DNA of 31,583 nucleotides from a virus, in the IMG/VR virus record IMGVR_UViG_3300042396_000766, positions 1 through 31,583 of that record, one strand, 5' to 3'. The position numbers were made by a program, and so were the translations under genes. Under the pieces are notes generated by a model. That model searched no databases. It was given only the letters and a program-made list of their open reading frames with translations, and was not told the DNA's origin. Below, in pieces: positions 1 to 31,583 of this stretch. Every line of letters starts with the position of its first letter. The first letter of the stretch is position 1.

Positions 1-294
1 TGTTGTATTTGTTGTTAGTAATCTACAATCTAACCCGGCGGTTATTGTTGGTAAAGAGACTGGGACTCTACCACTTGATAAAGATGGAAGTTTGGCGTTG
101 ATCGCCGTTGATGTTGCATCTTTTGCGAGTGTGGAGGTGTCAGTAAAACCACCATCAACACCAGCAAAACAACTCAATACGGCGTTGTATTTTAATGCGG
201 CTTGGTAGGCTGCATTTTCGCTTAATTGCATTTGCTCATCTAAGGCAACTAAGAGACTGTTTAGATTTGTCTGAGCTTCGACTGATAATGACAT
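1..294 (-). CDS. Unknown phage protein, partial (C-terminus beyond window)
   Basis: An open frame runs from ATG at 294-292 to the left edge with no stop, giving at least 98 residues beginning MSLSVEAQTNLNSLLVALDE. A strong ribosome binding site (AAGGAG on the minus strand, 301-306) precedes the start. The start overlaps the stop of the 56-aa gene upstream (TGATG), so the two are probably translationally coupled. The N-terminal 45 residues look helical (Gln/Ala/Leu rich); the rest is Ser/Thr rich, as in many virion proteins. I do not recognise the family. Its place downstream of a probable fibre protein suggests a small structural or tail-associated protein, but this is context only. Confidence 0.7.
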   Translation of the reverse strand, partial: MSLSVEAQTNLNSLLVALDEQMQLSENAAYQAALKYNAVLSCFAGVDGGFTDTSTLAKDATSTAINAKLPSLSSGRVPVSLPTITAGLDCRLLTTNTT

Positions 295-464
295 CAAACA
301 CTCCTTGAACTAGATGATGATCTTTTAGAATTAGATTGTTTTGGAATTACAACCGTCTGTCTTTGAGTTGATAGAATAACTTGATTGTATTCGTTTCTAA
401 CTTGAGGTTGAGTTAACTTTAATATTTTTATTAACTCTTGCGAGACATAACTTAAATTTCTCAT
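294..464 (-). CDS. Small coupled hypothetical protein, 56 aa
   Basis: A 56-residue frame starts at ATG 464-462, two bases after the stop of the 617-aa gene (TAATATG on the minus strand), and ends with TGA overlapping the next ATG (TGATG). This tight packing on both sides argues that it is a real gene. The N-terminal half reads as an amphipathic helix (NLSYVSQELIKILKLTQ); the C-terminus is a low-complexity basic tail of Lys, Ser and Arg ending SSSSSRSV. No family is recognised. It could be a small assembly factor or a spacer gene that keeps ribosomes moving between its neighbours. Confidence 0.6.
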   Translation of the reverse strand: MRNLSYVSQELIKILKLTQPQVRNEYNQVILSTQRQTVVIPKQSNSKRSSSSSRSV

Positions 465-465
465 A

Positions 466-2319
466 TTATCCAAAAATTAACGCCATTTTCCTTGCTGTTC
501 TTTCAATCATAGCATCAAAATCTAGGATGGGCAAACATCCCAGTGAAACATCTTGAGAAATTGCTGACAATACACTTCCACTGTAAACATAGGAAACCCC
601 TAACTTAATATTTCCAGACAAAGATCCAGAGGATAAACTTACCGCTATACCTGGCGATAAAAATAAACCAGGAATATAATTGGTCGGTTCTAAAGCTATC
701 AAACTAAATCCAGTAATAGCAGAAATATTAAAAGTTTGAGACGTTAGCCCTGTTGTGATTCCAGAAGGAGAATCCTGTCTATATAAAACGCCGTTAATCA
801 AAAGGTAGAAACGAATTAAGGAAACGTTGAAACCTCCCGATGGATAGGTTATTAGTGCCGAAATCCCCTGACTACTCAAAACTGATTCACTAGCACCCCA
901 AAAAACCCTAGATTCTCCCGCCTTTGTAGAAACAATTGCCAACAATGCCTCTGATGACTGGATAGCGTCAATACCTCGAAAAGTGGCTACACCATCACGA
1001 CTGAGGGTTATTTTTTGCCCTACAGTATTAGTTAAGAATCCAGATAAAAACTGCTCAGGTGTATCCAAAAATTCGAATATTCGAGACTGCGATCCATGAA
1101 TCATCCCCCCCCGCATCCTGCCAACTTTTACCCCTACAGAATCCGGCAAAACCCGACCCGTATAGTTTTCGTCTTTATAAATCAATCCCCCTTGTGGCTG
1201 CCTATAAATCAGACCACCCTCAACTAAAACGCCCGACTGAACCCCGCAGCTAAGTGTGAAACTTAAAACAGATCCGGGTGCTATCTGCAATTCTGAAGAC
1301 TTGAAACCAACGGCTATCTCAACAGCGACAACCCAATTATAGGGTAATGGTCTTTGAAATACAAAAAAGCCTAACTTCGTATCAACAGAAACCCATTCCC
1401 CAATACCATCCATATCGTTGCCGTCGCCCGTATCATTCTCGGTAACAAGCTCCCCAGATTCGATATTGACAAAGCCTAAAACCCTTGCGAATATCTTTCC
1501 ACTCAGTAAATTAGAAACAGGCTCCGAGCCATTCAGAAAACAGTTTAAACGGAGTCTCCTGCCCACTCCCATCTCTGATTCGTACAGATTCAGAAAAGCT
1601 AATCTAATTGGTGATTGGTCGGGATCGAATAATGATCCACTACCATCGGGAGTATAAATAGGGCGTGGAAAAAACGGGTTATTTGCCAAGATTTCAGCGT
1701 CAATATTTGCTGCGGGTTGATGACAGCCAAAAACTCCGCTAGTGCCACCAATTGGGAATGCTCCGTAGTTTGTAGATCCAAGATTTAAAACCCATTTATT
1801 CCCTAAACTATCAGAAATAACTTTAACCCCATCAACAGCTTGCGGGGTGTTTAGCCTCATGTAATAAGCACCCAAACTGGTAACGGTTCTTATTTGCCCC
1901 TGAATGGCGTTTGTTGGTAGTGCCAGAGGGTTTGCTACAGATGACGGGGTGATAGTTAGATCAGTATTTTGACTTAAGAGTAAGTCAGAGAATGTCGCTA
2001 AAGTTTTGCCGTTGTCTTCCCAGTTTTTCCAGATTCCGATAACGTGACCATTGGCTTTGTCGTTATTAGGTGAAGCAATTAAGAGATAATAAGGAAATAA
2101 AGTTCCCTCGGTTCTATTGGCAGAATTAAACTGAACTCTAATTCGACTCCCGACTGTATAATTTGCCAGTACAAGTGTTGAGCAAAAGTTAACGCCCGAT
2201 TCATTAAAGGCTTGAATCCCTAAATAAATCGTGCCATTTGTTGTTAAACTTCCTCCCGTTTCAACTGATACAATAGGGGGAAGACATTGATTCAAGTTAC
2301 CAGGAAAAATCGTACTCAT
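466..2319 (-). CDS. Probable virion/tail fibre protein, 617 aa
   Basis: A 617-residue protein rich in Gly, Ser, Asn, Thr and beta-prone segments, with few charged helical stretches except in the last 20 residues (DFDAMIERTARKMALIFG). No signal peptide or membrane segment is seen. The composition fits a fibre, baseplate-peripheral or receptor-binding virion protein, but no named family is recognised. The start codon (2319-2317) shares the tetranucleotide CATG with the start of the plus-strand gene at 2318, so the two genes diverge with no intergenic space; each promoter must lie inside the other gene or further upstream. The Shine-Dalgarno sequence is weak (AAGAA). The stop is coupled to the 56-aa gene downstream. 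Confidence 0.75.
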   Translation of the reverse strand: MSTIFPGNLNQCLPPIVSVETGGSLTTNGTIYLGIQAFNESGVNFCSTLVLANYTVGSRIRVQFNSANRTEGTLFPYYLLIASPNNDKANGHVIGIWKNWEDNGKTLATFSDLLLSQNTDLTITPSSVANPLALPTNAIQGQIRTVTSLGAYYMRLNTPQAVDGVKVISDSLGNKWVLNLGSTNYGAFPIGGTSGVFGCHQPAANIDAEILANNPFFPRPIYTPDGSGSLFDPDQSPIRLAFLNLYESEMGVGRRLRLNCFLNGSEPVSNLLSGKIFARVLGFVNIESGELVTENDTGDGNDMDGIGEWVSVDTKLGFFVFQRPLPYNWVVAVEIAVGFKSSELQIAPGSVLSFTLSCGVQSGVLVEGGLIYRQPQGGLIYKDENYTGRVLPDSVGVKVGRMRGGMIHGSQSRIFEFLDTPEQFLSGFLTNTVGQKITLSRDGVATFRGIDAIQSSEALLAIVSTKAGESRVFWGASESVLSSQGISALITYPSGGFNVSLIRFYLLINGVLYRQDSPSGITTGLTSQTFNISAITGFSLIALEPTNYIPGLFLSPGIAVSLSSGSLSGNIKLGVSYVYSGSVLSAISQDVSLGCLPILDFDAMIERTARKMALIFG

Positions 2320-2695
2320 GAAAATTCTTACAGAAAGTGGTTTAGGTCAAACTCTAGCAAATATTATTAAATCTCAATCACCTATCCAGAAAGGATCTGC
2401 TAGGCAATCAAAGCCTCAAGGTCAATCCGTAGCTGTTCAGTTAAATACATCCATCCCTGGATTCCCTTCAGTAATTAGGGCTTTTGCTTTTAATCCTGTT
2501 CGGGTAGGATCAAATAACGTTAGCTTAGTTAGATTGTCCGAGCCTATTGGCGGGTGTGATTGGGGGGCTTTTTCTGGTTCCCCCAGTCAGATTGTTGGAT
2601 CAAGGTCAGAAGTCAATGTATCCCAAACACCTCAATCTACAGATAGCAGAAAAATCAAAATCGAGATCAAGGTTGGTTACACCGGAAAGTTATAA
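2318..2695 (+). CDS. Hypothetical protein, 125 aa, lone plus-strand gene
   Basis: A 125-residue protein beginning MKILTESGLGQTLANIIKSQ. The first 50 residues are Gln/Ser/Lys rich, the middle is beta-prone, and the C-terminal 20 residues alternate charged and hydrophobic (RKIKIEIKVGYTGKL). It sits between two minus-strand genes. Its ATG overlaps the start of the 617-aa gene (CATG), and its stop shares the palindrome TTATAA (2690-2695) with the stop of the portal gene, where both strands read TAA. Such extreme packing is typical of phages. No better frame exists here on either strand. Function unknown; a small head or neck protein would fit its proximity to the portal. Confidence 0.65.
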   Translation: MKILTESGLGQTLANIIKSQSPIQKGSARQSKPQGQSVAVQLNTSIPGFPSVIRAFAFNPVRVGSNNVSLVRLSEPIGGCDWGAFSGSPSQIVGSRSEVNVSQTPQSTDSRKIKIEIKVGYTGKL

Positions 2696-4075
2696 ATATG
2701 GGTTACTCTCCTCTGGTTTTTCCTCTGTTGATGCCTCTGATTGCGCTTGTTCCTGCGCTTGTTTTTGCTGTTCGGCTGCCATGATTTTTTCAATTAATTC
2801 TTGGTTAAAATCCTCCTGTCTTCTTTGGCTTAATCCCAAGTCTTTTCTAAGCTGATTCAATGCCTCTAAATCAGTGGGATTGAATAAACCCGTTTGAATA
2901 CAAGTCATAATATTAGAAACTCTCATCCCAGATTGTGCCGGATCTAAGAATTGTTCAGACTCAAAAGTTCCATAATTATCTTGTATTCCAAAGTTCCACA
3001 TCAGCAAAGGGCGACAAACGTTATTAATTAATCTATCTCTAAATTGTCTGGCTATTTCCTCAATTAAACCATCCAGAATTAATCTATGTCCTGAGTTCAA
3101 ACCAGCCTGTCCGAGCGTAGCAGTGCCTTCATTAAAGATGGTATATGGGATTCCATAAGCTAACCATCTATATTTATCTAATTTTTCAGAAGTTAAATTA
3201 AAGAAACCCTCCCCCCCGGTTTGGGGAATCGTAGTAATAGTGTTATTTTTATCCGTTCCCACAATCGATCCATTAGCTAAATCCTTTAATTGATCTAAAG
3301 CCTGAGCTAATGCCGATGTGTTTTTAGTCTGTCCGTATTCGTCAAGAATAGGCTTGCCGTTCGAGTCCATCATCGGGATTGGTTCAGTTGACGGAACTTG
3401 TACGATAGTTAACCCCGTCGCTTGCCGTTGACAAGCTACACTCCATTCCCGCATCAGTAACTTATGAAATTCCCAGAAAGGATAGGCTGCTGCGGCTTGC
3501 GGATCTCCATTCGGATCATTGCTATCAATTGGAGTGTTCGAGATGTGTAAGCACTTTGCATAGGGGATTCCCACCTCTCCTTTACTAGACGAATAAATAA
3601 TCCGATCTATCTGACCGGATTTCCCTGCAAACTTAATCCGACTGGGTTCTAAAATATTAAGTCGCTTAATCCTTAATTCTCCCTTGTGTCCCTCCATCTC
3701 GGTACTAAACACAATCTCGGCAACACTCCGACCTAAACCATAGGCTTGTTTACTCATCTGAAGGATCACGTCAGATAAAGACCCATCCATTAATTCCCAA
3801 CAGGAATTAATAAACTCAACCGGAGTAAAATTGCCAGAGGGAAAACTAGCCACATCATTGTTTCCATGCTTAAACGTCCCTATTAATGCGATCGCCCGTG
3901 ATGCCTTAACAGTCAAAGCCGCGCCCGATATTGGATCGGCTTTGAGCATTGCAGCTAAATCCTTAATTGGGTATTTTCCCCTAGTGTCTAAGCTAGAGAC
4001 AAAATCCCAGATTAAATTATCAAGACTGGGTGATATTTGACCCGGAAGGTAACTTAATTTCTCAACCACTATCAA
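2690..4075 (-). CDS. Phage portal protein (DUF935 / Mu gp29-like)
   Basis: 461 residues, a usual portal length. The N-terminal segment KDLAAMLKADPISGAALTVK resembles the portal clip/wing start, and the run around residues 205-225 (FHKLLMREWSVACQRQATG) is typical of DUF935-type portals, as is the helical C-terminal half. Portals form the dodecameric DNA entry ring at one capsid vertex. The C-terminus is Gln/Glu rich, as often seen. The frame opens with TTG at 4075-4073, overlapping the end of the upstream regulator; the GTG two codons later (4069) is an alternative and has a G-rich tract at Shine-Dalgarno distance. It is on the opposite strand to the rest of the head operon, which is unusual because portal normally precedes protease in one transcript. 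Confidence 0.8.
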   Translation of the reverse strand: MIVVEKLSYLPGQISPSLDNLIWDFVSSLDTRGKYPIKDLAAMLKADPISGAALTVKASRAIALIGTFKHGNNDVASFPSGNFTPVEFINSCWELMDGSLSDVILQMSKQAYGLGRSVAEIVFSTEMEGHKGELRIKRLNILEPSRIKFAGKSGQIDRIIYSSSKGEVGIPYAKCLHISNTPIDSNDPNGDPQAAAAYPFWEFHKLLMREWSVACQRQATGLTIVQVPSTEPIPMMDSNGKPILDEYGQTKNTSALAQALDQLKDLANGSIVGTDKNNTITTIPQTGGEGFFNLTSEKLDKYRWLAYGIPYTIFNEGTATLGQAGLNSGHRLILDGLIEEIARQFRDRLINNVCRPLLMWNFGIQDNYGTFESEQFLDPAQSGMRVSNIMTCIQTGLFNPTDLEALNQLRKDLGLSQRRQEDFNQELIEKIMAAEQQKQAQEQAQSEASTEEKPEESNPYL

Positions 4076-4346
4076 CCCCCAATAATAAATAAATTAGCTC
4101 AGACGAAGTTAAACTCAAAACCCTGGAAATGTTAACGACTTCAATACTTGATATTTGTAATACCCCAGACTCTTTTCTGCTTATAGAAGCCTGTCTATAA
4201 TTAAGTAATTCTCCTAACTCAGATTGTGTCATATTCCTATCTTCTCTTAGTCTCCTCAACCTTTGTCCAATACGATCTAAATATACTGAATTGGTATATT
4301 TCTTGCCAGAGTTTGAGTTAACAGAATAGTATTGTAATTGACCCAT
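4062..4346 (-). CDS. XRE-family helix-turn-helix regulator, 94 aa
   Basis: Residues 25-90 form a classical Cro/C1-type helix-turn-helix: IGQRLRRLREDRNMTQSELG, then RQASISRKESG and a third helical part ending LIYLLLG. The Gln-Ser-Glu-Leu and Ser-Ile-Ser-Arg positions match the recognition unit, although one residue precedes Glu where many members have WE. It is a DNA-binding repressor or activator candidate. A good ribosome binding site (AAGGGG) lies upstream and overlaps the first codons of the divergent protease-like gene. Only 16 bp separate the two start codons, so it could autoregulate and control the head operon from the same site. It is followed, with overlap, by the portal gene, an odd place for a regulator. 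Confidence 0.8.
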   Translation of the reverse strand: MGQLQYYSVNSNSGKKYTNSVYLDRIGQRLRRLREDRNMTQSELGELLNYRQASISRKESGVLQISSIEVVNISRVLSLTSSELIYLLLGVDSG

Positions 4347-4362
4347 TATTTACCCCTTCCCT

Positions 4363-5253
4363 ATGGGTGTTTCTTGCTTTGACGGTATAGGTGGATTGTG
4401 TCAGTTTTCTGAAGACAACCCCACCGGAGAACTGATTAAAAACGCTTTGGTTTTAATTGAGGGAACGCATAAAGATAACCAAGGGGTAGTCCACGAGTTC
4501 CCGTCAGAACGGATATTGAGAATTGCACAACGGACAAATGCGGCAATGTCTCAAGGTTATGAGATTCCACTTATGTCCGATCATAGCAAGCAATTGATCG
4601 GGGCGGACGGCGAACTCAAAAAACTTGGGATTTTTGTTAGTCCTTTCGAGTGTCGGGTTATCCGTCAAGAGGATTTACCCAACCCAAAAATGCAACACTT
4701 AATCGGAAAATTAGGTGCATTTTCCAGGGTTAATATTCTTAATAAGGTTAACGAAGTCCGATCAAAACTAATTAATCTTTTAAGTCCGGGCGTTGATCTA
4801 AAACTTGAAAGGTTAGCAGAAGTATCCGCCGTTGCTTTTCCTGCTATTCACGGCCCCGCGCTTTTCGCTGCGTCATCTACTGTTCAAGACTTGAGTTTTG
4901 CTTCAGTCAAAGAGGAGCAGGGAACGTTTAAGCGACAAAGAGAGGACTTGCTAGAGGAGTTTGAAATCCTATTACAAACCATCCAACGGATTCAAAAAGC
5001 CTCACCTGAACAATTGGTAGCGGTAACTCCTGAGCAATTGTTATCAACTGCGATTGACGAATTTACGGCAGAAATTAAGCAATATTTTGGGCTTGATAAT
5101 TTGAGTCAATCAATAAATCAAGAACCGGAATCGCCGTACAATTCAAGCCCTTATGCTAATGAATTAATTAAAGGGCAAGCCACTTATTCCCTGGGTAACA
5201 CTACTTCTAATTTTGGTGAGACGGGGTTAAGGCGACGGAGAAAGAACCGATAA
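4363..5253 (+). CDS. Prohead protease-scaffold fusion candidate
   Basis: 296 residues with two parts. Residues 20-170 look like a capsid maturation protease: a beta-rich start, IPLMSDHSK with His74, LLSPGVD with Ser141 and a terminal LAEVSAVAFP segment resembling the 'EVS-V-PA' ending of S78-type prohead proteases. Residues 170-270 are helical and charged, as in protease-fused scaffolds. The C-terminus ends LRRRRKNR, echoing the basic tag of the following array. ALF|AA at 166-170 lies exactly at the junction of the two parts and matches the A-x-F motif of the array proteins, so it could be a self-cleavage site. No Shine-Dalgarno sequence precedes the ATG. The assignment rests on motif order and position upstream of the capsid gene. 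Confidence 0.55.
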   Translation: MGVSCFDGIGGLCQFSEDNPTGELIKNALVLIEGTHKDNQGVVHEFPSERILRIAQRTNAAMSQGYEIPLMSDHSKQLIGADGELKKLGIFVSPFECRVIRQEDLPNPKMQHLIGKLGAFSRVNILNKVNEVRSKLINLLSPGVDLKLERLAEVSAVAFPAIHGPALFAASSTVQDLSFASVKEEQGTFKRQREDLLEEFEILLQTIQRIQKASPEQLVAVTPEQLLSTAIDEFTAEIKQYFGLDNLSQSINQEPESPYNSSPYANELIKGQATYSLGNTTSNFGETGLRRRRKNR

Positions 5254-5291
5254 TTTTGTTATTTTCACACTAAGTATTTAAGGAGACAAAA

Positions 5292-5696
5292 ATGAGTTAT
5301 TACCAATACGAACCGCCTGTAGCTATGTTTTCAATGGCAGAAGTTGATAAATATAATAATTATCAAAACGGTGCGGGTGTAGCTGCCTTTGCAAAAGATC
5401 CGTTTGGGCCAGGGCCGGGATGGAGAGCTAAAGAAGCAGTTAAAGGCTTCCCTCGTACTGTTGGTCGAGCCGCAGGAAAAGGGATGGGTGTTGCAGGAAA
5501 AGGTGTGCAATCGGCTGGCAATGCTGCGGGTACGGGCGCGAGAAAGTTAGGTATTTTGATGAGAAAGAATCCGACACTAGCTGGTGCAGGTATCTTGGGT
5601 GCTGCTGCGATTGGTGCTGGGGCTGGTGGGGTAATGTTTATGCGTCGCCGTCGTAGCAAAACCGGAAAAATGATTGTTGAACAAGTGAGACGCTAA
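5292..5696 (+). CDS. Array unit 1: tagged Gly-zipper protein, 134 aa
   Basis: Start ATG has a clear AAGGAG at spacing 7. The N-terminus differs from most units (MSYYQYEPPVAMFSMAEVDK) and is related to unit 3, sharing the pattern F-S-x-x-E-V-x-K-Y. It carries A-M-F at 11-13 and A-A-F-A at 31-34. Residues 55-92 are Gly/Ala/Lys rich; residues 95-116 form a Gly/Ala hydrophobic segment with G-x-x-x-G spacing, ending in RRRRSKTGKMIVEQVRR. No known family is recognised. The stop overlaps the start of unit 2 (TAATG). A membrane-active or capsid-internal protein is possible; the shared ends suggest common targeting or processing. Confidence 0.75.
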   Translation: MSYYQYEPPVAMFSMAEVDKYNNYQNGAGVAAFAKDPFGPGPGWRAKEAVKGFPRTVGRAAGKGMGVAGKGVQSAGNAAGTGARKLGILMRKNPTLAGAGILGAAAIGAGAGGVMFMRRRRSKTGKMIVEQVRR

Positions 5697-6249
5697 TGAT
5701 TATCGTTCGGAGGGTCATACATAGAAGCTCCGCATTGTTTCAAAAAGCATTGATGCCCCGTGGTTCCGGTTTTTACGACGGACACAGCTCTGGATCTCTT
5801 GACGCTTTTGTCAGTCATCAAAAGTGGAGGAGAAACGCTGACAATGAGTCATTGCAAGCAAAAAAAACAGAGAACATAATAGATATGAAAGACGACTTGC
5901 TAAGTTAAAGGCTGAAAAGCAATATTGGACGTCTAGGGACTTGGCTCGGCAACTTAAAGATCCTTGGAATGATTGGTTTGATCCCGAAAAAATTAATCGA
6001 ACCGCACCAAATCAGCAAGTTCCTCCATCTACACGATTCCTTAATCCCAGTGTAGATGCTAGTCCTCCTCCACCCCCACAATCCCCAAACACTGCAACTA
6101 ACTCCAAAACAGTAACTAAACCTGGATCAAACTCAAAAGCGGTATTAGCAGGTCTAGCTGCTGCGGGTTTAGTAGGTGCAGGAGCTTACTTTATTAGGAG
6201 ACGAAAATCATCTAAAGGTAAACAAATTATTGAGAGGGTTAGACGCTAA
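5696..6249 (+). CDS. Array unit 2, split by a -1 frameshift at an A8 run
   Basis: The zero frame (5696-5908) encodes a canonical N-terminus, MIIVRRVIHRSSALFQKALM, with A-L-F at 13-15, but stops after 70 residues without the tag. The -1 frame is open from 5848 to 6249 and encodes the missing rest: a charged helix, a Pro-rich linker, a Gly-zipper segment (AGLAAAGLVGAGAYF) and the tag RRRKSSKGKQIIERVRR. The frames join at eight A residues followed by C (5860-5868), in zero frame A-AAA-AAA-C. A slip of -1 yields one protein of 184 residues with complete family architecture. It may be programmed frameshifting, transcriptional slippage or a real frameshift mutation; the sequence cannot decide. A separate TTG start at 5941 is unlikely because it has no ribosome binding site. 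Confidence 0.7.
5860..5868 (+). other. Candidate -1 slippery site (A8C)
   Basis: The zero frame reads GCA AAA AAA ACA GAG; a -1 slip on the two AAA codons gives AAA AAA AAC AGA and continues in the frame that carries the unit 2 tag. An SD-like GGAGGAG lies at 5826-5832, about 27 bases upstream, further than the usual stimulator distance. No obvious downstream hairpin was found by eye. The same homopolymer is also a common site of indel mutation and sequencing error. Confidence 0.5.
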
Positions 6250-6276
6250 TGCAAAAGACAAAAGTAGAGGTATACC

Positions 6277-6738
6277 GTGCCAATATTCTCTCAAATTGAA
6301 GTTAATAAATATCAGAAATATGCCAATTTTGGGGTAAAAACAGAAGTTGTTGATAGCGACCCTTGGGGTGGTGGATATCCTAAAAAAGCAAAGGGCGCTG
6401 ATATTTTTGACAGAGTTGGAAATAGAGTTGCGGATTGGGCTGAAGCTCCTCATCAAAATGCGGTTAAGAAAGTGAATGACTCACTTAGGGAACAGCTTAA
6501 ACAAAACTCTCGCGCAACCATTCATCCGGCTGACGCAAAAAAACTGACTGAACTTTATAATCGAGCGGAATCTTTTAGGAGACACTCTCGCTCGGTTGGA
6601 AAACTAGCTGTTGGCGGTGCTGCTGGATTGGGTCTACTTGCTGCGGGTGCGGCTGTCGCTGGGGGTGCAACGTTCATGCGTCGTCGTCGAACTAAAAAAG
6701 GCAAGATTGTTGTTGAACAAGTTAGGAGAAAACAATGA
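6277..6738 (+). CDS. Array unit 3: tagged Gly-zipper protein, 153 aa
   Basis: The GTG start is preceded by AGAGG at spacing about 6. The N-terminus (MPIFSQIEVNKYQKYANFGV) resembles unit 1 rather than the MIIVRR class and carries A-N-F-G at 16-19. The middle is charged and helical (AVKKVNDSLREQLKQNS), followed by a long Gly/Ala hydrophobic segment of about 27 residues and the tag RRRRTKKGKIVVEQVRRKQ. A 16-codon frame beginning ATG at 6249 overlaps the end of unit 2 and runs into this gene; it could be a coupling leader. The stop overlaps unit 4 (ATGA). Function unknown. Confidence 0.75.
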   Translation: MPIFSQIEVNKYQKYANFGVKTEVVDSDPWGGGYPKKAKGADIFDRVGNRVADWAEAPHQNAVKKVNDSLREQLKQNSRATIHPADAKKLTELYNRAESFRRHSRSVGKLAVGGAAGLGLLAAGAAVAGGATFMRRRRTKKGKIVVEQVRRKQ

Positions 6739-7262
6739 TCATTGTTCGTAGGACTAGACCCGCCAAATCCGCGCTGTTTGCTACTTATGCACTTCCAGAA
6801 GGGCGTAGGAGTAAGGGTGATGACAGGAAACAAAGGAGGGCTACGAAAACATACGCAAGGCGTGGTTATGAACGGGGTTGGCAATCTTTGGATAGAGACT
6901 TATGGACAGGGAACCCGTCGAGAGTTATCCGTGTAGGAGGGGAGTCTGCAACTCCAACACCAAAATCTTATACCGAAAACTTAACCCCTCGTCAAAAAGA
7001 GCTAACACAAGAAGCTGAAAGACTGCGCCAGAAATTAAATGATTCTTTCAAAAAAACACAAGAAAGGGTAAATCAAAAAGTTCATGTAGAACCGCCTAAG
7101 TTTAACCTCACGGAAAAAGATGTACCTAAAAAAATACCAACAAAGCTATTACTAGCTGGTTTGGGTGTTGCTGGGTTGGTCGGTGCGGGTGCGTTCTTCA
7201 CCCGAAGGCGTAGGTCTAAAAATGGAAAAATAGTGGTCGAACAAGTTAGGAGAAAAGCATGA
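6735..7262 (+). CDS. Array unit 4: tagged Gly-zipper protein, 175 aa
   Basis: Start ATG overlaps the previous stop (ATGA) and has AGGAG at spacing 6; that AGGAG is inside the codons of the previous tag. N-terminus MIIVRRTRPAKSALFATYAL with A-L-F-A at 13-16. Residues 25-70 are very basic, residues 95-125 predict as charged helix (QKELTQEAERLRQKLNDSF), then a short Lys/Pro linker, a Gly-zipper hydrophobic segment (LLLAGLGVAGLVGAGAFF) and the tag RRRRSKNGKIVVEQVRRKA. The hydrophobic segment is nearly identical to that of unit 6 while the middles are unrelated. No known family is recognised. Confidence 0.75.
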   Translation: MIIVRRTRPAKSALFATYALPEGRRSKGDDRKQRRATKTYARRGYERGWQSLDRDLWTGNPSRVIRVGGESATPTPKSYTENLTPRQKELTQEAERLRQKLNDSFKKTQERVNQKVHVEPPKFNLTEKDVPKKIPTKLLLAGLGVAGLVGAGAFFTRRRRSKNGKIVVEQVRRKA

Positions 7263-7618
7263 TTATTGTAAGACGAAGGGTAAGCAATGAAGCAAACTTT
7301 GGACTCGTTGATCTAATTAAAGAGCCTTTTCGTAAGTACGGGCGATATCTTGCTGAAAAGGCAAAGGATAGAGCAGGTGCAGCCATGCAAGAAGTTGTCA
7401 AGAATCCGAGTGCTGCTAACACTAAAAATGCTGCCAACTTAAACGCTGCCGCTAGTTGGGCAAAACAGAACCCAGGAAAGTTAGGTGCTTACAGGGTTGC
7501 CCCATTAGCTGCTGCTTTTATTGGAGGTGGCATGATTGCAGCCGGATCAAAAAGTTTCACCCGCCGTCGTCGTACCAAAAACGGAAAAATCGTTGTTGAG
7601 CAAGTAAATAGAAAATGA
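7259..7618 (+). CDS. Array unit 5: tagged Gly-rich protein, 119 aa
   Basis: Start ATG overlaps the previous stop (ATGA) with AGGAG at spacing 6 from the previous tag. N-terminus MIIVRRRVSNEANFGLVDLI with A-N-F-G at 12-15. The middle (residues 20-70) is Ala/Lys/Asn rich helix; residues 80-97 are a Gly/Ala hydrophobic segment (PLAAAFIGGGMIAAG), followed by FTRRRRTKNGKIVVEQVNRK. In this unit the tag arginine that would complete an SD sequence is Asn (AAT), so unit 6 has a weaker ribosome binding site and probably depends on coupling. Function unknown. Confidence 0.75.
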   Translation: MIIVRRRVSNEANFGLVDLIKEPFRKYGRYLAEKAKDRAGAAMQEVVKNPSAANTKNAANLNAAASWAKQNPGKLGAYRVAPLAAAFIGGGMIAAGSKSFTRRRRTKNGKIVVEQVNRK

Positions 7619-7860
7619 TAATTGTTAGGAGGTTTGTTAAGTCTAAATCATCTGCTAATTTTGCCTATGCTCCTGATTTCAAAAATATGTATTGGGATGA
7701 GGCTGAGGAGGCTAGGGCTAAAGCAAATAAGTCTAAAATAGATCCTAGATTATTGTTAGCAGGATTGGGTGTAGCTGGTGCGGTTGGTGCGGGTGCTTAC
7801 TTTATCTGTAGGCGTAGATCTAAAAATGGTAAACAGATTGTCGAGAGGGTTAAACGATGA
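7615..7860 (+). CDS. Array unit 6: shortest tagged Gly-zipper protein, 81 aa
   Basis: Start overlaps the previous stop (ATGA). N-terminus MIIVRRFVKSKSSANFAYAP with A-N-F-A at 14-17. There is only a short charged middle (DEAEEARAKANKSK) before the Gly-zipper segment LLLAGLGVAGAVGAGAYF and the tag, here CRRRSKNGKQIVERVKR with Cys replacing the first Arg. This is the minimal complete unit and shows what is conserved: basic start, A-x-F, hydrophobic zipper, basic tag. The stop overlaps the start of the decayed unit 7 (ATGA). Function unknown. Confidence 0.75.
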   Translation: MIIVRRFVKSKSSANFAYAPDFKNMYWDEAEEARAKANKSKIDPRLLLAGLGVAGAVGAGAYFICRRRSKNGKQIVERVKR

Positions 7861-7969
7861 TAATTATTAGGATAATATGAAACAAAAGAAACAAGATTTT
7901 AGTAAAGCCTTTACCCGGCGAATGTGAACTAAAAATGGTAAGATAATTGTAGAACAAGTTAGGAGGTGA
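7857..7969 (+). pseudogene. Array unit 7: decayed remnant
   Basis: ATG at 7857 overlaps the stop of unit 6 and encodes only MIIIRII before TGA, a remnant of the conserved start. A second frame from ATG 7877 reads MKQKKQDFSKAFTRRM, stop (TGA, 7925-7927), then TKNGKIIVEQVRR and TGA at 7967-7969: a recognisable tag with a nonsense codon in the arginine run. The variable middle and hydrophobic segment are gone. The 3' end still contains AGGAGG, the ribosome binding site of unit 8, which may be why this end has been kept. It cannot make a complete family protein. Confidence 0.75.
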
Positions 7970-7970
7970 T
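7961..7970 (+). promoter_or_regulatory. Perfect Shine-Dalgarno sequence inside the unit 7 remnant
   Basis: AGGAGGTGAT is a full complement to the 3' end of bacterial 16S rRNA and lies nine bases (from AGGAGG) before the TTG start of unit 8. It is formed by the last two Arg codons and the stop of the decayed tag, and it decides the choice of the non-ATG start at 7976. Confidence 0.7.
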
Positions 7971-7975
7971 GTAAT

Positions 7976-8356
7976 TTGATTGTTGTTAGGAGGGTTAAAC
8001 ATCGAAATCAATATACAAATCATTTAACGGCTCAATTCGGATTTTATGATTGGGTCGGAAGAAAAGGAGGTGATGTTCTGGAATGGCAAATTAACAACTT
8101 TCAAAAAAGAAACCCGCAATATTACAATAACCCCGATTTCAAAAATGAGACAGATGAGTATATTAATCGAGTCAACAGATTCAGAGCCGATCCCCAAGAG
8201 AACCGTGCGTTTGGCAAGCGTATAGCAGGAATCTACGGGAAAATGGCTTTAGGAATTGCAGCTACTGGTGCTGTTGTCGGTGCTGCTATGTACTTTACTA
8301 GAAAACGAAAAACCAAAAACGGTAAAGTAGTTGTTGAGAGGGTGAAAAAACGATGA
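7976..8356 (+). CDS. Array unit 8: tagged Gly-zipper protein, 126 aa
   Basis: TTG start, supported by the perfect SD upstream and because the product then begins MIVVRRVKHRNQ, matching the family. A-Q-F-G is at 19-22 within HLTAQFGFYDWVGRKGGDVL. The middle is Asn/Arg/Lys rich with a helical stretch near 60-85; residues 90-108 are Ala/Gly/Val hydrophobic (MALGIAATGAVVGAAMYF), followed by TRKRKTKNGKVVVERVKKR. The first 12 residues and 20 bases are shared with unit 10. The stop overlaps unit 9 (ATGA). Function unknown. Confidence 0.75.
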   Translation: MIVVRRVKHRNQYTNHLTAQFGFYDWVGRKGGDVLEWQINNFQKRNPQYYNNPDFKNETDEYINRVNRFRADPQENRAFGKRIAGIYGKMALGIAATGAVVGAAMYFTRKRKTKNGKVVVERVKKR

Positions 8357-8643
8357 TAATTATAAGAAGAATAAGATCCCCTTCTTTAGCTCAATTTGGT
8401 TTTAATCCGTTTGGTCGAATAGAACGGGTAAATAAAGGGGCAGAACGTCAAAGAATAACCTTACAAAAGGCTTTGGATTCTGCAAAATCTGAGGGCAAAA
8501 ATCTTCGAGATCCCAAGGTTTTAAGACAGGTTATGCTCCCTGTTGCCCAAGCCAATAAAGGTCGAACTGGCGGATCTGCTTTCACCCGAAGGCGGAAAAC
8601 CAAAAAGGGCAAAATAATCATAGAACGGGTAAACAGAAAATGA
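8353..8643 (+). CDS. Array unit 9: tagged basic protein without clear membrane segment, 96 aa
   Basis: Start overlaps the previous stop (ATGA). N-terminus MIIIRRIRSPSLAQFGFNPF with A-Q-F-G at 13-16. The rest is a basic helix (ERQRITLQKALDSAKSEGKN) and a moderately polar stretch (MLPVAQANKGRTGGSAF) where other units have a hydrophobic zipper, then TRRRKTKKGKIIIERVNRK. This member shows that the tag and A-x-F are conserved without the hydrophobic segment, so those ends are likely the functional signal and not simply flanks of a transmembrane helix. The stop overlaps unit 10 (ATGA). Confidence 0.7.
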   Translation: MIIIRRIRSPSLAQFGFNPFGRIERVNKGAERQRITLQKALDSAKSEGKNLRDPKVLRQVMLPVAQANKGRTGGSAFTRRRKTKKGKIIIERVNRK

Positions 8644-8927
8644 TTATTATTAGGAAGGTTAAACATCGAAATCAATTAGCTTCTTTCAATGCCTTACTAT
8701 ATGGTACGGCTGCAATTGGAGGTATAGGACTAGGTGCTTTATATGGTCGTAGTCAACTCAGGCAAAACAATAGAGAATACCTTGAAAAACGCCCAAAAGT
8801 TAAGCAAGGACTTCTCATCTTGACAAGACCTGAAGCTGCTATCGGTATCAGTGCAGGAAAAGTGTTTTCCCGTCGTCGCCGTACCAAAAATGGAAAAATC
8901 GTTGTAGAACAAGTTAGGAGGAAATAA
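8640..8927 (+). CDS. Array unit 10: tagged Gly-zipper protein, 95 aa
   Basis: Start overlaps the previous stop (ATGA). N-terminus MIIIRKVKHRNQLASFNALL with A-S-F-N at 14-17. In contrast to other units the Gly-rich hydrophobic segment comes early (residues 18-34, LYGTAAIGGIGLGALYG); a basic stretch and a weaker hydrophobic stretch precede the tag SRRRRTKNGKIVVEQVRRK. The tag codons GTT AGG AGG supply the ribosome binding site of the acidic protein gene that follows, seven bases before its GTG. Function unknown. Confidence 0.75.
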   Translation: MIIIRKVKHRNQLASFNALLYGTAAIGGIGLGALYGRSQLRQNNREYLEKRPKVKQGLLILTRPEAAIGISAGKVFSRRRRTKNGKIVVEQVRRK

Positions 8928-8928
8928 A

Positions 8929-9903
8929 GTGGATTCACTTAGTCAAATTCAAGCAATCTTAGAGTCAACAACTTTCGAGGAAGTTCACGATTCAGCAGAA
9001 ACATTTTCGGCATTTCTTGAATTAGCTCAATCTGCCCTTGATCAAGAGGATAGGGAAGTTTTGGGCGAAGAAGAAATGGATGATGTAATCGCTGAAGGGA
9101 TTGAAGATTTTGCTTCTACTCTTTATCAAATTTTTGGAATTGACGTAGAAGAATCTCGAATGGAAGATGAAGGCGAGATGGAAGAATATGCCCAAAACAT
9201 GGGATATGTTGCTTCTTTTTCTCAGGGATTTGGTCAAACTTTAGCGGGTTTGATTGAGCAACGTTTCAACTCAATTGATGATGGTGTTGCTGTTGTCAGT
9301 GAAATCACCGGATTAGACGGGCGAGATATTTCTAGCCTGTTTGATGGGACGCTGGCAATCGAACCCGAAACCGCCGCCGAATTAGCAGACGCTTTTCAGT
9401 TAAACGGTCAAGATTATAACGATTTCGTTAATCTGGCTGCCAATGCTTTTACTGAGTTAGGGGGATCTCCCAATGATTCTTATTCCCTCAGTGAAGGCAT
9501 TCATGCTGAACCCGTTGTCACCATGAATGCTGACATCGGACTCCGTGCCGAATTTGAAGCCCTCAAGGAACAGCAAGCCATTGGAGAAACACTCCGAGCT
9601 ATCGAACGGCAATGTGATCAGATGATTGCCGCTGGGATTTTAACAACCCATGAGCGCCGACTGCTGATTGGAGAATTTGAAACGGGTCAAGATCGGACGG
9701 CTCAATTTTCCTCGGCTTGTGAAGGGTTAAGCGTCCCACCGGGTCAACAGTTAGATCGTCTGCAATATTACCTTTATATTGCCAACGCTCGCGGCCCTAT
9801 CGCTCAATTTGGACAAATGGCTAACGACCCGATTGACACAGACTTCTCCCATGAAGATGTGCAGTCCATTCAATCATTCCGCACCCGCAATGGATACGTT
9901 TAG
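8929..9903 (+). CDS. Acidic head protein, scaffold candidate, 324 aa
   Basis: GTG start with AGGAGG at spacing 7. Residues 1-95 are strongly acidic with many Glu/Asp helices. Residues 125-155 (ITGLDGRDISSLFDGTLAIE) resemble an XRE-like helix-turn-helix core. Residues 205-250 are a charged helix (EQQAIGETLRAIERQCDQMI). A-Q-F occurs at about 258-260 (followed by Ser) and 292-294 (followed by Gly), the same motif as in the array. Position just before the decoration and capsid genes and the acidic helical composition suit an internal scaffold. Its net negative charge is opposite to the very basic array proteins, so a direct interaction is plausible. Family not recognised. Confidence 0.5.
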   Translation: MDSLSQIQAILESTTFEEVHDSAETFSAFLELAQSALDQEDREVLGEEEMDDVIAEGIEDFASTLYQIFGIDVEESRMEDEGEMEEYAQNMGYVASFSQGFGQTLAGLIEQRFNSIDDGVAVVSEITGLDGRDISSLFDGTLAIEPETAAELADAFQLNGQDYNDFVNLAANAFTELGGSPNDSYSLSEGIHAEPVVTMNADIGLRAEFEALKEQQAIGETLRAIERQCDQMIAAGILTTHERRLLIGEFETGQDRTAQFSSACEGLSVPPGQQLDRLQYYLYIANARGPIAQFGQMANDPIDTDFSHEDVQSIQSFRTRNGYV

Positions 9904-9912
9904 GAGTAACAA

Positions 9913-10824
9913 ATGAAAGTAACCCGTTTTTATTCAGACCCCCCAGTTATCGCGGTTAATACCAATACCGAAGCCGCGTTTTCTTGCTGCTTAGAGGAGT
10001 CGGACATCCCATCTATTGCAGGATCTAAATCCGTTCCTGCGGGTGTTTTTCTTGCTAAGAAATCTACAGGCGGTCATCGTCCTTTAGGTCGGGCTAAGAT
10101 TCTCGCTCCCTATGTTTCCGGCGAAACTGTTGTAATTGTGGAATGCCCCCAGGTTTTCAAGATTGGAGATGTACTTCGCTACATTGCAGCACCAGGGGTT
10201 TCACGGTACACAGAAGAAACCGCTATTCGTGCAGCTACAGCCCCGCTATTTGGGACTGTGACGGGTATTGATTCTTTGACTCAAAGACAAGTTACAACCG
10301 TTACCTTTGCTTCGGTTGCTGTTGGCAATATCTTTACCGTTTCCATCAATGACGCTCCGATTTCATTCGTTGCCACGGCTGCATCAAATCAGAACGTTGC
10401 CGATGGTCTAAAAGCGGCTATCACCAAAGCACAATCTGGGTCTTCTCCCTTAGAAGAAATCCGAGTAACAACTCCGGGCGGTGTTTTGACACTGACTACA
10501 GACCAGGAAGGAATCATCTTTACCACGGCTGTAACGGTAGCTCAGGGCGTTGCTAACACTTTAGGGACTGCGGTTGCTGATGTGACCACTGCAATCGGAA
10601 CCTTGACGATCACCCCTCAAGGTGGTAACGCCTCCCTAGCTATTGGAGCCAAGATCGGCACGATTGGGGATGTTGTTGTCGGGGTGTTGAATAGCACTAT
10701 CTCGCTCTATGACGGAGATCAGTTTATCGCTCCATACTCAGGTGGTGTCGTTTCTATTAATGCGTTGCCATACATTGACGGTGACATCCAAAGCCAACTG
10801 CCGAAACTAACTTTTATTCCTTAA
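9913..10824 (+). CDS. Head decoration-like protein, 303 aa
   Basis: ATG with AGGAG at spacing 6; the SD overlaps the upstream stop. Residues 35-100 (PAGVFLAKKSTGGHRPLGRA, then FKIGDVLRYIA) and the last 60 residues (GDVVVGVLNSTISLYDGDQF) are beta-rich and resemble lambda gpD-like capsid-stabilising proteins, which sit immediately before the gpE-like capsid gene. About 110 residues in the middle (QRQVTTVTFASVAVGNIFTV and onward) look like an inserted beta domain of the kind repeated in tail and surface proteins. I infer that a decoration trimer carries an extra exposed domain. No enzymatic motif is seen. Confidence 0.55.
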   Translation: MKVTRFYSDPPVIAVNTNTEAAFSCCLEESDIPSIAGSKSVPAGVFLAKKSTGGHRPLGRAKILAPYVSGETVVIVECPQVFKIGDVLRYIAAPGVSRYTEETAIRAATAPLFGTVTGIDSLTQRQVTTVTFASVAVGNIFTVSINDAPISFVATAASNQNVADGLKAAITKAQSGSSPLEEIRVTTPGGVLTLTTDQEGIIFTTAVTVAQGVANTLGTAVADVTTAIGTLTITPQGGNASLAIGAKIGTIGDVVVGVLNSTISLYDGDQFIAPYSGGVVSINALPYIDGDIQSQLPKLTFIP

Positions 10825-10840
10825 CGGAGGGACTTGATTA

Positions 10841-11968
10841 ATGTATATTGCAGATTTCTTAAATAACGTATCGGCTGCACAGGTTCAACTCCTGTATGAA
10901 GATACTTTTCAATTCTTGATTGACCCAGATAAAGAATCCCTCCTACAACGGATGGGCAAAAAACCCGACCCCGGCGTTCTGAGTCAATACAAACTGATGG
11001 ATGATTTTGTCACCCTTGAGTTTTCCGATGACCCTGATGTGTTGGCATATCTTGTTAAACAAAACCTAGCAATCGCTTCCGTGATTTCCGTTGATGGTGA
11101 GGTTGTCTCAACGGGTGCAGGAAGTCTAATTAAGTTTGATGGAGACTTCTTTAAGCTGGCGATCGCCCACAACTGGGATGAGAAAAAGCAGGAGCAAATG
11201 CTGAAGTTTAAACGGATGTTACCGGGCAATATGTCCCAGACATTCATTGATATGCTTTACGGCTCCGTCGCTAGTTTGCAGCCACGGGTGATCAAACTAG
11301 CCAACGTCTTAACTTGGCAAGTTTTACAGTCGGGTCAAGTTAGTTATACCGACCCCCGATCCGGTGTAACGGCTAAATTGGCTTATACCACTACAGCCGA
11401 TCAGTATCCTACAGCCTTATCTGGGACGGCTAAATGGGATGCTTACACTACAGCCACAGGGTTGCAGGATATTGAAGATCACTTACTCAACTTCTACGAC
11501 AAGAAAGGATATTACCCCGACAAGATTGTGATGTCTAATCGGTTGGCTATCCATTTAAGCCGTCAAGAATCAACCCGTAACCGAGCGTTATCTACTGGGA
11601 TGTTGTCTAATGTTCCGGCTGCGGGTGTGGCTAGTGCCGTGTCTCCTGAGATTCTAATGCGGGTTGTCCCTCAACTGGCAATGTCCAAAACTCAATTAGA
11701 GATTTACGATGCTCAGTATGAGATCGAAACCGCGCCGGGTCAAACGGTCAAAGGTCGTTACCTGAATGACAATGCCTACTGTTTCCTGACTGCTGGCATG
11801 GGCAAAAGATTATTCGGCCCCACGATTGAGAATGAAGGGAGATCGGGTTTATTTGTGAAGACTGAACAATTGCAAACATCCCCACCCCGTGACCGTTCCT
11901 ACTGCGTTGGCAAAATGGTTCCTTTCTTCCCACAACCTGACTTATTAGGAGGTCGGACAGTCGCATGA
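10841..11968 (+). CDS. Major capsid protein, lambda gpE-like
   Basis: 375 residues, slightly longer than lambda gpE (about 341). The segment from about 165 to 215 (LTWQVLQSGQVSYTDPRSGV, then AKWDAYTTATGLQDIEDHL) is typical of the gpE family, followed by PDKIVMSNRLAIHL and a C-terminal beta-rich half (YLNDNAYCFLTAGMGKRLFG). This is the HK97-fold shell protein. GGAGG precedes ATG at spacing 10. It follows scaffold- and decoration-like genes, the canonical order. The stop overlaps the next gene (ATGA). No A-x-F cleavage signal of the array type occurs near its N-terminus. Confidence 0.85.
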   Translation: MYIADFLNNVSAAQVQLLYEDTFQFLIDPDKESLLQRMGKKPDPGVLSQYKLMDDFVTLEFSDDPDVLAYLVKQNLAIASVISVDGEVVSTGAGSLIKFDGDFFKLAIAHNWDEKKQEQMLKFKRMLPGNMSQTFIDMLYGSVASLQPRVIKLANVLTWQVLQSGQVSYTDPRSGVTAKLAYTTTADQYPTALSGTAKWDAYTTATGLQDIEDHLLNFYDKKGYYPDKIVMSNRLAIHLSRQESTRNRALSTGMLSNVPAAGVASAVSPEILMRVVPQLAMSKTQLEIYDAQYEIETAPGQTVKGRYLNDNAYCFLTAGMGKRLFGPTIENEGRSGLFVKTEQLQTSPPRDRSYCVGKMVPFFPQPDLLGGRTVA

Positions 11969-12438
11969 TAGATACCACTAGACCTGTAAAACTTCTCAAA
12001 ATGGCGGTCAATCGAGGGAATATCTATCACCCTCGAATCTATAACCCTGGCGAATTACCAGAGGAAGTGTTAGCACGGGTTGATATTTTGCAACAGGATG
12101 AACCAAAAAACCCTGATGCAGTATTAACCCCAACTATCAATAACTCGGACGTGAAAGTTGAGAATAGCATCTCATTCTCGGTAGAAGCTCCGAGTACAAT
12201 TCCCAAAGCCTTTCCCACTGAAACCGTTGTTGTTGGTGCTGTTTTACCCAAAACAGATATTAATAAAGCCACGATTGACGAGCTTTCTAAATTGCCAGGT
12301 GTTGGTGCTGCGATCGCCACTAAACTTGACAAAGCACGGGAGCAACAACCCTTTACCTCTGTTGAGGATTTAGATACAAGAATCCCACTTAGAGGGAAGT
12401 CTTGGGACGAATTAAAAGAATCTATTTTGATCCAATGA
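11965..12438 (+). CDS. Head protein with C-terminal helix-hairpin-helix domain, 157 aa
   Basis: The first 60 residues (VNRGNIYHPRIYNPGELPEE) look like a short phage head-associated module. After a Thr/Pro/Val-rich linker, residues 97-157 form a ComEA-like helix-hairpin-helix: DINKATIDELSKLPGVGAAI, then EQQPFTSVEDLDTRIPL and a final helix. The hairpin L-P-G-V-G is intact. Such domains bind DNA backbone without sequence specificity. A DNA-binding domain on a small protein encoded directly after the capsid gene could contact packaged DNA or the exit channel. The start overlaps the capsid stop (ATGA), with AGGAGG 12 bases before ATG. Confidence 0.65.
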   Translation: MIDTTRPVKLLKMAVNRGNIYHPRIYNPGELPEEVLARVDILQQDEPKNPDAVLTPTINNSDVKVENSISFSVEAPSTIPKAFPTETVVVGAVLPKTDINKATIDELSKLPGVGAAIATKLDKAREQQPFTSVEDLDTRIPLRGKSWDELKESILIQ

Positions 12439-12992
12439 TTTACACAACTCCTGACCGCATAGCAAGAATATTAAGAGGGAGGCTTGAACTCAGTACAACC
12501 GCGTCGGGTGTTCCCTTTGGATCTAGCTTTGGTGCTAAGGAAGTTGACCTGGAATTGTTGGATCAAAAAGGCAGTCAAATTGAGGCTCAGGTAAATTCAA
12601 TTCTTAACTTTGTTTATGAGTTGCCAATACCTTCAAATGCCCGCGATGCCTTACAGATTATTAGTTCTATTGTTGAGGATTTGACGGTCGCTTCCCTTGC
12701 TGTGGTGCATTTTCAACAGATGCAAAACCCACAAATGGGGGGAGATATGGGATTTGGGGCCATCCTTTACCGGAATGCTTTGTACACCCTTAGACAGTAT
12801 GTAGCGGGTTATCAATTAGATTTCAACATCCCTGGTTTACCTCCTCCTATGGTTAACCCGATGATGCCAACACAAACCTTGAAGTTGCCCGGCGTTAAGT
12901 TGAAAGTTTTGACCCCAGGAACATATACCCGTCAAACCACAATTGTTGCTCAAAAGAATCCCTGCCAAGCTGATAAAATTAATTGGAGTTAA
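12435..12992 (+). CDS. Head-tail connector/adaptor candidate, 185 aa
   Basis: ATG at 12435 overlaps the upstream stop (ATGA) and is preferred over a TTG 11 codons earlier. Residues 1-125 are mainly helical: YTTPDRIARILRGRLELS, then EAQVNSILNFVYELPIP and RDALQIISSIVEDLTVASL, ending with ALYTLRQYVAGY. This start and the helical bundle resemble DUF1320/gp6-type adaptors that dock on the portal. The C-terminal 60 residues are Pro/Met/Thr rich, an extension not typical of the family. It lies between the capsid and neck genes, as expected for an adaptor. Confidence 0.5.
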   Translation: MIYTTPDRIARILRGRLELSTTASGVPFGSSFGAKEVDLELLDQKGSQIEAQVNSILNFVYELPIPSNARDALQIISSIVEDLTVASLAVVHFQQMQNPQMGGDMGFGAILYRNALYTLRQYVAGYQLDFNIPGLPPPMVNPMMPTQTLKLPGVKLKVLTPGTYTRQTTIVAQKNPCQADKINWS

Positions 12993-13007
12993 AAAGAAAA
13001 ATTAATT

Positions 13008-13400
13008 ATGATCAATGCTTTTGTAGATAGAGCGCCGTTAAATGGATTTATATTAGAAAGACAGAGGACAATCCCCGTCACTGTTACAGTAACGGGGACG
13101 GGGTTAACGGGTGGGAAACTTAAATTCGTAGCTAAAGATTTGATTGCTTTGCCCGACTTAGATGATTCCCGATCTAAGATTGTTAAGACTACCCCGACTC
13201 AAATTGTTGTTGATACTGAAGCTAGTAATAGTCAAAGGATTGTGGCTCGATTTGATATAGGGCCGTTAGACACTAATGCGTTAACAGTTGATACCCTTTA
13301 TTGGGGTATTCAGTTTGAAACTTCGGTCGGTGTGATTCCTTTTAACGAATTACAAGGGATTCTAAAGATTGAAAATGATCGGGTTAAAACTTTAGTTTAA
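13008..13400 (+). CDS. Beta-rich structural protein, 130 aa
   Basis: A mostly beta-strand protein: repeated Val/Thr alternation (IPVTVTVTGTGLTGGKLKFV), then FVAKDLIALPDLDD and a final EFTSVGVIPF-like strand set. The pattern 'KFVAKD ... IVVDT ... Y-W-G-I-Q' resembles the small Ig-like fold of BppU N-terminal-type domains, but this is a weak resemblance. No clear Shine-Dalgarno sequence precedes the ATG. Located in the head-tail junction gene group; it may be a neck or surface module. Family uncertain. Confidence 0.6.
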   Translation: MINAFVDRAPLNGFILERQRTIPVTVTVTGTGLTGGKLKFVAKDLIALPDLDDSRSKIVKTTPTQIVVDTEASNSQRIVARFDIGPLDTNALTVDTLYWGIQFETSVGVIPFNELQGILKIENDRVKTLV

Positions 13401-13415
13401 AGGTGCGAGGATAGA

Positions 13416-15563
13416 ATGATTGACTTTCCAACTTTGTTTCCGAGTCTTGTTAAATACATCCCGAACTGGATGGAAAAGTTCTATCCTCGCATGGCACAAT
13501 TCGCACGGGGTGAGGGATATCCCTGTGGCAATAAAGGGGTTTTTATCCCGCGTCGTAATAAGTGTTGGACGCATCCCAAAACGGGTAATAAACTCAAGCA
13601 ACCTCTGACATATCAGAAATATCAAGAGGCTAAAGAGAAATCCCAGAAAAGCCGTACAGAGAAGGGTAGAACGGCTTTACAGGATAGGGAGCAGGGTTTT
13701 AGAGATAAGGCACGGGAGAAGGCTAAGGGGTGGCAGAATAAAACACCCGATTCAGGCGTAAGCGAGAGAGCGATCGCAGATATAGGAAAGGTTAAATCTG
13801 GACAGATATTGCTTAACGAAAAAGAGAGATACAGATTACAACATGACAGGGGGATGTATCTATTAAACGATCCAAAACTGTCAGCTAGACAGGGCGGAAC
13901 ATCAAAAAAACTAACCGAAAAAGAAGCTACGGATTTTCTGGCGGAACAGTACGAAAAAGGGGAAACCAAATACACGCCTAATAGAGAATACCTTGGCGGT
14001 GTTGGGCATAAGTTGTTTATAGATTCAAACACCCCAGAAGGAAAGGCTTTATTAGAGGCTGAGGAATTAGTTAAAAAAACTAAAAAAACTAGCTCAAATT
14101 ATCGTGTTGCTGTAGATTTTAAAAATGTTGCTACAGTTGACTATATTGCAAAACGTTCAGCTAATTCGCCAACTAAAGAACAACAGGAATATAACAATAA
14201 ACAACCCGATAAAATTGAATTAGAAAAAGGTATGGGATTATCTGAAGGATGGAGGTCTGAGAATGCTAAAAGGCGTTACTCTGGCAAGTCTGAGGATATA
14301 ACCGCTCACAATGATGTTACTGGTATTCCCTGGAAAGTTACATCATCTAATGGCAGGGAAGATGTCATCGTGGGTGCAAAAGTGTCAGATAGTTATGATG
14401 GAGAAAAAAGACAACTCACGCTGCACAAATCCGATGGCACTATGTCGTTTAGTCCTTTTGCTAAAAATGATAAAGAAAAAGAAAATAGAGCAAAAAGGTT
14501 AGTTAAAGAAATCACTCAGGGCAAATCCCAAAACGTTAACATTGACGATATCAATTCAATGATTGATAGTGGAAAGCTACCCAAACCATCCCTAAATTCA
14601 ACAGGGGTTAAGGGTGCGGGGGGTAAATCGGTTGATCAACAATATAAGGATATTATTGCCAGTTCTAAGCACCCAGGTAGAACAGAGGAGGAATTATTTT
14701 CAGCATTAAGACGAGGGATTAGTGAATCTGATAAAAAAGATTACAATAGATATTCTGATGCTATAAAATCTGGGACTGTTCCGAAAGGATATGGGGAATA
14801 TTACCAAGAAAGGGTTGACAGATTTAAGCCCGTTATTGATGCTGAAGACTTTATAAATGAGAGACGAAAAAAAGCAATAAAGGGGGACTATGAAACAGAA
14901 GAAGAAGCAAGGGTTTATGTTCAAAATAAATCAGAAGAAAAGAACTATAAGCATCTTGAATACTATGATAGTCCAGGCTACAAAGACGACTATGATAAAT
15001 TAAAAGGTGTGGTAAAATCAGGTAAACTCCCCGTTCCTTTGTCTGGAATTGTTCCTAGTAAAGAACTAAGAAAGACGTTAAAATCGGGCGATAATTTACT
15101 AATTAAACAAAATACTTATTCAGCCACCAGTAGTGGAAATTCCCCTACTGGCTACAAAATTGTAGACGGGGGAAATGTTCTTAGAGTTGGCATCAAAAAT
15201 GTCAAGGTCAGAGAGCAGGGTGATTATATGGGAAAACCCTATGACAGAGAAGAAACTGTTGGACTTGATAAAGTCTCCCACGTCATCCGAGATGGTAAAC
15301 GTTACAAAGTAGATGATTCTGATAGTTCACCTAATGATTTAGGAGTACAAGAGAAGGCAACTACCAAGAGACGCACCAAGAAAAAAGACTTTAATTCCCA
15401 TCTCAACATAACCGAATTTGGAGGTAATAACTTGAGACGGCGTAAATCTAAAATAGCTAAATTTGCAAAACCCGGATGCTGTTGTGATGCCTCCAAACCT
15501 TTAAGACGCCGGAAAACAAAGCAAACCCCTAGACTGAAAAGAAGGGGGACTCGATATGCTTGA
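13416..15563 (+). CDS. Large basic protein of unknown function, 715 aa
   Basis: ATG with GAGGATAG upstream. Highly charged (Lys, Arg, Glu, Asp, Gly) with few hydrophobic segments. The N-terminus has MAQFARGEGYPCGNKGVFIP, then RRNKCWTHPKTGNKLKQPLT; A-Q-F-A is at 27-30 and the Cys/His spacing could bind metal. Residues 75-110 are a charged helix. The C-terminus carries NNLRRRKSKIAKFAKPGCCC (A-K-F-A at 681-684) and PLRRRKTKQTP, two copies of a motif like the array tag, plus three consecutive cysteines. A minor capsid or capsid-internal protein fits the A-x-F sites and basic tail. No catalytic motif recognised. The last codons overlap the next gene by 8 bp. Confidence 0.7.
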   Translation: MIDFPTLFPSLVKYIPNWMEKFYPRMAQFARGEGYPCGNKGVFIPRRNKCWTHPKTGNKLKQPLTYQKYQEAKEKSQKSRTEKGRTALQDREQGFRDKAREKAKGWQNKTPDSGVSERAIADIGKVKSGQILLNEKERYRLQHDRGMYLLNDPKLSARQGGTSKKLTEKEATDFLAEQYEKGETKYTPNREYLGGVGHKLFIDSNTPEGKALLEAEELVKKTKKTSSNYRVAVDFKNVATVDYIAKRSANSPTKEQQEYNNKQPDKIELEKGMGLSEGWRSENAKRRYSGKSEDITAHNDVTGIPWKVTSSNGREDVIVGAKVSDSYDGEKRQLTLHKSDGTMSFSPFAKNDKEKENRAKRLVKEITQGKSQNVNIDDINSMIDSGKLPKPSLNSTGVKGAGGKSVDQQYKDIIASSKHPGRTEEELFSALRRGISESDKKDYNRYSDAIKSGTVPKGYGEYYQERVDRFKPVIDAEDFINERRKKAIKGDYETEEEARVYVQNKSEEKNYKHLEYYDSPGYKDDYDKLKGVVKSGKLPVPLSGIVPSKELRKTLKSGDNLLIKQNTYSATSSGNSPTGYKIVDGGNVLRVGIKNVKVREQGDYMGKPYDREETVGLDKVSHVIRDGKRYKVDDSDSSPNDLGVQEKATTKRRTKKKDFNSHLNITEFGGNNLRRRKSKIAKFAKPGCCCDASKPLRRRKTKQTPRLKRRGTRYA

Positions 15564-16002
15564 TCCTATATGTCTTAAATTAGCTAAATATTTGCAGGAG
15601 TGGTTAAATTCTGAACTTAAAAAGATTGACCCCAATCTGATCGCGTGTCGGGATACAGTTTGTTATGATGCCGTCAATCCTGACTTATCGCGGTTTCCAT
15701 TACTCAAAGTTTATCGGTTATCTGACAACTTTGAGTATGGACACCCGAAAAGCCAAACCAGCTTTGTAATTTCCTATTGCCTATCATTCCCAGATCAGGA
15801 GCTTTTGCCGGGCATTTTGAGATGGGTTAGTTGGCAATTAAACGAAGCTCTAACTCAGTGGAAAGAGTCTAAGAACTGTTCCCCAATCATAGCACAAGGA
15901 GGCTTTAGATCCGAGTATAGAATCATGGTAAATGAACTATCTCAACCTGTCTATGCTTTCTTGCGTTTTAGCTTTACGGGAATTGATTATTTAGAGGATT
16001 AA
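15556..16002 (+). CDS. Neck / tail terminator candidate, 148 aa
   Basis: Starts inside the preceding gene; an AAGGGGG tract lies upstream. The alpha/beta pattern, with an N-terminal helix (LKLAKYLQEWLNSELKKIDP), RFPLLKVYRLSDNFEYG, a strand set SFVISYCLSFPD and the final YAFLRFSFTGIDYLED, resembles small tail terminator proteins (lambda gpU-like fold) that end the tail tube. Position immediately before the tail tube gene supports this. Sequence similarity by eye is weak, so a head-completion protein is an alternative. Confidence 0.45.
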   Translation: MLDPICLKLAKYLQEWLNSELKKIDPNLIACRDTVCYDAVNPDLSRFPLLKVYRLSDNFEYGHPKSQTSFVISYCLSFPDQELLPGILRWVSWQLNEALTQWKESKNCSPIIAQGGFRSEYRIMVNELSQPVYAFLRFSFTGIDYLED

Positions 16003-16006
16003 AACA

Positions 16007-16813
16007 ATGCAGTCACAACGCGATGCGGTAACGTTTCAGTTTGTTGCTTCTACCAATGCAACCCTGAGAGATTTAAAAACCGGATTAATTTATAACTGGA
16101 AAACTCCATCAAACATCACCATTAACCCTAACCGCCAAACTCGGAAAACAACCCGACGCAACAACTTAGGGGAAAACATCACCGATGACATCTTGGTGCA
16201 AAGCTCCGACCCCGTAGCCACACTAACCTACTCAGGTTTTAACTTCGAGATGATGGCGTTTGCTATGGGCAAAAAAGTTGAAAGTGGTACTTACGATGTC
16301 ACCCAACCCTTTCAAGTTCAAGCTAAAACTGCTACCTATGCGGCTGCAACGACTGGACAGGTAGGTTTTGGTGTGGTAGCTGATGCTGAAACCTATGGCT
16401 CTAAAACTGATATCACAGGGGCTAAAAAATCAGTTCCTTTGACTCAACAACCTTATGCTGCCTTTACAGGGACAACCGCCAATACTTTTGCTGTTGGTGC
16501 TAATCGGGCTTTGAAGTTTTCCGATAACTTAGTTGAAGATGGGGCGTTTATCACCCTTTCAATTAGTCGGTCAATCACTGGCAATTCTATGGGTGATCCT
16601 TTAAACGCTCATGAGTTTTCTGGTTTAGTTGTCGGGACTGACAAACGGGTAATGATTATATTTATCCCAGAGGTGATTATTGACCCATCTCAAGGTCAGT
16701 TTGATCCTAGTTCTGAACAACTACAAATCCCCATGCAAATCATCCAACCCCTTGACTGGTGCGACCCGTTCAAACTAATCGACACCGCCGAAACCGTTTA
16801 CTGTGCAGCTTAA
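16007..16813 (+). CDS. Tail tube protein, 268 aa
   Basis: GAGG lies nine bases before ATG. The beta-rich sequence, with a Thr/Asn-rich beginning, a Gly-rich middle (YAAATTGQVGFGVVADAETY) and a central FSDNLVEDGAFITLSISRSI, has the size and composition of siphovirus major tail proteins. It directly precedes the chaperone pair and the tape measure, the canonical order. No sheath gene follows, which supports a non-contractile tail. The internal segment 105-165 may be an added surface domain. Confidence 0.65.
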   Translation: MQSQRDAVTFQFVASTNATLRDLKTGLIYNWKTPSNITINPNRQTRKTTRRNNLGENITDDILVQSSDPVATLTYSGFNFEMMAFAMGKKVESGTYDVTQPFQVQAKTATYAAATTGQVGFGVVADAETYGSKTDITGAKKSVPLTQQPYAAFTGTTANTFAVGANRALKFSDNLVEDGAFITLSISRSITGNSMGDPLNAHEFSGLVVGTDKRVMIIFIPEVIIDPSQGQFDPSSEQLQIPMQIIQPLDWCDPFKLIDTAETVYCAA

Positions 16814-16817
16814 AAAT

Positions 16818-17333
16818 ATGACTGAAATTAAAAAAAGACAACCCAGACGGACGGCAACAGTTAGTTATTATGATCCGATAACAGGGGAATTTATCACCTC
16901 TGAATTAATCACGGCTGCACCCTTTGTTAAATGGGGAAAAATTGCAGAAATTCAGAAGTTAATCCTTGAATTATATGTTGAGATTGGGGGATCTATTGGT
17001 GACTTATTTTGCCATGAAACCTTTATCCCATTGTGTCAACAATTATCAACATTAATTCCGGTTGTCGGCCAAACCCGCCCGATTGATTTTCAGGCTTTAG
17101 TCGATGCCGATGACTGGCCCCAAATTACCCGACTATTTGTTACCACGTCCTACGATGACGCTGGTAATCGAGATGTTGACGCTAAAGGCGAAGCCACGCT
17201 AATCGAACCCGGAACAATAGCGGATCTGCACAATCTCAATTTTTTGCAAATCCTAGTGGACAAAGAGAGGGAACGGCAGAAAATACGGGAGAAGGAACTC
17301 GCCGAATTAGAAGCAGTGGAAGTTACGAAATAG
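16818..17333 (+). CDS. Tail assembly chaperone (G-like), 171 aa
   Basis: ATG at 16818 is chosen over GTG at 16803, which lies inside the tail tube gene. The protein has a beta-rich first part (TVSYYDPITGEFITSE), a helical middle (IAEIQKLILELYVEIGG) and a C-terminal charged helix (DKERERQKIREKELAELEAV). Between tail tube and tape measure genes this is the position of the chaperone that coats the tape measure during tail assembly. A slippery heptamer at 17240-17246 and an open -1 frame to 17617 mirror the lambda G/GT arrangement: about 143 residues of G before the slip. Confidence 0.75.
   Translation: MTEIKKRQPRRTATVSYYDPITGEFITSELITAAPFVKWGKIAEIQKLILELYVEIGGSIGDLFCHETFIPLCQQLSTLIPVVGQTRPIDFQALVDADDWPQITRLFVTTSYDDAGNRDVDAKGEATLIEPGTIADLHNLNFLQILVDKERERQKIREKELAELEAVEVTK
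17240..17246 (+). other. -1 slippery heptamer TTTTTTG for the G-GT fusion
   Basis: In the chaperone frame the bases read AAT TTT TTG, so T-TTT-TTG fits X-XXY-YYZ. A -1 slip continues with GCA AAT CCT and stays open for 123 codons to 17615. Lambda and many siphoviruses use the same device between tail tube and tape measure. No stimulatory structure was identified by eye. Confidence 0.65.
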
Positions 17334-17617
17334 ACCTATTAGCTCAGTTAGTAGAAGCCTACGAACCTCAAGGAGCGATCGCCCTCTCGAAAGAGTATCC
17401 GGCTGAGTTTCTTGAGTGTTTGTTATTCCAAACTGTTGAACATCGGATGAGCGACGAGGATCGGGCAAAACGTCAAGCTGAGGAAACTTTGAAAGGTCAA
17501 AAAGCCGATCTCCTAAAACGGGAATTGAGGATCTCAATCTCAGGGGAACGGATGCCACGGATTCTGTCTATGGCTTCATTCTTTCCAGATGCCAACACGG
17601 GGGAAAATGGGGATTAA
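17240..17617 (+). CDS. T-domain reading frame, expressed as G-T fusion
   Basis: The -1 frame overlapping the end of the chaperone gene encodes, after a short linker, EIDLLAQLVEAYEPQGAIAL, then YPAEFLECLLFQTVEHRMSD and a basic helix ending before SFFPDANTGENGD. The fusion product would have about 266 residues, close to lambda gpGT. T domains recruit tail tube subunits to the tape measure. Independent starts (TTG 17420, ATG 17447) lack good ribosome binding sites and would cut off the conserved-looking part upstream, so frameshifting is preferred. A HIP1 site lies at 17375. Confidence 0.65.
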   Translation, partial: FFANPSGQREGTAENTGEGTRRIRSSGSYEIDLLAQLVEAYEPQGAIALSKEYPAEFLECLLFQTVEHRMSDEDRAKRQAEETLKGQKADLLKRELRISISGERMPRILSMASFFPDANTGENGD

Positions 17618-18068
17618 ACTTAGCATTGATTCATCAGAAATCAACAAAGAAATTAAACGGATTGCAGGGTTTAAACTCAGGGCGGAAGATATCACCGCCG
17701 CCGCCCCCGCGATTCGTTTGATGATGCAAGAAGATGTAGATACCCGTTTCAATAACGCCCCATTAACAGAAGTTGGAGGGGATGTTTACGGGGGTGTTGA
17801 ATGGCGATCACTCTCGGAATCTTATCTAGTCCAAAACCCTAGACGTTATGGGGGTCAAATCCTTAGAGACACGGGAGAACTTCAACAGTCATTAACAGCC
17901 GAGGGTCATCCCTACGGTGTTTTTGAAGTCACTGAATCACAGATAGTATTTGGGACAGCATTAACCAAAGCCTCTCGATTACAACGTGATTTTCCGTTTA
18001 TATTCTGGCATCCAATCTTATTAGAAAAGATTGCCAATTATTTAGTTAACTGGGTACAGGGAGGTTAA
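17607..18068 (+). CDS. Tail completion / virion morphogenesis protein (gpS/Mu gpG-like), 153 aa
   Basis: ATG at 17607 gives the family-like start MGIKLSIDSSEINKEIKRIA; an in-frame ATG at 17589 is possible. The central EYRSLSESYLVQNPR-like region (WRSLSESYLVQNPRRYGGQI), then LRDTGELQQSLT and IVFGTALTKASRLQRDFPF, follow the order seen in phage virion morphogenesis proteins, which complete or join tails: 'L-x-x-S-T/Y', 'L-x-x-T-G-x-L' and 'G-T ... A ... F-P-F'. Location after the chaperones and before the tape measure is unusual, since this family normally lies with neck genes. It overlaps the end of the T frame by 11 bp. Confidence 0.65.
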   Translation: MGIKLSIDSSEINKEIKRIAGFKLRAEDITAAAPAIRLMMQEDVDTRFNNAPLTEVGGDVYGGVEWRSLSESYLVQNPRRYGGQILRDTGELQQSLTAEGHPYGVFEVTESQIVFGTALTKASRLQRDFPFIFWHPILLEKIANYLVNWVQGG

Positions 18069-18072
18069 AACA

Positions 18073-21000
18073 ATGGCAGACGCAACCGCTAGTTTAAAGT
18101 TAGGCTTAATTGATGATGGATTTGTTGCTGGTGTTTCAAATGCTTCGACTCAATTAACAAATTTAGTATTAGCTTCCACTGCGGTTAGTGCTGCCTTACC
18201 ATTGCTTGAGAAAGGGTTAAGAGCTAATGCTACTCAATATTTATTGGGATCTAAAAATGCCGAACTCTTAGCAACAAATCTCGGTAAAATTGTTAACTCC
18301 AACAAAGAACTAGGAAGTCTATTAGGCAAGGCATCAAACATTGGATATTATGCGCTACAACTTACTACTTTAGCTAAGGGTGCGTCCGATGCCTACACTA
18401 CCCTAAACAGGATTCCAGAAGCATTAGAACAAATGAATCGGTCGGGAGTTAGTACCGATTCCATTCAAGGGTTTATGACTCTAAGGGATGCTATATCAGG
18501 TAGTCAAGTTGCGGTTGAAAGTTTTGCTCAGGTAGCTGTTGCCAAACTCAACGCCGTTGAAAGTGCGTCCGCAAGGGTTGGGACTATCCTTAAATCCTCC
18601 ACTGAGTTTACAGAATCGGGGACGGCAAGACGGGCAACGGCTACCGACTTAAATAAAAACAGGAAACAGATCCAAAAGTTACTCAGGGATAAATTAGATA
18701 ATGCTGTCACCACAACCGACGCATTACTCGGACAATATGAAGTTTTGTCTGGGGGTTTTACTTCTGAAAAAACATCTCAACAGGTTGCAGAATCTGGCTT
18801 TAAATTATTAGGAATTGCCAAAGCAGGGGGTCAAGCTGCCGATCCTACTGCCACACTTCAGTTATTGACAAAAACCCTCCGGGCTTATGGTTTAGAAGCA
18901 TCTCAAGCTAACAGAGTTTCGGCTATTTTAAATGGTACGGTAGAAAATGGGATTACCACGATTCAAGAATTATCCCAAACTTTCGGACAGGCTTCTCAAG
19001 TAGCTAAAACCGCAGGGATTAGTATTGAAGATTTAGCCGCAGCAACGGCAGTCTTAACCGCCCAAGGTACATCAACACCCGTGGCATTGACAGGTATTCA
19101 GGCTTTAGCTAGAAGTATTATTGATAAAACACCCGAAGCTGCAAAAGAGATCGCTAAACTACGAGATAAAGAAGGAAACCGGATTAGATTTGATATTAGA
19201 GAAGTTCAGCAAAAAGGGCTGGCAAAATCAGTTCAAGATATTTTTGAAGCGACGGGGGGAGATCAAACCAAGTTAGCTCAAATCCTACCAGATACCCTAG
19301 CTTATCGGACGGCGTTAGGTTTAAATTCCAACAAAGGACAGGACTTTACAAATGTCACAGCAAACATCAAAGCTAACGCCAACGTCACCAGTTTAGACGA
19401 AGTTTTTAAGGGTGCTACCGATGACAAGATTTCTAGGTTTCAAAAGATAGCCAACCGCTTTGAAGAAACAATAATCCAGTTAGGAGAATCATTAGCACCT
19501 GTATTTGAACCTGGACTTAAATATTTAGAACAGGCAAGTAAATTAGTTGCCAATATTCCCGACCCGATTAAGAAAGCTATCGGTGCTTATCTATCATTTC
19601 AGATTCAAACTAAAACGGTCGGATTAGCATTCAAGCAACTATCGGGCGCTGTAATTTCTGTACTCGGTAACTTTGCCTTACTGCGAGTCATTAACTTAGT
19701 AATCACAGGTCAACTTGGTAAACAAGCTGCCGTGATTAAAGATTTAATCTTACAGAAGAAAGGACTCGGTGCAGTTGTTAAGCAATTGTTAGGACTTGAT
19801 CAATCTCGATTATTAGTAACTAAAGAAGCAACGGACGCTATTGTTAAAGAAGGGGTAATTCAAAAAACCGTAAACGCTGCCAGAGAACAAACTAACAATA
19901 TTATTAAAAAGAATATTAAGGGATTTGTTGACCAAACAGAAGTAGTTAAAAATAGCGGTGTAGTAATCAATAGCACTAAGGGTAAATTTGCTGAATTTGT
20001 TGAGGCAATCAAAGGTACAACGGTTGGCAAAAAGATTGAGGAAATCACAGGAAAGTTTTCGGGTCAAAAAGCTGCAATTCAAGAATTAACCAAAAAGACG
20101 CAGGAATATTTTAATACCCTTAAAAATACAGCAGGTGAAGGGATTGAAAAAATAAAAAGCCCTCAACCGTCTGAGATGGATCGGCAAGTTGAAGCCTATG
20201 CTGCCAAAAGACGCGCTGAAATAGAGAAAAACATCCCAGATTCCCCCGATAGTTTTGGGGAAATGTTAGAGGTAGACCCCGAAGCAAAAAGGGAAACCAG
20301 ACGGCGGGAATTATTGGCAGAACGGGAACGCAGAAATAAGATTAGACGGCAACAAAGGTTAGACAGTTTAATCCCAGACACAGAAGGGAAAACCTTTGGC
20401 GAAAGTTTTGGTATTGATTTACCCTTTGGAGACTTTGCAGAAATAGAAAATAGAGAAGCTAAAAACAAGCGTCGGCAGTTATTAGAAGATATCAGAACTA
20501 GACGGGCTGCCAGAGATGCGGGGGTTGCGTCTGTTGCCTCTAATGCCGTCGGTGATGGGTTATCCTTTGGTGATTTTCTGTCGGGTGGCGGTGATGCTCC
20601 GAGAGTAGATCGGGATTCATTGAGAGATCGGGCTGCGGGTCGGGGTTTTGGTAACTTAAACAGAACCAGGGAACGGTCGGCTATAGCTTCGCGTGCCATT
20701 GCTTCTCAGGTGTCTTTATTTGAATCCTTAAAATCTGTCTCAGGTAGTGCGTTCTCAGCTATTGGTAAGGGTGTCAAGTCTAGTTTTGGACTAATTATTG
20801 AGTTAGCCGGGGGAGCTATCACGGCACTCGGCCCTATTGTTCCATTAGGTTTGGCTATTGGTGCGGCGTTTGCACTTGCGGGCAAAGAAATTATTCATAT
20901 TTTCGGCGGCGGTACTGCCAATAAAATCAGCAAAGGCATTGACGAGATAACTAAGGCACTCAAGGAATTAGAAAAGGAATCTGGAAAGGATGGGGCTTTA

Positions 21001-24000
21001 TTGGAGTTTAAAGCCAATCTAGTTGCACTCTCGGAATCCAACACCGGAAACGCCGACGCACTCGATCCCCTCAAAAACAAATTAAACGAATTAAAAGAAG
21101 CTGGCAATCTTACCTCTGGACAATTCGCAACTATGTCCAAGGCTATGCAAAAAGCAGGGGAAGACGGAAAAGTCACGGCTCAGGAATTATCTATCTTACA
21201 GAATCAAATCGAGGCTTTCAGAGCAGGCGCACCGGGTGAAATTGAGAAGGGAATTGGTGATCGGATTGGCGAGGTTTTTTCGCTAGAGGGTTTAGGGAAA
21301 GCTACTAATTTTATAGGAAATCTTAACGCTGCGGTTATCACTACCCTTTACAACCCGTGGAAAGGTATTACGACTATTGACGAAGCTAACGCTAACCGAG
21401 AAGGCGATCGCTTAATCAAGATGCAATCTAAACTCAGAAACGAGATTTTAAATGAAGTTGGTGACAATACCACTGACACAATTAAACAAACTAAAGAACT
21501 TAACGCTGGTTTATTCCAAACAGAGGAAGCCAGAAAATTAGCATCAAAAGGATCACAAGTTCAGGGTGTTGTTCTGGAAAAAGAGAATAAGGAAACTAAT
21601 GATTTAATTAAAGCCAACGAACTCTTAATATCTGGTTATCAATCCCAACAGAAAGAACGACAAAAACTACTTGATGAGACTACAGACACAGGATTAAAGG
21701 AACAAATAAAAGGTCAATTTGATAATGCTCAAAATCAAATTGATAACCTTCAAAAACGTACAGAGGCGTTAAAACAAGCTAGGGAACAAATCACCAAATA
21801 TTATAATGAGACTCTACCAGTATTACAGCAAGCGGTGGTAGCTTCGTCTGTTAATCCATTAGAGGGAAATAACGCTTTAGATGATGCCTTCTCAGTGTTT
21901 AAAGAAAAATATATTGACGAGGGTAAAGTATTTTTAAAAGATGTCCAACAGCAAAGAACTGAAGGGCAAGCGGTACTAGATCAAATCCTGCAAAACTATG
22001 ACCGGAATCTATTAAAAAGTGGTGATGTTGCCAACAAAGTTAAAGATGTTTTAGATAAGTCATTTATTACCTTAACCAAGGATGGAAAACAGATTAAGGG
22101 TTCTATTTTTGATATTGATACCCAGAAAAATTTAATCAGTCAAATCGCCCAATTTAGCTCTCAAGCGACGGCAGAAAGAATCTCCCAAATTGAGTTAGAA
22201 TCTTCTACCGCAGTAACAGCCGGACAACTCCGTCAAGCCACAGAGGAAGATGTTATTAAGAAAACCTCTGGACTGCAACAGGAAAAACTAGGGTTACAGA
22301 AAAAACAACTTGAGTCAGAAATTGAACTCCGTTTACAATATGGAATCAAAGTTACCGACCTAGAGAATCAACTTAAACAGACAAACCTTGAGATTGCACA
22401 AGCTGAATTTAATGAACGGGAAAAGCTAATTCAGAAGCGATTAGAGCGTCAAATTCAGGCTATGGAAACCGAGAAAACCTTGATTTCTGCACAAGTAGCT
22501 GAACGGGGTTTGTCTGAAGAAGATGCTCAGACAAAAATGGCGGGTTTGCAGATTAAAGAATCTAAATTAAGAGCCGATGAATTAAAGCGTCAACTTGACC
22601 AATTCAAAGCTAACGGGGTTAAAAATGTAGAACTTGAGAATGAATACGCACAAGCTAGAAACCAAATTAGAGGAGCCGAAGCTAAGGAAAAAGAGCGATT
22701 AATTCAACAGGAATTGCAGGAGAAAATCAAATCTTTAGATATTGAACAATTGGCGGTTGAAGTCGGACTTTCTGAACGTACAACATCAGAAAAGAGTGCT
22801 CAAAATGCAATTAGTAAATATCGAATTGATCAAGAAAAACTAAAGTTAGCAGAATTAGATCGGCAATTAGAGGAATTAAAATCTAATGGCAGTAAGTCAG
22901 TTTCTTTAGAACAAGAGACTGCGATCGCTCGCTCTCGCGTTAGAAAAATGGAGGCAGACGAAAAAAACCGAGTAGAAGATTTGGATTTTGAAACCCAGAA
23001 AAAACAACTTGAGAATGAGAACCAACGGGCGGGATTAAGAAGACAGGCTTTAGAATCTGAATATGACTTACTCCAAAAACAAGCGCAACTTGTAGAAGCC
23101 ATCACCAGCAGTAGGAATCAATTAGCTGACACTGAATCGCGTTATGTGCAATCACAGCTACAGAACCAAGCTAAGTTAACCCGTGACCCATTAAAACAAG
23201 CTGAAATTGAATTAAGAATAATTAAAGAAAGGGAAGTTGATTTAGTTCGGACTCAAAAAGCTGAATTAGAAAGTTTGGCTACCCGTCAAAAACTTGCAGA
23301 TTTGGATTTAAAGCGTCAAGTTTTCCAGATTCAATCACAAAAACTTGAGGCGGAATCCCAGGCTCAAATCCTAAAATTTGAACTAGAAAGGGCAACCAGG
23401 CAAAAGAGATCGCCCGAAGAAATTGAGGCGATTAAACTTCAAATTCAAGGCAATAAACAACGGACTGAATCACTTACTCAACAACTAAACTTAACGGGTC
23501 AACAAATAAACCAACAGGGAGAAATAAACAAGAATGAACAAAAACGAGTTAGATTAACCCAACAGATTGAATCAGAGAATGCCAAAATTGAAAAGAAATT
23601 AGCCAAGCAAAAACTGATACAGGAACAGATTGATAAAGCTACCAAGCCGTTTGTTTTAAGTCAGCAACAAATCCAACAGGGATATGATAAACAGACGGCT
23701 GCACTGGAAAAACAGAATACAATCTTTAGCTTTCAAAAACAATTAATTGAAACTAAACAACGGGCTATCAGTGACAGGTTGGGTATCGTTACCTCTGAAC
23801 TGGGTTTAGCTTCCCAATTAATAGTTAACGATAAACAAAGACAGGTATTAGCTCAGGCGACGGCTACCATCAAATTAAAGGCGTTAGATCAGCAACAAAA
23901 AGCCGAGCGCGAGGTCTTGTTGCTTAATCAACAGCAAGCTAAAGTTCAGCAACAGATTGATGCTATTAAATTAAAAGGGCAACAGGCTCAAAATAAAGCT

Positions 24001-24774
24001 GAGGTAGCGCAGGCACAAGCTGATTTGGCTAAACTCGAAGCGTCAGGAGCTACACCAGAAGAAATCGTTGCGGGTCAAATGAATCTTGAAGCAAAGCTAA
24101 TGGCAGGACAAGGATTAGCTTTGCAAGCCTCACTTTTACCCTTACAGTCTCAACTATTGGATTTTTCCCAACAACAGGAAATCATGAGTTTAGACCAAAA
24201 ACAAAAGCTAGACCGGATGCAAGCTAAGTCTGAACTAGCTAACACATTGCCAGAGGGAAGACAGAAAGCACAACTAAAGCAATCAATTATCAATGAAGCC
24301 TTGAGTGATGTTTTTGGTAAGAATGTTACCGATTGGAACTATACCAGCGTCCTAGATCAAATTCAACGAGGTAATCAAGCCGACCTGAATAAATTAATTA
24401 CAGGGAAGGATCGAAGGGTGATGCCTCGAAATATGGGATATGTTTATACTGACTATGGGAAAGCCCCCGAAGTTCAGGGGTTAAACGTTCCATCAGATCG
24501 CTTTGATGAGATATTAAAAAAAATACAATCACTAAGCGATCCCATTTCTCCTGACTTACGGATGGGGACACCTTCCGCACCAAGTCTTAGTATTGGCCAG
24601 ACGGAGTACACTCGATTCCAACAATATGCTCAGAACGTAGAGAATAACGTCAAGATGGAAGTGGGGGGGATAAAGATAACAGTTACTTCGCCGGGTGATG
24701 TTGGTAAAGACTTAGAACAGGAAATGTTAAATACTTTTGATCGGATTATGGTGGAAGCTAAGAGACGGATGTAA
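18073..24774 (+). CDS. Tail tape measure protein, 2233 aa
   Basis: GGAGG at spacing 8 before ATG. Residues about 215-420 match a TP901-type tape measure core: FKLLGIAKAGGQAADPTATL, GISIEDLAAATAVLTAQG and a following ALTGIQALARSIID. Residues 905-946 form a long Gly/Ala/Ile hydrophobic segment, typical of the part that enters the host membrane. Residues about 1150-2090 are predominantly coiled coil (Gln, Glu, Lys, Leu), with internal repeats at 1400-1628. No lysozyme or peptidase domain is seen. At about 0.15 nm per residue the tail would be near 330 nm, among longer siphovirus tails. It closes the plus-strand morphogenesis block. Confidence 0.9.
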   Translation: MADATASLKLGLIDDGFVAGVSNASTQLTNLVLASTAVSAALPLLEKGLRANATQYLLGSKNAELLATNLGKIVNSNKELGSLLGKASNIGYYALQLTTLAKGASDAYTTLNRIPEALEQMNRSGVSTDSIQGFMTLRDAISGSQVAVESFAQVAVAKLNAVESASARVGTILKSSTEFTESGTARRATATDLNKNRKQIQKLLRDKLDNAVTTTDALLGQYEVLSGGFTSEKTSQQVAESGFKLLGIAKAGGQAADPTATLQLLTKTLRAYGLEASQANRVSAILNGTVENGITTIQELSQTFGQASQVAKTAGISIEDLAAATAVLTAQGTSTPVALTGIQALARSIIDKTPEAAKEIAKLRDKEGNRIRFDIREVQQKGLAKSVQDIFEATGGDQTKLAQILPDTLAYRTALGLNSNKGQDFTNVTANIKANANVTSLDEVFKGATDDKISRFQKIANRFEETIIQLGESLAPVFEPGLKYLEQASKLVANIPDPIKKAIGAYLSFQIQTKTVGLAFKQLSGAVISVLGNFALLRVINLVITGQLGKQAAVIKDLILQKKGLGAVVKQLLGLDQSRLLVTKEATDAIVKEGVIQKTVNAAREQTNNIIKKNIKGFVDQTEVVKNSGVVINSTKGKFAEFVEAIKGTTVGKKIEEITGKFSGQKAAIQELTKKTQEYFNTLKNTAGEGIEKIKSPQPSEMDRQVEAYAAKRRAEIEKNIPDSPDSFGEMLEVDPEAKRETRRRELLAERERRNKIRRQQRLDSLIPDTEGKTFGESFGIDLPFGDFAEIENREAKNKRRQLLEDIRTRRAARDAGVASVASNAVGDGLSFGDFLSGGGDAPRVDRDSLRDRAAGRGFGNLNRTRERSAIASRAIASQVSLFESLKSVSGSAFSAIGKGVKSSFGLIIELAGGAITALGPIVPLGLAIGAAFALAGKEIIHIFGGGTANKISKGIDEITKALKELEKESGKDGALLEFKANLVALSESNTGNADALDPLKNKLNELKEAGNLTSGQFATMSKAMQKAGEDGKVTAQELSILQNQIEAFRAGAPGEIEKGIGDRIGEVFSLEGLGKATNFIGNLNAAVITTLYNPWKGITTIDEANANREGDRLIKMQSKLRNEILNEVGDNTTDTIKQTKELNAGLFQTEEARKLASKGSQVQGVVLEKENKETNDLIKANELLISGYQSQQKERQKLLDETTDTGLKEQIKGQFDNAQNQIDNLQKRTEALKQAREQITKYYNETLPVLQQAVVASSVNPLEGNNALDDAFSVFKEKYIDEGKVFLKDVQQQRTEGQAVLDQILQNYDRNLLKSGDVANKVKDVLDKSFITLTKDGKQIKGSIFDIDTQKNLISQIAQFSSQATAERISQIELESSTAVTAGQLRQATEEDVIKKTSGLQQEKLGLQKKQLESEIELRLQYGIKVTDLENQLKQTNLEIAQAEFNEREKLIQKRLERQIQAMETEKTLISAQVAERGLSEEDAQTKMAGLQIKESKLRADELKRQLDQFKANGVKNVELENEYAQARNQIRGAEAKEKERLIQQELQEKIKSLDIEQLAVEVGLSERTTSEKSAQNAISKYRIDQEKLKLAELDRQLEELKSNGSKSVSLEQETAIARSRVRKMEADEKNRVEDLDFETQKKQLENENQRAGLRRQALESEYDLLQKQAQLVEAITSSRNQLADTESRYVQSQLQNQAKLTRDPLKQAEIELRIIKEREVDLVRTQKAELESLATRQKLADLDLKRQVFQIQSQKLEAESQAQILKFELERATRQKRSPEEIEAIKLQIQGNKQRTESLTQQLNLTGQQINQQGEINKNEQKRVRLTQQIESENAKIEKKLAKQKLIQEQIDKATKPFVLSQQQIQQGYDKQTAALEKQNTIFSFQKQLIETKQRAISDRLGIVTSELGLASQLIVNDKQRQVLAQATATIKLKALDQQQKAEREVLLLNQQQAKVQQQIDAIKLKGQQAQNKAEVAQAQADLAKLEASGATPEEIVAGQMNLEAKLMAGQGLALQASLLPLQSQLLDFSQQQEIMSLDQKQKLDRMQAKSELANTLPEGRQKAQLKQSIINEALSDVFGKNVTDWNYTSVLDQIQRGNQADLNKLITGKDRRVMPRNMGYVYTDYGKAPEVQGLNVPSDRFDEILKKIQSLSDPISPDLRMGTPSAPSLSIGQTEYTRFQQYAQNVENNVKMEVGGIKITVTSPGDVGKDLEQEMLNTFDRIMVEAKRRM
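22270..22960 (+). repeat. Internal coiled-coil repeats in the tape measure gene
   Basis: Residues roughly 1400-1447 (partial), 1447-1538 and 1538-1628 follow the same order: a basic helix around 'EKLIQKRL' or 'ERLIQQEL', 'ERGLSEED' or 'SERTTSEK', 'DELKRQLDQFKANGVKNVEL' or 'AELDRQLEELKSNGSKSVSL', then 'E-x-A-x-A-R' and a return to the first helix. The period is about 90 residues (270 bp). DNA identity is low, so these are old duplications that lengthen the coil. Confidence 0.65.
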
Positions 24775-24778
24775 ATTG

Positions 24779-24820
24779 TTTTTATTAAATTGTATGTTCT
24801 ATACTACAACTTAATAAAAA
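24779..24820. repeat. AT-rich inverted repeat after the tape measure gene
   Basis: Arms TTTTTATTAAATTGTA (24779-24794) and TACAACTTAATAAAAA (24805-24820) pair at 15 of 16 positions around a ten-base loop. It begins five bases after the tape measure stop and ends one base before the extended -10 element of the next gene, covering its -35 region. It may be a terminator for the tail operon, an operator for the following gene, or both. Confidence 0.65.
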
Positions 24821-24821
24821 A

Positions 24822-24830
24822 TGATATAAT
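24822..24830 (+). promoter_or_regulatory. Extended -10 promoter (TGATATAAT)
   Basis: TATAAT at 24825-24830 is preceded by TG at the extended -10 position. No good -35 hexamer is found at 16-18 bases, which extended -10 promoters tolerate. Transcription would start near 24837 and give a leader of about 65 bases for the gene at 24902. Confidence 0.55.
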
Positions 24831-24843
24831 TAATAATAACAAA

Positions 24844-24874
24844 ACCCCTCGCGGTGCGCTTAACACCCAGGGGT
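24844..24874 (+). promoter_or_regulatory. Leader hairpin
   Basis: ACCCCT (24844-24849) pairs with AGGGGT (24869-24874), and inside it GGTG (24853-24856) with CACC (24864-24867). The G+C-rich stem stands out in an AT-rich leader. No U tract follows. It could protect the transcript end or act as an attenuator or weak terminator. Confidence 0.5.
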
Positions 24875-24881
24875 AGTAACT

Positions 24882-24898
24882 ACTATTAAGGAAATAGT
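24882..24898 (+). promoter_or_regulatory. Ribosome binding site presented in a hairpin loop
   Basis: ACTATT (24882-24887) and AATAGT (24893-24898) are perfect inverted repeats enclosing AAGGA (24888-24892), the Shine-Dalgarno sequence of the gene at 24902 (nine bases before its ATG). The SD is therefore the loop of a six-base-pair stem. Confidence 0.45.
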
Positions 24899-24901
24899 CA
24901 C

Positions 24902-25444
24902 ATGGATAATATTACCAGAGCCGAACGTTCTACAGTTAAATTTTGTGAGGGTGTCGAAGTCGATGGGTATTTATTGCCGTCCGGTGAGTTTAGGGTTGGC
25001 AAAATTTCGACTGCGCTGGCACTGGGATACGGAAAAGATTGGGTAACTCGGACTATAAACGGGGTCGCATCGGGTAAAGGCAAAGACGCTGAAACCCTTG
25101 CCCAGTGGGGATTTAGTGGGGTCGCATCCCCTGTAGAAATCACTGGATCGGCTAGAGGGACTACAATCTCGGAAACTATCAGCTTAAAAGATTTTCGGCA
25201 ATTGATTAGATTAGCTGCAAAGAGAGGTAAACCACAAGCTGAAGCGTTACTGGATGCCCTGTTAGACGTGGGGATTGAGGATTGGTTTAGATTGGCTTTC
25301 GGTCAAGAGCAACTTACCCTAGAGGAAAAGCGCAATAGATTTTATAAAGCATACGCGGCGACTATTGACTGGTTACTTGAGGATAGGCAGGAATTGAGAT
25401 TGATTGAGGATCAAGAATTATTTTTAGCTGGCAACTGGAATTAA
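24902..25444 (+). CDS. Moron-like gene; cyanobacterial regulator-like protein, 180 aa
   Basis: The order of segments, an N-terminal VDGYLLPSGEFRVGKISTAL, then GYGKDWVTRTINGVASGKGK, a middle linker, and a C-terminal helical part around GKPQAEALLDALLDVGIEDW followed by AFGQEQLTLEEKRNRF, recalls a group of cyanobacterial proteins that resemble phage antirepressors (a 'decision' domain followed by 'xLxxAL ... R-F-x-x-A-F-G'). The match is from memory of pattern and not certain. The gene has its own promoter, leader hairpins and a terminator, and interrupts the tail gene order between the tape measure and tail tip. It may be expressed independently of the late genes, for instance in lysogeny. Confidence 0.45.
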   Translation: MDNITRAERSTVKFCEGVEVDGYLLPSGEFRVGKISTALALGYGKDWVTRTINGVASGKGKDAETLAQWGFSGVASPVEITGSARGTTISETISLKDFRQLIRLAAKRGKPQAEALLDALLDVGIEDWFRLAFGQEQLTLEEKRNRFYKAYAATIDWLLEDRQELRLIEDQELFLAGNWN

Positions 25445-25456
25445 GCATTTAAAAAG

Positions 25457-25476
25457 GCACGGATTTAACCCCGTGC
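25457..25476 (+). terminator. Hairpin between convergent genes
   Basis: GCACGG (25457-25462) and CCGTGC (25471-25476) form a six-base-pair GC-rich stem with loop ATTTAACC. It lies 13 bases after the stop of the plus gene, with A-rich DNA before and ATTTTA after, and 41 bases before the end of the convergent minus gene. It could end transcription from both sides. Confidence 0.55.
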
Positions 25477-25517
25477 ACCTATTTTATGGATTGAAATAAT
25501 AAAGACAATCCCAACAA

Positions 25518-28500
25518 TTATAAGAAAGTTGATGGCGGGATTAATCGAGATGGGACATTCTCTAATTCAAAAACCCCTTGAGCTCCGAACAAAGGATCTA
25601 GCCAAACCTCCAAAGGATAGCCTGTGCCTAACTTGTCTCTATCTGTGGCACTGTTAGGGATTAATTCTTGATCTAATACAAAATCAATCTCAATCGGATA
25701 TCCCACGCTAAGGGTCATCGTCCCTGTGGCAAAAGGTTTATTATTCAGGTTGCCTTGAAAAACGATGGTAGAAGATATAGATAGAATCCTGCGCTTGCGT
25801 CTTTCCCCATTAACAAAATAGGTTAGCCGATCACCTGGACGCATCGAGGGATTAAAAAAAGTGGTGAAGTTTTCCGTGTAACTGTTCCGAGCGTTCTCTA
25901 TATCCAGATTGGTTTTAATTGCCGTCCTGACTTCCCCTAGAGTTTTGGCATAAGGAAAGCTCATTGACCCCGATACTAATTGGTCAAAAGGTGTTTTGTC
26001 CGGCGCTGATGGTGTCCAGACTTTATAACGGTATCTCTTAGGATCGGATTGGTTTTGCTTTTCCTCTGTTTCTGCCGGGTTCTCCTCCTCTACCCGCTCC
26101 CAGATTGGAGGTAGTCGTCTTGATGATTCCGGTCTACCTTCAACTTCCTCTGTTTTGTTTTCTGCAATCTGAGAGCCAAAACCCGATCCGTTCCCCCCTG
26201 TTGATGATGATTTTGTATAGGCAATAAAAGTATCTTTTTCGCTATCTCCAGTATTCCTATATCCCGGCGTGTTTAAACTTCGATTAATTTTTACCTTGTA
26301 GGATTCAGAGGTTTCCGAGCCTGTAGTTAAAGGGGGAAATTCTGGCTTTTCCTTTTCGTTATTGGGTTTCTTCTGATTAAATTCTCTGATTGCGGGATTC
26401 CTGGGATCTTCCATTGATGCCATAGCCCTAACTATTTTACTCCTAGCTGTAACAATATAAGGTTGTTGAAACGTCCTGTCTATTGCTGCCAATCGTCGGC
26501 TCGTTCCGTCTGGCATACACCACTTAACCTCATCAACACCCTGAACCGCCGCGTCTTTGTAATATTTATCCATTGGCTCATGATAGTAAGTCTCCCTCTC
26601 AAAGATAGAAATTCGCTGCGGGGTATAGGCTTTTCCTGCTAATTCCTTAGTCATTCGGTCGGCTTCGGTGGCTTTGTCTCCTAGTTCGCTATATCGTTGT
26701 TGAGATGAGAGTGTGGGATATTGTTCCGTTGGATCGGCTTCTGAATCTGAAACATTAATTTCTGGCTCCGTAGCGAAAACGTGAAACCGCCATCCTGTTT
26801 TTTGATAACCCAAATATAAGCCTTCATAAGCGGTTTCTCCCTGACTATAAGAATGTTGGGTTGTAGTTTCTTCTATTATTTGCCAAAACCCTCTAACGTC
26901 AACTTTCTTTAACTTCCAAACGCCCTGATTGTATTCGTAAATATCCTTAGCTAACGGCCCATTGAAAGCATATTTTTGTTCTGTAACTTGAAACTCAAAA
27001 CCATCAATAGTTTTAATCTCTCGTTTAACCTTGACGTAGTTTTGTCCAGACTTCCAGAAGGAAACCGACAAATCATTAATATTAACTGAATTAGGCGGTG
27101 TAGCTGCTATATCAGGGTCTTCTGTCCTTTGCTCATATTTGCGCTGTCTCATTCGGTATTCTGGCAGTGTAGGCGCTCTATTCCCTTGATTTTCCTCCTT
27201 CTGTTCCTGGAACTTTTCAAGAAATTCTCCCGTGACTTCTTGCTTCGGCCATATATAAGAAGCCCCATAAATATTAGTTACATCTTCATTCTTTAAGGTA
27301 ATAGTCTGTTTGGGTGTGATACTGTTTGGCAATCCCACAATAATTTCCTGTTGAAAGGCGGAATTAGGGGTAAGCGATCGCTGTTTACCTGTGGAACAGT
27401 TAACAGAAATTGCCGATAAAACATCCGTTTCTTGTAATAGCCATTCCTTTGTTGAGTCCCATTTTTTGCAGTAGACAGTATCAGAGTCCGATAAATCTAA
27501 AAAACAATTATTCTGTCTTAACCTCGATTGAATTTCACTCCGTGGTATTCTCCCTTCCTCTGGACTAACATCATTGGGGACTGGTATTTCCCCCTCCATT
27601 CCTGATAACTTCCCCCCAGCTTCACTGCAAAGCCACGTTAACGTTCTTGATTCAGCTAATTTACTTTCGGGTTGCGATGGGCTGTTAGTTAAGCATTCAG
27701 GGTCAACACCTGAGCTGAGTGAGAAAGCATGGTAAGAAATCTTCCAATCCCCAGAATAGAGAATAGGTGACAGTCCATCCAGAGGATCATTGTCATTGTA
27801 CTTTCTGGGAACCAAAGGAACCTCTGTATCAAGCCACCAATGGGGATCTGTTAAGGAAATTGAAACCTCTATTTTTGGGTGCGATAACTCCGATCTCATC
27901 TTTTCATTAATCTCTAGCCCATCCACTCGCCACCCAATCCCGAACGCTTCAAACTTTGCGCCCCGGCATAAATGTTTCAAAACTAAACTCTTATAACTAA
28001 ACCAAGTCTCGAAACTCATCTGTCCGTTTTGAGATTGTTCTAAGGATGTGGAATAACTGAACTGACCCAATAAAGGCAACCATTGTAAAACCGTTGGCAA
28101 CTTATCTATATAGTCAGTATCGTAATTAATATTAGATGTGTTGTTGACAACCGATATCTTAATGGGTGTAGTATTTGCTGTTACCTTAACTCCCGATACC
28201 TGTACAGCTAAATTTTGCGGGGCTGTGAGGATGGTTTTGGCTAAAGACTGAACAGGAATAAAGGTTAATTCTTGGGATGTAGAATTGTAAACCGCTTGAC
28301 CCTGTACCAAGTCTCCAGCAAGTGTTTCGGGCGGTTTGACCGTGTAGCTAATCCCACCAATATAGACACTCGTAGCACTGCTATAGTTTGGGACTGATAC
28401 GGTTACGGGGTTGGCAGGGGATGTGACTTGAATATATTTTGGTTCTGAGTATTGAGCGATCGCCACCTGTTGAGTATAGGGATTATAAATAAATTCATCC

Positions 28501-28757
28501 GGTGCGAGTTGTGCCGTGTCTACTGATTCCGATAATTGGTAAACCTTATTATTGACAACAACTGAGACAATCTTCTGACTTTGAGGTGTAGGGATAATTA
28601 AAACCGGATCGGTCGTGGGACTTACTGCTACAATAGAAACATCATCTTTAACTAATATTTCCTTACTTAACCCGTCGGGAACTCCCAAGGATAAACCAAA
28701 AGCACCGGACTGTTTAGTATTTAGATTTAATTGCGGGGTGTTTAATTTTAAGTACAT
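25518..28757 (-). CDS. Tail tip / hub protein candidate, 1079 aa
   Basis: Large, beta-rich, no membrane segment. Residues 1-220 are a Thr/Val/Ser/Pro-rich set of strands with repeated 'VVVNNKVYQL', 'VYIGGISYTV' units. Residues 225-305 contain SFETWFSYKSLVLKHLCRG and EVSISLTDPHWWLD. A charged Pro/Glu-rich linker lies near 500-545 and another near 860-900. Near the C-terminus, SMRPGDRLTYFVNGERRKRR, ILSISSTIVFQG and TGTMTLSVG resemble the OB-like and beta-roll ending of tail hub proteins. I infer a tail-tip or receptor-side protein. It is on the strand opposite to the tape measure, which normally is co-transcribed with the tip. No Shine-Dalgarno sequence is visible; a TATAAT lies six bases before the ATG. 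Confidence 0.6.
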   Translation of the reverse strand: MYLKLNTPQLNLNTKQSGAFGLSLGVPDGLSKEILVKDDVSIVAVSPTTDPVLIIPTPQSQKIVSVVVNNKVYQLSESVDTAQLAPDEFIYNPYTQQVAIAQYSEPKYIQVTSPANPVTVSVPNYSSATSVYIGGISYTVKPPETLAGDLVQGQAVYNSTSQELTFIPVQSLAKTILTAPQNLAVQVSGVKVTANTTPIKISVVNNTSNINYDTDYIDKLPTVLQWLPLLGQFSYSTSLEQSQNGQMSFETWFSYKSLVLKHLCRGAKFEAFGIGWRVDGLEINEKMRSELSHPKIEVSISLTDPHWWLDTEVPLVPRKYNDNDPLDGLSPILYSGDWKISYHAFSLSSGVDPECLTNSPSQPESKLAESRTLTWLCSEAGGKLSGMEGEIPVPNDVSPEEGRIPRSEIQSRLRQNNCFLDLSDSDTVYCKKWDSTKEWLLQETDVLSAISVNCSTGKQRSLTPNSAFQQEIIVGLPNSITPKQTITLKNEDVTNIYGASYIWPKQEVTGEFLEKFQEQKEENQGNRAPTLPEYRMRQRKYEQRTEDPDIAATPPNSVNINDLSVSFWKSGQNYVKVKREIKTIDGFEFQVTEQKYAFNGPLAKDIYEYNQGVWKLKKVDVRGFWQIIEETTTQHSYSQGETAYEGLYLGYQKTGWRFHVFATEPEINVSDSEADPTEQYPTLSSQQRYSELGDKATEADRMTKELAGKAYTPQRISIFERETYYHEPMDKYYKDAAVQGVDEVKWCMPDGTSRRLAAIDRTFQQPYIVTARSKIVRAMASMEDPRNPAIREFNQKKPNNEKEKPEFPPLTTGSETSESYKVKINRSLNTPGYRNTGDSEKDTFIAYTKSSSTGGNGSGFGSQIAENKTEEVEGRPESSRRLPPIWERVEEENPAETEEKQNQSDPKRYRYKVWTPSAPDKTPFDQLVSGSMSFPYAKTLGEVRTAIKTNLDIENARNSYTENFTTFFNPSMRPGDRLTYFVNGERRKRRILSISSTIVFQGNLNNKPFATGTMTLSVGYPIEIDFVLDQELIPNSATDRDKLGTGYPLEVWLDPLFGAQGVFELENVPSRLIPPSTFL

Positions 28758-28796
28758 AATATTATTATAAATTCATAAGTCTATTCTAATTATAAT
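28758..28796. promoter_or_regulatory. 39-bp AT-only-like divergent region
   Basis: Almost entirely A and T. On the minus strand TATAAT (28769-28764) is placed so that transcription would begin at about the ATG of the tail-tip gene (28757), a leaderless arrangement. On the plus strand TATAAT (28791-28796) abuts the ATG at 28797 and is too close to serve that gene; TATTCT at 28782 is a weaker possibility. Neither gene has a Shine-Dalgarno sequence. Confidence 0.4.
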
Positions 28797-29378
28797 ATGG
28801 CTGTAATCACTGGCAAGTTAATTTTTGAAACTCCATCCTCAATCAAAGATAAATATTATGAAGCCCTGACCTGGAGGGATGGCGACGGTGCAATCCGTAA
28901 ATCCTACTTTAACGACAGTGGAAACCTAGAGTTAATGATTCCGGGTGACAAGTATCAAGAGAACCCCAACCCGTCCCCCGGCTCCGTATCTAATCGCTTC
29001 GGCGGTGACTGGGTACAAGTTAGTAATATCCGGTTTGGCTTCTCGATTGACGTGATTGAAGAAATGGCAGAATTGCGTTTTATCTTTCAGGAATTAAGGC
29101 GTTACCAAGGGGCAACTATTCAAAGCAGTAAATCATTTAGGGCTTTAAGGGTTTGGGATTATGTAGGGTTTGATATTGCTGATTATGCCGCGGGCGTTAC
29201 AGAGCGTCATGTTAAAATATTAGGGATAGAACCTCAAGGGGGATCGGGCGTGATGCAAAAAGGATCTCAACAGTGTGTTAGTGGTAGTGTAACTAATACC
29301 CCTGACAGTCCCAGACGGTTTTTAGGGCAACCATTCAAGGTAACATTTGAGGAGTTTGGACACCGTGAAACCTATTAA
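28797..29378 (+). CDS. Minor tail protein candidate, 193 aa
   Basis: Starts MAVITGKLIFETPSSIKDKY; strands and short helices alternate (FGFSIDVIEEMAELRFIFQE, then LRVWDYVGFDIADYAAG), with a C-terminal Gly/Ser-rich part (GGSGVMQKGSQQCVSGSVTN) and a last strand FKVTFEEFGHRETY. Its size and position beside the tail-tip gene suggest a distal tail or tip-associated protein; the family is not recognised. The last 14 bases overlap the start of the next gene. Confidence 0.6.
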   Translation: MAVITGKLIFETPSSIKDKYYEALTWRDGDGAIRKSYFNDSGNLELMIPGDKYQENPNPSPGSVSNRFGGDWVQVSNIRFGFSIDVIEEMAELRFIFQELRRYQGATIQSSKSFRALRVWDYVGFDIADYAAGVTERHVKILGIEPQGGSGVMQKGSQQCVSGSVTNTPDSPRRFLGQPFKVTFEEFGHRETY

Positions 29379-29592
29379 TGTCATGACAGAAATAAAAGGA
29401 AAATATCAAATTTCATTATGTAGAGGTCAAAACTGTTGCCCTCAGTTAATCATTGAGAATGGTAAGTATATTATTACCGATGATTCCGGCGGGAGGGTTG
29501 TACTGGATAAAAGTAATATTGACGAATTAATTAATCAGTATCAGGAATTTCAGGATTTAAAATCACTCAAGGAATGGTCGTTAGGTAAATAA
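29365..29592 (+). CDS. Small Cys-containing protein, 75 aa
   Basis: GTG at 29365 is preferred: GAGGAG lies ten bases upstream, whereas the ATG at 29383 has no ribosome binding site. It overlaps the previous gene. The segment ISLCRGQNCCPQLIIENGKY followed by IITDDSGGRVVLDKSNIDEL is a recognisable arrangement of small proteins with a C-x4-C-C-P metal-binding-like knuckle and a 'DD-G' strand pair. The C-terminal helix is LINQYQEFQDLKSLKEW. Function unknown; the stop overlaps the next start (TAATG). Confidence 0.6.
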   Translation: MKPINVMTEIKGKYQISLCRGQNCCPQLIIENGKYIITDDSGGRVVLDKSNIDELINQYQEFQDLKSLKEWSLGK

Positions 29593-29903
29593 TGCTATCT
29601 GATTTAATTGTTTTCCTATTACTGTCTCTCGGTTTGCGGTGGTTTATTTTTAAGCACTCCCTACTCTATCCTGTTCGGGTGTGGCTTGAAAGCTCCAAGG
29701 CACAGTCATTCTTTAGTAAATTATTTCAATGCCCCTACTGCCAAACCTTTGAGGCTTCTGTTATTGTGTATCTGGTACTCATGCCATTTTCACCTGCTAT
29801 TGGGTTTCTAGCAGGTTTATTTAATGGCTATGTTGCGATCGCGATTGAATATTTAATTGAATCCCAAATTGATAAGTTTGAGGCGAGAAATGAAAACAGA
29901 TAA
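29592..29903 (+). CDS. Small membrane protein, DUF1360-like, 103 aa
   Basis: Two or three hydrophobic segments: residues 1-19 (MLSDLIVFLLLSLGLRWFIF), 54-75 (ASVIVYLVLMPFSPAIGFLA) and 76-88. Between them FQCPYCQTFEAS carries a C-P-x-C knuckle before a membrane segment, the arrangement of DUF1360-type phage and bacterial proteins whose role is unknown. It is coupled to the preceding gene (TAATG). A HIP1 site lies at 29835. Holin is an alternative because of size and topology, but no endolysin is in view. Confidence 0.6.
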   Translation: MLSDLIVFLLLSLGLRWFIFKHSLLYPVRVWLESSKAQSFFSKLFQCPYCQTFEASVIVYLVLMPFSPAIGFLAGLFNGYVAIAIEYLIESQIDKFEARNENR

Positions 29904-29934
29904 AAAAGTAAGTGCGCTATAAAAAGTTAGGGAT

Positions 29935-31287
29935 TTAAGCGATATCAAATAGACTTAATTGTTTAAATTCGGGTTTATTTAATTCTTTAATTTCTATCTC
30001 TAATTCTGAGTATTCCCTGGGTTGATTAATCCTGTCACAAGCAATATCAAAATATTCCTTTTCCTTTTCGATGCAGATATAATTACGTCCCAATTCTTTG
30101 CAGGCTACCGCAGTCGTACCACTGCCACAAAACGGGTCTAAAACTATTCCATTCTCAGGGGTGATTAAAGTTATTAAATATTTCATCAAGTGACGACTCT
30201 TGACCGTTGGGTGAGTATTTTTAATCTCTCCACTGTTTGACCTATCACTAGGGGATGCCTTGGCTTGGTAATAGACGCTAGGGATGGTTTCGGGGTCAAA
30301 GGGGAGTTGTTTGAAGAATCTTGCCGCCGTGCCTATGCTTTTTGAAAAATGGTTTATATTTCCTTTTTGGCGTTTCCCGTAACAAGTGCCTCTTGTTACC
30401 TTGTCGATTGACGGTTTCTCTCCACTCGTACAAATCCCACTCTGTTCCCCAACAACCGTCACCGGACAATCAGGGCTATGATTCTCGCCTTTGCAATTAG
30501 CTCCGCAGGAAAGGATTAGGTTAGCAGGGTATCGTCCTATATCTTTAGGCCCTCTAGGACATGTTACATTTCCTATACCAACGCCAAACACAGTTTTATG
30601 GAAATCGCTTGATTTTGTTGGGTTTATCCTATTATTTGGGTCATTTTCTTTTACACCAATTCTTGTAGCCTCAATATTCAAACCACCAACGCCATGTTTT
30701 AAAATATTCCTAGCAATACTTGATTCTGATATAGGCTTTTGAACTAACCACCAACCCTCAACGGCTGGTTTTAGTGCGGGCGTTTTCCATCCGTCCCATT
30801 GCTTGGCTTCGGGTGATGATGGGGCGGTTATTTGTTGGTTATAAGTCTGTAAAGAATTTCCATAATTCCATTTTTCGTTAAACGAAGGCGTTTTTCTTTT
30901 TGTTTCCACAATCTCTCTTTCTTCACCCGCTAATTTGTCCAACATTTTCCCAATATCTTGACCTTTCGGAAAACCAGAACCTTGGCAGTGGTGAATTATA
31001 TCAATCAACCTAAACCCTGCTAACTCCAAAGCTATACCCGTCCAGTGAGATGTTCTAGGGAGACTCCAAACCAAGCCACAAGCTCCGGGTTTCATCACCC
31101 GTAAGCATTCTGCCATTATCTCAGATAGCCAATTAATAAAGTTAAGCATACCGCCTTTGTTATGGTCAAATTCCTTTGACATAAAGCTAATTCCTGCGGG
31201 TGGATCGCTTATTAAACTATCGAAATAATTATCAGGAACATCCTTTAAAACTTCAAAACAATCCCCATGAATAATTTGATTTAACAT
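29935..31287 (-). CDS. Beta-class DNA methyltransferase (N6-adenine or N4-cytosine)
   Basis: 450 residues. Motif IV comes first: ISDPPAGISFM at about 26-36, with DPPA in place of the commoner DPPY/DPPW, as in phage-type relatives. Motif I, DPFCGSGTT, is at 384-392, so the motif order is that of the beta class. HPTVKS precedes motif I. The target-recognition region in between contains a Cys/His cluster, CGANCKGENHSPDCP, that may bind zinc. The C-terminus ends QLSLFDIA; QLSLF is the consensus beta-clamp-binding pentapeptide. No restriction endonuclease is adjacent, so it is probably an orphan methylase protecting phage DNA or marking it for regulation. Confidence 0.85.
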   Translation of the reverse strand: MLNQIIHGDCFEVLKDVPDNYFDSLISDPPAGISFMSKEFDHNKGGMLNFINWLSEIMAECLRVMKPGACGLVWSLPRTSHWTGIALELAGFRLIDIIHHCQGSGFPKGQDIGKMLDKLAGEEREIVETKRKTPSFNEKWNYGNSLQTYNQQITAPSSPEAKQWDGWKTPALKPAVEGWWLVQKPISESSIARNILKHGVGGLNIEATRIGVKENDPNNRINPTKSSDFHKTVFGVGIGNVTCPRGPKDIGRYPANLILSCGANCKGENHSPDCPVTVVGEQSGICTSGEKPSIDKVTRGTCYGKRQKGNINHFSKSIGTAARFFKQLPFDPETIPSVYYQAKASPSDRSNSGEIKNTHPTVKSRHLMKYLITLITPENGIVLDPFCGSGTTAVACKELGRNYICIEKEKEYFDIACDRINQPREYSELEIEIKELNKPEFKQLSLFDIA

Positions 31288-31311
31288 CTTAATTAATTAG
31301 CATTATTTAAT

Positions 31312-31317
31312 ATTATA
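31312..31317 (-). promoter_or_regulatory. Possible -10 box of the methyltransferase gene
   Basis: Read on the minus strand this is TATAAT, 24 bases before the ATG at 31287. A second TATAAT lies at 31321-31326. No good -35 hexamer is seen, so the call is tentative. Confidence 0.3.
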
Positions 31318-31325
31318 TCTATTAT

Positions 31326-31350
31326 ATAACCCCTAATTTCTAGGGGTTAT
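31326..31350. terminator. Ten-base-pair hairpin, probable terminator
   Basis: ATAACCCCTA and TAGGGGTTAT are perfect inverted repeats around ATTTC. It lies nine bases beyond the stop of the minus-strand gene at 31359 and upstream of the methyltransferase gene, so it probably ends the former transcript. There is no long T tract. Confidence 0.6.
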
Positions 31351-31358
31351 TTCGTTAA

Positions 31359-31583
31359 TTATTCCCCAATAATCATCTGGCGATCGCCTTTTTGATTTGC
31401 CCACAATTCCCGAACCAATTCAACAGATTCAGCCGGAATATAGTCAGTCTGAACCGGACGCATTGCTTTAGAAATTAGATGATCGTGTCCGCAAGATTCT
31501 AACCATTTTTCCAACTCCTTGCCAGACTTGAATTTTAATTCCTTGCCAAGTTGAGCTAAGGACTTCCCACGAAATACAGCCAG
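31359..31583 (-). CDS. Unknown protein, C-terminal part only (N-terminus beyond window)
   Basis: An open frame enters from the right edge and ends at TAA (31361-31359), giving 74 residues. It contains FRGKSLAQLGKELKFKSGKE followed by LEKWLESCGHDHLISKAMRP, both probably helical, and YIPAESVELVRELWANQKGD near the end. The paired helices suggest a small DNA- or protein-binding module, but no family is recognised. A HIP1 site (31380-31387) lies within its last codons. Confidence 0.6.
   Translation of the reverse strand: MAVFRGKSLAQLGKELKFKSGKELEKWLESCGHDHLISKAMRPVQTDYIPAESVELVRELWANQKGDRQMIIGE

Follow-up and report, generated by a model that had tools for sequence, protein, structure and literature searches.

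The capsid-targeting sequence is described as the sole conserved part of the internal proteins of phage T4 (PMC3012670), of which Ip1-3 are reported to be injected anti-restriction proteins (PMC12373910). For phage P1, the N-terminal 30 residues of DarB are reported to suffice for capsid targeting (PMC9024508), DarB itself being listed as a protein of the methylase-helicase type (PMC5512222). In phages of the SPN3US/phiKZ type, several head proteins are described as being cut by the prohead protease at one short motif, AXE, two of them having N-terminal propeptides (20 and 24 residues) and the protease a C-terminal one (PMC10052503). Polyvalent proteins, finally, are characterised as large multidomain phage proteins that are predicted to be packaged and injected (PMC5512222).

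Here we analyse a window of 31,583 nucleotides of cyanophage DNA, in which a genuine array of genes for small tagged proteins occupies positions 5292-8927. We consider it likely that this array is a recombining magazine of interchangeable, protease-processed head-internal cargo, which would resemble the T4 internal proteins without apparent homology to them.

The array and its constant ends

A search of the window with an 18-residue tag query recovered ten copies (E 7.3e-8 to 0.018), one per unit and all within 5643-8924, with no match elsewhere in the window; this bears out the claim of an earlier note on this DNA that every unit ends in a constant C-terminal tag. The same note counted ten units; ten tags are indeed present, but only eight units are intact ORFs, one being frameshifted and one a remnant. 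All lie on the plus strand, and the unit starts mostly overlap the stop codon of the preceding unit. The array opens with unit 1 (5292..5696, 134 aa), which carries the N-terminal signal AMFSMAEV and whose alleles differ among viruses. Unit 2 (5696..6249) is frameshifted in the window into ORFs 5696-5908 and 5941-6249, and is found unbroken, as a 185-aa version, in four related records (L012, L016, L021 and L025). Unit 3 (6277..6738, 153 aa, GTG start codon) begins with MPIFSQIEVNKYQKYANF followed by G. It is followed by units 4 (6735..7262, 175 aa), 5 (7259..7618, 119 aa) and 6 (7615..7860, 81 aa), and by the remnant (7857..7969), in which MIIIRII runs into a stop, the middle is nearly absent and the tag at 7916-7969 contains an in-frame TGA; this remnant also occurs in L016, L025 and L029. 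Unit 7 (7976..8356, 126 aa, TTG start), unit 8 (8353..8643, 96 aa, orthologue pN/pS 0.13) and unit 9 (8640..8927, 95 aa) complete the array.

The tag follows the pattern F-x-RRRR[TS]KxGK..VExVRRK. Most units were said to start with MIIVRR, and a start of this kind is present on seven of the ten (5696, 6735, 7259, 7615, 7976, 8353 and 8640); the other three differ, the unit at 6277 starting MPIFSQIEV and the remaining two being unit 1 and the remnant. Both constant ends are conserved at the protein level. A selection check on the tag agreed with the earlier observation that its codons vary mainly at synonymous sites (pN 0.23 versus pS 0.77), and the unit start behaves in the same way (pN 0.12, pS 0.79). 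The predicted model of unit 7 has a pLDDT of 50, and only residues 111-120, which lie in the tag and form part of a beta-hairpin, reach 73; this low-confidence model suggests that the tag of unit 7 may be a beta-hairpin.

The bodies of the units

We compared the middles of the 18 unit clusters after stripping off both ends plus the 20 residues preceding the tag. Eight of 153 cluster pairs matched at E<=0.01, six of them between alleles of unit 1, so the description of the middles as unrelated is mostly right, unit 1 alleles supplying the bulk of the exceptions. A Gly/Ala-rich stretch precedes the tag in most units, and in 11 of the 18 clusters it is a membrane-type hydrophobic stretch (best 19-residue Kyte-Doolittle mean of 1.5 or more, ending at most 6 residues from the tag). 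Unit 8 lacks such a stretch (0.33), and the best one in unit 9 (1.48) is near the N-terminus. A hydrophobic stretch followed by a basic tail is also compatible with an ordinary membrane protein. Among orthologous units the pooled pN/pS is 0.28 (most diverged pairs, nine clusters), a value based on small counts in which one unit supplies about half of the synonymous changes and three of the nine units exceed 0.7.

Searches of the units against Pfam, PHROGs and NCBIfam returned weak matches and no convincing family. Matches to Pfam Gram_pos_anchor and to the NCBIfam sorting domains fell below the cut-offs, the sole exception being LPXTG_anchor on one 185-aa unit (16.6 bits versus a cut-off of 15.9, E 0.0096); by eye, no LPXTG motif was seen in the printed units. 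When one unit was used as a tblastn query, 50,697 phage records yielded no match even at E 10.

An A-x-F motif shared with the protease and scaffold

As the earlier note had placed it, the array lies in a slot between a protease gene (4363..5253, plus strand) and a scaffold-like gene (8929..9903, plus strand). The 296-aa product of the upstream gene, with the C-terminus TTSNFGETGLRRRRKNR, is probably a head maturation (prohead) protease of the Mu gpI/S78-like kind, an assignment that rests on one modest PHROG match (phrog_976, E 1.4e-5, residues 15-77) together with motif residues. Across nine sequences D73, H74, E153, S155, P160 and A161 are invariant, and we take the conserved His and Ser, in the contexts DH (D73-H74) and ExSxV..PA (with S155), to be catalytic. 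In PA-SR01 the relative carries the annotation 'Mu-like prophage I protein'. The window protein has no Pfam match and no PDB sequence match of this type up to E 1, and its AlphaFold model has a pLDDT of 43. The downstream gene encodes an acidic 324-aa protein without a family match in PHROGs or Pfam, whose position and composition suggest a scaffold. The major capsid protein (10841..11968, plus strand, 375 aa; phrog_29, E 3.6e-17) served as the anchor for finding relatives.

The units share a third constant part that the earlier note did not contain: an A-x-F near residue 15, followed by S, G, N or A (17 of 18 cluster representatives). With a regex drawn up after its members had been inspected, [AST]xF begins at residues 8-20 in 17 of the 18 clusters, four of which are unit 1 alleles, compared to a mean of 1.7 and a maximum of 8 in 5000 shuffles. 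Within the first 25 residues it is present in 18 of 18 representatives, the eighteenth having a sequence that begins at a contig edge. The T4 protease recognises (I/L)-x-E, and [LI]xE occurs within the same 25 residues in just 2 of the 18. Because the units are paralogues, a motif shared among them is not independent evidence.

When i,i+2 residue pairs that occur at least five times were ranked, A-x-F came top in the slot proteins, taken over four lineages (28 observed versus 9.1 expected). It is likewise enriched in scaffolds (17 versus 6.5), proteases (9 versus 4.2) and the window units (13 versus 4.1), and shows no excess in the major capsid protein (4 versus 5.1), the decoration-like protein (7 versus 6.0), the tape measure (12 versus 15.1) or seven downstream proteins of the window (4 versus 3.7). 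The excess is borderline in L036 (p 0.057), and the Nostocales prophage L091, which has a single slot protein, shows no significant excess in it (2 versus 0.93, p 0.23). A looser motif is also over-represented in the PA-SR01 tape measure (18 versus 9.6, p 0.006) and reaches p 0.03-0.04 in two other PA-SR01 genes, in a count over 85 of 165 features that is a non-random choice, the 80 omitted being mostly short or piece-spanning genes.

The scaffold-like protein of the window has A-x-F sites at LRAEF/E, TAQF/S and IAQF/G (the slash follows the Phe), and the 20 invariant columns among five scaffold sequences, 21-38% identical to that of the window, include A207, F209, F260 and F294. The protease tails of four lineages show an x-F followed by basic sequence: SNF then GETGLRRRRKNR, AQF then NLSATGKKYVRGTAKQ, ADF then GRKSRYSSNGAK, and SVF then NGNGNGKLLKTRRRK. 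We therefore read A-x-F as a candidate prohead-protease site. The F-x-RRRR ahead of the tag is perhaps a second processing site, and the tag may thus be removed. A T4-like protease-processed signal had been proposed for the constant ends; the occurrence of A-x-F in both scaffold and protease favours this idea, but the likely site is near the N-terminus. Beyond the capsid gene, a 715-aa protein (13416..15563, plus strand) has MAQF/ARG near its start and ITEF/..LRRRK..AKF/A near its end, and its N-terminal domain matches the L091 protein at 16713-19583 (BLASTP E 7e-15, about 89 residues). It has no Pfam or PHROGs match and is probably a further head cargo.

Array turnover and relatives

Comparison of near-identical viruses shows unit turnover directly: unit content differs between viruses whose flanks are 99% identical, and the joints between differing arrays fall in the tag-to-start DNA. 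Among slot-spanning records that share 95% or more capsid-protein identity, the number of tags ranges from 3 to 10 (the L023 type has 2 by the tag regex and 3 by the separate tag search), and the first and last units hold fixed positions. These two may have a structural role. The earlier note had named many tagged ORFs beside the capsid genes of related phages as a sign in its favour; the tagged array was found only where capsid-protein identity reaches 95% or more. The slot is present in four lineages, and in more distant relatives, whose capsid proteins share 47-49% or about 30% identity, it holds between one and four longer proteins, which have A-x-F but lack the tag. In Pam2, the slot proteins are Pam2_15, Pam2_16 and Pam2_17 (UQS94895-94897), the protease is Pam2_14 and the scaffold Pam2_18. 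Unit 1 resembles the L036 slot protein weakly, through Gly/Ala-rich sequence (E 0.008; 0.14 for another allele), while the L036 and L091 slot proteins match each other better (3e-5 over 53 residues).

In the Nostocales prophage L091, the start of the slot protein recurs on two large proteins of injected type (12861-14681 and 16713-19583), which match phrog_15406 (phage methyltransferase, 2e-213) and the final part of phrog_21 (portal, 2.5e-62) and look, by sequence, to be of the polyvalent-protein kind. Prophage relatives are rare, with two loci in the genome collection. One of these, in Planktothrix (L092), appears to be fortuitous: the match spans 21 residues, and the neighbouring ORFs listed include no phage head genes. 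Protease relatives were found in 1 of 386 cyanobacterial genomes, the starting genome itself. As to virions, the PA-SR01 paper presents SDS-PAGE of the virus, and its authors call mass spectrometry necessary. Structural-protein mass spectrometry of Pam2, a distant relative, appears as figure lines, and in that paper's text gp14, gp15 and gp16 are unmentioned and gp17 passages concern Pam1 and Pam5 (PMC9382816).

Proposed mechanism and alternatives

We propose that each small protein consists of an N-terminal signal ending in A-x-F, a variable body, often ending in the membrane-type Gly/Ala-rich stretch, and a basic C-terminal tag. The constant ends would dock the protein onto the scaffold within the assembling head. 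The conserved motifs suggest that the protease encoded upstream would then cut after A-x-F in the array proteins, the scaffold and itself, and possibly also at F-x-RRRR. The bodies would be retained in the head, accompany the DNA into the cyanobacterial host, and there act on its envelope or defences. Since all ends and most starts are similar, and since the start of most units overlaps the stop codon of the one before, recombination from tag to tag could remove, add or swap entire units in frame, as the positions of the joints suggest. The analogy with T4 internal proteins drawn in the earlier note thus gains from the slot position, A-x-F, cassette turnover and the start shared with injected-type proteins, but the end units are possibly structural.

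The units might instead be small core or inner-shell proteins, cut by the protease, that help to shape or stabilise the head and neutralise DNA but have no role in the new host. The bodies would be basic after both proposed cuts in 17 of 18 clusters (pI 8.0 to 11.4; the remaining one 6.3), the two end units are fixed in position, and distant relatives retain slot proteins, all of which fits such a role. We nonetheless think it rather unlikely, since the variable number of tags at near-constant capsid sequence and the broken units make most units look dispensable, and the bodies are mostly unrelated.

It is improbable, in our judgement, that the units are late-expressed membrane proteins, inserted through the hydrophobic stretch so that the basic tag faces inwards, and serving as lysis aids, in superinfection exclusion or in modifying the envelope. 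The hydrophobic stretch directly ahead of the R-rich tail in the majority of clusters and the weak likeness to C-terminal sorting and anchor domains speak for this idea, yet it leaves unexplained the A-x-F common to scaffold and protease, the protease-scaffold slot in four lineages and the recurrence of the start on large cargo-type proteins, and it sits poorly with units 8 and 9. Joints in tag-to-start DNA and decayed units would also be expected of a selfish, recombination-driven repeat array, integron-like, whose conserved ends serve recombination and whose products matter little. This we regard as very improbable: variation in tag and start is concentrated at synonymous sites, the pooled orthologue pN/pS, small counts and high-ratio units included, points the same way, and RNA folding at four tag junctions was no better than that of shuffles (z -0.6 to +2.0). 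Integron attC sites are folding recombination sites, and the four junctions tested, unlike integrons, lack sites of this type.

Head-internal cargo thus being our preferred reading, a broader version of it is conceivable, although we hold it only tentatively: a general two-part packaging code (the A-x-F N-terminal signal plus the F-x-basic tag), read by the scaffold and by a protease cutting after Phe, would load both a freely exchangeable complement of small ejected cargo and large methyltransferase-type cargo, the array being a fast-evolving arsenal in an arms race against cyanobacterial envelopes and defences. If the cargo reading is true, a T4-internal-protein-like strategy exists in an unrelated cyanophage group, with the cargo kept as one recombining cassette array; A-x-F plus a basic tag becomes a sequence rule for spotting unrecognised head cargo in phage genomes; an unusual protease specificity is predicted; and about 15 small-protein families (18 clusters, four being unit 1 alleles) become available for screening against cyanobacterial defences.

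Comparison with known systems

The two large L091 proteins seem similar in kind to the polyvalent proteins; the array proteins, unlike these, are single small bodies and not multidomain. The resemblance to P1 Dar lies in the Nostocales prophage, where a methyltransferase protein starts like the slot protein, much as DarB has an N-terminal packaging signal, but here a similar start is also found on small array proteins, and both packaging and protection from restriction are putative. With the SPN3US/phiKZ-type phages the locus shares multiple head proteins with one short, here presumed, cut motif. In these giant phages SXE is also a cut motif of the prohead protease; the array differs in having Phe, not Glu, at the presumed P1 position, and in being an array of small cassettes.

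The closest parallel is with the T4 internal proteins. Both sets are small, diverse and strain-variable and carry a constant terminal signal, those of T4 being described as packaged and injected (PMC3012670, PMC12373910) and those of the array being known here from genes. A maturation protease belongs to the pathway in T4 and presumably here, and the array, as the records with 99% identical flanks show, is a strain-variable set with a constant signal. Unlike the T4 proteins, to which the family searches found no sequence relation, the array is constant at both ends and forms one long array beside the protease, in a cyanobacterial virus with a Mu-type portal.

An array of small proteins with conserved ends

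A query with the 18-residue basic C-terminal tag (F-x-RRRR[TS]KxGK..VExVRRK) located ten tag places in the window record, all within 5643-8924. The earlier note had described a ten-unit array at 5292-8927 on one strand, and the ten tag copies bear this out, but only eight units are intact (134, 153, 175, 119, 81, 126, 96 and 95 aa in the ORF list of the window). A frameshift splits a ninth unit (5696-6249), of which intact 185-aa copies occur in other viruses. The tenth (7857-7969) survives as a remnant: a start followed by a stop, and a tag with an in-frame TGA. The same dead remnant is kept in three related loci (L016, L025 and L029); its tag or coding start is perhaps still useful for recombination or for translation of the next unit. 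Since most neighbouring units overlap by four bases (ATGA) or by one, translation of the array is probably coupled.

The tag had also been proposed to be under protein-level selection, and pairwise counts agree: pN is 0.233 and pS 0.765 among the ten tags, and 0.118 and 0.787, respectively, over the initial codons of the seven MIIVRR-type starts. With pS far above pN in both, the constant ends are held at the protein level.

Unit turnover among close relatives

Using the capsid protein (encoded at 10841..11968) as a query, we recovered 22 viral loci at 95-100% identity. The homologous arrays that the earlier note had suggested seeking in related phages are present: tags occur in 25 of the 27 loci examined (20 distinct records, window included), and the two loci without tags, L075 and L078, stop either ahead of unit 1 or inside it. 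Another five capsid loci (L011, L014, L015, L024 and L030) gave no array match, each beginning downstream of the array. Records spanning the slot, the place between the protease and scaffold genes, carry 3 (L023 type), 4, 5, 6, 7, 9 or 10 tags, and the partial record L025 carries 12. Unit 1 (..AMFSMAEV..) and the last unit (..ASFNAL..) occupy the two ends in slot-spanning records, the last unit being broken in L016 and L028.

Arrays differ between nearly identical viruses. Locus L074 is 99.8% identical to the window in the protease and 99.6% from scaffold to capsid, but it is missing unit 4 and carries an additional unit of 86 aa; the arrays of L069 (99.2 and 99.6%) and L028 (99.7 and 99.0%) depart from that of the window in other respects, while L066 equals the window throughout the array region and is no independent case. 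Window-matching pieces overlap at the joint by 58 (L017), 58 (L069) and 81 bases (L070), over the tag and the next start, which places the joints in repeated DNA, the outcome expected of homologous recombination. Orthologous units have a pooled pN/pS of 0.28, a value from small counts in which about half of the synonymous changes come from one unit and three of nine units exceed 0.7. All nine tags of the 84.7-kb record of L028 lie in the array, as do its MIIVRR-type starts among ORFs of at least 60 aa, a set that misses ORFs crossing sequence-piece borders.

A third constant part in the units

A further feature common to the units is A-x-F, located between the start and the body, with a small residue after it (ANF|G, ANF|A, AQF|G, ASF|N, ALF|A, AMF|S). 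The window and its relatives supplied 47 distinct complete units, which fell into 18 clusters, four of them alleles of unit 1. The motif [AST]xF starts at residue 8-20 in 17 of 18 clusters, whereas 5000 shuffles averaged 1.7 and never exceeded 8, although the units are paralogues and these clusters are therefore not 18 independent events. The sole miss starts at a contig edge, and all 18 representatives have [AST]xF inside the first 25 residues; in 17 of them, S, G, N or A comes next. Directly at the tag, F-x-basic is present in 18/18 representatives, with A at position -2 in just eight.

In 11 of 18 clusters, a hydrophobic stretch (Kyte-Doolittle at least 1.5) adjoins the tag, suggesting that many unit bodies touch membranes. 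By eye, several bodies have a D-P-W or W-D motif shortly after A-x-F (SDPWGGGY, SDPWDEPF, KDPWNDWF); these bodies, from several clusters, are otherwise mostly unrelated.

Host and gene order

The host is very probably cyanobacterial, because CRISPR spacers in three cyanobacterial genomes (L098, L099 and L100) match the window at 90-97% identity. One, matching 16863-16899 (37 nt, 97%), lies in a seven-repeat array of a genome from the order of the cyanobacterium HT-58-2; the others match 11089-11134 and 16238-16273, between repeats as judged by eye. Of 388 genomes, 15 matched window 8900-28800, the part searched, at E 0.001, and three of these 15 were examined. A Mu-type portal gene (2690-4075 (-); PF06074, 4e-16) lies on the strand opposite to the protease, array and capsid, and downstream of it a large protein (466-2319 (-)) matches phrog_31840, of unknown function.

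Slot proteins of distant relatives

L036 (capsid 49% identical) has a single 257-aa slot protein, with two Gly-rich repeats and YLAEF|AET between them, and L091, a prophage of Nostocales cyanobacterium HT-58-2 (capsid 47%), has one of 226 aa. At about 30% capsid identity, the Pseudanabaena phages PA-SR01 and Pam2, together with contigs like them, encode two to four longer slot proteins, in which IRKSANF or AEF sites recur between Gly-rich modules. In three such contigs (L080, L084 and L079), similar modules appear by eye fused or split between IRKSANF sites, and these proteins look like polyproteins that are likewise reshuffled. The RRRRTKNGK tag was not seen in the slot proteins inspected from any of these lineages, and searching the L036 record for the tag gave 0. 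Since distant relatives have A-x-F slot proteins without the tag, the slot, like the A-x-F rule, looks old, and the tagged array looks like a local elaboration.

Distribution of A-x-F

Because A-x-F was already in mind, we drew up a ranking of every i,i+2 residue pair that occurred five times or more. A-x-F was the top pair in the slot proteins of four lineages (window units, PA-SR01, L036 and L091; 28 seen versus 9.1 expected), and was in excess in scaffolds (17 versus 6.5, p 0.0003) and proteases (9 versus 4.2, p 0.02). Separately, counts were 13 versus 4.1 in window units, 10 versus 3.1 in PA-SR01, 11 versus 4.4 in Pam2 and 3 versus 1.0 in L036 (p 0.057), with no clear excess in L091 (2 versus 0.93, p 0.23). 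No excess was found in the major capsid (4 versus 5.1), decoration-like protein (7 versus 6.0), tape measure (12 versus 15.1) or seven downstream window proteins (4 versus 3.7). A looser motif, counted in 85 of 165 PA-SR01 features, occurred 22 times versus 7.5 expected in eight head-region genes and 119 versus 96.6 in 77 others, with an excess also in the tape measure (18 versus 9.6) and two other genes (p 0.03-0.04).

When five scaffold sequences (21-38% identity to the window protein, 8929..9903) were aligned, A207, F209, F260 and F294 were four of the 20 invariant columns, every one inside an A-x-F-like site. Protease C-terminal tails (window gene 4363..5253) have xF then basic residues in four lineages. 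A prohead-protease site would be expected to be distributed in this way, with cleavage itself predicted from the motifs.

A start motif shared with large proteins

The start pattern [ILMVFY]F[STRK][MLQ]x[DE][IVAL] was sought within residues 1-16 of ORFs at least 60 aa long from 15 loci (six frames, up to six starts each); written after its members were seen, it shows specificity, not discovery. Within the array it occurs only on units 1 and 3 (window, L016, L023 and L028), and outside it only on the L036 and L091 slot proteins and two large, injected-type L091 proteins of 606 aa (12861-14681) and 956 aa (16713-19583); PA-SR01 and Pam2 slot proteins lack it. The former matches phrog_21, a portal family, over positions 1001-1347 of 1362 (2.5e-62), and the latter a phage DNA methyltransferase family (2e-213) and PF19846. 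The two share their first ~64 residues (E 1e-16), with CG.TFIP...KCWTD, and a basic LKRRLKRR..ANFS stretch (E 0.013), and differ elsewhere. Their common N-terminal domain is also present in the window 715-aa protein (13416-15563 (+); 7e-15). A transposon TnpB-like ORF was noticed by eye amid the head and tail genes of this prophage (L091:15160-16437 (-)).

For P1 DarB, a large protein, the first 30 residues are reported to suffice for packaging (PMC9024508). Because the slot-protein start recurs on large proteins and DarB is packaged by its N-terminus, a head-packaging signal would be the most economical reading of the start motif.

Comparison with known systems

We propose that unit proteins are packaged in the head, where cleavage after the F of A-x-F would be accompanied by loss of their ends; they may then be injected and could act on the envelope or on defence. 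Literature on cyanophage internal head proteins and prohead proteases, covered by title or abstract start and with few subscription papers, yielded no description of this array; in PMC11445458, Phe is a capsid contact, not a cleavage site. Structural proteins of Pam2 have been analysed by mass spectrometry, with the proteins concerned marked in a figure (PMC9382816), and those data may already bear on the packaging of slot proteins.

By way of working, the nearest known system is that of the T4 internal proteins, which are small and diverse, with the capsid-targeting sequence alone conserved (PMC3012670), and three of which block restriction enzymes (PMC12373910). However, the array units differ from them in the predicted cleavage motif, and no family match in Pfam, PHROGs or NCBIfam searches links the two. 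Precedent for short propeptides, and for one at the C-terminus of the protease, comes from phage SPN3US, in which they are reported at AXE (PMC10052503).
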